From: a bacterium CPR1
GTDB taxonomy: Bacteria > Vulcanimicrobiota > Xenobia > Xenobiales > QWHO01
Direction of reading: 5' to 3'
NCBI GenBank assembly: GCA_021404945.1
Contig: QWHO01000003.1
Coordinates: 1-42,703, forward strand
Length of the DNA: 42,703 bases
The notes beneath the pieces were generated by a model that did not search any database, had not been told where the DNA came from, and worked only from the letters and a program-made list of their open reading frames with translations. Both the position numbers and the translations under genes were made by a program. Within the stretch, counting starts at the first letter, position 1. Each line of letters begins with the position of its first letter. Shown here piece after piece: positions 1 to 42,703 of the stretch.

Positions 1-862
1 ACTCGGCGACGATCAGCTTGCGCAGCGGCGAGGCCTCGAGGAACGCGGCGAGCCGCTCGACCGGGTTCGGCGCGCGGCGGTTCACGGCCACGTCGGGCAG
101 AGCGGCGGCGAATGCGGCCTTCGCGGCTTCGCTGACGGGGGCCTGCGGCTCGGGGCGCGCGATCGACCAGCGCCCGAAACGGCGCGCCTCGACGAAGAAC
201 TGGCCGCCGTCGATGAACAGCTCGTCGGGCCGCAGCAACGGCCGCTCGGGGTCGTGCGACAGGAAACGGAAGCGCTGGCCGGCCTCGTCGGCGAAGCGGC
301 GCGACGCGTCCTCGACGTCGCCGTGCGAGACGACCACGGTCGTGGCGGGCAGGTAGTCGAACAGCGTCGCCGTGCCGTCGTGGAACAGAGGCAGCCAGTA
401 CTCGATGCCCGCGGGTGCGATGCCGTTGCCCACGTCGCGATAGACCGTGCTTCGCGACGGATCGCCTTCGAAGCGTTCGCGCCAGCGACTGCGGAAGGCC
501 GTCCGCGCGGCCTCGTCCATCGGGAACTCGCGCCCCGGCAGCAGCCGCACCCGATCGATGGCGTAGAGGCTGCGCTGGGTGTCCGGATCGAAGGTACGGA
601 TCGAATCGATCTCGTCGCCGAACAGGTCGAGCCGGTAGGGCAGCGCCGAGCCCATCGGGTAGAGGTCGATCAGGCCGCCGCGCACGCAGTACTCGCCGGG
701 ATGGACCACCTGCGAGACGTGTTCGTAGCCGGCCAGCGTGAGCTGGCTGCGCAGCGCCGCCTCGTCGAGCCGTTGCCCCTTGTGAAAGAAGAACGTGTGC
801 GACGCGAGGAACGCCGGTGGAGCCAGCCGGTACAGCGCAGTGCCCGCCGGCACCAGCAGCAT
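1..862 (-). pseudogene. mfd: Transcription-repair coupling factor Mfd, internal fragment (cut at window edge)
   Basis: Read on the minus strand, this stretch encodes about 287 residues of the UvrB-like N-terminal module of Mfd, the ATPase that removes stalled RNA polymerase and recruits UvrA. Recognisable stretches are VVHPGEYCVRGGLIDLYPMG, LFGDEIDSIRTFDPDTQRSL and LLPGREF, then GIEYWLPLF and TATLFDYLP, in the family order. The wording is close to Burkholderiales Mfd as I remember it. The frame is open to base 1, so the RNAP-binding and translocase domains lie outside the window. The first ~130 residues expected of Mfd are missing: homology begins near 859 (LLVPAGTALYR), and upstream in the same frame is a PilZ protein. 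I cannot decide between an assembly chimera and a real rearrangement, but the artefact is more likely. The identification as Mfd is firm. Confidence 0.85.
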
Positions 863-1318
863 GGGAAACAGGGTGGTCTGCAACTCGACCGTCAGCACCA
901 TCTGGGTGCCGACCTCCACCGGCTCGAGCACCTCGAGCTGCATCCCATCGGCGTTGAAGTCCTTGCTGAGAGCGTGGATGCCGTGCGAGACCACCCGTAG
1001 CCGGGCCGGCAGGCGCGCTTTGCGCCGGGCAGCCTCGCCAGCCTGGTTGAGGCCTTCCTGGGTGGCGGCGTAGATGGACGACAGGCTGCGAGTCTCCAGC
1101 ACCTGGCTGACGCAGACAAATTGCTTGTCGGTGTGGGGCCGACAGGACTGAACCATGACGGCGAGTTTAAACTCGCGCCTCTTCGAGCCGTCGGTCAGAT
1201 CAAAGCGAATGCGCAGCACTTTCCCCTCAGGATGGGCTTTCTTGCTACGAAAGGTGACGGTGGCGGCCGAGATCTCCACCAGCTCCACCGGTTGGGGGCG
1301 TTTCAGGAAGTCGAACAC
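863..1318 (-). pseudogene. PilZ-domain protein, 5' part only
   Basis: GTG start at 1318, right after an in-frame TGA, with GGAAG 9 nt upstream. About 150 codons are seen before the frame runs into mfd. The first ~85 residues (VFDFLKRPQPVELVEIS...) form a YcgR-like or second PilZ-like beta domain. After a short helix comes RRKARLPARLRV, which carries the RxxxR motif, followed by DFNADGMQL, matching the [D/N]xSxxG motif with Ala for Ser. Together these are the c-di-GMP-binding signature of PilZ, so this would be a cytoplasmic c-di-GMP receptor. The C-terminal strands of the barrel are missing: homology stops near VELQT (about 886). The gene is divergent from the RecA-like gene at 1406. The PilZ call rests on these two motifs only. 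Confidence 0.6.
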
Positions 1319-1405
1319 GACTCAAGTCTTCCAGGTTGCTCTGTAGGTTCCTTCGAATGTGATCGCGAACCCAGCGCCATCCTTGGGAGGGAGTTGAGGT
1401 CCACG

Positions 1406-2509
1406 ATGAGCGAGATTCAAAATCCAAACTATCCCGCGCCGCCCGGCTACCCGCCTCCAGGCTATCCCGCCCCCGGCTATCCCGGTTATCCCCCTGCTCC
1501 CGGTTACCCTCCGGCGGGGCCCAATCCGGCCGCCATGATGCAGCAGATGATGCAGATGATGATGGCCATGAGCGGATCGGGTCCCGCCCCGGCCGTGGAT
1601 GCGGCCGCTCAGCCCTTCTCCTACGCCGTTCCCGAGGACAAGCCCGACCCGGGCCTGGAGGCCGAGCTGATTCGCCCGGCCACGAAAGGCTCGCTGCTGC
1701 GCGAGCAGCAGGCCCTCCCGGTACAGGAGGTGCTGGACGTCCTGTGCCTCACTCCGGACGGCAAGCACGCCCTGGGCGGCATCCCGAAAGGATGCACCAT
1801 CGCCTTCGCCGGCCCTCCTGGCAAGGGCAAGACCCGCTCGGCCATCGAGGCCATGGTGCGGGTGGCCCTGGGAGGCACGAGGTGCCTCTTCGTGATCGCC
1901 GAGGAGGGCTTTCTGGACGAGGCCGGCTCGGGCCGCGAGCCCCTCTCCTCGCGCCTGGTCCGCATCGGCATGGGTGTCACGGGCCTGTCGGAGCAAGAGC
2001 TCACCGAGAAGGTGCTGGCCAACATCCTGGTGCTCAACGCTCAGTACCACAAGGGCCAAACCTGGGAGGAGTTCGTCAACCGCTATCGTTACATCATCGA
2101 GCGCGAGCAGGTGCGTTTCGTGGTGATCGACTCGCTCAACACGCTCGACCCCACCAGGTCGCGGACGGCCGACAACCTGAGCGCCCTCAAGACTTACAAC
2201 CACGAGAAGGGCGTGACCTGTCTGACCATCGGGCAGATCCGCGACACCGGCATGCCGGTGGGGGGCGAGGCGCTGATGCACACCGCCGACGCCGTCTTCC
2301 TGATCGAGGAGATGAGCCTGGGCTCCAAGGAAGAGGCGGCCCTGTGGGGCGGCAAGTACCGCGACGTGATCGATGTCATCCGGGCGGTCAAGTGCGTCAC
2401 CACGCCTCTCTTCCCCCACGTGCTGCGGCTGGCCCAGAAGGAGGGGCTGGGGACGCTCTCGGTGCACCCGGCTCAACCTGAAGAGATGTTGCCCTTCCCG
2501 CCGGCATGA
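1406..2509 (+). CDS. RecA/RadA-type P-loop ATPase with Pro-Tyr-Gly-rich N-terminus
   Basis: A 367-aa protein. The ATG at 1406 follows GGGAGGGAGTTGAGG; the longer frame from 1121 overlaps the divergent PilZ gene and is not needed. Residues ~8-40 are a low-complexity GYP/PGYP tract and ~43-55 a Met/Gln-rich patch, a tail that could mediate protein clustering. The ATPase core has Walker A GPPGKGKT (136-143) and a Walker B FVVIDS ending at Asp242, plus a QIRD segment like the sensor strand of RecA/RadA/KaiC folds. No zinc finger, Lon-like domain or KaiC duplication is seen. Its stop overlaps the start of the DNA ligase (ATGA), so the two are translationally coupled, which hints at a role in DNA repair or recombination. 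The exact subfamily is not recognised. Confidence 0.8.
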   Translation: MSEIQNPNYPAPPGYPPPGYPAPGYPGYPPAPGYPPAGPNPAAMMQQMMQMMMAMSGSGPAPAVDAAAQPFSYAVPEDKPDPGLEAELIRPATKGSLLREQQALPVQEVLDVLCLTPDGKHALGGIPKGCTIAFAGPPGKGKTRSAIEAMVRVALGGTRCLFVIAEEGFLDEAGSGREPLSSRLVRIGMGVTGLSEQELTEKVLANILVLNAQYHKGQTWEEFVNRYRYIIEREQVRFVVIDSLNTLDPTRSRTADNLSALKTYNHEKGVTCLTIGQIRDTGMPVGGEALMHTADAVFLIEEMSLGSKEEAALWGGKYRDVIDVIRAVKCVTTPLFPHVLRLAQKEGLGTLSVHPAQPEEMLPFPPA

Positions 2510-4437
2510 GGGCGGCAACTCCCGAGGCCATCCGGGAATGGTTCCTCGAGGGGGGAGCCATCCGGGCCGTGCGCCTGGCTCGCCCCGGCATCGGGGCCCG
2601 GCGCCAGAGCCTGGAAGAGTTGGAGAAGCTGCTCGAGCTTCCCTCCAGCCTGCTGTTCGCTGCTTACTCTCTGCTCGAGGCTGAGCCCGACGTCGCCGAC
2701 GAGGCCCTGGACTCGATCCCGTTCTACAGCCTGTGCCGGGGCTTCTTTCTACCTTTGATGGGCCTGGCCCCTGAGCGGGTGGGCAGGCTCTTCGGCCTGA
2801 CCGCCGCCGCGCCGCTCACGAGCGAGCAGCGCTCGCGCCTGGTGGGCGAATTCCTGGCCCGCAAGCTGGGCTTGAGCCTGCAGGAGAAGGTCGCGCTGGT
2901 GATGGGGGACCCGTTCATGGGCAAGCCCCCGGGGGTGCGCGAGGACACGCTCACCCGCTTGCTCGCCCGGCTGGCCTTCCGCACCGTCTCGCAGATCCGC
3001 CACAGCATCGTGGGGGCTGGCGACCTGGCTTCGCTCTTTGCCATGCGAACGACGCGCGACCGCTCCGATCTGACTTCCGCCGAGGTGCTGACCGTGCTGC
3101 GCTTTCTCAAAGGGGCCGAGCCGTTTCACCGCATGCGGGCCCTGGAGGACCTGTTCCTGCGCTGCGGCCGGCTGGAGGCCTACGTGCTGTCGGCCCTCAT
3201 CCTCAACAAGGTGCACCTGAGCCTGAGCGGGCGCAGCGAGCTGATCTACGAGCACCTGGCCGCCCAGTTCCAGGCGGCCAAAGAAGTGCTGGCCACGGTA
3301 GCGGCGCTCACCGACCCGTTCGAGCTGGCCAGCATCCTCGAGCACGAGGGTGTTCCCGGGCTCAAGAAGATCGCTTTGAAGCCGCTGTCTCCCATTCTAC
3401 CGGCCCTGGCGGGGGCCACCGTGCCGGCCGAGGTCAAGCTCCCGGCCTGGTTCGAGTGCAAGTACGACGGCATCCGCCTGATGCTGCACAAAGCGACCGA
3501 CGAGCGCGGTCAGCTCGAGTTTGCCGGCTACACCCGGCGGCGCCACGACTGGAGCGAGCTGATCCCGGGCCTGGCCCCCCTGGCCCGGGTGCTGCCCTGT
3601 CACAGCGCCATTCTCGACGGTGAGCTGCACGGCAGCACCCTGGACCGTAGCGGCACACTGCGCCCGTGCACCGTCTACGAGGTGCACACCTTCCTGCGGG
3701 GCGAGCCGGGGGCCGCCCGTGTCAACCTGCGCTACACCGCCTTCGACCTGCTCTACCTCGACGGGGTGGACCTGACCGACCGCCCCTTCTCCGAGCGCCG
3801 CGCCCGCCTCGAGCGCCTGCTGGCTGTTCCCTCGCAGCTCCCGCTGCCCCTGCCGCTGGAGCTGAGCCGGGGCAGGCGGGTCGAGAGTCGCGAGGAGATG
3901 AACCGGCTCTACGAGCAGTTCCGGGCTCAGGGCTACGAGGGCGGCATGCTCAAGATCGAGAGCTCGGCCTATCCCCTGGCCACCCGCACTCCCAACTGGA
4001 TGAAGCGAAAGCCCGAGGAAACGCTGGACCTGGTGCTGACGGGCGCCTTCTGGAGCGATCCCAGCACGGCCGGCAAGCGGATGTTCGACGCTTACCTCAT
4101 CTCCTGCCGGGGGCCGGAGGGGCTGCACCTGGTGGGCACGGTGGGGGGCGTGGACGAGTCCACCACCCTGAAGATCGCCGGGGCCATCTTGCAGCACAAC
4201 CTCCTCACCGGCCGCCCCATCGAGCACCGCGGTCACCAGCGCACGGCCGCCGGTCTCGAGCTGGCCCCCTACCTGGTGGTCACGGTGGCGCTGGAGGGAG
4301 TGGTGCGCGACGTGGGCGGCGTGTTTTCGCTGCGCTCGCCGCGCATCAAGCAGGTTCGGGCGGGCGAGATGTCGGTGGGAGAGATTGCCACCCTGGAGGA
4401 GATCGAGCGGCGTCACATGCGCGAGGGGCTGGGCTGA
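2506..4437 (+). CDS. lig: ATP-dependent DNA ligase
   Basis: A 643-aa ligase of the LigI/archaeal LigB architecture: a helical N-terminal DNA-binding domain (about 1-290), the adenylation domain, and a C-terminal OB domain. Motif I is ECKYDGIR, with Lys319 as the AMP-accepting nucleophile. AFDLLYLDG (412-420) fits motif IIIa, EGGMLK (478-483) is motif IV, and WMKRKP (498-503) is motif V. All catalytic motifs are intact, so it should seal nicks using ATP. Bacteria replicate with NAD-dependent LigA, so an extra ATP ligase usually acts in repair or competence. No LigD polymerase or nuclease domain and no Ku gene is present here. It is coupled to the upstream RecA-like ATPase (ATGA overlap) and lies 1 nt before the next gene. 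Confidence 0.93.
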   Translation: MRAATPEAIREWFLEGGAIRAVRLARPGIGARRQSLEELEKLLELPSSLLFAAYSLLEAEPDVADEALDSIPFYSLCRGFFLPLMGLAPERVGRLFGLTAAAPLTSEQRSRLVGEFLARKLGLSLQEKVALVMGDPFMGKPPGVREDTLTRLLARLAFRTVSQIRHSIVGAGDLASLFAMRTTRDRSDLTSAEVLTVLRFLKGAEPFHRMRALEDLFLRCGRLEAYVLSALILNKVHLSLSGRSELIYEHLAAQFQAAKEVLATVAALTDPFELASILEHEGVPGLKKIALKPLSPILPALAGATVPAEVKLPAWFECKYDGIRLMLHKATDERGQLEFAGYTRRRHDWSELIPGLAPLARVLPCHSAILDGELHGSTLDRSGTLRPCTVYEVHTFLRGEPGAARVNLRYTAFDLLYLDGVDLTDRPFSERRARLERLLAVPSQLPLPLPLELSRGRRVESREEMNRLYEQFRAQGYEGGMLKIESSAYPLATRTPNWMKRKPEETLDLVLTGAFWSDPSTAGKRMFDAYLISCRGPEGLHLVGTVGGVDESTTLKIAGAILQHNLLTGRPIEHRGHQRTAAGLELAPYLVVTVALEGVVRDVGGVFSLRSPRIKQVRAGEMSVGEIATLEEIERRHMREGLG

Positions 4438-4438
4438 C

Positions 4439-5902
4439 ATGTTCGGACAGCTGGGAATTCTCAAGCGCCGCCTGGGTTGCGCGCGTCCTGCCTACCAGGC
4501 CCATTTCTGCGCGAGCTGCCATCTGATGGCCGAGTTCGGCGGCAAGCCGGCCTCGCTGTGGATGAACTACGACCTGACCTTCCTGAGTGTGCTGCTCTCG
4601 AGCCTGGAAGGGCCGGGAGAGGCCCGTCCGGCCGCCTGCACGGCCTTGCCCTGGCGCAAAGTGCGGGTAGCTCCGCTGCCGGTGTGGGGGCGCCGTGCCC
4701 TGGCCGCGCTCAATCTGGCCCTGCTTTCGGCCAAGCTGGAGGACGACCGGCAGGACGAGCGGGGACTGACCCGCCGGCTGGCCGGCGCCTGGGTGGCCGC
4801 CTACCAGAGACGGGTGGACCAGGTGTTGGGCGACACCGGCTTCCCGCTGGCCATCATCCGGGCGCTGCCCCATCGGCAGGCGCTGGTCGAGCAGGCCCGA
4901 GGCTCGCTGGGCGAGCTCAGCCAGCCCACTGCCGACACCATTGGAGCCATCCTCGAGCACGTGGGCGATCTCTCGGGCCGCCCCGAGCGTCGCTCCGACC
5001 TGGGCCGGCTGGGCCAGGTGCTGGGCCGGTTTCTCTACTACCTGGATGCGGCTCAGGACTTCGCCGAGGATGCCCGCAAAGGCCGCTTCAACGCCCTGGC
5101 GGCATGCTGGGGACCCGCCTGGCAGGAGGCCCGCGCTGCAACTCTGCTGCATGGCTCGCTGGAGGAGCTGACCGCTGCCCTGCGGCGCTTTGCTGACCTC
5201 GAGCCGCTGGGCAGCCTGATCGACCCCCTGCTCGACTCGCTGGCCGACCGCCTGCCGGTGCACGGGTCCTGGGTGCCCTCCTGGCGCCGTCTGCAGGCGG
5301 GCGACTGCAATTGCGACTGTGGTGGCGGCGACTGCAGCGGCTGCGACGGTTGCTGTGGCAGCGGCGATCACAGCGGTTGCTGCACAGGCTGCTGTGACAG
5401 CTCTCACGGCGGATGCTGTCACAGCGGCAGCTCTCACAGCGGGTGCTGTGCCCCCAGCGATCCCACGGTCGACTGTTGTTGCATGAGCTGCGAGTGCTGC
5501 GGCGAGGCCGACGTGGATGATGCTGTCACCACGAGCTCTGCCGGAGCAGCGGCCGCAAGCGCCACCAGCGTTTTACTCCTGTGCCCCGGTTGCCGCTCGC
5601 CCCTGAAACCCCAGAAGGTGGGCAAGGTGGAGGTGGACCAGTGCCCCGCTTGCGCCGGGCTCTGGCTCGACCGTCACGAGCTGAAAGCGCTGGCTAAAAT
5701 GCGCTCGCTGCCCGGCTGGCTGCTCGAGCCGGTCAGCATCGTGCCGGATCGGCCGCTCGTCCTCGAAGGAGAGCGGCGCTGCCCGCGCTGCGAGGCGCTC
5801 TTGCAGGTGGCCGACAACAAGGGAGTGCGCATCGACCTGTGCCGCAGCTGCGAGGGGGTCTACTTCGACCGGGGCGAGCTGAACCAGGTGCTCAGAAGTT
5901 GA
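4439..5902 (+). CDS. DUF5685-like protein with 21-Cys metal-binding-like insert and two zf-TFIIB domains
   Basis: A 487-aa protein starting 1 nt after the ligase stop. The N-terminal ~285 residues resemble the DUF5685 family: MFGQLG start, AHFCASC, YDLTFLSVLL and a DDRQDER segment, largely helical and of unknown function. Residues 290-354 are extraordinarily rich in Cys (21 in 65), with Gly, Ser, Asp and His, arranged as repeated CC pairs (DGCCGSG, SGCCTGCC, GGCCHSG). Two zf-TFIIB-type zinc ribbons follow: CPGC...CPAC (382-418) and CPRC...CRSC (448-485), each ending in the usual WLDR/YFDR-GEL segment. The middle region would bind many soft metal ions or form disulfides; that is inference from composition. 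It ends 11 nt inside the convergent AIM24 gene. The joining of these three modules is unusual. Confidence 0.75.
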   Translation: MFGQLGILKRRLGCARPAYQAHFCASCHLMAEFGGKPASLWMNYDLTFLSVLLSSLEGPGEARPAACTALPWRKVRVAPLPVWGRRALAALNLALLSAKLEDDRQDERGLTRRLAGAWVAAYQRRVDQVLGDTGFPLAIIRALPHRQALVEQARGSLGELSQPTADTIGAILEHVGDLSGRPERRSDLGRLGQVLGRFLYYLDAAQDFAEDARKGRFNALAACWGPAWQEARAATLLHGSLEELTAALRRFADLEPLGSLIDPLLDSLADRLPVHGSWVPSWRRLQAGDCNCDCGGGDCSGCDGCCGSGDHSGCCTGCCDSSHGGCCHSGSSHSGCCAPSDPTVDCCCMSCECCGEADVDDAVTTSSAGAAAASATSVLLLCPGCRSPLKPQKVGKVEVDQCPACAGLWLDRHELKALAKMRSLPGWLLEPVSIVPDRPLVLEGERRCPRCEALLQVADNKGVRIDLCRSCEGVYFDRGELNQVLRS

Positions 5903-6947
5903 GCCCGTAGCCTCCCCGCCGGTCGTTGTCTTCATCGCGCGAGGAGGGGCTGTCGGAGCTTGCGCCCCCGCCCCAGCTGAAACCGATGCCAGGACGCGAG
6001 GAGCTGCTCGAGTCGTCCTTCGAGCCGGAAGCGGGCCCGAAGGAGAACCCGCTGCCCGACTTGCTGCGGGGCGCCCTGTCCCGCACCTCGTCGGTGCGGT
6101 CGCGCACCGTGTCGAGCTTGCGGCTCGGGGGGCCGGGGCCGAGCACGGGGCCGTCGTCGAAGAGGAAGTCAAACAGCTTGCTGACCATGCCGCGACTCGG
6201 GCGTGGCGTGGGCTCGGGAGGGGGAGCGGGCCTCGCGGGCTCCTTCTCGCGCTCGCGGCGGCTCCGGCTCACCGTCACGCTGGTCTGGCCGCGCCGCAAG
6301 CCCAGCGCGTCCACCAGGTGCTCGAGCGGCATGGTCTGCAGCCAGATGCGGCCCGGACCGGTCAGGGTGGCCATGAACAGGCCCTGACCGAAGAGGGCGT
6401 TGCTGACTCCCTCGACCATGTTCACCTCGAAGCGGACGGTGGGCTCGTACATCCCCACGTGCCCGGGGCGAAGGTGCAGCCGCTCGCCATCGGCCAGAGT
6501 CTGCTCGACCAGCTCGCCCGAGAGATCGATGAAGGCCAGTCCGGGTCCGGTGACCTTCTGCATCGCAAGCCCCTGCGAGCCGAAGAGCCAGACATCGGGA
6601 TTGTGGAAAGCGAGCTCGAGCGAGACCGACTTCTGGGCGCAAAGAAAGCTCTCTCGCCGGCACAAAATGCTCTCGCCAGTCTTGAGATCGAGGGGCACGA
6701 TGGTGCCGGGATAACGAGCCGCAAAGGCCACCCGGGCGGGCAGGTCCACCTCGAACTCGGTAAGGAAGAGGCTCGAGCCCGAGAAGGCGCGCTTGACGCC
6801 CTCCCAGAGTCCGCCGCCGGTGTGGGTGGAGACCCTCACCCCGTCACTCATCCAGGACATGCTGTGGGTCTGGCTGTAGAGCCGATCGCCGGGGGTCAGC
6901 TCGAGGGTCAGAGTCTGGAGAAGGGTGCCGTTGATCGCGTACTTCAC
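5892..6947 (-). CDS. AIM24-family protein (TIGR00266-like)
   Basis: 351 aa from a GTG at 6947. The first ~225 residues show the AIM24/TIGR00266 beta-sandwich wording: GDRLYSQTHSMSWMSDGV, then WEGVKRAFSGSSLFLTEF, PGTIVPLDL, and GQGLFMATLTGPGRIWLQTM close to the C-end of the fold. The remaining ~125 residues are a low-complexity Pro, Arg, Ser and Gly tail holding one FDFLFDDG patch. AIM24 proteins are widespread in bacteria and are also found in yeast mitochondria; their biochemical role is not established. No signal peptide or membrane segment is visible. It is divergent from the regulator at 7182 across 234 bp, and its 3' end overlaps the convergent DUF5685-like gene by 11 nt. Confidence 0.85.
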   Translation of the reverse strand: MKYAINGTLLQTLTLELTPGDRLYSQTHSMSWMSDGVRVSTHTGGGLWEGVKRAFSGSSLFLTEFEVDLPARVAFAARYPGTIVPLDLKTGESILCRRESFLCAQKSVSLELAFHNPDVWLFGSQGLAMQKVTGPGLAFIDLSGELVEQTLADGERLHLRPGHVGMYEPTVRFEVNMVEGVSNALFGQGLFMATLTGPGRIWLQTMPLEHLVDALGLRRGQTSVTVSRSRREREKEPARPAPPPEPTPRPSRGMVSKLFDFLFDDGPVLGPGPPSRKLDTVRDRTDEVRDRAPRSKSGSGFSFGPASGSKDDSSSSSRPGIGFSWGGGASSDSPSSRDEDNDRRGGYGLNF

Positions 6948-7123
6948 ATGGGTAAGTTCCCGACAGCACCCCGCCCCGCCTGCCGCGCGAAGACTTGTCC
7001 GGCATTGCGTCCACCCACGAGCTTCAGGAGTCTTTCAAAGATTGGGAGGTGGAGACTCCGGGTCTCTTCGAAGGGGACCACCGGTCGGGTCAGGGGCGCC
7101 ACGCCACATCGATGAGTGGCCGC

Positions 7124-7137
7124 TTGATCTGGATCAG
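7124..7137. promoter_or_regulatory. FNR/Dnr-type box upstream of the PAS-GAF-SARP regulator
   Basis: TTGATCTGGATCAG matches the FNR-family consensus TTGATNNNNATCAA at 9 of 10 specified positions. Its centre (7130.5) would put a class II start site near 7172; a weak -10 (TAGCCT, 7161-7166) fits that spacing. The downstream TTG start at 7182 is preceded by GGAGGG. The same spacer CTGG occurs in the perfect box at 28849. The site lies between divergent genes and could also affect the AIM24 gene. Confidence 0.7.
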
Positions 7138-7181
7138 TTATCGAGGGTGCACGCTCATGGTAGCCTCACCGCGGAGGGCAT

Positions 7182-9116
7182 TTGCATAGAGGTTGGTTCA
7201 TCACATCGCCGGACCTGCGCATCATTCAGTGGAATGAAGAGTTGGGCCGGCGGCTTCGGATTCCGTCCGAGGCGGCCGTGGGGAGGCGTTGTCGCGAAGT
7301 CTTGCCGGCCTGCGTAGATGACGGGTCCTGTACGGCTTTGGGTGGCTGCAATCGCAAGGGATACCCTTGCCTGGGCGTGACTCTTCCCACTGGGCAGATG
7401 CTGGTTGGTTACGCCGATGGGTCCACCTGTGGCCCGAGCCTGTCCCTCGATCTGGCCGTCATGACGCGGATGATGTCCTGGTTGACGAGCGATGACCCGG
7501 ACCGAGGCCTGGACCAGGCCCTGGAGACCTTGCGCCTGGTGCTCGACGCCCAGGCGGCCGAGCTCTTTCTCGCCAGTCCCCTGGACGGGGAGATGGTGCT
7601 GTCAGCCCACTCCGGATGGCGTCCATCGGCTTTTTATGAGAAGTGCCGATTCGCCCCGGGCGAGGGGTTTCCTGGCCTGGTAGCCGCTCGCCAACGGGAG
7701 TTACTCACCAATCGCCTCCAAGAGGACCCCAGGTTCTTGCGCGAGAGCATCAAGCGCTGTGGCATCCGAACTTACGCGTGCACCCCGTTGGTAGGGGAAG
7801 GCCGCCTGTTGGGCAGCGTCAATCTGGCCTGGAGCTCGCCCGAGGTTCCGTTGCCGCGCGTGTCCGAGCTGCTCCAGTGGGCCGCCCTGTTCATTTCCAA
7901 TGGCTTGAAAGCGAGTTATGACCGGGCTCGCCTGCAGGTTGCCAGGGCAGGCCCCTTCCATAAGGGCAAGCTGGATCTCCTGGCGGCATTTTTGCGCGAG
8001 CAGAGCCGTGCTGACGGGCTGCAATTTGGCGGTGGGGAGCCTGATTGTCCGGCTCGACTGACAAAGCGCGTGGTTCTCGTTGAGAGTGCGGGGCCGGGTC
8101 TCCCGACCCCCTGCCGGGCTTGCTCTTCGTCAGCGACGGGCGACCGGATGTGCCTGCCGGTCGCCGACCAGATCGCGCAGTGTTTGTACACGCGCAGTCC
8201 TCAACCGATGACCCGATTTCTTGTTCCGTCGCTGGAGATCGTGCAAGAGATCAGACGCAACTGGTCGACGCGCCCGTGCTGCTGCTCCGAGCCAGACCCC
8301 AGGCAGCCAGAGCAACCGAAGGTGGTGCCCGAATGGAGCATTCGCTGCTTTGGCCCGCTTGAGATCCGCCGCCGTGGCCGCTTGATCCCCCGGGAGGCCT
8401 TCACCCGACAGAAGGCGATCACCCTGCTCCGGCTGCTTTTGTTGCAGGCGGGCAGGCCGATCGGGCGGGAGGCGCTGTGCGAGATCTTCTGGCCCGGGGC
8501 CAGTCTGCAGGCGGGCACCAACCGTCTGCACGGCATTCTGCACTCCCTGCGCCAGGTCTTGGAAGCCGGCCCTCCCTGGCAGCACATCTGCCACGAAGGC
8601 GACGGTTACTGCTTCCGCAGCAGCCCCGGCATTTTCGTGGATCTGCTCGAGTTCGAGCGGCAGTTCCGCGAGGGCAAAAAGGCCCTCATGGGCCAGGAGC
8701 CAATGCGTGCTCTACCGCATTTTGAGCAAGCTTGCGAGGTGTATCGGGGGGATCTTTTCGAGGATGAGCCCTACGCCGAGTGGTGCTGGAGCGAGCGCGA
8801 GCAGTGCCGAGAGCGCTTTCACTCCATGCTCAAGGCGATGGCCGAGATCTGCCTCGAGCGGGGAGAGCTCGACCGGAGCGAAGGCCACTACCGGCGCGCG
8901 CTCGGGGCCGACCCTCTGCGAGAAGACCTGCACCGGGGCCTGATCCTGTGCCTCTGGCGGCAAGGTCGCAGGAGCGAGGCGTTTCGGCAGTACGATGAAT
9001 GCGCCCGGTTGGTGCGTCAAGAGCTGGACGCTGATCCTTTGCCCGACACCCAGCAACTTCTTCGGGCCATCCGCTCGGCGGATCCGGCCCTGATTCTCTG
9101 CAATGGCACGGCCTGA
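7182..9116 (+). CDS. PAS-GAF-SARP (BTAD) transcriptional regulator, probable regulator of nitrate respiration
   Basis: 644 aa from a TTG preceded by GGAGGG (only 3 nt away). Residues 1-~90 read as a PAS domain (ITSPDLRIIQWNEELGRRL) whose core carries a Cys cluster, CREVLPACVDDGSC...CNRKGYPC, which could hold a metal or Fe-S centre. Residues ~95-245 are a GAF domain. A linker (~250-385) holds more Cys (PCRACSS, RPCCCSE). Residues ~388-470 form the winged-helix DNA-binding domain of SARP/AfsR-type regulators (IRCFGPLEIRRRGR...RQKAITLLRLLLL), followed by the bacterial transcriptional activator TPR-like domain (~480-635, DLLEFERQF...YRGDLFED). It lies directly before the nar operon and behind an FNR-type box, so a sensor-activator of nitrate/NO respiration is likely. 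Thermus DnrS, which I recall as a large GAF-containing activator of a nar cluster, is the nearest functional parallel, but I cannot check homology. Confidence 0.85.
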   Translation: MHRGWFITSPDLRIIQWNEELGRRLRIPSEAAVGRRCREVLPACVDDGSCTALGGCNRKGYPCLGVTLPTGQMLVGYADGSTCGPSLSLDLAVMTRMMSWLTSDDPDRGLDQALETLRLVLDAQAAELFLASPLDGEMVLSAHSGWRPSAFYEKCRFAPGEGFPGLVAARQRELLTNRLQEDPRFLRESIKRCGIRTYACTPLVGEGRLLGSVNLAWSSPEVPLPRVSELLQWAALFISNGLKASYDRARLQVARAGPFHKGKLDLLAAFLREQSRADGLQFGGGEPDCPARLTKRVVLVESAGPGLPTPCRACSSSATGDRMCLPVADQIAQCLYTRSPQPMTRFLVPSLEIVQEIRRNWSTRPCCCSEPDPRQPEQPKVVPEWSIRCFGPLEIRRRGRLIPREAFTRQKAITLLRLLLLQAGRPIGREALCEIFWPGASLQAGTNRLHGILHSLRQVLEAGPPWQHICHEGDGYCFRSSPGIFVDLLEFERQFREGKKALMGQEPMRALPHFEQACEVYRGDLFEDEPYAEWCWSEREQCRERFHSMLKAMAEICLERGELDRSEGHYRRALGADPLREDLHRGLILCLWRQGRRSEAFRQYDECARLVRQELDADPLPDTQQLLRAIRSADPALILCNGTA

Positions 9117-9183
9117 GCCCTCGCCGACCGGCCTGGCCGGCCGCGGCCCGACGCCCGAGTGCCCCCGCAAGCCTGTGGAAGGC

Positions 9184-9217
9184 ATGTAAGCCAGATGTAA
9201 GAGCCTGCCCGTAAAGT
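9184..9217 (+). promoter_or_regulatory. SARP-like direct heptamer repeat and -10 before the cytochrome c-nar operon
   Basis: ATGTAAG (9184-9190), four bases CCAG, then ATGTAAG again (9195-9201): two identical heptamers with 11-bp periodicity. This is the geometry of SARP binding sites, where heptamers separated by 4 bp lie about 8 bp before the -10. TAAAGT (9212-9217) lies 10 bp downstream and can serve as the -10. A SARP-domain regulator is encoded immediately upstream, which makes this its likely operator. Confidence 0.6.
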
Positions 9218-9349
9218 ACACCTGGAGGCAGAGATCATTGGTCTCGCGCTCCGATGGATTTCGTACGCGTGAGCGAGGCTGGCTCTGCTCGCCGGGCGGT
9301 CGCCGCCCGCGAAGTCGTGACACTATCGAGAAGGGATTGTCTTTGGGAG

Positions 9350-9838
9350 ATGAGTAGGACTCGAGCCTTCTTCTTGAATTGCCCACTGCGCCGGCTGCTC
9401 GCGGTGTTCTTGGTGGCGGCCATGTGCTGCAGCGCGGCGGCCCAAACTGGTAGCGAGGTTTTCGCAAGTAAGTGCACCGCCTGTCACACGATCGGGGAGG
9501 GGCCCAAGATCGGGCCGGACCTGAAGGGAGTCACCGAGCGGCGCGAGCAGGCCTGGCTCAAGGTCCAGATTCAAAATCCCAAGATGCACCACGACCAGAA
9601 CGACCCGGTCACCCAGGAGTTGCGCAAGACGTTCCCCGCTGCCATGCCAAACCTGGGGATATCTGACCAGGAAACCGACGCCCTTATCGTCTTTCTCGGT
9701 GGCGGAGCAACGGGGGGCGCCCCTCCTTCGGGCATTCCGGGCCCGTTCATCCCGACCATCGGAGTCGGTCTTGTCTTGATCGCCGGGTTCACCCTGATCG
9801 GGCTGCAGGCGGGAAAGAAGAAAGCGCTGGAGGTATAA
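9350..9838 (+). CDS. Membrane-anchored monoheme cytochrome c of the nar operon
   Basis: 162 aa from the ATG at 9350, chosen because it gives a clean Sec signal (RRLLAVFLVAAMCCSAAAQ); the longer frame from 9254 adds about 32 unlikely residues. The heme site is CTACH (42-46) and the axial Met is probably Met99 in AAMPNL. The class I fold ends with an Asp/Leu-rich helix (ETDALIVFL), then a Gly/Pro linker and one C-terminal transmembrane helix with a Lys-rich end (GKKK), so the heme domain sits outside the membrane. It is 4 nt before narG. A cytochrome c as first gene of a nar operon also occurs in Thermus (NarC, diheme there), where it serves electron transfer to the nitrate reductase. The same role is inferred here. 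Confidence 0.87.
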   Translation: MSRTRAFFLNCPLRRLLAVFLVAAMCCSAAAQTGSEVFASKCTACHTIGEGPKIGPDLKGVTERREQAWLKVQIQNPKMHHDQNDPVTQELRKTFPAAMPNLGISDQETDALIVFLGGGATGGAPPSGIPGPFIPTIGVGLVLIAGFTLIGLQAGKKKALEV

Positions 9839-9842
9839 GCCC

Positions 9843-12800
9843 GTGACGAGCAGGTGGTTCGACATCAACAAAGACTCCCGGTCGTGGGAGAATTTCTATC
9901 GTCAACGCTGGTCCTACGACCGGAGCGTGCGAACCTCTCACGGGGTCAACTGCTCGATGGCGTGCAGTTGGGAGGTCTTCGTCAAGGACGGTCTCATCTG
10001 CTGGGAGCTGCAAAAAACCGATTACCCGCAGATCGACCCCGACGTGCCCAACGTCGAGCCCAGGGGCTGCCAGCGGGGAGCTACCGCCTCGTGGTACCCT
10101 TACAGCCCGTTGAGACCCAAGTACCCCTACATCCGTGGGGTCCTCTGGAAGATGTATCAGCAAGGCCTGGCCAGCGGCAAAGACCCGGTCGAAGCCTGGG
10201 CCAGCATCGTCGAGAACGAGGGACACAGCAAGGCCTATAAGCTGGCCCGGGGCAAAGCCGGTTGGAAGCGGGTCACCTGGGACGAGGCCTGTGAGATGGT
10301 GGCGGCTGCCCAGATTTACACCATCAAGAAGTTCGGTCCCGACCACATCGCCAGCTTTGCGCCCATCCCGGCCATGAGCCTGCTCAGTTTCATCTCCGGT
10401 CATCGCTACAACAACTTGATCGGGGGAATCTACTGCAGTTACTACGAGTGGTATCACGACCTCCCGCACGTCTCTCCCTCCATGTTCGGAGATCAGACCG
10501 AGAACTGCGAGAGCTCGGACTGGTATCACAGCACCTACTGGATCGTAGCCGGCACCAACCTCAACATGACGAGGACGGCGGACTGCCACTTCCTTCCCGA
10601 GGCCAAGTACCGGGGAACGAAAGTGGTGGTTTTGTCTCCGAACTACTCAGATGTCTCCAAGTATGCCGACCTTTGGGTTCCCCTGGTACCGGGAAGCGAT
10701 GGCGCTTACTTGATGGCCTGCATCCACGTCATTCTCAAGGAATTCTTCGCTGACCGTGAAGTCCCGTATTTCATGGATTATGTCAAGAAATATACCAACT
10801 TGCCCTTCCTGGTCATGCTCGACAAGAACGGTGAGACGCATTATCAGGGCCGGTTCCTGAGAGCCTCCGACCTGGCCGCCCACAAAGACCAGGAGAATGC
10901 CGACTGGAAACTCCTGATGATGGACGAGGGCGGCGAGATGCACGTCCCGACCGGGACGGTGGGTTTCCGCTGGGAGAAGGAGCCCACCGGCAACTGGAAC
11001 TTGCAGTCCAAGGACGCCGTAACGGGAAAAGAGTTCGACCCCATGCTGACGCTTCTTGGCAAGAGCGAGCAAAGAGCGAGCGTCTCTTTCAGTGACTTCA
11101 CCAACACGTTCCACATCACTCTGGGCAAGACCCCGGGCAAGGGCAAGGCTGCCCAGGAGATCCTGCGCGAGGTCCCGGTCAAAGAGGTCACTTTGAAGGA
11201 CGGAAAGACCTGTCTGGTCACCACGGCCTTCGACCTGCTGATGGCCCAGGCGGGCGTTTCGCGTGGTCTGAAGGGCGATTATCCCAAAGACTACGATGAC
11301 CCGAAGCCTTACACGCCGGCATGGCAAGAATCTCAGAGCGGCGTGAGCAGGAACCTGGCCATTCAGGTGGCCCGAGAGTTTGCCGAGAATGCGGAGAAGA
11401 CGAAGGGAAAATCCCTCTTCATCACCGGTCCGGGGGTGCAGCACTGGTATCACGGAGCCTCCTTGTACTATCGAAGTATGGCGGTGATGCTGGCGCTGTG
11501 TGGCTGCAATGGAGTCAATGGCGGCAATTTCAATCACTATGTTGGAACCCAGCATACGAGGCTGAACGCGGCCTTCGTCAATCTCAGTGGCGCGCTCGAC
11601 TGGCAGCGACCTCCTCGGATCATGAACACCACCTCGCTGTGGTACTTCCACACCGGCCAGTGGCGTTACGACGGAATGAACCTCGACACGCAATGGGCCG
11701 TGGGCGCCGAGAAGCTTCCTCCCCTCAACCATGCCGCCGACGTGAACTCGCTGGCGGTGAGACTGGGCTGGTTGCCCTTCTTCCCCCAGGTCGACCGCAA
11801 GAACCCTCTCAAGCTCTATGAGGAAGCCGTGCAGGCCGGTTGCAAGACCGATGCCGAGGTCAAAGAGTGGGTTGCCGAGCAGTTCAAGAGCGGCAAGCTC
11901 AATTTTGCCCTGCCGAATGTCGATGCTCCTGAGAACCAGCTCAAGATTCTCACCGTCTACCGGGGCAACTTGATCGGCACCAGCATGCGCGGCCAGGAAT
12001 TGACGCTCAAGCACTTCCTGGGCACGCACCACAACGTGATGTGGGATAATGAGCCGGCCAAGGGCATGGTGAAAGAGATCGATTGGGTCGAGCCTTCCCC
12101 TGTCGGAAAGCTCGACCTGCTGGTCAACCTGAACCTGCGGATGGACAGCACGGCCAACTATGCCGATGTCGTGCTCCCTGCGGCCTTCTGGTATGAGAAG
12201 TATGACATCACTTTCGGCGACATGCATACCTTCGTGCATCCTCTGACGCCGGCTACCGATCCCCCCTGGGAGACCAAGCACGACTGGGAAGCCTTCAAGC
12301 TGATCGCCAAGAAGTTCTCCGAGCTGGCCAAGAAGCACTTCCCCCAGCCGGTCAAGGACGTGGTCTTCAAAGCCCTGTGGATGGACAGTCCGGACATGCT
12401 CGCCCAGCCTCTCGGTGAGGTCAAGGATTGGAAGAAGGGGGAAGCCGAGCTCATCCCCGGCAAGACCTTCCCCGATATCGCCGTGGTCGAGCGCGACTAT
12501 ACGGCCGTTTACGACAAGCTTGTCTCGCTGGGCCCGCTGGTCTGCAAGCCCAAAGGATTTGGCTCCAAGGGGCAATACACCGACCTCACCCCCATCGTGG
12601 AGGAAGAGCTCAAGCACAACGACTCGCTGACCGTTCGCGATGGTCGGGTGACCTTTGAGAAGGCCGAGCAGTTCTGTGAGCTGATCTGTCAGATCTCTCC
12701 CGAGCTCAACGGCCGGCTTTCGGAGATGTTCTTCAAGGAGATGGAGAAGAAAGTCGGCCTGCCTCTGGCGGACATGGTCGAGAGCGTGCGGCAACGGCGC

Positions 12801-13598
12801 GTGCATTACCGCGACATCATCGCCCAACCCAGGAGAATTCACACCACCCCCCAGTGGAGCGCCATTCTCTCCGACCCGAAGACAGGCAAGCTGAGAACAT
12901 TCGGGCCGTTTACCATGAACGTCGAGCGCCTGAAGCCCTGGCACACGCTCTCGGGCCGGCAAGAGATCTACTATGATCACCAGGGCATCCGCGAGTTCGG
13001 CGAGTCCCTGCCGACCAACAAGCCGCCCATCGACATGGTTGCCGTGGGCGACATCCGGCTCGACAAGGCCGAGGGAAAATCCAAGGTGTTCCGGTTCATT
13101 ACCCCTCACGGCAAGTGGCAAATCCACAGCTCGTTCCGCGATCACTGGCCCATGCTGCAACTGTCCCGCGGTGGCCCTACGGTGTGGCTCAATCCGGACG
13201 ACGCCAAAGAGATCGACGTGGCCGACAACGACTGGGTCGAAATGTACTGTGAGAACGGCATCGAGGTGGTGCGGGCGGTCGTGAGCCACCAGGTTCCCAG
13301 GGACATGGCCATTACCTACCACCAGGTGGAGCGCCACATCAACGTCCCGTTCTCGCCACTGGCTCACAAGCGCAAGCTGCCGGACCTGCGAGGCGGAAAC
13401 AACAATGCGACCACAAGGATCTTGATGAACCCGAGCACGATGATCGGTGGCTACGCCCAGTTCACCTTCTACATCAACTTCTGGGGTCCGAGCCCGTCAG
13501 AGCGCGACCACGGGGTGTTGATTCGCAAGATGCCTCTGGGCGGCACCAAGAAAGTCATCTATCGAGAGGAAGAGCTCAACTTGCTCCCTCGGGAGTGA
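9843..13598 (+). CDS. narG: Respiratory nitrate reductase alpha subunit (NarG-type molybdoenzyme)
   Basis: 1251 aa (E. coli NarG is 1247), GTG start. The N-terminal FS0 cluster ligands are His33, Cys37, Cys41 and Cys76, with exactly the spacing of E. coli His50/Cys54/Cys58/Cys93. Asp206 in WYHDLP aligns by spacing with the molybdenum ligand Asp222. Further NarG wording includes ESSDWYHSTYWI, YRGTKVVVLSPNYSDVSKYADLWVP and EPRGCQRGA. There is no twin-arginine signal, so the active site should be cytoplasmic as in classical NarGHI. It reduces nitrate to nitrite with electrons from NarI/NarH. Nitrite-oxidising NXR enzymes belong to the same family; the companion NarI and NarK with no NXR-like periplasmic signal favour a reductase. 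The gene is followed 40 nt later by narH. Confidence 0.95.
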   Translation: MTSRWFDINKDSRSWENFYRQRWSYDRSVRTSHGVNCSMACSWEVFVKDGLICWELQKTDYPQIDPDVPNVEPRGCQRGATASWYPYSPLRPKYPYIRGVLWKMYQQGLASGKDPVEAWASIVENEGHSKAYKLARGKAGWKRVTWDEACEMVAAAQIYTIKKFGPDHIASFAPIPAMSLLSFISGHRYNNLIGGIYCSYYEWYHDLPHVSPSMFGDQTENCESSDWYHSTYWIVAGTNLNMTRTADCHFLPEAKYRGTKVVVLSPNYSDVSKYADLWVPLVPGSDGAYLMACIHVILKEFFADREVPYFMDYVKKYTNLPFLVMLDKNGETHYQGRFLRASDLAAHKDQENADWKLLMMDEGGEMHVPTGTVGFRWEKEPTGNWNLQSKDAVTGKEFDPMLTLLGKSEQRASVSFSDFTNTFHITLGKTPGKGKAAQEILREVPVKEVTLKDGKTCLVTTAFDLLMAQAGVSRGLKGDYPKDYDDPKPYTPAWQESQSGVSRNLAIQVAREFAENAEKTKGKSLFITGPGVQHWYHGASLYYRSMAVMLALCGCNGVNGGNFNHYVGTQHTRLNAAFVNLSGALDWQRPPRIMNTTSLWYFHTGQWRYDGMNLDTQWAVGAEKLPPLNHAADVNSLAVRLGWLPFFPQVDRKNPLKLYEEAVQAGCKTDAEVKEWVAEQFKSGKLNFALPNVDAPENQLKILTVYRGNLIGTSMRGQELTLKHFLGTHHNVMWDNEPAKGMVKEIDWVEPSPVGKLDLLVNLNLRMDSTANYADVVLPAAFWYEKYDITFGDMHTFVHPLTPATDPPWETKHDWEAFKLIAKKFSELAKKHFPQPVKDVVFKALWMDSPDMLAQPLGEVKDWKKGEAELIPGKTFPDIAVVERDYTAVYDKLVSLGPLVCKPKGFGSKGQYTDLTPIVEEELKHNDSLTVRDGRVTFEKAEQFCELICQISPELNGRLSEMFFKEMEKKVGLPLADMVESVRQRRVHYRDIIAQPRRIHTTPQWSAILSDPKTGKLRTFGPFTMNVERLKPWHTLSGRQEIYYDHQGIREFGESLPTNKPPIDMVAVGDIRLDKAEGKSKVFRFITPHGKWQIHSSFRDHWPMLQLSRGGPTVWLNPDDAKEIDVADNDWVEMYCENGIEVVRAVVSHQVPRDMAITYHQVERHINVPFSPLAHKRKLPDLRGGNNNATTRILMNPSTMIGGYAQFTFYINFWGPSPSERDHGVLIRKMPLGGTKKVIYREEELNLLPRE

Positions 13599-13638
13599 GA
13601 CGATCCGGGGCGACCGGGAGTGAGGAAGGAAGTGTAGT

Positions 13639-15204
13639 ATGAGGGTCAAGGCGACCTACAGCATGACATTCAATCTGGAGAAGTGCATCGGTTGCAATAC
13701 CTGTTCCGTCACCTGTAAGAACGTCTGGACCAATCGCCAGGGCGCCGAGTATATGTGGTGGAACAATGTCGAGACCAAGCCCGGCATCGGCTACCCGAAG
13801 CAGTGGGAGAATCAGGACCGCTACAAGGGCGGGTGGGTCAAGGATGGCTATAAGCCACTGAGACTGCGCTACGGTGGCAGGGCCTACCAGATGCTCAACC
13901 TTTTCTACAACCCCCACATGCCGGAGATGCAGGACTACTACGGCGGTGACGTTTACACTTTCACTTACGAGGATCTGCACACGACCGAGCCGCTGAGGCA
14001 GCAACCCGTGGCCGCTCCCCGCTCCATGGTCACCGACGAGCGTGACATTCCCATCAACTGGGGTGCCAACTGGGAGGACAATGCCGGGGGGGCGCACATC
14101 ACCGGAAAGTATGACATGAACTTCAAGGGGATCAGCCCCGAGCAACATGAAGCCTTTCTGCGTTTCCGGGACGTTTTCTACTTCTATCTGCCCCGCATCT
14201 GCAATCACTGCATGAATCCCGCCTGCGTGGCGGCCTGTCCCTCCGGTGCCGCTTACAAGCGCGAAGAGGATGGGATCGTGCTCATCGATCAGACCCGCTG
14301 CCGGAACTGGCGTTATTGCATCTCCTCCTGCCCCTACAAGAAGCCATACTTCAACTGGTTCAGCGGCAAGATGGAGAAGTGCATCCTCTGTTTCCCCCGC
14401 GTGGAGTCTGGCATGCCGCCGGTCTGCTTCCACTCGTGCGTGGGGAAGATTCGCTCCTTCGGAGTGCTCCTCTATGACCTGGACAAAGTCGAGGAAGCCG
14501 CCTCGGTGGAGGAGAAAGACCTGATCAAGGCCCAGAGGGCCCTGGTGCTCGACCCTCACGATCCGAAGGTGATCGAGAGCGCTCGCGCAAGCGGGCTCGG
14601 GGACGATTGGATCGAAGCCGCCCAGCGCTCTCCCGTCTATCGCTTGTTCAAGGAGTGGAAGCTGGCGCTGCCTCTGCACCCCGAATTCAGGACGCTCCCC
14701 TCGCTCTTCTACATCCCGCCACTCAGCCCCGTCATCACCACGGCCGGCAAGGACTCGCCCGGCGAGAAGGATGTCTTCGACATGGCCCGGACCCCGGAGA
14801 CGCTGGTCGGACTGGACGAGCTGGACAAGTTCCGAGTTCCGATGCAGTACCTGGCCAACCTTTTCTCGGCTGGAAACGTCGAGGAGGTCAGGGATTCGCT
14901 TGCCCGGCAACTGGCCGTTCGTCACTATGAGCGGGGACGTCAGGTGGAGGGGCGCCCCAACGTGGAGGCGCTCAAGAAGGTGGGCCTGACCGAAGAGGAG
15001 GCTGCCGGCATCATTCGCGCCGTCTCGCTGGCCTTCTATCAGGAGCGCTTCGTGGTCCCCACCACCAAGCGCGAGAATGCGGAAATCAGCCCCTACACCG
15101 AGCGCGGCCTGGCCGGGTTCGACGCGATGGGGCCCTGGACTCCGCTGAAACGTCGGCAGAGCTACCACAAATCTCATCATGACGCGGTGAAAGAGTATGA
15201 ATGA
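13639..15204 (+). CDS. narH: Nitrate reductase beta subunit, Fe-S protein
   Basis: 521 aa, ATG preceded by GGAAGG. It carries four Cys groups for [Fe-S] clusters: CIGCNTCSVTC near the N-terminus, CNHCMNPACVAACP, CRNWRYCISSCP and KCILCFPR...CFHSC. The Trp in CRNWRYC replaces a Cys, as in E. coli NarH, where this converts one site to a [3Fe-4S] cluster. It passes electrons from the NarI hemes to NarG on the cytoplasmic face. Its last 8 nt overlap the start of narJ, so the two are coupled. Length and motif order are normal for the family (E. coli 512 aa). Confidence 0.95.
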   Translation: MRVKATYSMTFNLEKCIGCNTCSVTCKNVWTNRQGAEYMWWNNVETKPGIGYPKQWENQDRYKGGWVKDGYKPLRLRYGGRAYQMLNLFYNPHMPEMQDYYGGDVYTFTYEDLHTTEPLRQQPVAAPRSMVTDERDIPINWGANWEDNAGGAHITGKYDMNFKGISPEQHEAFLRFRDVFYFYLPRICNHCMNPACVAACPSGAAYKREEDGIVLIDQTRCRNWRYCISSCPYKKPYFNWFSGKMEKCILCFPRVESGMPPVCFHSCVGKIRSFGVLLYDLDKVEEAASVEEKDLIKAQRALVLDPHDPKVIESARASGLGDDWIEAAQRSPVYRLFKEWKLALPLHPEFRTLPSLFYIPPLSPVITTAGKDSPGEKDVFDMARTPETLVGLDELDKFRVPMQYLANLFSAGNVEEVRDSLARQLAVRHYERGRQVEGRPNVEALKKVGLTEEEAAGIIRAVSLAFYQERFVVPTTKRENAEISPYTERGLAGFDAMGPWTPLKRRQSYHKSHHDAVKEYE

Positions 15205-15814
15205 GAACCTCTATCGGGCTATCGCCGAGCTGTGGTGTAATCCCTGTGATCTGGAAGCTGAGGCGCGAATGCGGGCGGCCGAGACTGCCCTGGCCGAGGC
15301 GCGGGTCCTGGGCCCGGAGTGCAGCGAGCCCCTGCAGCTTTTCCTGAGCAGCACCGCCAGTGAAGAGGAATACATCGACCTTTTCGAGCTAGACCCCAAG
15401 TGCTCTCTCTACCTCGGCAGCAATGTCTTTGCCGAGCCCGAATCCTGTGCCAAGGCGGGCGTGTGCGATCGCAATGGATATATGCTCGAGTGGGTCGGGA
15501 TCTATCAGCACTTTGGTTTGATGCCCAATGGCAGGGATCTGCCCGACTATCTGCCCCAGGTGGTGGACTTTCTGGGCATGTCGGCCGGATCAGACGACCC
15601 GATCCGGCTCAAGGCGATCAAGGAATACACCCTGCCTTACCTGCCCCCCATTCGCACCAAGCTTCAAGAATTGCAGAGCCCGTACGTGCATTTGCTGGAC
15701 GTGCTCGAGCGCCTGCTGCAACAAGACCTGGAGCGTCTGGGCGCAGGCAGCCTGATGGAGAACCTACCTCTCACTGAAGGAGAAGGAGAAATGGTGGAGA
15801 CGAGCCGTGGTTGA
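15197..15814 (+). CDS. narJ: Nitrate reductase assembly chaperone NarJ
   Basis: 205 aa, mostly helical, in the standard narGHJI position and overlapping both neighbours. Family wording: LFELDPKCSLYLGSNVF, GYMLEWVGIYQHFGL, LPDYLPQVVDFLGM. NarJ/TorD-type chaperones hold apo-NarG in the cytoplasm until molybdenum cofactor and FS0 are inserted, then allow docking on NarI. A small Cys set (CAKAGVCDRNGY) in the middle is not something I know from E. coli NarJ. Identification leans partly on gene order, which is decisive here. Confidence 0.88.
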   Translation: MNENLYRAIAELWCNPCDLEAEARMRAAETALAEARVLGPECSEPLQLFLSSTASEEEYIDLFELDPKCSLYLGSNVFAEPESCAKAGVCDRNGYMLEWVGIYQHFGLMPNGRDLPDYLPQVVDFLGMSAGSDDPIRLKAIKEYTLPYLPPIRTKLQELQSPYVHLLDVLERLLQQDLERLGAGSLMENLPLTEGEGEMVETSRG

Positions 15815-16505
15815 CAACTTCCTCTTCGTCGCATTGCCTTATATCTCGCTGTTGCTGTTCTTTGGCGGAACATTCTACCGCACTTTCTCTGGCGGCATGA
15901 CAGAGTTCCGGGGCCGCTGGGACTGGTCAGTTCGGGGAGACTTCATGTGGACGACCCGCTCGACCGGTTTCTTCGGGCGCGCTTCCATTGGCCCGGCCGT
16001 CCTGTGCCTGCACTGGGGGCTGTTCATCTTGTTGATCGCCCACCTGGTCGGTTTCGTGGCGGGTGCCGTGAACTGGGCCTGGGGCGTCGACTACTTCCGC
16101 TGGACGGGGATGGTGGGCGGAATGCTGGTCCTGTACGGCGCAATCTGGGCCTTTGCCCGGAGGCTTTCGATCCCGCAGCTTCGGTCCATCAGTATGACGG
16201 AAGACTACATCGTCTTGCTCTTCATCATCTTCATCACCAGCCTCGGCCTCTACCACTCGATGATCAAGCTGGCCTGGGGCGTGACCTACAATGCCGGACC
16301 CTGGGTCGGCGGATTGTTGACCTTGCGACCCGATGCAGCCTTGATGGCGGCAGCTCCGCTCCTCATGAAGACGCACGTGGTTGTGGCCATGCTCTTCTTT
16401 TGCTACCTGCCCTTCACCAAGCTGGTCCACCTGTTCAGCTACCCCTTCAGCTTCATGCTCCGCCCCCACATCACCATGCGGAGCTTTGCAGGCTTGAAGC
16501 GGTGA
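15807..16505 (+). CDS. narI: Nitrate reductase gamma subunit, diheme cytochrome b
   Basis: 232 aa, GTG start overlapping the end of narJ. Five hydrophobic helices are visible. The heme b ligands are present with E. coli spacing: LHWGLFILLIAHL carries two His 10 residues apart (His56/His66 in E. coli), and KTHVVVAMLFF...KLVHLFS carries two His 18 residues apart (His187/His205). It oxidises quinol, or here possibly accepts electrons via the membrane cytochrome c at 9350, and delivers them to NarH. The final GTGA is shared with the next small gene. Confidence 0.93.
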   Translation: MVDNFLFVALPYISLLLFFGGTFYRTFSGGMTEFRGRWDWSVRGDFMWTTRSTGFFGRASIGPAVLCLHWGLFILLIAHLVGFVAGAVNWAWGVDYFRWTGMVGGMLVLYGAIWAFARRLSIPQLRSISMTEDYIVLLFIIFITSLGLYHSMIKLAWGVTYNAGPWVGGLLTLRPDAALMAAAPLLMKTHVVVAMLFFCYLPFTKLVHLFSYPFSFMLRPHITMRSFAGLKR

Positions 16506-16699
16506 GCACCAAAGTGATGGCACCTGCGCAGGAGCAGGTCACTTTGACGGTAAACGGGCGCGGTATTCCCCTGTCAGATTTCGTGCAGCGGGCGATGGCG
16601 GGTATGCTCAGGGGGTTTCTGGGCTCTCTCAAAGGCGTGCATGACCCCGGCGAAGTGTGCATCACGCTTTCTCGGCCTCAACAGCCTCGCGCGGGGTAA
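16502..16699 (+). CDS. Small conserved-looking protein between narI and narK
   Basis: A 65-aa frame with a GTG start overlapping the narI stop (GTGA) and ending 3 nt before the narK start, so its placement is that of a real operon member. Sequence: a short strand VTLTVNGRGIPLS, an amphipathic helix FVQRAMAGMLRGFLGSLKGV, then EVCITLSRP. No signal peptide, metal motif or known family is recognised. It may be a small assembly or regulatory factor for the nitrate system. Both tight overlaps argue for translation. Confidence 0.6.
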   Translation: MSTKVMAPAQEQVTLTVNGRGIPLSDFVQRAMAGMLRGFLGSLKGVHDPGEVCITLSRPQQPRAG

Positions 16700-16702
16700 G
16701 GC

Positions 16703-18418
16703 TTGACCGAGAAAGCGCACCAGGAAGCTCAGGTCCCGTCCGATATCGTCCCGGCCAAAGCCTGGCGAGCCCTGGCGATGACCACGCTGGCCTTCACGGT
16801 GTGCTTTGCGGTCTGGATGATGTACGGTGTCCTGATCACCTTCCTGGTTGATCGAGGCCTGTATCATTGGGATCGGGTCAAGCTGGGATGGTTGATCGGC
16901 ATACCCGTTCTGACCGGAGCCCTGATGCGCCTTCCTGCCGGTCTGCTGGCAGACCGTTACGGGGGGCGGTTGATCCTCACTCTGCTGATGCTGGTCTCGG
17001 CCCTACCCACCTACCTGGTCAGCCTGGCCAACGGCTTCGGGGAGTTCCTGGTTGCCGGCCTGGGTTTTGGTCTTTGCGGGGCCAGTTTTGCGGTCGGGGT
17101 TGCCTACGCCTCCCTGTGGTTCCCGCCCAAGCGGCAGGGTATGGCGCTCGGCCTCTTTGGGATGGGCAACCTGGGCGCGGCGCTGACCAGCATGGGCGCG
17201 CCAAGCTTGCTGGGCGTCCTGACCGCCGAGAGCCTGGAAGGCTGGAGGAGCCTGCCCCGACTCTACGCTCTGCTGCTCGCCCTCACCGCTGTCCTTTTCT
17301 GGCTCTTGACCGATACCAGAAAGATTGATCGGCCCCGAAGCCTGGCCGAATGCGTTGCCCCCCTCTCCAATCTCAGGGTCTGGCGCTTCGGGCTCTACTA
17401 TTTTTTCGTTTTTGGTGGCTTTGTCGCCGTTTCCCAGTGGCTCATCCCCTACTACGTGACGATGTATGGCCTTTCCATCACCACTGCCGGCATGCTGGCC
17501 GCGACCTTCAGCCTGCCTGCCAGCTTGATCCGAAGTGTGGGTGGCGCTCTGGCTGACCGGTTTGGTCCGCGAATGATCATGTACTACACGCTGGGGGGCA
17601 GCCTGGCCCTGCTGCTGCTCTTGTTTCCCCCCCGGATGGAGATTCAGACTCCTGGTCAGGCAGTAACCGCAACCGGCGCCGGCACGGTTACCGAGGTCAC
17701 GGCGGATGAGATCGTCGTGGACAAGACCCGCTACCCTCTGGCGCGGGCCAGCAAAGGCCAGACAAGAATCAGGGTGGGTGCCGATGAGGTTGACGGGCAT
17801 GTGGAAGGAATGTTCTTTTTTCCGGTCACCGTCATCGAGCACGAGCCGCTGGTGAAGGTTGGCGACAAGGTCACTCGTAAGCAAGCCCTGGCCCGTGGCT
17901 CCACAAGGCTTTACTTTCAGGCCAATGTGTGGGTCTTCTCTGTCCTGGTCTTCTTTCTCGGGCTGTTGTTTGGCTGCGCGGGAGCGGCGATCTACAGGCA
18001 CATTCCTGACTACTTCCCGGGAAATGTTGGGGTCGTCGGGGGTCTGGTCGGAGTTCTGGGAGGGATCGGCGGCTTTGTCTACCCGATCATTTTTGGCTAT
18101 CTCCTGGGTGCTTCCGGCATCTGGACGAGTTGCTGGATGTTTCTCTTCGCCGTCGGGCTTGTCTGCCTGTTGTGGATGCACATCGTGATCCAGCGGATGA
18201 TGCAGCGGCGCGTGCCCTTGTTGATGCGCGAGATCGAGTCTCGACCTGTGGTGACCTGTGTGCGCTGTGAGGCGACCGCGGAGGTAAAAGTGCGGGTGGA
18301 GGATGGGAAGCTCAAGCTCGAGCGGTGCTCGCTGCTCGAGCCGGGAAGCGACTGTCCGGCCGAGTGCCTGGAAGGCAGGCGTCTCAGGCCAATCCCCCGG
18401 CAAGACCCCGCTGAGTAA
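16703..18418 (+). CDS. narK: Nitrate/nitrite MFS transporter NarK with inserted soluble domain
   Basis: 571 aa from a TTG 3 nt after the small upstream gene; about 100 residues longer than usual NarK. MFS helices are clear, with the nitrate-signature-like glycine segments GLFGMGNLGAALTSMG in the first half and GNVGVVGGLVGVLGGIGG in the second. Residues ~312-406 are a hydrophilic beta-rich insert; its end, LVKVGDKVTRKQALARG, reads like a barrel-sandwich (lipoyl-like) half motif. A cytoplasmic-type tail (~497-571) carries five Cys (VTCVRC...C...CPAEC). It should import nitrate and/or export nitrite. The insert and tail are not part of E. coli NarK and their role is unknown. Confidence 0.9.
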   Translation: MTEKAHQEAQVPSDIVPAKAWRALAMTTLAFTVCFAVWMMYGVLITFLVDRGLYHWDRVKLGWLIGIPVLTGALMRLPAGLLADRYGGRLILTLLMLVSALPTYLVSLANGFGEFLVAGLGFGLCGASFAVGVAYASLWFPPKRQGMALGLFGMGNLGAALTSMGAPSLLGVLTAESLEGWRSLPRLYALLLALTAVLFWLLTDTRKIDRPRSLAECVAPLSNLRVWRFGLYYFFVFGGFVAVSQWLIPYYVTMYGLSITTAGMLAATFSLPASLIRSVGGALADRFGPRMIMYYTLGGSLALLLLLFPPRMEIQTPGQAVTATGAGTVTEVTADEIVVDKTRYPLARASKGQTRIRVGADEVDGHVEGMFFFPVTVIEHEPLVKVGDKVTRKQALARGSTRLYFQANVWVFSVLVFFLGLLFGCAGAAIYRHIPDYFPGNVGVVGGLVGVLGGIGGFVYPIIFGYLLGASGIWTSCWMFLFAVGLVCLLWMHIVIQRMMQRRVPLLMREIESRPVVTCVRCEATAEVKVRVEDGKLKLERCSLLEPGSDCPAECLEGRRLRPIPRQDPAE

Positions 18419-18436
18419 GCCTCACGAAGTTCACCC

Positions 18437-18465
18437 TTGCGATTTGCGGCCCCGGGCCATAGAAT
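18437..18465 (+). promoter_or_regulatory. Promoter TTGCGA-N17-TAGAAT, probable leaderless mRNA
   Basis: TTGCGA (18437-18442) and TAGAAT (18460-18465) are 17 bp apart, a good sigma-70-type pair. Only 6 nt separate the -10 from the ATG at 18472, so transcription would start at the start codon itself. Confidence 0.55.
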
Positions 18466-18471
18466 GGCCCC

Positions 18472-19350
18472 ATGTCCGCCTGGCTTCCGAGCGCGATCAC
18501 GGCCCTGCTGCTCTACGGCTTCGGCCAGGGTCTGGTCAAGAAGTACATCGCCGAGATCTCCCCGGCGCGCTTTTGCCTCCTCTTTGTCGTGGCCCGGACC
18601 GCGGTGGGTCTTGGTTACTATCTAACCCACTCACACCCTGATCCCCTCGACGCCCGGGGCCGCTCCTTCCTTCTGGTCACTGTGCTCGCCTACGTGCTGG
18701 ACGGTCTGGGGTGGATCCTGTATTACCGATCCATCCAGGCGGGGCCCATCACCATCGTGGGCACGCTTTCGGCCGCCTATCCTGCCCTCACGGTCATCCT
18801 GGCCGCCATCTTTCTGGGCGAGGTGCTGAGGCCTCTCCAGCTTCTCGGAGTGCTTTTGGTTCTGAGTGGCTGCGCCGGTCTCTCCTACAGCCCCCCCGAC
18901 CCGGACCAGCCAGGCAGCGGCCGCGGCTGGATTCCCCTGGCGCTGGCCGCCCTGGGTTGCTGGGGCATCGGACAGACTCTGCTCAAGTACTCCTACAGCC
19001 TGGCCCTGGCCAGTGAGACCAATGCCATGCTCAGCATGATGGTGGGAGGGTGGCTCACCCTGGGCGTCTACGGCCTCGCCTACGGGCGAGTGCCCAGGGG
19101 GCACCTGTCCCACCGGGAGTGGGTGCGCCAGTGGCAGCACTCGAGCGTGCCCATGGCCATGATGGCGGGCGGGGATGTAGCGGTCATCGTGGCCACTCGC
19201 TACGGACCCGTATCTCTCGTCGCTCCCATCACGGCCGCTTATCCGGTGGTGACCATCGCTTTCGCTCGCTTTGTGCTTCACGAGAGAATCACCTGGTATC
19301 AATATGTCAGCATCTTCTGCACGCTGACCGGGATGTATCTCACCTTATAG
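18472..19350 (+). CDS. DMT-superfamily (EamA-type) transporter
   Basis: 292 aa, ten predicted hydrophobic helices in two EamA halves. Typical wording closes each half: GTLSAAYPALTVILAAIFLGEVLRP-type and APITAAYPVVTIAFARFVLHE-type segments, the ALxPxxxxxxxxxFLxE pattern of EamA proteins. It is an inner-membrane transporter of unknown substrate. It has its own promoter just after narK and ends 3 bp before the convergent coiled-coil gene. Nothing ties it to nitrate metabolism except position. Confidence 0.85.
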   Translation: MSAWLPSAITALLLYGFGQGLVKKYIAEISPARFCLLFVVARTAVGLGYYLTHSHPDPLDARGRSFLLVTVLAYVLDGLGWILYYRSIQAGPITIVGTLSAAYPALTVILAAIFLGEVLRPLQLLGVLLVLSGCAGLSYSPPDPDQPGSGRGWIPLALAALGCWGIGQTLLKYSYSLALASETNAMLSMMVGGWLTLGVYGLAYGRVPRGHLSHREWVRQWQHSSVPMAMMAGGDVAVIVATRYGPVSLVAPITAAYPVVTIAFARFVLHERITWYQYVSIFCTLTGMYLTL

Positions 19351-19353
19351 GGC

Positions 19354-20019
19354 TCATCGAGGACCATCAGCCAGGCGCCGTTTGAGGGCTGTGCCCCCAA
19401 CGAGTATCCGGCCCTTCTCTTCCCTGACCAGGCTGGCTCCACCCTTGAAAGAGCTGGCCAGCCGCTCCACCTCTGCCACGGCTTGCTCGGCTTCCATGGT
19501 CGAGCGCAAGGCCAGGTCGAGCTCGCCCCGCGTGCCGTTGAGCTGGCCTTGCAGGCTCTGCAAGTTCGCTGCGCTGCCCTGGACCCGTCCGAGCAACTCG
19601 TGGTGAGTGGCCATCAGCGCGTCGTGTCGCCCTTTTTGGTCCCAGAACTCCTGGTTGCGCTGAGGAAAAAGCTGACGGTCGGTCGCCTCGATGCCCCCGA
19701 TGCAGGCCAGGCAGACCAGCCCGGCCGCCAGGCCCAGGATCGGATGGGAGGCAGCGGTGGCTACCATGGTCAGCCCGCTGGCCATCCCCACCACGGGAAG
19801 CGCGCGGCGCACCTGGCTCAGTCGGTGAATTCCCTCGGCCTGGGTGGTCAGCCGGCCTGCCGTGAGCTGAATCTGGTCCAGGTTTTCCTGCAGCCTGGCC
19901 GACGCTTTCGTGAGCTCTGCAGCCTCCTGCTCGCGCACCATCTCCAGGAACTCGAGCTTGTGGCGCAGTTTTTGCGCTTCGGAGGGGGGGGCGGCAACCG
20001 CTGGTCGAGTGAGCATCAT
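19354..20019 (-). CDS. Coiled-coil protein with central hydrophobic hairpin
   Basis: 221 aa from the double ATG at 20019/20016; a longer frame from 20226 would overlap the nor promoter and reads like noise. Residues ~15-85 and ~135-200 are Leu/Glu/Gln-rich coiled coils, e.g. LRHKLEFLEMVREQEAAEL. Between them lies a hydrophobic hairpin (VVGMASGLTMVATAASHPILGLAAGLVCLACIGG, here split over two helices). A membrane hairpin flanked by two coiled coils is a plausible topology. No known family is recognised. A -10-like TAGACT lies 7 nt before the second ATG. Confidence 0.65.
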   Translation of the reverse strand: MMLTRPAVAAPPSEAQKLRHKLEFLEMVREQEAAELTKASARLQENLDQIQLTAGRLTTQAEGIHRLSQVRRALPVVGMASGLTMVATAASHPILGLAAGLVCLACIGGIEATDRQLFPQRNQEFWDQKGRHDALMATHHELLGRVQGSAANLQSLQGQLNGTRGELDLALRSTMEAEQAVAEVERLASSFKGGASLVREEKGRILVGGTALKRRLADGPR

Positions 20020-20023
20020 CGCG

Positions 20024-20029
20024 AGTCTA
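20024..20029 (-). promoter_or_regulatory. -10-like TAGACT next to start codon
   Basis: On the minus strand TAGACT is separated by 4 nt from the first ATG (20019) and by 7 nt from the second (20016), the leaderless spacing seen at other genes here. A -35 is not clear (TTGAGA is 20 bp upstream). Confidence 0.35.
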
Positions 20030-20165
20030 GCCTGGTCGACTGAAAAATCTCTCAAGCAGAGTGAATGGCACCGGAACGGGCCGAACAATGGGCCCAAGCC
20101 TTCTGAGCCAGGCAGGTCGCGAATACTTTCCCTTGACCGTTCGAAAACCAAGAGGGAGAGAGCTT

Positions 20166-20211
20166 CAAGCCTCGAAGGCAAGCCGCGAAAATCTCCCGAG
20201 GAGCATAGAAT
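20166..20211 (+). promoter_or_regulatory. Direct repeat CAAGCC(T/G)CGAA plus TAGAAT before the NO-reductase-like operon
   Basis: CAAGCCTCGAA (20166-20176) and CAAGCCGCGAA (20179-20189) repeat with a 13-bp period and end 16 bp before a -10-like TAGAAT (20206-20211). The -10 is 6 nt before the GTG at 20218. The repeat sits over the -35 area, where an activator would bind; no good -35 is present. Confidence 0.4.
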
Positions 20212-20214
20212 CCC

Positions 20215-20763
20215 GTGGTGCAGCAATGGGCCCTGGTGCCCTTCTTATCAATTTCGGCGACTATCGTGCTGGTTTTTCTCTGGGTGGCCCTCAGCACCAG
20301 GAAGCGCCATGACACAGACTACGCCTCGGTGGCTCGCCTCAGGGTCTACGTCATCGCCGGCCTGATGACCCTGTTGACCGCCTCCTTCTCGCTGACCATC
20401 GGTCACATGCCCTATCCGTTCATGATGAAGAGCCTGCCCGACCGGGTGGTTCGGGTCACCGCGCGCCAATTTGGATTCGTCTTCGAGAATCCGCCCACGG
20501 CCCAGGTGACCGAGGACCCGCGCATTTTCCGACTGGGTGCCGACGTGGAGCTCGATGCCATCAGCGCGGACGTGAACCACGGCCTGGGGGTCTACGATCC
20601 GGGCGGAGTGCTGGTCGCCCAGGCTCAAGTAATGCCAGGCTATGTCAACAAGCTGCGGGTCAAGCTCGAGAAGCCCGGCACCTGGACAGTGCTCTGCATG
20701 GAATACTGCGGTCAGGCGCACCACGCGATGCGCCAGACGTTCGAAGTCTCCGCCACGCCCTGA
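20215..20763 (+). CDS. norY: Cu(A) subunit II of heme-copper oxidase / sNOR-type NO reductase
   Basis: About 182 aa; GTG at 20215, or the next codon GTG at 20218, which fits a leaderless start. Two N-terminal transmembrane helices (LSISATIVLVFLWVAL and a second around VYVIAGLMTLLTASF) are followed by a cupredoxin domain. All Cu(A) ligands are seen: His122 (DVNHG), Cys161, Glu163 and Cys165 in CMEYCGQ, His169 and Met172. It accepts electrons from cytochrome c outside the membrane and hands them to the subunit I encoded next. It is short for a cox2. The symbol follows the order known for Nitrosomonas norSY-senC and is tentative. Confidence 0.82.
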   Translation: MVQQWALVPFLSISATIVLVFLWVALSTRKRHDTDYASVARLRVYVIAGLMTLLTASFSLTIGHMPYPFMMKSLPDRVVRVTARQFGFVFENPPTAQVTEDPRIFRLGADVELDAISADVNHGLGVYDPGGVLVAQAQVMPGYVNKLRVKLEKPGTWTVLCMEYCGQAHHAMRQTFEVSATP

Positions 20764-20777
20764 GGAAAGGACCAACA

Positions 20778-22256
20778 ATGACAGCCGATACCCACGCCTC
20801 CAACGACTTCAGCCCGGGCACCTATCGCCTCAGTCTTCTCTGGATCGCAATCATGTTCTTGCTCTTCCCCGTCCTTGTGATCGTGGGTCTGATCATGAGG
20901 TCAGGACAGGGGGGGATGCTACCCGCTCTGAAGCCAGGCCTCTTCTACGCGCTGATGACCCTGCACGGCCTGGGAATGGTCGGTCTCTGGTTTGCGGTGG
21001 CGATGGCGATCGTGTCTTGCCTGTTGAGCCGTTACGCCCGAGTCAACGTGGTTGCCAACCAGGTGGCCGGCGGTCTGACTGTGCTGGGCGTGGTCATGCT
21101 GGTGGTCGCCACTCTGGTGGGTCGCTTTGCTCCCGGGTGGTATTTTCTCTATCCCCTTCCCTTCAAGTCCATGGGGCAGTGGCCGGCCTGGTCGACCACC
21201 CTCTTCCTGGCCACGCTGGGGGTTCTGGGTGTGGCCTGGCTGATCTGGACCCTGGCTCTGTTGATCGCTATCGCCAGGCGTTACTCTCTGAGCCGAGCCC
21301 TGGCCTGGCATTACATCAAGGGCCCGGCCAAACCCGAAGTCCCTGTCGAGCCCGTGATCCCACCTTTCGTCTTAATCACGACGGTCAGCCTCATCGCCCT
21401 GCTGGTCGGGCTCATTTCTGCGGTATTGTTGCTGGTTCTCTTCCTGGCGGAGTGGCTCACGGGAAATCCCGTCGATGCTCTACTGATGAAGAACCTGACC
21501 TTCCTTTTCGGTCACCTGCTGGTCAATCTCACTCTCTACCTCTCGGTGGGCGTCATGTATGAGGTGCTTCCCGAATACGCCGGGCGGCCCTGGAAAACCA
21601 ACCGTATCGTCGCCATCGCCTGGAACATCGCTCTGGGTCTTCTCTTGCTGGCCACCTTTCATCACCTTTACATGGACTTCGTCCAGCCCGGATTCTTGCA
21701 CGTGCTTGGCCAGTTCGGCTCCTATTTCGTCTCGGTTCCGGCGGCTGCCGTCTCCATCCTGGGAACCCTGGCCCTGGTGCATGGGTCCCCCATGCGATGG
21801 AACCTGGCCTCAAGTCTCTTGTTCCTGGGCACCATGGGCTGGGCCATCGGAGGGGTGGGAGCGGTGCTCGACTCCACCATTGCTCTGAATACCGTGTTGC
21901 ATAATACTCTCTGGGTGCCGGCTCATTTTCATACCTACTACGTCATGGGTTGCGTGCTGATGCTGATGGGTGCCGCCTACCACCTGGTCAACCAGAAGGC
22001 CAATCTTCCCGACGCAACGAACCTGACACGTGCGGTGATGGCCTTTCTGCTCATCGGCGGTTATGGTTTCTTGCTCAACTTCTACCTGGCAGGGGCCTAC
22101 TCGGTTCCCAGGCGTTATGCCCAGTATCCCGAGGTGGTTGGTCAGGGAACTCACTATTCTGCCATCGCGGTGCCTCTGGGCAGCCTTTTGCTCGTGGGGG
22201 TCTTGCTCTACGCCTGGGATACCGGTCGCCGCCTGGTCAGGGCCTATCAAAGTTGA
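20778..22256 (+). CDS. norS: Heme-copper oxidase subunit I lacking the active-site Tyr; sNOR-type NO reductase candidate
   Basis: 492 aa, about 12 transmembrane helices, AAAGGA ribosome site. Ligands seen: His63 and His385 for the low-spin heme, His383 for the high-spin heme, and His246, His295 and His296 for Cu(B). In oxygen reductases His246 would start H-P-E-V-Y, with the Tyr cross-linked to it. Here the segment is GHLLVNL, so position 250 is Asn and the Tyr is absent; the Glu of the HLWVE motif in cNOR is also absent. Loss of that Tyr is the mark of the NO-reducing members of this superfamily. Together with a Cu(A) subunit and a SenC gene in the same order as Nitrosomonas sNOR, NO reduction to N2O is the best inference. 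An unusual oxygen reductase is the alternative. Confidence 0.78.
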   Translation: MTADTHASNDFSPGTYRLSLLWIAIMFLLFPVLVIVGLIMRSGQGGMLPALKPGLFYALMTLHGLGMVGLWFAVAMAIVSCLLSRYARVNVVANQVAGGLTVLGVVMLVVATLVGRFAPGWYFLYPLPFKSMGQWPAWSTTLFLATLGVLGVAWLIWTLALLIAIARRYSLSRALAWHYIKGPAKPEVPVEPVIPPFVLITTVSLIALLVGLISAVLLLVLFLAEWLTGNPVDALLMKNLTFLFGHLLVNLTLYLSVGVMYEVLPEYAGRPWKTNRIVAIAWNIALGLLLLATFHHLYMDFVQPGFLHVLGQFGSYFVSVPAAAVSILGTLALVHGSPMRWNLASSLLFLGTMGWAIGGVGAVLDSTIALNTVLHNTLWVPAHFHTYYVMGCVLMLMGAAYHLVNQKANLPDATNLTRAVMAFLLIGGYGFLLNFYLAGAYSVPRRYAQYPEVVGQGTHYSAIAVPLGSLLLVGVLLYAWDTGRRLVRAYQS

Positions 22257-23128
22257 CTCTGCGCGGGCTCCTGGCGCTCCTGCTCTGGTTGCTGACCGGC
22301 TGGTCAACTCCTGGGGCTGCCCAGCCGCCCTCGCCAGAGCCCGAGCGCTACCTGCACGCCAGGATCCCCGATCTCGCCCTGACCGACCAGACAGGGCGCT
22401 CGCTCTCTCTTTCTGACCTGTGGTCCGAGGGCCCGGTGGTCATCACGCTGGTCTCTTCCCAGTGCGGCGGCCTGTGCTCGCCGCTGTTGCGCTCGCTCGT
22501 CTCGGCCAGCGCGGGCTCCGAGGGCTACAAAATTGTGGTCTTGAGCTTCGATCCGCGGGACGGTGTCGAGCAGATGGCGAGGCTGTCACGTTCTCTTGGA
22601 GTGGATTCGGCGGGTTGGACCCTGGCCGTGACTTCCCCTCAGGCCTTCGAGGAGCTGGCCAGGAGCGTTGGGTTCTGGGTCGTCTGGGACGAGAGCAGCC
22701 GTCAGTTCGATCACCCTGGCGTTGTCATGGGAGTGCGCGATGGCCGGCTGGTTCATCTGCTGATCGGGGGTGTCGTATCGCCCACATCCTCCCGTCTGCT
22801 GGAGGCTGAATTGGCGGGGGACTTTATCGGCAGCTACCCTCTGCCGGGCTACGAGGCCAGTTTTCGCTGCCTCACCTATGAGCCGGGTGCGGGCCAGGTC
22901 GGCCTGGATACAGGCATTCTGCTCCTCTTCGTCCCTGGTTGCGTGACCATCCTCGTGACGGTCTGGATCTTTCGTCGCCCCAGGCGCTCCACAGAAAGCT
23001 TGCTCGGAGCTGAAGGTGGAGCCGAAGGGCCACGGCCCCTGCCGGTGCGACCGGACGTCGAGCGGGCCCACCTGCAGGGCCGGGCCAGGCGAGAGTCAGG
23101 TTCTGTCGGCCAGGCGCCGGCGCCCTGA
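22253..23128 (+). CDS. senC: SCO1/SenC-family copper chaperone with C-terminal membrane anchor
   Basis: 291 aa from a TTG sharing TTGA with the stop of subunit I. A Sec signal (LLALLLWLLTGWSTPGAAQ) precedes a thioredoxin-like SCO domain. The copper ligands are Cys71 and Cys75 in SSQCGGLCSPLL, and His154 in DHPG, all present. A C-terminal helix (TGILLLFVPGCVTILVTVWIF) and a basic tail anchor it, with the domain outside. SCO proteins metallate Cu(A) of subunit II, so it should mature the oxidase encoded just upstream. The order subunit II - subunit I - senC is that of sNOR loci. Confidence 0.85.
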   Translation: MTLRGLLALLLWLLTGWSTPGAAQPPSPEPERYLHARIPDLALTDQTGRSLSLSDLWSEGPVVITLVSSQCGGLCSPLLRSLVSASAGSEGYKIVVLSFDPRDGVEQMARLSRSLGVDSAGWTLAVTSPQAFEELARSVGFWVVWDESSRQFDHPGVVMGVRDGRLVHLLIGGVVSPTSSRLLEAELAGDFIGSYPLPGYEASFRCLTYEPGAGQVGLDTGILLLFVPGCVTILVTVWIFRRPRRSTESLLGAEGGAEGPRPLPVRPDVERAHLQGRARRESGSVGQAPAP

Positions 23129-23141
23129 GAGCAGATCGAGG

Positions 23142-25016
23142 CTACTTCGCCGCCGAGGCCATCCTCTGGCCCAGCTCCTGGTGCAGCTCGAGCAATCTGT
23201 CGCCGAGCTCTTTTAGCTCCATCTTGCAATCGGAGAGGTCAGGGGAGGCCTCACGCAGCTGCTCCACCGTTTTCTCCAGGCACAGCTTCAGCTCCCAGGC
23301 AACCTCGAGCAGGGCCGCGCAGGTATCGGCCCCCTCGCTCGCTGCGTCGGTCTCCTCCAGTCGGCTGATTTCATTTGCTATCGTGGCGTGGGAAGCGAGC
23401 AAGAGCCTCTCGACCTGCTCCGGAGGGCTGGTGCCGGCTTGCGCCTGGTCGAGAAGGGACCAGAGCCCCTCAAACGGGTCGCGTGAGGCTTGAGGGCTCT
23501 CCGAAAGGTCCATTGAAGCTTGCTTCGCGCCGGTCATCTCCTGCAGGAAGGGGCGAGCACAGCTCGAGCAGGAACGAGCCGTCTCAGGATTTTTGTGAGA
23601 GCAGAAGGGGCAGGTTTTGGAGGCGGTCTCCAGCTCCGGCGCGGGAGGCTCATCCGCCGAGGCGATCTCGGCGAGCTCTCTGGTCGGGTCAAAGAGCAGG
23701 TCTGCTGCCAGCTCGAGGTGATCGCGATGGCCATCGCGCAGATAGGCCTGGATCTCTTCCAGAGCTTTTTCCTGCTCGTCGAGACAGCGCTCGATTCGCT
23801 CTGCCTTCTCGGTATCGGCCAGAGTCTTGAGAAACAGACGATAGTCCTGCTGGCTCTGCGCCAGTTGCCGGGTCTTCTCTTCCAGCACCCGATCGGGAAG
23901 GCCTTCGCTCCAGACCTTCTCGAGCAATTCGAGCAGCTCGGCAAAATGGGCGGCACCTTCCAGCCTGGCGGGACTCTCCAACTCCTCGTGCAAGCTGAGC
24001 GCGAGCCCATCGAGCCCGATTGCCCGGTCACGAAAATCAGTCAGGCCGGCCAGACTCGGGTGAGCGAGCAGTTGAGCCAGCGAGGCCTCGCATCCGTCCA
24101 GGCAGGTGGTCAGGCGTTGCTGCCATTGCTCTCTGCGCTTGTGGCCGAGAAAGCGGGCCAGCATCCTCTTGAGCTTCTCGACCGTGCTGCGATGAGAGAC
24201 TTCGAGGGCGATCAGCGCTGAGCGGGCCTCGGGTTGCTCTCCTCGGGACAGGGCCCGGAAGCAACGCTCGTAGAGCGGATCCTCCGAGAAGGTCGAGAGC
24301 TCATACTCGAGAGTGCGCATCGCTTTGAGACAGGCTGCAAGAGGACCCATGGCCCGGTCGAGCAGCGTCAGGGCATTGCTCAGATCGTTCGCTTGCCGCC
24401 CCTGAAGATACAGGGCAAAGCCGCCCGTCGCCTCTTTGATAGACTCGAGAGCGGGGTCCAGGGCCTGCACAATGGCCGTTTCATCGGGGTGGCTTGCGGC
24501 AAAGCGCTCACGGGCCAGCCCGAGCTGGACGGTGAAGCCGAAGAGATCCGGCAAATGCGCTGCCAGGAGCGCCTCCTGGTCCGGCTCGCCGCTCAGGAGA
24601 TTGAGACCGAGCGCGAAGACCTGGTTGAGGAGCCGATGATCGCTGAAGGACGGCAGGCTGCCCTGGAGAGCCTGCAACTGCCCGAGCGCCTGCCAGAGAG
24701 CCAGGGCGCTGCCCTCCAGCCGCTCGAGGCCGCCCGGCAACAGCTCGGGGTCCTCGATGTCGGCCACTCGGATCAGAGCGGCCAGGCAACTGTCCAGCTC
24801 GCCCTGCAGCGACCGGGTCCTCTCGATGATCTCGGTGGCCCCCTCGGCCCGCCGCACCAGGGGCACGACCCGATCAAGCCTCTGGCTAACCTCTCGAACA
24901 AAGTCCTGAGCATCCACCAGGGCGTTGGCCAGCTCCTGCCAGTCAACCGGATGCTGGTACCCCCGGTTCAGCACCCGGGTGATCGGTGGGGGATAGGTTG
25001 CAACGATCATGGTCAT
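23142..25016 (-). CDS. Large helical protein with an internal zinc ribbon
   Basis: 624 aa, no signal peptide or membrane helix. About 420 residues of Leu/Glu/Gln-rich helices are followed by a CPFCSHKNPETARSCSSC zinc ribbon (roughly 470-490) and a further ~130-residue helical part ending ELHQELGQRMASAAK. The start ATG at 25016 is followed two codons later by another ATG. No known family is recognised; a cytoplasmic scaffold is a guess. It lies 49 bp downstream of the EF-hand gene on the same strand, and 13 bp from the convergent senC. A GC hairpin between the two minus-strand genes may reduce readthrough. Confidence 0.7.
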   Translation of the reverse strand: MTMIVATYPPPITRVLNRGYQHPVDWQELANALVDAQDFVREVSQRLDRVVPLVRRAEGATEIIERTRSLQGELDSCLAALIRVADIEDPELLPGGLERLEGSALALWQALGQLQALQGSLPSFSDHRLLNQVFALGLNLLSGEPDQEALLAAHLPDLFGFTVQLGLARERFAASHPDETAIVQALDPALESIKEATGGFALYLQGRQANDLSNALTLLDRAMGPLAACLKAMRTLEYELSTFSEDPLYERCFRALSRGEQPEARSALIALEVSHRSTVEKLKRMLARFLGHKRREQWQQRLTTCLDGCEASLAQLLAHPSLAGLTDFRDRAIGLDGLALSLHEELESPARLEGAAHFAELLELLEKVWSEGLPDRVLEEKTRQLAQSQQDYRLFLKTLADTEKAERIERCLDEQEKALEEIQAYLRDGHRDHLELAADLLFDPTRELAEIASADEPPAPELETASKTCPFCSHKNPETARSCSSCARPFLQEMTGAKQASMDLSESPQASRDPFEGLWSLLDQAQAGTSPPEQVERLLLASHATIANEISRLEETDAASEGADTCAALLEVAWELKLCLEKTVEQLREASPDLSDCKMELKELGDRLLELHQELGQRMASAAK

Positions 25017-25041
25017 TTGAGACGATCAACAAAGAGGCTGG

Positions 25042-25059
25042 CCGGGCCCGCAGGCCCGG
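25042..25059 (-). terminator. Short GC hairpin between EF-hand and zinc-ribbon genes
   Basis: CCGGGCC and GGCCCGG form a 7-bp stem with a 4-base loop; on the minus strand it is followed by a T-rich stretch (CTCTTTGTT). It may be a weak intrinsic terminator or attenuator. Confidence 0.35.
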
Positions 25060-25065
25060 AAGCTG

Positions 25066-26211
25066 TCAGCACCAGTAGCCGCCTCCACCGTATGGGGAGT
25101 AGCCACTCTGTTGCCAGTTGCCACCCTGTTGCCAGGAGCCGCCCATCAGCAGCATGGCCCACTGGTCCTGGTAGCCGGCCAGCTCGCGAGTGTGATAATG
25201 GCTGTACCCGGCCAGGACCTGGGTTTCCACGTCGTGGTAGGTCGTGGTCTGCTTGTTGAAGGTCGAGCTCATGTCGCCGCGGTTGATATTCTTCACATCA
25301 AAGGAGGTGATTCCGTGCTGAGACAGCGATTGCATTTCACCAGCATCGACTTTTCCATCCGCATTCGCGTCCTTCCAGATCTGCAGGCCCCTCAATTCGT
25401 CGCCCTCGACCCGGCCGTCCCGATTCTTGTCGAAGTAGTGAGCCACCTTCTCGTAGCCGTCCTTGAAGCGCTCCTTGCCATCGACATCATAGTTTCCGAA
25501 CAATTCCTTCGAGCTGGTGATTTTACCGTCGTTGTTGACATCCCAGACGAGCAGCCCGTCTCCGCCGTTCTTGGCCAGCCACTCGGTCTTCTCCCGCTCT
25601 TCCTTCTTGCCCCAGTAGGTCCAGCCATCCTTGCGGATCGCGTCCGACGGCGCTCCTTTCCCGGGCAGGCGCATCTTGCTCTTGTATTCCCAGGATTCCT
25701 TGGAGGGATCGATGTCGAACATGACCCCCTCACCCTCGACCTTGCCGTCACCCAGGACGTTCTTGCCCGTGATGTCAGGCTTTCCATTTCCGTTCAGGTC
25801 CAGGACGATCGGGGATTTCTGGGTGGTCTTCTGGCCATCCTTGTAGTCGAACCACACGTCCCACATCTTGCCCGGCTCATTTTGCGTACAGGCCTGCTGG
25901 GTGTGAACCGTCTGGTAGTGAGCCTCGGTCCAGCAGCGGTCCTGATAGATGGGTGTGCGGCTGTAGGCGACGGCTCCCCCGAGATAGGCTCCCGCTCCCG
26001 AGCCACCTCCGCAAGAGTAGCCCGGATTCCAGGAGCTCTGGCCCCCCCCGCTGCAGCACGGGTTGCAGAACAGGGCATTGAGCATGTTGTTGCTCGACCC
26101 CCACTGGCCCGAGTAGCCGCTGTTATTCCACTGGCCCACGGGCGCCCAGCTCGAGTAGGCCCCTGCAGCCGCAAAAGCGGTGACGTTCTGATAGTTAGCG
26201 GAACCGTACAT
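25066..26211 (-). CDS. EF-hand calcium-binding protein with Gly/Ser/Trp-rich ends
   Basis: 381 aa; ATG at 26211 with GGAGG 9 nt before it. Residues 1-~110 are rich in Gly, Ser, Asn, Tyr and Trp with Cys pairs (FCNPCCSGGG), and the C-terminus ends in a similar Gly/Trp/Gln stretch and Cys. The middle has at least four EF-hand-like Ca loops: DLNGNGKPDI, DVNNDGKITSSKEL, DKNRDGRVEGDEL and DANADGKVDAGEM, all with Asp at 1, 3 and 5. Such loops are common in bacterial surface and secreted proteins, but no Sec signal is seen, so export would need another route (e.g. type I). Function not recognised. Confidence 0.8.
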   Translation of the reverse strand: MYGSANYQNVTAFAAAGAYSSWAPVGQWNNSGYSGQWGSSNNMLNALFCNPCCSGGGQSSWNPGYSCGGGSGAGAYLGGAVAYSRTPIYQDRCWTEAHYQTVHTQQACTQNEPGKMWDVWFDYKDGQKTTQKSPIVLDLNGNGKPDITGKNVLGDGKVEGEGVMFDIDPSKESWEYKSKMRLPGKGAPSDAIRKDGWTYWGKKEEREKTEWLAKNGGDGLLVWDVNNDGKITSSKELFGNYDVDGKERFKDGYEKVAHYFDKNRDGRVEGDELRGLQIWKDANADGKVDAGEMQSLSQHGITSFDVKNINRGDMSSTFNKQTTTYHDVETQVLAGYSHYHTRELAGYQDQWAMLLMGGSWQQGGNWQQSGYSPYGGGGYWC

Positions 26212-26303
26212 CAGGAAAAACCTCCATCATCAACCTTGCCCCCTTTTTCACGTGCCAGACGACAAAGTCAAGACCCGGCCAGCTTTCTTTCAGGCTTGTC
26301 GGT

Positions 26304-26309
26304 TAAACT
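26304..26309 (+). promoter_or_regulatory. -10-like TAAACT next to start codon
   Basis: TAAACT ends 7 nt before the ATG at 26317, again a leaderless-type distance. No convincing -35 is seen. Confidence 0.4.
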
Positions 26310-26316
26310 GGCCTCG

Positions 26317-28566
26317 ATGGACAAACTGTCCCCCTTCCGCCAGGAGGCAGCCCGCGGCCATCGCGAGAGCCAGGCATGGCGACTGAGGTTCTGGAAGCGC
26401 GACCAGATCGATCTGGCCCGGGCAGAGCTTTGCCTGGATCGGCTGGACGCGCTCCAGCCCGGCGACGGTGAGCGGCGTGTGCTGGCCATGGCCCGGGCCG
26501 CAGCCCAGCCTCCCGCCACCCGTCTGGAGGTGCTGCAGCACTCGCTTGGGGTGCTGGCCCACGGAGTTACGGCCGACCTGGTGGGTCTGGCCGGGGTGGG
26601 TCTGGCTCTGCGCGACCTGGCTGGACCGACGGCTGCTGCCTCCCTGGCCGCACAGCTGCCCGACTCCGGCCTGCTCGGTCGGCTGTCTCCCGAGCCCGAC
26701 TGGCTGCTGCGCAAGGCGGCCCGGCCCATGCCCACGACCGCGTCGGAGTGGGCCGCGACGCTGGCTGACGCTCCCGCCCGGTCGGTGCGGATCGCCCTGG
26801 AGGAGCTGGGCGACCCGACCTTCTCTCAGGCACTGGACCGGCTGAAGCTGAGCCCTCAGGTGCGCGAGCAGCTCGACCGCCAGACTCTGGAAAGCCTGGA
26901 CCAGCCCCTTACCAGGCCCCAGCGGATCGCCCGCTTCCTGGATACCAGCGAGATCGATCCGGCCGAGGCCTGCCGCCTGGGCGACTTCATGCTTGCCGGG
27001 GCGGAGGAGCAGCCGGCCAAGCACCTGGCCCGGGGCTTCGACCAGGCTTCCGACGAGCAGCGCGCCATCGCGCTCAGGGCGGCTGCTCGCCAGCTCGATC
27101 AGCCCTTCGAGATCGAGAAGGCGGTGCGGGACCTGCAGGGCGTTCCTCCACGCGAGGTGGCCCGCGTGCTGGCCAGCGTCAAGCCCTCCCCTCAGCTTTC
27201 CCTGCTGACCCGGGTCAGCGACGACAGGGCGGTGGCCGAGGGCCTGGGCGCGCTGGATCTCAGGCCTCCGGCCATGCTCGACAAGCTCCGTCCGCTGCTG
27301 GCCCCTTCCGAGACCATGGCCCTGGTCGACCACTCCCAACCCTTCCTGGCGGCCCTGCTGGCCACCCCGTGGTCACAGGATGAGGACCAGGCAAGGGTGG
27401 CGGTGGCCGGCTGGCAAGCCTTCGACCGCTCCCCCGGCCTGGCCGGGGCGGCCCTTGCCATGGCCCGAGCTACCTCTGATCTCAACCAGCGCCGCTATCT
27501 GTGCCGGGGAGCGCTCAAGGCCATGCAGCACCCGGTGGCAGACAAGCTGGAAGCCATGACCCACCTGGCCGGGCCCAACGCCGAGTGGAGCCAGACCGCT
27601 CTTGCGATGGCCGCCCTGTCCGAGATCGATCGGCGGGGAGGCGAGCCACGCCCGGGAGCCCTGCTGGCCGTGGTCAGCCAGGTCGCTGCCAGCTGGGCCG
27701 GACCGGTCTGGCGCAGCCAGCTCGAGCAGTTCCTGCAGCAAGATCCCGAGCTTGGCCCGGTGGCCCGCTCGGTGGGCAGCCTGGAGAGCCTCCACCTGGT
27801 CTTGGAGGACCAGTTGCTCGGCTCGGCCGTCAGCCCGCCGACGCCGGCCGCCGTGGGGGAGACCGGCCAGGCCGTGCTGGTGGGCGGCGTCCGCCTGGAG
27901 AAGAAGAGCCCCATCGAGGGAGCCGGGCCGGAGCTGACCCCCTCCGATTCGACTCCTCCCGTGGCGCAGGCTCTGGATCTTGGCCCTCCGCCCACGCCCG
28001 GCACCAGGATCGAGACCCGCTGGAAGGAAGGCTACAAGAGCGGAGTGGTGGTGATCTACAACCCCACCAGCGGCGTCTTCGAGGAGCGGGAGGCCTACAA
28101 GAGCGGCGTGGCCGGGGTCTACAACCCCAGGTCTGGCCTGGTGGAGCTGCGCGAGAGCTATAAGAGCGGCGTGGCCGGGGTCTATAACGTCAAGAGCGGC
28201 CAGACCGAGTGGCGCGAGGCCTATAAGAGCGGGGTGGCCGGCGTGTATGCCGGCGACCAGGTGGTCTTTCGGGAAAGCTACAAAGGCTGCGTGGCTGGCA
28301 TTCTCGAGCCCGGGGCCGGCCAGCCCGAGTTTCGAGAGGCCTACAAGAGTGGCATCGCGGCCGTGCTCAACCCGGCCACCGGCAGCGTCGAATGGTCCGA
28401 AGGCTATAAGAGCGGTGTCGCCGGGCTTTACGATCCGGCCCGGGGAGCGGTGGAGTTCCGCGAGAGCTACAAGAGCGGGCTGGCCGCCGCCAGCAGCGAC
28501 CCCGAGCGTCCCACCCTCATGGCCTATTCGTTCCCCTACTGGGAAGACGAGGACCCCTACGACTGA
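26317..28566 (+). CDS. Large alpha-helical-repeat protein with eight C-terminal YKSG repeats
   Basis: 749 aa from the ATG at 26317; the frame is open much further upstream (to 25111), but only as the mirror of the EF-hand gene. Residues 1-~500 are Ala/Leu-rich helices with HEAT/TPR-like spacing. A short motif AVLVGGVRLEKK (~525) is shared with the C-terminus of the minus-strand protein at 37631 (HVIVGGVAVRKN), so the two are probably related. Residues ~570-730 hold eight ~19-residue repeats of the type YKSGVAGVYNP-SG-VE-RE. No signal peptide or catalytic motif is seen. A surface or scaffold role is a guess. Confidence 0.75.
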   Translation: MDKLSPFRQEAARGHRESQAWRLRFWKRDQIDLARAELCLDRLDALQPGDGERRVLAMARAAAQPPATRLEVLQHSLGVLAHGVTADLVGLAGVGLALRDLAGPTAAASLAAQLPDSGLLGRLSPEPDWLLRKAARPMPTTASEWAATLADAPARSVRIALEELGDPTFSQALDRLKLSPQVREQLDRQTLESLDQPLTRPQRIARFLDTSEIDPAEACRLGDFMLAGAEEQPAKHLARGFDQASDEQRAIALRAAARQLDQPFEIEKAVRDLQGVPPREVARVLASVKPSPQLSLLTRVSDDRAVAEGLGALDLRPPAMLDKLRPLLAPSETMALVDHSQPFLAALLATPWSQDEDQARVAVAGWQAFDRSPGLAGAALAMARATSDLNQRRYLCRGALKAMQHPVADKLEAMTHLAGPNAEWSQTALAMAALSEIDRRGGEPRPGALLAVVSQVAASWAGPVWRSQLEQFLQQDPELGPVARSVGSLESLHLVLEDQLLGSAVSPPTPAAVGETGQAVLVGGVRLEKKSPIEGAGPELTPSDSTPPVAQALDLGPPPTPGTRIETRWKEGYKSGVVVIYNPTSGVFEEREAYKSGVAGVYNPRSGLVELRESYKSGVAGVYNVKSGQTEWREAYKSGVAGVYAGDQVVFRESYKGCVAGILEPGAGQPEFREAYKSGIAAVLNPATGSVEWSEGYKSGVAGLYDPARGAVEFRESYKSGLAAASSDPERPTLMAYSFPYWEDEDPYD
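28020..28500 (+). repeat. Eight ~57-nt coding repeats (YKSGVAGVYNP type)
   Basis: Eight copies of a ~57-nt unit built on CTACAAGAGCGG-GTGGCCGG, encoding YKSG-V-A-G-[VIL]. The fifth copy is the variant YKGCVAG. Copies differ at synonymous sites, so the repeat is kept at the protein level. The predicted unit is two short strands with a turn (SG), like other beta-hairpin repeat proteins. Confidence 0.85.
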
Positions 28567-28848
28567 GGCCCGTTCCCTGAGCCAGCCCTTGGCGACTCTG
28601 GGCGGCACCGCCTTCTCTCTGACCGCGCCAGCGTATCGAGTCCCCATGACGGACGCGATTGAGGCCCTCGCCAAGGGCGGGGCTCACAGCCATCCAGGAC
28701 GCGACGGGCATGGTTCGCCGCAGTCGCTAATGTGCTCGCGCTCAGGTTTGCCATCAGCACAATCTGACGAACGCGCCGGAACCGCGTTCCAGCGCGTTGT
28801 CAAGTGCAAGACCAGAGGCCTTGCGCTTTACATCCAGAGCGGCCTTCA
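28567..28848. other. Gene-free stretch before the encapsulin operon
   Basis: No credible coding frame on either strand. A small palindrome GGAACCGCGTTCC (around 28780-28792) is the only structure I see. The right end leads into the FNR box. Confidence 0.5.
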
Positions 28849-28891
28849 TTGATCTGGATCAAGAGTGGCATTCGCCGTCTGAGGGTATACT
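28849..28891 (+). promoter_or_regulatory. Perfect FNR box and -10 at class II spacing, encapsulin operon promoter
   Basis: TTGATCTGGATCAA (28849-28862) matches the FNR consensus at all specified bases. TATACT (28886-28891) lies where a class II promoter, activator centred at -41.5, puts the -10, giving a start site near 28897. This is 3-4 nt before the TTG of the DUF3079 gene, so the mRNA would be nearly leaderless. The spacer CTGG is the same as in the box at 7124. It predicts induction by low oxygen or NO through an FNR/Dnr-type protein encoded elsewhere. Confidence 0.8.
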
Positions 28892-28900
28892 CGGCTGGTC

Positions 28901-29125
28901 TTGAGCGAGCTTGAAAAACAGGGACCTCGATCGGGTCGCTCCGCCCCCGAGAAACCGGCCCATCCTGAGAGGATCTGCTGGGGCTGTGAGCGTTTTTGTC
29001 CGGCCGATGCTCTGGCCTGCGGCATGGACACGGTGCGAGCCCCCCATCCTCACGAGCTTTTTGGGGACGACTGGCGGACCTGGGTCGCAACAACTGGCCG
29101 ACAGGACCCGGAGGAGACGGCCTGA
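28901..29125 (+). CDS. DUF3079-family small Cys protein
   Basis: 74 aa with a TTG start; no ATG or GTG is available in frame. The core HPERICWGCERFCPADALAC with the following HELFGDDW is the DUF3079 family pattern (HPER[IV]CWGC...CPAD...ACG...ELFG[DE]DW). Four Cys in C-x2-C-x3-C-x6-C spacing suggest one zinc or Fe-S site. The family function is unknown to me. It is the first gene after the FNR box, and its TGA overlaps the next ATG (TGATG), so it is coupled to the encapsulin cargo candidate. The first ~18 residues are Pro/Arg/Ser-rich and not part of the family core. Confidence 0.8.
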   Translation: MSELEKQGPRSGRSAPEKPAHPERICWGCERFCPADALACGMDTVRAPHPHELFGDDWRTWVATTGRQDPEETA

Positions 29126-29478
29126 TGAGAAACCTGGCGGAAATCCTCCACAACATGCACGAGCACACCGAGACCTATCATCGGCTCTTGCAGGAAGGAG
29201 AGCTGGATGGCGAGTTCGTGCAGCGCCTCTGCGAGCACATCGTATTGGAGGAAAGCGAGAACTCGCAGCTTCTGCAAGGTCTGGAGCGGACCCCCCTGGC
29301 CCAGAAGATGCTCGATCACAGCTACTTCCTCCAGCAGATGATTAGACAGCCGGAAATGCCGCTCGACTTGAAGCTCGAGCTGTTGCACCACTTCCTGGAG
29401 GAGCATCAAGAGTGGGAGCGCGACTTGAGTCCCCAGACCCACTGGACAGTCGGGCCGTTGTGGCCCAGGAAAGGTTGA
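29125..29478 (+). CDS. Candidate encapsulin cargo: small His/Glu-rich helical protein with C-terminal targeting peptide
   Basis: 117 aa; ATG overlaps the previous stop and has GGAGGA 9 nt upstream. Four helices are likely: ~4-23, 27-54, 58-74 and 80-101. They carry ExxH-type pairs: E6-H9, E16-H19, E85-H88, plus E42, E43, E45 and E92, E93, H94. These could build a di-iron or other metal site, as in ferritin-like or hemerythrin proteins, but I cannot assign it to either. The tail 103-117 ends WTVGPLWPRKG. TVGPL matches family-1 encapsulin targeting peptides of the (L/I)TVGSL type, and a Pro/Gln linker precedes it as usual. It is encoded 6 nt before the encapsulin shell gene. The cargo role is therefore well supported; the chemistry is open. 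Confidence 0.75.
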   Translation: MRNLAEILHNMHEHTETYHRLLQEGELDGEFVQRLCEHIVLEESENSQLLQGLERTPLAQKMLDHSYFLQQMIRQPEMPLDLKLELLHHFLEEHQEWERDLSPQTHWTVGPLWPRKG

Positions 29479-29484
29479 CATCTC

Positions 29485-30336
29485 ATGTGGAGTGATCATC
29501 AGAAACTCAAGGAGCTTCCGCTAAGCCCTGAGCAAGCTCAGGCCTTGCTCCAGTCGGCCGTGAAGGAGGTTCGCAGAACCGTTGTGGCACGGCGTTTCAT
29601 GGCGCTTTTCGGCCCTCTGGGCGCGGGTGTGGAGAGTGTGCCGCTGGTCGCCATCGGCAAAGACACCGCTGCCGAGATCAGTTTGGAGGGGCATCCGGAT
29701 CCCCAGCCTATCGGCATTCAGGAGCCTCGGACCTATGTGCGCCTTCCCCTGATCTATAAGGACTTCATCCTGCATTGGCGGGATGTCAAGTGGAGCACGG
29801 ACATGGGCACCGAGCTAGACGGTGCCAACGCGATGCGTGCCGCCCATCAACTCGGTCACGCCGAGGATAAGCTGCTCTTTGGCGGAGCCCCCGATCTCGG
29901 CATTCACGGCCTGCTGAACTGGCCGGGCACGCTGCACGTGACCTCCGCCGGCTGGAACCAGCCCGGTTCCCCGGTGCGCGACGTCTACGGAGCGATCCGA
30001 CGATTGTTGGATGCCGACCATCACTTCCCCTACGCGCTGGTCACCTCGGTGGATATGTACGAAGCTCTGCTCAAGAACGTCACCGAGTCTCCGGTCCTGG
30101 AGCTGGAGCAGGTCAGCAAGCTCTGTGAGGACGGGGTCTTCTGGAGCCCGCAGATCGCTCCCGGCACGGCCGCCGTGGTCTCTACCGGCGCTCAGAACTT
30201 CGACATTGCCGTGGCCGAAGATTTGCAACTGGCCTACCTGGGGCCGGTCGACATGAATTACCGTTTTCGCGTCTACGAGTCCTTGATTTTGAGGGTGAAG
30301 CGACCGACCTCGGTGTGCCGAATCATCCCGGCCTGA
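29485..30336 (+). CDS. Encapsulin shell protein (family 1, HK97 fold)
   Basis: 283 aa, within the family range. N-terminal arm LPLSPEQAQALLQSAVKEVRRTVVARRFM; then YVRLPLIYKDFILHWRDV and the long helix region with ELDGANAMRAAHQLGHAEDKLLFGG, the hallmark of linocin/encapsulin proteins. It continues as DHHFPYALVTSVDMYEALLK and ends ESLILRVKRPTSVCRI. It self-assembles into a nanocompartment that takes up proteins with a C-terminal targeting peptide. The gene just upstream supplies such a protein. Its stop is 4 bp from the convergent prenyltransferase-like gene. No DyP peroxidase or classical encapsulated ferritin gene is nearby. Confidence 0.9.
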   Translation: MWSDHQKLKELPLSPEQAQALLQSAVKEVRRTVVARRFMALFGPLGAGVESVPLVAIGKDTAAEISLEGHPDPQPIGIQEPRTYVRLPLIYKDFILHWRDVKWSTDMGTELDGANAMRAAHQLGHAEDKLLFGGAPDLGIHGLLNWPGTLHVTSAGWNQPGSPVRDVYGAIRRLLDADHHFPYALVTSVDMYEALLKNVTESPVLELEQVSKLCEDGVFWSPQIAPGTAAVVSTGAQNFDIAVAEDLQLAYLGPVDMNYRFRVYESLILRVKRPTSVCRIIPA

Positions 30337-30340
30337 GGGA

Positions 30341-31546
30341 TCACCTCCCGGACGCCCCGGTGACCGGTGAGGACCTGGGGCTGGACGCGCGGCCCTGCCC
30401 CACCAGCTTCTGGCGCGCCAGCGACAGCGCCGCCATGGCAAAGGGCGTGGCGACCAGCGGGTCGTCCTCGCGCGAGGCGGTGGCCTGATTCTTCCAGCAG
30501 CCCGAATCCAGCTGTCGGGCCAGCAGCTCGCGGGCCATCGGCTCGGCCCAGTTGAGGCTGCTCAGGCCTCCAGCCTGCTGGAAATCGTTCATGGCGTGGG
30601 CCAGCGACCAGCACCAGTAGTAATAGAGCGAGTCGCGCTCGATCTCGAGCTCTCTGGGAAACTTGCCGGGCATCTCCTGGGCGGAGAAGCTCTTTTCCAA
30701 CCAGGCCCGAGCCGCGGCCACGCGGGGGTGGTCGGGCGGGTAGCCGGCCCGTAACAGGCAGCGCATCCCATCGGCGGTGGCGCTGCCGTAGGAGACATAG
30801 CGCGTGTGCCCCTGGCGGTCGGTTCCCGCCCCTCCGGCTTTATTCAGGGGACCGAAGGTGGGGCTGGCAAAAAAGCCCCCGTCGTCGAAGGCCAGGTCGC
30901 CTGAATCATAGTTTTGACAGCGCAGCACGAACTCCAATCCGGCCTGCACGGCCGGGTCGTCCGGGGAGCTGGCCACGCTCAGGGCTCCCAGCGCGAACAG
31001 GGTGCTGGACAGGTTGGAGTCGCTGGCGGCGTTCCAGAGATCCAGGCGCTTGGGCTTGTAGGGGATGGCGCTGGAGTACCCCCAACCTCCGAACTGAGGG
31101 TCGTTCGGCGCCCAGCCCGCCTCGGGCCCCAACTGGTGCTGGCGCAACAGGCGAAGAAGGCTCTGGCAGGCCTGCGACTGGCCCTGCCCGGCTCGGGTTA
31201 AGAGCAACGCAGCGGCGGCCCCATCATAGACAGGATAGGCCATGGGAACCTTCGGTCCGCTGGCATCCGCCAGCCCCGCCACATACTGCACGCCCAGCTC
31301 GGCCGCCCGGCGGGCTCGCTGGTTGACGCCCCCGAACACCAGGGCTTTGCAGACCGTGGGGGTTAGCGAGACGCCGTCCTGCATGTCTTTGTAAACCTCC
31401 GAGCGCCAGGCTCCGTCACGAGACTGATGGTCGGCCAGGTAGTCGGTGGCGTGACCGATTGAACGGGAGATCTGTGAGGTGAGCGAGCCCGCACAGCCCC
31501 AGGTCAGGGTGGCCAGGAAGATGAGCCAGGTGGTCAGCAGACGCAC
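30341..31546 (-). CDS. Exported prenyltransferase/squalene-cyclase-fold protein
   Basis: 401 aa from a GTG at 31546, which gives a signal-like start (RLLTTWLIFLATLTWGCAG); the Cys could be a lipid site, though TWGC is not a standard lipobox. Alpha/alpha-barrel repeats are suggested by segments such as DYLADHQSRDGAWR, FGGWGYSS, LEFVLRCQNYDSGDLAFDDGG and LARQLDSGCWKNQ, the Gly-x-Trp pattern of the prenyltransferase and squalene oxidase repeat families. No DxDD or DxDTA-type catalytic acid motif is seen, so it is probably not a cyclase. A similar protein is encoded at 32119-33420. Substrate and role unknown. Confidence 0.72.
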   Translation of the reverse strand: MRLLTTWLIFLATLTWGCAGSLTSQISRSIGHATDYLADHQSRDGAWRSEVYKDMQDGVSLTPTVCKALVFGGVNQRARRAAELGVQYVAGLADASGPKVPMAYPVYDGAAAALLLTRAGQGQSQACQSLLRLLRQHQLGPEAGWAPNDPQFGGWGYSSAIPYKPKRLDLWNAASDSNLSSTLFALGALSVASSPDDPAVQAGLEFVLRCQNYDSGDLAFDDGGFFASPTFGPLNKAGGAGTDRQGHTRYVSYGSATADGMRCLLRAGYPPDHPRVAAARAWLEKSFSAQEMPGKFPRELEIERDSLYYYWCWSLAHAMNDFQQAGGLSSLNWAEPMARELLARQLDSGCWKNQATASREDDPLVATPFAMAALSLARQKLVGQGRASSPRSSPVTGASGR

Positions 31547-31668
31547 GAGGCCTGTTTCGGGTCCAATTGCCTGGCTCCCTGTGATCCAGAGCACAGCGCA
31601 ACGGCGGCCACGGATCATAGAATGAGAGCGGAAGACTCTGACTTTCCCCCTCAAGGAGAGACCCCGCG

Positions 31669-32040
31669 ATGACACAAGCCAAAGTCGAGTTCGCTCCAGT
31701 GGAAGACGACGTCCGCGAGCAGAACAAGAAGCTCAGTAAGAAGAACTTCGACCTGGCCCGGTCACTGGCCGCCGCCCAGCGCAAAGTGACCGACCAGGAA
31801 GCAGCCATCAGCGATATGCGCCAGCGCCAGGAGCAGTGGGTGGAGGACATGCAAGGGGACCTGGCCTTTGTGTGCCAGCAACTGGTGAGCGAGCAGGAAG
31901 CCCGCCTGGAGCAGATGGTGGGCAGGCCGATCGCACGCCAACCTCTGAAGGATGGCGATGTCTCGGGCGCCATCCGCCGGGCCGCCGAGATTCGCGAGAA
32001 GCTCAGGCAGTACGAGGCCACCCGGCGCATCGCCGGCTGA
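31669..32040 (+). CDS. Small coiled-coil protein
   Basis: 123 aa, ATG at 31669 with AAGGAGAG upstream; a -10-like CATAGAAT lies at 31616-31623. Residues ~15-60 form a coiled coil (VREQNKKLSKKNFDLARSLA and following) and the C-terminus a second helix (IRRAAEIREKLRQYEATRR). No known family. It is divergent from the exported repeat protein at 31546 and followed by a strong hairpin terminator. Confidence 0.7.
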   Translation: MTQAKVEFAPVEDDVREQNKKLSKKNFDLARSLAAAQRKVTDQEAAISDMRQRQEQWVEDMQGDLAFVCQQLVSEQEARLEQMVGRPIARQPLKDGDVSGAIRRAAEIREKLRQYEATRRIAG

Positions 32041-32057
32041 CCCCGCCTTTTCTGGCT

Positions 32058-32103
32058 GGCAAGAGCAAAGACGCGGGCTCAGCTCGCGTCTTTTGCTCTT
32101 GCC
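32058..32103. terminator. Strong hairpin between convergent genes
   Basis: Arm GGCAAGAGCAAAGACGCG (32058-32075) pairs with CGCGTCTTTTGCTCTTGCC (32085-32103) with one bulged T, loop of 9. The stem holds its own A/T runs, and it sits between the stops of genes at 32040 and 32119, so it probably ends transcription from both sides. Confidence 0.7.
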
Positions 32104-32118
32104 CCCTTCGGGCGTGTC

Positions 32119-33420
32119 CTAGCGTTTGGTGATCGGTAACGGTGCCCGGTCGGCGGTCAGGACCAGCAGCGCCGCGGCGGTGCAGAAGTTGCGGCCGGTG
32201 ATGCAGTGGTGACCGGTCCAGCTGCCATCCTTGTTCTGCACACGCCCGAGGTTGGCGATCATGGACTGATCCCACTTCTGCCATTCCTCGCCGCCCTTGA
32301 CCACCAGGCTCTCGCTGATATTCATGTAGCTGAGAAACTCTTCCCCGCCATTGTTGCCGAAGCCGGCCACGAAGCCGGGGTCGTTGAGCTTGCCCACCAG
32401 GGCGGCTCGGGCCGACTCTTGCGCCTTGCGCCCGTCGTCAAGCTGTTTGAGCTGGCCCTGGGCCTCGTCGCGCTCCTTCTTGGTGGGCGCATTTTCGGCC
32501 TTGTCCTTGAGCTCGTCCTCGCGAGCCTCCAGCGTGTTGAGCGAGTCTTGCAGCGCCCCGGTGCTGGAGCTGGTGGAATAAAGCGCCACGCCGGCCGAGC
32601 CTTCGCCTGGCTCGCCGGCCGGAGCGGTGGCCTGGTTGGAGGCGTAGGTTTGGGCTTTCTCCAGCGTTTTGAAGTCCACGTCGGCTCCGGCCTGGGCGGC
32701 CCGGTTCAGGCCCTTGCTGGCCATCCCCTGGGCCAGCACCGGAGCCCAGCCCTCGCGGGTCCATGTGCCGTCCTCCTTCTGGTTCTTCTCGATCTTCTTG
32801 AGCACTTTGGCCAGGCAGACGTCCACCTGCTTGTTGGCAGCCGGATCGCCCATCTTGCCCTTCACCTCGGCCAGCAGCATGGAGGCCAGGAAGGTGTCGA
32901 TGTGGGGCCCGAGCTTGGACTGCACCCGGGTGCCATTGACCTTGGAGACCTGCATCGAGTCGGGGTCCGAGCCTTCCACCTCGGCGCACACGAAGCCGAT
33001 CGCCTTGCGCAGGCTCTGGGCGTGCTCGCCGCTGGTGGGGGTGCTTCCCGCCCGGATCAGGGCCAGAGCCGAGATGCAGGTATCGGCCACGTTGGCCACC
33101 TCCGCCAGGTTGGCCCCGCCTCCCATCTGCTGCGACTCCTCGCCCTGTCCCCAGCCGCCGCTTGGGAGCTGGTGCTTGACCAGCCAGTCCAGCCCGGTCT
33201 GGACAGTGGGGGAGAGCGGCTTGGGCTTCACGGCCGGGGCCCAGGCGACAACCGGCTTCACGGGCTTGTCCGGCTTGTCCGGGTTCTGGGCGACGCTCTG
33301 CGTTGCGGTGGGTTGGGGACGGGGCGGCTCGGCCTGGGCGGGCTGCGAGAGGGTGGCGCCAAGGTAGAGTCCGGTACTCAGAAAAAGTCCGATCGCTCCG
33401 GCTAGCAGCTTGTTGTTCAT
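32119..33420 (-). CDS. Secreted prenyltransferase/squalene-cyclase-fold protein with coiled-coil insert
   Basis: 433 aa; ATG at 33420 with GAGGTGA upstream. A Sec signal (LLAGAIGLFLSTGLYLGATLSQPAQA) and a Pro/Lys-rich linker precede the fold. Repeat motifs: GLDWLVKHQLPSGGWGQGE, KIEKNQKEDGTWTREGW and VQNKDGSWTGHHCITGRNFC, the GxW pattern of this fold. Residues ~285-335 form a charged coiled-coil insert (LEAREDELKDKAENAPTKKE). No catalytic Asp motif is seen. It is a likely paralogue of the protein at 30341. It probably acts outside the cytoplasm; substrate unknown. Confidence 0.75.
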   Translation of the reverse strand: MNNKLLAGAIGLFLSTGLYLGATLSQPAQAEPPRPQPTATQSVAQNPDKPDKPVKPVVAWAPAVKPKPLSPTVQTGLDWLVKHQLPSGGWGQGEESQQMGGGANLAEVANVADTCISALALIRAGSTPTSGEHAQSLRKAIGFVCAEVEGSDPDSMQVSKVNGTRVQSKLGPHIDTFLASMLLAEVKGKMGDPAANKQVDVCLAKVLKKIEKNQKEDGTWTREGWAPVLAQGMASKGLNRAAQAGADVDFKTLEKAQTYASNQATAPAGEPGEGSAGVALYSTSSSTGALQDSLNTLEAREDELKDKAENAPTKKERDEAQGQLKQLDDGRKAQESARAALVGKLNDPGFVAGFGNNGGEEFLSYMNISESLVVKGGEEWQKWDQSMIANLGRVQNKDGSWTGHHCITGRNFCTAAALLVLTADRAPLPITKR

Positions 33421-33505
33421 CGTCTGTCACCTCATCTTGGAATCTGTGTGTTCAAGACGCGAGGGCCGGCAGGTTATTCCCGAGGAGAAAATCGAATTCT
33501 GGCGG

Positions 33506-34711
33506 ATGAGCACCGAGACCCAGAACGCTGTTGCCAGCCCGGCCACGCGCCGGTTTCCCTGCCCCGGCTGCGGGGCCACCCTGGTTTTTGCCGCGGGCGC
33601 GGGGAACCTGCGCTGCGAGTATTGCGATGCCGAGGTGGAGATCCCCAAGGAGGCTCCCACAGCCTCGACCTTCTCGGGTCCGGTCGAGCACGCTCTGAGC
33701 AAGCTGCTCAGCGGAGAGGCCAACAAAGGCTGGGGAGTGCAGACCTACTCGGTGGCCTGCAAGCAGTGCGGAGCCACCACCACGTTCCCCGAGAAGACGA
33801 CCTCGGGGGAGTGTGCTTTCTGCGCCTCGCGGATGGTGGCCGAGAAACCAGCCGATGCCACGCTGATCACGCCTGAAACGTTGATCCCCTTCAAAGTGAC
33901 CAAAGAGCAGGCCGCTCAGAAATTCTCCGCCTGGGTGCGCTCGCTCTGGTTGCGCCCCAACAACCTCAAGCGCATGGCCCGGGTGCACGACATCAACGGG
34001 CTCTACACCCCTTTCTGGACCTTCGACGCCAACGCCGAGACCCGCTGGAAGGCCGAGAGCGGCTACTACTACCAGGAGACCGAGCACTATACCGATAATG
34101 AGGGCAAGCGCCAGACCCGGACCGTCACCAAGACTCGTTGGCAGCCGAGCTCGGGGCATCACTTCGGTACCTACGATGACATCCTGATCTGCGCCTCCAA
34201 GGGCCTGTCCGAAAGCCTGGTCAAGGCGCTGGAGCCCTTCAACACCAAGACCCAGCTGGTGGGCTACAAGCCCGAATACCTGTCCGGCTGGGCCGCCGAG
34301 GAGTATGGCGTGGGGCCGCGGGACGGCTGGGAGAAAGGGCAGAAAGAGTTCGAGCGCCTGGAATACAACGCTTGCGCCAGAGAAGTGCCGGGCGACACCC
34401 ACCGCAACCTGCAGATCTCCATGCGGCTTGACAACGTCACCTGGAAGCACGTGCTGCTGCCCGTTTACGTGGCCGCCTATCGCTACCAGGGCAAATCCTA
34501 TCGATTCCTGGTCAACGGCGAGACGGGCAAGGTTTCCGGAGAAGCGCCTTACTCGTTCTGGAAGGTCCTCTTCCTGGTGCTGGCCATCCTGGCCATCATC
34601 TACATGGTGGTCGTGCTGGGGGGCGACGGCAAGGGCTCGGGCTTTGTTCCTCCGATGCAGGCCGCCCTGGCGCAGATCTGGTGGGAGGGTGCCGGCAACC
34701 TGCCTGGCTGA
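33506..34711 (+). CDS. Zinc-ribbon protein with C-terminal membrane anchor
   Basis: 401 aa from the ATG at 33506; upstream codons in the same frame have no better start. Two zinc ribbons, CPGCGATLVFAAGAGNLRCEYC and CKQCGATTTF...GECAFC, as in TFIIB-type zinc-ribbon proteins of unknown function. A beta-rich middle follows with YTPFWTFDANAETRWKAESG and a YYYQETEHYTD stretch. Near the C-end are one membrane helix (WKVLFLVLAILAIIYMVVVL) and a short tail. This is a widespread bacterial family often called 'primosomal protein N-like' or 'RPB12-like' by error. No catalytic residues are recognised. It faces the cytoplasm except for the tail. Confidence 0.75.
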   Translation: MSTETQNAVASPATRRFPCPGCGATLVFAAGAGNLRCEYCDAEVEIPKEAPTASTFSGPVEHALSKLLSGEANKGWGVQTYSVACKQCGATTTFPEKTTSGECAFCASRMVAEKPADATLITPETLIPFKVTKEQAAQKFSAWVRSLWLRPNNLKRMARVHDINGLYTPFWTFDANAETRWKAESGYYYQETEHYTDNEGKRQTRTVTKTRWQPSSGHHFGTYDDILICASKGLSESLVKALEPFNTKTQLVGYKPEYLSGWAAEEYGVGPRDGWEKGQKEFERLEYNACAREVPGDTHRNLQISMRLDNVTWKHVLLPVYVAAYRYQGKSYRFLVNGETGKVSGEAPYSFWKVLFLVLAILAIIYMVVVLGGDGKGSGFVPPMQAALAQIWWEGAGNLPG

Positions 34712-34774
34712 GCTGGAGGTTCCTTTCGCGCCCTCGCGAAGCCCGTCTGACATCCTACAAACTTGAGGTGGACG

Positions 34775-35992
34775 ATGGCGCACGAAGAGATCCGCAACCT
34801 GGTCGGCCAGTTGGCCGAGACCTCGACCGACCTTTATCAGGGAAGCTTCCTGTTGACCTGGATGCAGAGCGAGTCCAACCTCAAGGCCGTCTTGCTGGCC
34901 GCCGAAGCGCTCCAGAAGATGGCCAGAGCGGGTGTCTCCTCAAAGCTGTTCGATACCGGTCTGGGCATCTCGATTTTTCGCGACAAGTCCACCCGCACCC
35001 GCTACTCGTTTCGGGCCGCCTGCAACATGCTGGGCCTGATGACCGAGGAGCTTGACGAGAGCACGTCGCAGATCTCCCACGGCGAGACCGTGCGCGAGAC
35101 GGCCAGCATGATCAGCTTCTTCAGCGAGGTGATCGGCATCCGCGACGACATGTTCCTGGGCGCCGGCCACAAGTACATGCAAGAGGTCTCTGACTCGGTG
35201 CAGGAGAGCTATCGCGAGGGCGTGCTCTTCCAGCGCCCGGCGGTGGTCAACCTGCAGTGCGACCTGGACCATCCCACCCAGTCGATGGCCGACCTGCGCC
35301 ACCTGATCGAGACCTGTGGCAACCTCGAGAACCTGAAGGGAAAGAAGATCGCCATGACCTGGGCCTACTCGCCCAGCTACGGCAAGCCGCTCTCGGTGCC
35401 GCAGGGCATCATCACCCTGATGTCACGCTTCGGGATGGAGGTGGTGCTGGCCCATCCCGAAGGCTACGACCTGGTGCCCGAAACGCTGGAGGCGGCCAAA
35501 AAGCACGCCGCCGCCTCGGGCGGCTCGTTCTCGGTGGCCCACTCGATGGAGGAGGCTTTCAGCGGGGCGGACGTGGTCTATCCCAAGAGCTGGGCCCCGT
35601 ACAAGGTGATGGAGAAGCGCACCGAGCTCTTGATGGCGCGCAAGCACGATGAGCTGAAAGAGCTCGAGAAGCACGCCCTGGCCGAGAACGCCAGGCACAA
35701 GAGCTGGGAGTGCACCGAGGACCTGATGAAGCGCACCAGAGACGGCAAGGCGCACTACATGCACTGCCTGCCGGCCGATATCACGGGCGTGAGCTGCCAG
35801 GAAGGCGAGGTGGCCGCCTCGGTGTTCGACCGCTATCGCCTGGCCACGTATCGCGAAGCGGGCCACAAGCCGTTCGTGATCGCGGCCATGATCTTGCTGA
35901 CCCGCTTCGAGAAGCCGGCTGACATGCTGAAAGCCTGCCTGGACAACGTGGTCGCGCGGCGCGGTTGCGTGAAGTCGCTGGCGGCCAGGTGA
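34775..35992 (+). CDS. ygeW: Knotted carbamoyltransferase YgeW
   Basis: 405 aa; ATG at 34775 with TTGAGGTGG just before it (the upstream TTG at 34763 overlaps that site). The carbamoyl-phosphate motif STRTR is at 72-76, HPTQ at 166-169 and HCLP at 330-333, so the ATCase/OTCase active site is complete. The length and wording (LYQGSFLLTWMQSESNLKAV, DMFLGAGHKYMQEVSDSV, WAYSPSYGKPLSVPQG) are those of YgeW rather than ArgF or PyrB. YgeW proteins sit in purine/oxalurate or hydantoin degradation loci, and their second substrate is not firmly settled. None of those partner genes is present here. It shares GTGA with the cNMP-binding regulator. Confidence 0.88.
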   Translation: MAHEEIRNLVGQLAETSTDLYQGSFLLTWMQSESNLKAVLLAAEALQKMARAGVSSKLFDTGLGISIFRDKSTRTRYSFRAACNMLGLMTEELDESTSQISHGETVRETASMISFFSEVIGIRDDMFLGAGHKYMQEVSDSVQESYREGVLFQRPAVVNLQCDLDHPTQSMADLRHLIETCGNLENLKGKKIAMTWAYSPSYGKPLSVPQGIITLMSRFGMEVVLAHPEGYDLVPETLEAAKKHAAASGGSFSVAHSMEEAFSGADVVYPKSWAPYKVMEKRTELLMARKHDELKELEKHALAENARHKSWECTEDLMKRTRDGKAHYMHCLPADITGVSCQEGEVAASVFDRYRLATYREAGHKPFVIAAMILLTRFEKPADMLKACLDNVVARRGCVKSLAAR

Positions 35993-36675
35993 GCCTCTCG
36001 CTCGAGCGGGCTCGGGCCCCTCTGGCGGCGGTCCCGTTCTTCTCAGGTCTCAGCGAGTCGGGCCTGGAAGCCCTCACCAGGGCCGCGCGGCTGCGCGAGC
36101 TGGCGGTTGGAGATCGCTTGATGCGCCAGGGTGAGGAAGGAGACGAGTTCTTCGTGGTGCTCAGCGGGCAGCTGCGCCTGACCAGCCGGGCCGATGGCGA
36201 GAGCGAGGCTTTCACCCTGGGCCTGGTGGGTCCCGGCGAGCACCTGGGCGAGATGGCCCTGCTCGATGGAGGGCCCCGCTCGGCCACGGCCGAGGCGGTG
36301 GCTCCATGCGAGCTGCTGGTGCTCCAGCGCGAGAGCTTTCACCATCTGGTGGGCCAGCATCCCGAGCTGGCCCTGGGCCTGATGCGGGGGATGGCTCGCC
36401 GGCTGCGCCAGACCAACGAGGACCTGGCCGCGGTGGCTCACCTGGACGCCTACCAGCGGCTGGTGCGAAAGCTCGTCACTCGGGCCGAGAGCGAGGGTCC
36501 GAGCCTGCCGCTGGATCTTGAGCTGCTCGGGGGCATGACGGGCCTGGAGCCGGCCGGGGTCAAGTTGATGCTCGACCTGATGGCCTTCAACGGGCTGATC
36601 AAGCTGGCCGGCGGGCAGATCACGCTGGTGGATTTGGAGCGCTTGCGCCGCTCGCGGGGATTGACCGAGCGATAA
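35989..36675 (+). CDS. Crp/Fnr-superfamily regulator with cyclic-nucleotide-binding domain
   Basis: 228 aa; GTG start overlapping the YgeW stop. Residues ~12-130 are a cNMP-binding beta-roll (PFFSGLSESGLEALTRAA, GDRLMRQGEEGDEFFVVLSG, GEHLGEMALLDGGPRSATAEA). The C-terminal ~65 residues have a winged-helix look (LELLGGMTGLEPAGVKLMLDLM...NGLIKLAGGQITLVD). The recognition helix lacks the ExxSR pattern that reads FNR/CRP half-sites, and there is no N-terminal Cys cluster, so it should not be the protein that binds the FNR boxes here. The GE-x6-R-x-A cAMP-type pocket is roughly kept (GEMALLDGGPRSA). It overlaps the convergent MUG gene by 56 nt. Confidence 0.82.
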   Translation: MSLSLERARAPLAAVPFFSGLSESGLEALTRAARLRELAVGDRLMRQGEEGDEFFVVLSGQLRLTSRADGESEAFTLGLVGPGEHLGEMALLDGGPRSATAEAVAPCELLVLQRESFHHLVGQHPELALGLMRGMARRLRQTNEDLAAVAHLDAYQRLVRKLVTRAESEGPSLPLDLELLGGMTGLEPAGVKLMLDLMAFNGLIKLAGGQITLVDLERLRRSRGLTER

Positions 36676-37207
36676 AGTCGGCCAGCTCGTCGAATCCTCG
36701 CACGAAGTCGTCCAGGCGAAAGCTCGCATTGGCCGGGCTGGGGTTGGGCAGGGCGTAGAGCCGGGCCAGGCCCATCCGCGTTTCAAGAGGCCCGAAGGCC
36801 GGCGTCTCCCTGGATTCCAGGCCATACCTGAGAAAGCTCCTGAGAGCCATCATGCCCTGAAAGGCGATCACGGCCGGCTTCACCGCCTCCAGCCGGTGCC
36901 GGGTTCGGGGCGCCCACTGACGGAAGAGAGAGCTCTCCAAGTGGGCCGCCTGGGCGCTGGGCACCTTGACAAGATCGGTCATGCCGATTCCGAAACGAGG
37001 CAGCTCGCGGTCATGCTGGCACAAGAGCTTCTCCACCTCGAGCCCGCGTCGAGCGCTCAGGCTGAGGCGCGAGCGGGAGAAGGCCGGCCAGAAACGGTTC
37101 TGGGGTCGAGCGAAGTAGTGGCCCACCTCCACGGCGTAGGAGCTGGGATTGATCCCCACCAGCACAAGCTCGAGGCCCGGGGCGAGGAGGTCGGGTAGGG
37201 TTTTCAG
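36620..37207 (-). CDS. mug: MUG/TDG-type mismatch uracil-DNA glycosylase
   Basis: 195 aa if started at a CTG (37207) that shares CTGA with the upstream stop; the first usual start, GTG at 37165, would cut off LPDLLAPGLEL, which matches E. coli Mug DILAPGLRV. Motif 1 is GINPS (Asn positions the water), motif 2 LPNPSPAN. PQNRFWPAF, GMTDLV and the FQGM segment also fit. It removes uracil or ethenocytosine opposite G. The start codon is an inference from homology. Its 3' end runs 56 nt into the convergent regulator gene. Confidence 0.83.
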   Translation of the reverse strand: MKTLPDLLAPGLELVLVGINPSSYAVEVGHYFARPQNRFWPAFSRSRLSLSARRGLEVEKLLCQHDRELPRFGIGMTDLVKVPSAQAAHLESSLFRQWAPRTRHRLEAVKPAVIAFQGMMALRSFLRYGLESRETPAFGPLETRMGLARLYALPNPSPANASFRLDDFVRGFDELADFIARSIPASGASAPNPPA

Positions 37208-37605
37208 CGAGCCGGGTCCCAGCCGTTGGGCTGCAGCAGGCGGAAGAAGCCCACGTCTTCGGTCATGAAGAGCCTGGCCCGCAGACCCGCGGTGAGGGCC
37301 TCGTTCTGGCCCTGAGGACCGGCCCAGTTGGGCGGCCTCTTGCCGGTCCGATCGAAGCGCACGACGATGACGTCGCCCGGCTTGAGCCGGCCCTTGAGAT
37401 GCTCTTGAACCACCACCTCGGCGGTGTAGTGGATGTCGGTGCCGAGCTTGATCTTCTCGACCTTCTGCTCGACCGCTCGCACCTCGCCGATGATGACGTC
37501 GGAGGCGGTATTGAGCCGCTCTTCGTCGCTCAGGGGCGGCAGGGCGGCCCGGGCAGCAAGGCTGACGAGCAAGAGCAGCAGGGCGATCCGGATGGAAAGT
37601 TTCAT
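37204..37605 (-). CDS. Small secreted protein
   Basis: 133 aa from the ATG at 37605, with Sec signal KLSIRIALLLLLVSLAARA. The longer frame from 37668 adds an Arg-rich stretch that is not needed. The mature part has strands such as ASDVIIGEVRAVEQ and YTAEVVVQEHLKGRLKPGDVIVV, the pattern of small secreted beta-barrel proteins that pair a 'dV.vGeV' strand with a 'G..l..Gd.v' turn. Function unknown. It lies 25 nt after the large repeat protein on the same strand and overlaps the glycosylase start. Confidence 0.72.
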   Translation of the reverse strand: MKLSIRIALLLLLVSLAARAALPPLSDEERLNTASDVIIGEVRAVEQKVEKIKLGTDIHYTAEVVVQEHLKGRLKPGDVIVVRFDRTGKRPPNWAGPQGQNEALTAGLRARLFMTEDVGFFRLLQPNGWDPAR

Positions 37606-37630
37606 CCTGAGGCGTTCCCCGCCCACAGCC

Positions 37631-40066
37631 TCAGTCCTGGCTCTGGTTCTTGCGCACCGCCACCCCACCCACGATGACGTGCGCGCTGCGCTCCTCCACG
37701 CTGGAGCCTGGAAGAACTCCCTGGGCCGCGCCCACCAGCCAGTAAGACTCTCCCTGATAGCCCGCGAGCTGGTTGGAGAGCTGGCTCAGGGAGGTCGGCA
37801 GGTCCTCCTCGGCACGGGCTCTGGCCACCAGGGGGGGGAGCAGCTTGCGATCTCCCCAGGCAGTGGCGGTGCGCTCCAGGCCATCAAAGAGCAGGGGAGC
37901 GGCCTGGCGCTGGGACTCCTGGTCCAGGCTCAGCAGGGCCTGAGCCACCACCGAGCCCAATCGGGCCGGGTCGGGTGGCTCGGTCATCTGCTCGAGCAGG
38001 AGCACCGCCAGATCTCCCCCTTGCGGCTGGGGAAGACTCAGATCCACCAGCTGGCTCAGGGTGGAGAAGGCGGCTGACTGGCGCGGATCGCTGGTCGAGG
38101 CGGCCAGCTCGGCGAAGCAGAGGCGGGCTACTTTCTGGCGCTCCAGCGGGGATTCCTTGAAGCGGGCCGCCACCGCGCTCGCGATCAAAGCCAGGCTGGC
38201 ATCGGCTGCCACCCGGTCCAACCCGTCAGAGACCGCCTCCAGCCGCTCGGGGAGATTTTCGCTTCGCATGGCCGCAACCGCGGCTAGAAAACGCCCCTGC
38301 TGGCTCAAGGCCGGACTTCCCTGGGCGGCCAGGTGGCGGGCGGCCAGGCCTCCCGTGACCAGATCGGTGTGCTGGCCTTTCGTTTCTTTGCGCAGGGCGC
38401 GGGCCAGCTTTCCCAGACCTTCGACGCTCGGGGTATTGCTGGCCAGCCAGCCCAGCCCCACGGTGATGATGGCGTGGCGCTCGTGCTCATCGGCGATCTG
38501 GTCTTGCAGCTCGTGCAGAAAGCCGGCCACGGTTGCCAGAGCGGTCTGACGCTCGGCCTGGCCTCGAGAGCAGAGGGCCGCGAGGGCTTCGGCGCCCACC
38601 CGCGAGCCGTCCATCCAGAAGCGCATGGGAACCACCAGGGAATAGCTGAAGTTGGCCAGATCGCAGTCGGGCTGCCTTGCTACCAGCTTGAGAGCCTGCT
38701 CGACCCCTTTCCAGACGGTGGGAGGCTCGTACAGCTCTCCTGTGCAAGAGGACTCCAGCAGCGTCAGCATGGTCGTCTCGTCCGCGTTGGCCGCCAGCGA
38801 CGACCAGTGAGGCAGGGCTCGGGCCAGCGTCTGGAGGGGAGCGTCGCTCTCGGCCAGCACGGGCAGGAAGGCGCTCATCAGTTCGCTGAGGTTGCTCGGC
38901 GTTGGTCCCAGGGCCGCCCTGTAAGCCGCCCTGACCCCTCCGCAGGCCTCCAGGCCCGCCAGGAAACTGGCCCGGTCACCGGTCGCCCGGCTTGCCTCGG
39001 CTCTGATCAGGAGGGCGGCCTGCTCGGGGGTACTCAGGTGATGCTCGACCAGCTCGGCCCTGGGAGTGCTCTCGAGCTCGAGGACACCCTCCAGAACTTG
39101 CGGGGGCGTCAGCTTGAGCAGGCTGGCCGTGGCCTGCCAGTCGCTCAGGGCCGGGCTGCCGGGAAGTCTCTGCAGCAGCTCCCGGGCCAGGCTCTCGGAA
39201 GGCTTTCTCAGCCCCGCCGCCAGGGCCAGCAGGCTGCCCGGCTGCTGGCCCGCCGCCAGGGCGATGGCGACGGCTCCCAGGCGGGCCCGTTCCTCAACTC
39301 CCTGGCTGGCGGGCTCCAACTCGTTGACGAGGCCGGCCCAGTCGGCCGGAAGATGGGGGCGGGTCAGCTCCACCAGGGCCACCTGCAATTTCTCGGGAGC
39401 CTCCTGGAGGGCGGCCGCCCCGATCTGCAGCTCTCCTCCGGGGTGGGCCGCGAGGGCGCTCTCCAGCATTGTTGCGGTGCTGCCCTCCAGCCGGCTCAGC
39501 CGCTCCAGCAGGGGGCTCTTCAGCCCGGGAGTGCCGGCCACCTGGCGGGCGACGGCCAGTCGGGAGTCCGGATCCAATTGCCACAGCTTGCCCTGGCCGC
39601 AGGCCCGGGCGCGAGCCTCCGCCCCTTCGCAGAGGGCTTGCAGGGTCGCCAGGCCGGGCTGGCCCAACCGGCGTTCGGCCAGCAACGCCACCACAGGGTC
39701 AGCGCTCTCGCTGGCCAGCTCCTCCAGCACGGTCTGGCCGGCCTCGGGACGGGCCTGGCTCAGGGCCAGGGCCAGGCCGATCAGAGGAAAGGTGCTCCCG
39801 GCCGCCAGGTTGGCACAGCCGTCGGCCGTGGCGCGAAGGCCAGCCCGCAGGATCTCCACGCGCTGGTCTCCGGGCAGGGTGAGGGCCACCTGGCGCATCA
39901 GGCGCGCCGGCGAGGCGGCCCGTGGGTCCAGGCGGTCGAGCTGATCCAGCGTCTCCTCGGCTGCCGCCAGGCGCTTTTGAGTCGAGTTGAGCCAGTAGCT
40001 CTGGCTCATGCGCTCCAGCCCCTGGCGAGAGATGTGACCGGCATGATCGGCCCAGTTTCCATTCAT
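37631..40066 (-). CDS. Large alpha-helical-repeat protein, relative of the YKSG-repeat protein
   Basis: 811 aa from the ATG at 40066 (GAAGAAGG just upstream). Ala/Leu/Glu-rich helices run through the whole length, with HEAT-like spacing. The last ~45 residues (ESYWLVGAAQGVLPG, SAHVIVGGVAVRKN) form a small beta segment that matches AVLVGGVRLEKK in the protein at 26317; this one ends there, without YKSG repeats. No signal peptide, metal motif or enzymatic residue is seen. Probably the head gene of the minus-strand run 40066-36620. Confidence 0.72.
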   Translation of the reverse strand: MNGNWADHAGHISRQGLERMSQSYWLNSTQKRLAAAEETLDQLDRLDPRAASPARLMRQVALTLPGDQRVEILRAGLRATADGCANLAAGSTFPLIGLALALSQARPEAGQTVLEELASESADPVVALLAERRLGQPGLATLQALCEGAEARARACGQGKLWQLDPDSRLAVARQVAGTPGLKSPLLERLSRLEGSTATMLESALAAHPGGELQIGAAALQEAPEKLQVALVELTRPHLPADWAGLVNELEPASQGVEERARLGAVAIALAAGQQPGSLLALAAGLRKPSESLARELLQRLPGSPALSDWQATASLLKLTPPQVLEGVLELESTPRAELVEHHLSTPEQAALLIRAEASRATGDRASFLAGLEACGGVRAAYRAALGPTPSNLSELMSAFLPVLAESDAPLQTLARALPHWSSLAANADETTMLTLLESSCTGELYEPPTVWKGVEQALKLVARQPDCDLANFSYSLVVPMRFWMDGSRVGAEALAALCSRGQAERQTALATVAGFLHELQDQIADEHERHAIITVGLGWLASNTPSVEGLGKLARALRKETKGQHTDLVTGGLAARHLAAQGSPALSQQGRFLAAVAAMRSENLPERLEAVSDGLDRVAADASLALIASAVAARFKESPLERQKVARLCFAELAASTSDPRQSAAFSTLSQLVDLSLPQPQGGDLAVLLLEQMTEPPDPARLGSVVAQALLSLDQESQRQAAPLLFDGLERTATAWGDRKLLPPLVARARAEEDLPTSLSQLSNQLAGYQGESYWLVGAAQGVLPGSSVEERSAHVIVGGVAVRKNQSQD

Positions 40067-40130
40067 AACCTTCTTCAGTTTAGCCAGGTGAGGTGAAAAA
40101 TGCCGGAAAGGGCTGAGCCAGCGGGTGCCG

Positions 40131-40166
40131 AAAATCGGGCCCGAGATGACCCGGCCCCTCGATTTT
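40131..40166. other. Imperfect inverted repeat between divergent genes
   Basis: AAAATCG (40131-40137) and CGATTTT (40160-40166) pair, with GGGCC/GGCCC inside. It lies in the 269-bp gap between the genes at 40066 (minus) and 40336 (plus), and could be an operator or a hairpin. No other structure is seen in the gap. Confidence 0.35.
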
Positions 40167-40335
40167 CACTCCGCCCGAATTGTTCAGAACGCCCTGCGCC
40201 ACTCACCTGTGACCGCCGAGCGCGAGCTGGCAGACCTGGGGCCGATTCGGTTCTGGTCGCCGAGCTGGTTCTGGTGAGTCTGGAGTCCAAGCTCAAGGCT
40301 CCTGGCGATCAGCCCGAGAGGACAGGAGCTCGACG

Positions 40336-41115
40336 TTGACCTACGACCTGAGCCTCGAGAGCCACCCCTTTCTGCGCCACCATAGCCTGGCCGGGCGGGC
40401 CTTCCTGCCGCTGGCTTCGGGTCTGGACATGTTTGTGAGCTCCCTGCAGCTCGAGCCCCCTTTCACCTTTCTGGATGTGGCCGTGGACCGGGGGCTGCTG
40501 GTGAATCGACCGGCATTGGTGCGGGTGGACCGGCAGGGCGAGCAGGTGTGTTTGCTGGATGTTCGCCCCGGCGGTCGCGAGGTGGCTGTTTTTCGTGCTC
40601 GGCTGGCGGGGCTGGGCGAGGGCCCGGCAGATCTTCCTCCCGGTGAGGCCATCAAGCCGCGCCTGACCCTGGAGGATTTCTATCAGAAGCACACCTTTCA
40701 CGGCCCCCAGCTGCAAGCCATCACCTCCCTTCCCCGGCTCACCTCCACCAGCGTGACCGGCACCGTGGCAGGCTGCCGGCCGAGCGACTGGATTCCAGGC
40801 GACTTGCGCGAGGTGTGGGATCTGGATCCGAAGATGATTGACGGTGCCTTCCAACTGGCCATCTTCTGGGCTCAGTGTCTGGAAGGCCGGGGCCTCTTGC
40901 CCCGCTCGGTGGACGAAGTCACCTTGCTCGAGCCGCTTCCGCCCACAGGCCCGGTGGACGTGCGCATCGATCTGAACGGGGTGGACGAGGAGGGCGTGAC
41001 CGGCACCATCCACCTCTTCAACCAGGGACGCCGAGTGGGATGGCTCAAGGCGGTGCGTGCTCGCTGGGCTGACCCGCGCACATTTCGGTCCGAAAGGGCG
41101 GTACTGGCGTCGTGA
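40336..41115 (+). CDS. Stand-alone PKS-type dehydratase (double hot-dog) protein
   Basis: 259 aa; TTG start with AGGAG 7 nt upstream. It has the catalytic HxxxGxxxxP motif of polyketide-synthase dehydratase domains (His16-SLA-Gly20-RAFL-Pro25) and the second-half DGxxQ motif (Asp169-GAF-Gln173), so the His/Asp pair is complete. These domains remove water from 3-hydroxyacyl-ACP thioesters. A free-standing copy is unusual; no KS, AT or ACP gene is within the window, and the locus continues to the right only with a thioesterase-like gene. It may act on a type II or PUFA-type system encoded elsewhere. Confidence 0.75.
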   Translation: MTYDLSLESHPFLRHHSLAGRAFLPLASGLDMFVSSLQLEPPFTFLDVAVDRGLLVNRPALVRVDRQGEQVCLLDVRPGGREVAVFRARLAGLGEGPADLPPGEAIKPRLTLEDFYQKHTFHGPQLQAITSLPRLTSTSVTGTVAGCRPSDWIPGDLREVWDLDPKMIDGAFQLAIFWAQCLEGRGLLPRSVDEVTLLEPLPPTGPVDVRIDLNGVDEEGVTGTIHLFNQGRRVGWLKAVRARWADPRTFRSERAVLAS

Positions 41116-41213
41116 CGGCCTGGTTTCTCGGCTGCGACCTGGACAAGCAGCCAGAGAGGATCGGCCGGCCGGCCTATCGAGGGTGGGTGCGCTGGCTCAG
41201 TTGGCTGCGCTGA
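41112..41213 (+). CDS. Very short frame after the dehydratase, possibly a truncated gene
   Basis: 33 aa; GTG shares GTGA with the dehydratase stop, the coupling used for many gene pairs here. It reads MTAWFLGCDLDKQPERIG and ends WLSWLR. GCDL resembles the start of phosphopantetheinyl transferases, which would suit a PKS dehydratase neighbour, but nothing follows. It could be the remnant of a gene cut by the convergent BAAT-family gene. Weak. Confidence 0.3.
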   Translation: MTAWFLGCDLDKQPERIGRPAYRGWVRWLSWLR

Positions 41214-42252
41214 AGAAGCTCAAGAGCTTTTCCCAGCAGGCCCTTTGAGCCTGAGCCTGGTGGGCCGGTCGCCCCCCCAGATCGGCCAGAAAGCCCGTGG
41301 GACGGTGGGGAACCCCGCGCTCAGGTCCGAGCAGGTGGCCGGCCTGCTCAAAGGTGACGTGCTCGGCCGGAAACTCCTGTCCCACTTTGCGCAATCGCTG
41401 CATGGCAAGCTCGGAGAAGGCCGAGGCGGGCCAGTAACCATCCTGCTGACCCGATAGCAAAAGCAGGGGGGCTTCGATCTTTTCCACCGGGATGCGTCCG
41501 ACATCCCGGCGCTCGCGGTCGGCCACGGCGGCCTCGTAGGCTTCGCGTTGCAGGCACTTGACCTGAGTGAAGTCGACCTTGATTCCCGGCACACCCAACC
41601 AGGAGTCGGCGAAAGCCAGCCCGCTGCCCGAGCAGATCGCCAGGGTGTCCAGCCTGGGCCGCCTGGTTGCAGCCAGCAGGGCATATTCTCCCGCTCGTCC
41701 GGTGGCGCAAAGATGGACCTGCTGGTGGTCGCGAGCCAGCTCGGTCAGCCGTTGGCTCAACCACTCCAGCGGAACCGGCCGCGGCGGTAGAGCCAGAGCC
41801 CAACTGGTCAGCCCATGCTGGGCAAGCATGGCGGCTCCCTCGCGAGGCAGGCCCTGACTGCCCAGAAGGAGCACCGCTCCTCGGCCTGCCTGCCCGCGGA
41901 AGAGCTCGCCCGCTCCAAAGGCCTCGCCGGACCGTCCGACCAGCCGGGTCACCTCCGCCCGGCAGGCCTCATGGTGGGGGCTACTGGCGATGAGCTGCAT
42001 CCTGGCTGGTCCGGGCTCGAGTTCGAAGGGCTCGCTCTGGGGATCGAGGGGAGCCATCGACCACAGGAGCCCGACCGGATCGAACCCGAAGTAGCTGGCC
42101 TCGAGCGGAGTGTCCCGGGCGGGATCGACCGTGCCGTCCGACTGAGCTGCAAAGCGGGCCCAGGCTTCCCAGGGCCTGCCCTTCCGGTCCGCGAGTCGGG
42201 CGCGCAGGTCCACGACGTCCAGGGGGGCGCAGCCCTCCACCCGGAGAGGCAC
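41197..42252 (-). CDS. BAAT/acyl-CoA thioesterase-family protein without the catalytic nucleophile
   Basis: 351 aa from GTG 42252; homology (PFDQPVPLRVEGCAP) starts about 6 codons further up, where only a CTG (42270) is available. The N-terminal ~100 residues are the beta-sandwich of the bile acid-CoA:amino acid N-acyltransferase family (YFGFDPVGLLWSMAPL). An alpha/beta-hydrolase fold follows. The triad Asp is seen in SGQQDGYW and the His in QAGHLL. The nucleophile elbow, usually G-x-[SC]-x-G-G-E, reads A-T-G-R-A-G-E, so Gly replaces Ser/Cys. It may be non-catalytic or use another residue (Cys two before). It overlaps the end of the 33-aa frame by 17 nt. Confidence 0.72.
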   Translation of the reverse strand: MPLRVEGCAPLDVVDLRARLADRKGRPWEAWARFAAQSDGTVDPARDTPLEASYFGFDPVGLLWSMAPLDPQSEPFELEPGPARMQLIASSPHHEACRAEVTRLVGRSGEAFGAGELFRGQAGRGAVLLLGSQGLPREGAAMLAQHGLTSWALALPPRPVPLEWLSQRLTELARDHQQVHLCATGRAGEYALLAATRRPRLDTLAICSGSGLAFADSWLGVPGIKVDFTQVKCLQREAYEAAVADRERRDVGRIPVEKIEAPLLLLSGQQDGYWPASAFSELAMQRLRKVGQEFPAEHVTFEQAGHLLGPERGVPHRPTGFLADLGGRPAHQAQAQRACWEKLLSFFSAAN

Positions 42253-42283
42253 CGGTTGGTCGAACGGCAGGGGGGTCGGGGGG

Positions 42284-42312
42284 GCATGTGTCGCTCCCGG
42301 AGTGACACATGC
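42284..42312. promoter_or_regulatory. Long inverted repeat just upstream of the BAAT-family gene
   Basis: GCATGTGTC (42284-42292) and GACACATGC (42304-42312) are perfect arms; inside, CTCC and GGAG extend the pairing, with G-T wobbles. It lies 32 bp before the GTG and just after a terminator, so an operator for a dimeric repressor or an mRNA hairpin are both possible. Confidence 0.45.
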
Positions 42313-42327
42313 CGGGCCTGCCTGAGG

Positions 42328-42361
42328 AAAACAAAGAAGCGCCCGCCAGAGGCGCGCGCTT
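42328..42361 (-). terminator. Intrinsic terminator of the NAG-repeat gene
   Basis: AAGCGC/GCGCTT plus CGCC/GGCG arms (42337-42361, loop AGA, one mismatch), followed on the minus strand by CTTTGTTTT. It lies 30 bp past the stop of the gene at 42391, which supports that gene's frame. Confidence 0.7.
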
Positions 42362-42390
42362 CCAGGGTTGACGGGGGTTGACGGGGAGGC

Positions 42391-42703
42391 TCAGTAAGCC
42401 TGGTTTCCGCCCCCCCCACCGCCGCTCCGCTTGCGGGCGACCGACCAGGCACCGCCAGCACTCGGCCCGCGAGCAGCACTGCCCGCGTTCCCGGCGTTCC
42501 CGGCGTTTCCGGCATTCCCCGCGTTCCCCGCGTTCCGGCGTCGACCGGCGTTGCCGGCGTTGCCAGCGTTCCCGGCGTTGCCAGCGTTCCCGGCGTTGCC
42601 AGCGTTCCCGGCGTTGCCAGCATTCCCGGCGTTGCCAGCATTCCCGGCGTTGCCAGCATTCCCGGCGTTGCCAGCATTCCCGGCGTTGCCAGCATTCCCG
42701 GCG
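42391..42703 (-). CDS. C-terminal end of a protein with Asn-Ala-Gly triplet repeats (cut at window edge)
   Basis: Open from the right edge to a TGA at 42391, about 103 codons. About 70 residues are an almost pure (Gly-Asn-Ala)n repeat, broken once by GRR. The tail is SAARGPSAGGAWSVARKRSGGGGGGGNQAY or similar, split by a basic patch. Glycine at every third position is collagen-like in spacing, but with Asn and Ala it is more likely a low-complexity surface or spore-coat-type region. A terminator follows at the right distance. The frame giving LATPGM repeats overlaps the BAAT gene and was not chosen. The N-terminus is outside the window. Confidence 0.6.
   Translation of the reverse strand, partial: AGNAGNAGNAGNAGNAGNAGNAGNAGNAGNAGNAGNAGNAGNAGNAGNAGNAGRRRNAGNAGNAGNAGNAGNAGSAARGPSAGGAWSVARKRSGGGGGGNQAY
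42484..42703. repeat. Tandem 18-bp repeats (9-bp sub-units)
   Basis: The unit TTCCCGGCGTTGCCAGCA repeats almost perfectly to the window end, with more varied 9-bp units (GTTCCCGGC, GTTGCCAGC) further left. It codes for Asn-Ala-Gly on the minus strand. The absence of unique spacers excludes CRISPR. Confidence 0.85.

Follow-up and report, generated by a model that had tools for sequence, protein, structure and literature searches.

A family-1 encapsulin operon with a small cargo that is most likely a fused pair of helical hairpins

The 117-aa protein encoded next to a family-1 encapsulin in bacterium CPR1 is well supported as an encapsulin cargo and, judging from sequence comparison and structure prediction, most likely represents two copies of a helical hairpin cargo fused into a pseudo-dimer. 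The operon lies in a stretch of 42,703 nucleotides that was analysed as a whole and is called the window here. The cargo is real and its family is unnamed in the libraries searched (Pfam, NCBIfam and PDB). In the reading that we consider rather probable, the encapsulin would be loaded via WTVGPLW with a duplicated and fused hairpin cargo, likely iron-binding and under FNR-type regulation. The cargo family, its tail, its linkage to the shell and the duplication can be read from sequence; loading, metal binding, chemistry and regulation are inferred. A small helical cargo would be taken into the shell by means of the C-terminal cargo peptide WTVGPLW. A two-helix hairpin, which is a separate cargo in related encapsulins, would have been duplicated and fused to give a compact four-helix bundle, a single-chain pseudo-dimer. 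The invariant His and Glu are most likely ligands of one or two ions of iron (or a similar metal), and the particle would be an iron-oxidising or iron-holding nanocompartment, as with encapsulated ferritins, with a re-shaped and asymmetric metal site. A regulator of the FNR/Dnr type probably turns the operon on at low oxygen or with NO, and DUF3079 would be a co-transcribed addition. The features of the operon are collected in Table 1.

Table 1. Features of the encapsulin operon, with positions in the window
Feature	Position	Strand	Basis or remark
DUF3079 small cysteine protein (CWGCxxxCxxxxxxC)	28901..29125	+	PF11278; TTG start uncertain
Tandem-hairpin encapsulin cargo, 117 aa	29125..29478	+	16-member family; AF2 four helices
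Encapsulin shell protein, family-1, 283 aa	29485..30336	+	PF04454, NF041155
Cargo hairpin 1, residues 4-51	29134..29277	+	invariant H9 N10 H14 H38 E42 E43
Cargo hairpin 2, residues 57-101, probable duplicate of hairpin 1	29293..29427	+	invariant H65 S66 H89 E92 E93 H94 E96
C-terminal targeting peptide WTVGPLWPRKG (predicted)	29443..29475	+	WTVGP[LM]W kept in close relatives
FNR-type box TTGATCTGGATCAA, perfect	28849..28862	.	pattern scan, no mismatch
Putative -10 TATACT, class II spacing from FNR box	28886..28891	+	read from sequence

The three genes are tightly coupled, as the original prediction had stated. The stop codon of the DUF3079 gene (TGA, 29123-29125) overlaps the ATG of the cargo gene (29125-29127) by one base, and the encapsulin ATG lies 6 nt 3' of the cargo stop. 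The ribosome site of the cargo gene, GGAGGAG, is at 29110-29116, and the final codons of the cargo gene, AGG AAA GG, also serve as the ribosome site of the encapsulin gene. Directly 5' of the operon is an ORF of 1151 aa (25111-28566) whose C-terminal end is made up of a tandemly repeated unit, 'EAYKSGVAGVYNxxSG', about 20 residues long. Repeated 'MLATPG' units are found on the minus strand at the end of the contig (41949-42695).

The assignment of the shell to family 1 holds: it matches PF04454 over its full length (E 8.5e-51, 173 bits, above cut-off) and the family-1 shell model NF041155 (204 bits, cut-off 100), and its best PDB sequence match is 6nj8 (E 3e-56). A scan with a shell alignment, using one genome per species, identified 12 close shells that are 67-72% identical to that of the window, all from Obscuribacterales and other 'Melainabacteria' records. 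The nearest shell from the window's own class (L030) is 51% identical. For this same-class encapsulin (5001-5822 in L030, genome G017) a hairpin cargo was not found within 5 kb on either side.

Each of the 12 close shells has a homologue of the 117-aa protein encoded 5' of it, one of which (L022) is frameshifted. The 11 intact close relatives share a core of 105 residues, 47-54% identical to the window cargo, followed by a Gly/His/Ser-rich linker of widely differing length and then by WTVGP[LM]W; in the window cargo there is almost no linker between core and tail. Four more divergent members complete a family of 16 sequences (the window cargo, the 11 intact close relatives, L123, L124, L162 and L163), in which relatives are 33-54% identical to the window protein. 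Two of these (L123 and L124) end in LSLGSLR and have a shell gene upstream. The other two end in TVGSL: for L163 (L164) no encapsulin gene was found in the 16 kb read around the cargo homologue (none within 8 kb), and for L162 (L165) none was found nearby on a contig that starts about 0.6 kb upstream of the homologue. The tail is thus WTVGP[LM]W in 12 of the sequences, LSLGSLR in two and TVGSL in two, and all 15 intact relatives keep the helical core and a targeting-peptide-like tail. Of 53 Obscuribacterales genomes, 14 have the cargo, and exactly these 14 have an encapsulin. Because the tail is fixed while the linker varies in length, the C-terminal tail of the 117-aa protein is, on this sequence comparison, very probably a targeting peptide, through which the protein would load into the shell. 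The original prediction had proposed this for WTVGPLWPRKG and named homologues without a TVGxL tail even beside encapsulin as evidence to the contrary; there are none among the homologues with a readable end, every one of which has a TVGxL-like tail.

That the cargo is of a novel type is also borne out, there being no family match in Pfam, NCBIfam or PDB. The Pfam matches SOGA, BDV_G, DUF4368 and Hairy_orange were rejected as chance, since they are below cut-off and differ between members. An alignment scan and a plasmid protein search gave no relative of the cargo, and single-protein scans of viral contigs gave none of shell or cargo.

The internal duplication of the cargo and its relation to single-hairpin cargos were absent from the earlier reading of the sequence. 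An AlphaFold2 model made with the family alignment has four helices (residues 4-23, 29-51, 57-74 and 80-101; mean pLDDT 87) and a disordered tail, and a Foldseek search with the model gave no PDB match with E <0.001, only unrelated helical bundles. The spacing of His14-His38 equals that of His65-His89 (24 residues). When the two halves were compared with each other by hhalign, close relatives only gave 58% (E 1e-4), and inclusion of the divergent members gave 94% (E about 2e-7), in a gapless alignment of 38-42 columns. None of 150 column permutations reached the score, nor did a reversed profile.

Cargos consisting of one such hairpin occur beside encapsulins of Planctomycetota and of Sandaracinaceae (Myxococcota) (L031-L035), and five further examples from Planctomycetota (L155-L159) all adjoin a shell gene. 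They usually bear two C-terminal TVGSLR-like peptides, and no curated family model was found for any of the ten. By hhalign, the halves of the window family match the single hairpins at 94% and 92%, again without gaps. An HMM built solely from five single hairpins was run in an open search over six-frame ORFs of all loci. In 12 tandem relatives it assigned a domain to each half, the second being weak; the window protein was not among its hits, and there were no other scores of note. With an HMM of nine single hairpins, none of 992 controls (shuffled or reversed) reaches the score of any of the 16 N-terminal halves. The C-terminal halves are weaker (median 9.8 bits, compared with a control maximum of 9.5), and that of the window cargo matches only weakly when taken by itself, at 8.1 bits, a score that 3 of the 992 controls surpass. 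An AF2 model of a single hairpin (pLDDT 58) was too poor for use. In a tree of 29 shells, those of the tandem and single-hairpin cargos form one clade (support 100/100), and IMEF and EncFtn-type shells fall outside it. Since the two hairpins match each other and each matches the single-hairpin cargos, fusion into a pseudo-dimer is the most likely account of the cargo, and sequence and prediction both give this tandem-hairpin reading good support. Whether the change was a duplication or a loss is inferred, since the tree does not settle the branching order of lineages within the shell clade.

The operon had been described as FNR-controlled. The perfect box and the class II -10 are both present as predicted (Table 1). 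TTGATCTGGATCAA is the sole perfect FNR box in the window, and the FNR motif TTGATNNNNATCAA, upstream of the operon, has class II spacing, with the box centre at 28855.5 and a predicted start at about 28897. The only common start codon of the DUF3079 gene, TTG at 28901, is some 4 nt 3' of this predicted start, so the mRNA would be nearly leaderless, a geometry that would count against a simple promoter reading. What stands of the claim is a plausible FNR-type promoter, but in this genome only: the operons of the 12 close relatives, whose genomes belong to another phylum, have no perfect or near-perfect FNR box upstream.

An FNR-type regulon in this genome seems credible from the distribution of sites. 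Its 7.4 Mb contain 12 perfect sites, compared with one for the reversed control pattern. Three are on contig C212, beside cysteine synthase and benzoyl-CoA-type genes, and the 14-mer TTGATCTGGATCAA itself is found twice at this anaerobic benzoyl-CoA-type gene cluster. The best models there are 6-hydroxycyclohexene-carbonyl-CoA dehydrogenase, a crotonase of the 2-ketocyclohexanecarboxyl-CoA hydrolase type, cyclohexadiene-carbonyl-CoA hydratase and 4-hydroxybenzoyl-CoA reductase, all four matches being below the models' own cut-offs. Another perfect site, on contig C249, adjoins a gene that we take, by reading, to be NnrS-like (no NCBIfam match). These sites and their neighbours on C212 and C249 speak for a regulon of the FNR/Dnr type that serves anaerobic life; some of the others are intragenic and look like chance. 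A Crp-like gene of the window (35965-36675) is an unlikely candidate for the FNR itself, its recognition helix being without ExxSR; ETxSR is present in two further regulators that the genome encodes (L128 and L130). The window also contains narGHI (9843-18418), accompanied by what we take, by reading, to be narJ- and narK-like genes, and a COX2-like and COX1-family heme-copper oxidase gene pair (20215-22256), a family assignment only, in which NO reduction is not distinguishable. The nanocompartment may have a role when oxygen is limiting or under NO stress. Elsewhere in the window, a near-perfect FNR-type box with the same CTGG spacer (TTGATCTGGATCAG, 7124-7137) lies about 45 bp upstream of the gene for a GAF + BTAD regulator (7182-9116).

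The first gene of the operon encodes a DUF3079 protein, as had been stated (PF11278, E 8.7e-22, 77 bits, cut-off 27, residues 15-61). It is present in a single copy in the genome, and none of 24 other genomes, related or cargo-bearing, contains it. It adjoins no other encapsulin among those examined, and in the betaproteobacterial plasmids examined it stands alone. We therefore rejected DUF3079 as a conserved partner; a local addition to the operon is the best reading of it. The 'partner set' of the original prediction consists of genes that are indeed present in the operon, but the term overstates their roles, because DUF3079 and the FNR box are confined to the operon of this genome. Among the papers searched, none links encapsulins to Obscuribacter or to DUF3079.

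The operon was likely acquired by horizontal transfer: family-1 encapsulin is rare in the host phylum (3 of 149 genomes), the cargo is absent from 57 relatives of the host, and the nearest shells are in another phylum. The transfer would not be recent, since the G+C content of the operon matches that of the host (0.61, compared with about 0.50 in Obscuribacterales). Contamination by an Obscuribacterales contig was considered and rejected, because G+C and tetranucleotide profile fit the host genome instead: the profile of the window correlates at 0.89 with the other contigs of the genome and at 0.26-0.37 with Obscuribacterales.

Eighteen positions are invariant in the 16 cargo sequences, and 13 of these are His, Glu, Asn or Ser (Table 1), including six His and five Glu; E96 counts as invariant only if L162 and L163 are given a gap of one residue ahead of it. 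The 'ExxH pairs' pointed out originally (E16-H19 and E85-H88) are not among them and are not conserved in relatives. Helical-wheel angles place H14, E43, H65 and H94 towards the core of the bundle and E42 and E93 at its edge. The invariant His and Glu are, from their conservation, likely to form a metal site. HxxxEExEH, present in 6 of the 10 single hairpins, is the signature of bacterial EncFtn, in which E62 and H65 hold iron (PMC11202242). In the tandem cargo HxxxEExE is retained in half 1 only, and the ferroxidase ExxH is found in neither half, the corresponding residues being E43xxN46 and H94xxW97 (W97 is replaced in divergent members). As the half-sites have diverged in this way, the metal site would not be an EncFtn ferroxidase site.

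The same residues could be read otherwise. The cargo might be a hemerythrin-like binder of O2 or NO, not a ferroxidase, with encapsulation protecting against NO or O2. The four helices carry [D/E]H, HxxxE, [D]H and HxxxE, with HxxxE on helices 2 and 4 and six invariant His, hemerythrin cargos with a role in nitrosative stress have been reported (PMC8346489), and the window contains the FNR-type box and narGHI. We consider this unlikely, however, given that no Pfam or NCBIfam hemerythrin profile matches at E up to 10 and that kinship to single hairpins with the EncFtn signature points to ferritin-like ancestry. We consider it distinctly unlikely that the cargo serves as structural or scaffold filler or buffers metal without redox chemistry, the His-rich linkers of the relatives binding metal or nucleating mineral: the very variable Gly/His/Ser-rich linkers and the loss of the EncFtn ExxH would suit it, but the core has its 18 invariant positions, mostly His and Glu, and the window protein is almost linkerless. 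EncD, which bears on a third alternative, is structurally a helical hairpin dimer. That the fused hairpin pair resembles EncD, a small encapsulin cargo and flavin-binding ferric reductase (PMC11202242), and would bind flavin and release stored iron, is very unlikely, for although full-length single-hairpin L035 matches the NCBIfam EncD model (E 1.7e-4) and W97 sits where some EncD members have Trp, the L035 match depends on the targeting peptides and is lost with the core alone (so that we also rejected the single hairpins as EncD), the tandem cargo has neither an EncD match (8% and 0.1%) nor DFGYLMPF, the invariant His and Glu speak for metal, and divergent members have other residues in place of W97.

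For family 1, a large encapsulin survey names six main types of cargo (PMC8346489), and the fused, iron-handling cargo that we prefer can be compared with known systems. Hemerythrin cargos resemble it in their four helices, several invariant His and HxxxE, but, as stated above, it matches none of the hemerythrin profiles. EncD (NF058680, PDB 8vjn) is also small, has a targeting peptide and a second helix similar in outline, but is a flavin protein with a single hairpin and DFGYLMPF; there is no match of the tandem family to its profile, and the comparison by hhalign is not significant. IMEF (PF24309, TIGR04536) shares four helices without ExxH and HH[IF]xEE on one helix, but is a Firmicutes protein of about 200 aa from another shell clade. 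Its profile PF24309, which finds the Bacillales cargo L038 at 6e-59 as a positive control, does not match the window cargo.

EncFtn (Rhodospirillum rubrum, and EncB/EncC of Myxococcus) is likewise small and helical, with a C-terminal targeting peptide and a gene beside that of the shell, and has the His-x3-Glu-Glu-x-Glu of the second helix of hairpin 1. EncFtn works as a four-helix bundle of two chains, whereas AF2 predicts the window cargo to have four helices in one chain instead of the dimerising two-helix monomer. The aligned His of the window hairpins are some 10 residues closer together, neither half has kept ExxH, and none of 12 members matches the EncFtn models (PF22277, TIGR04535) at E up to 10, although these find R. 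rubrum EncFtn at 2e-38. Comparisons of the tandem cargo with EncFtn, IMEF and EncD by hhalign (0.1-9%) are not significant; the single hairpins give weak values of 16-18% with EncFtn and IMEF (EncFtn 16%), and three of them match EncB weakly (E 0.05-0.13). None of the family profiles tried matches either the tandem-hairpin cargo or the single-hairpin cargos related to it. The single-hairpin cargos themselves align without gaps to each half and share the shell clade but have one hairpin per chain, a double targeting peptide and, in 6 of 10 cases, HxxxEExEH.

Classical ferritins have been proposed by He et al. (2016) to have arisen by duplication of an EncFtn ancestor, fusion freeing the site from symmetry (PMC5012862). 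We suggest, tentatively and with some doubt, that the cargo might be a present-day product of this step (duplication and fusion of an EncFtn-like hairpin), with half-sites that diverged after fusion (E43 versus H94 and N46 versus W97) and FNR-type control for anoxic iron/NO handling. Related to the origin of ferritins or not, the cargo is an instance of such a step within encapsulins. If its metal site is confirmed, the single hairpin and the fused pair would provide a direct experimental handle on the 2016 proposal, because both forms coexist in related shells.
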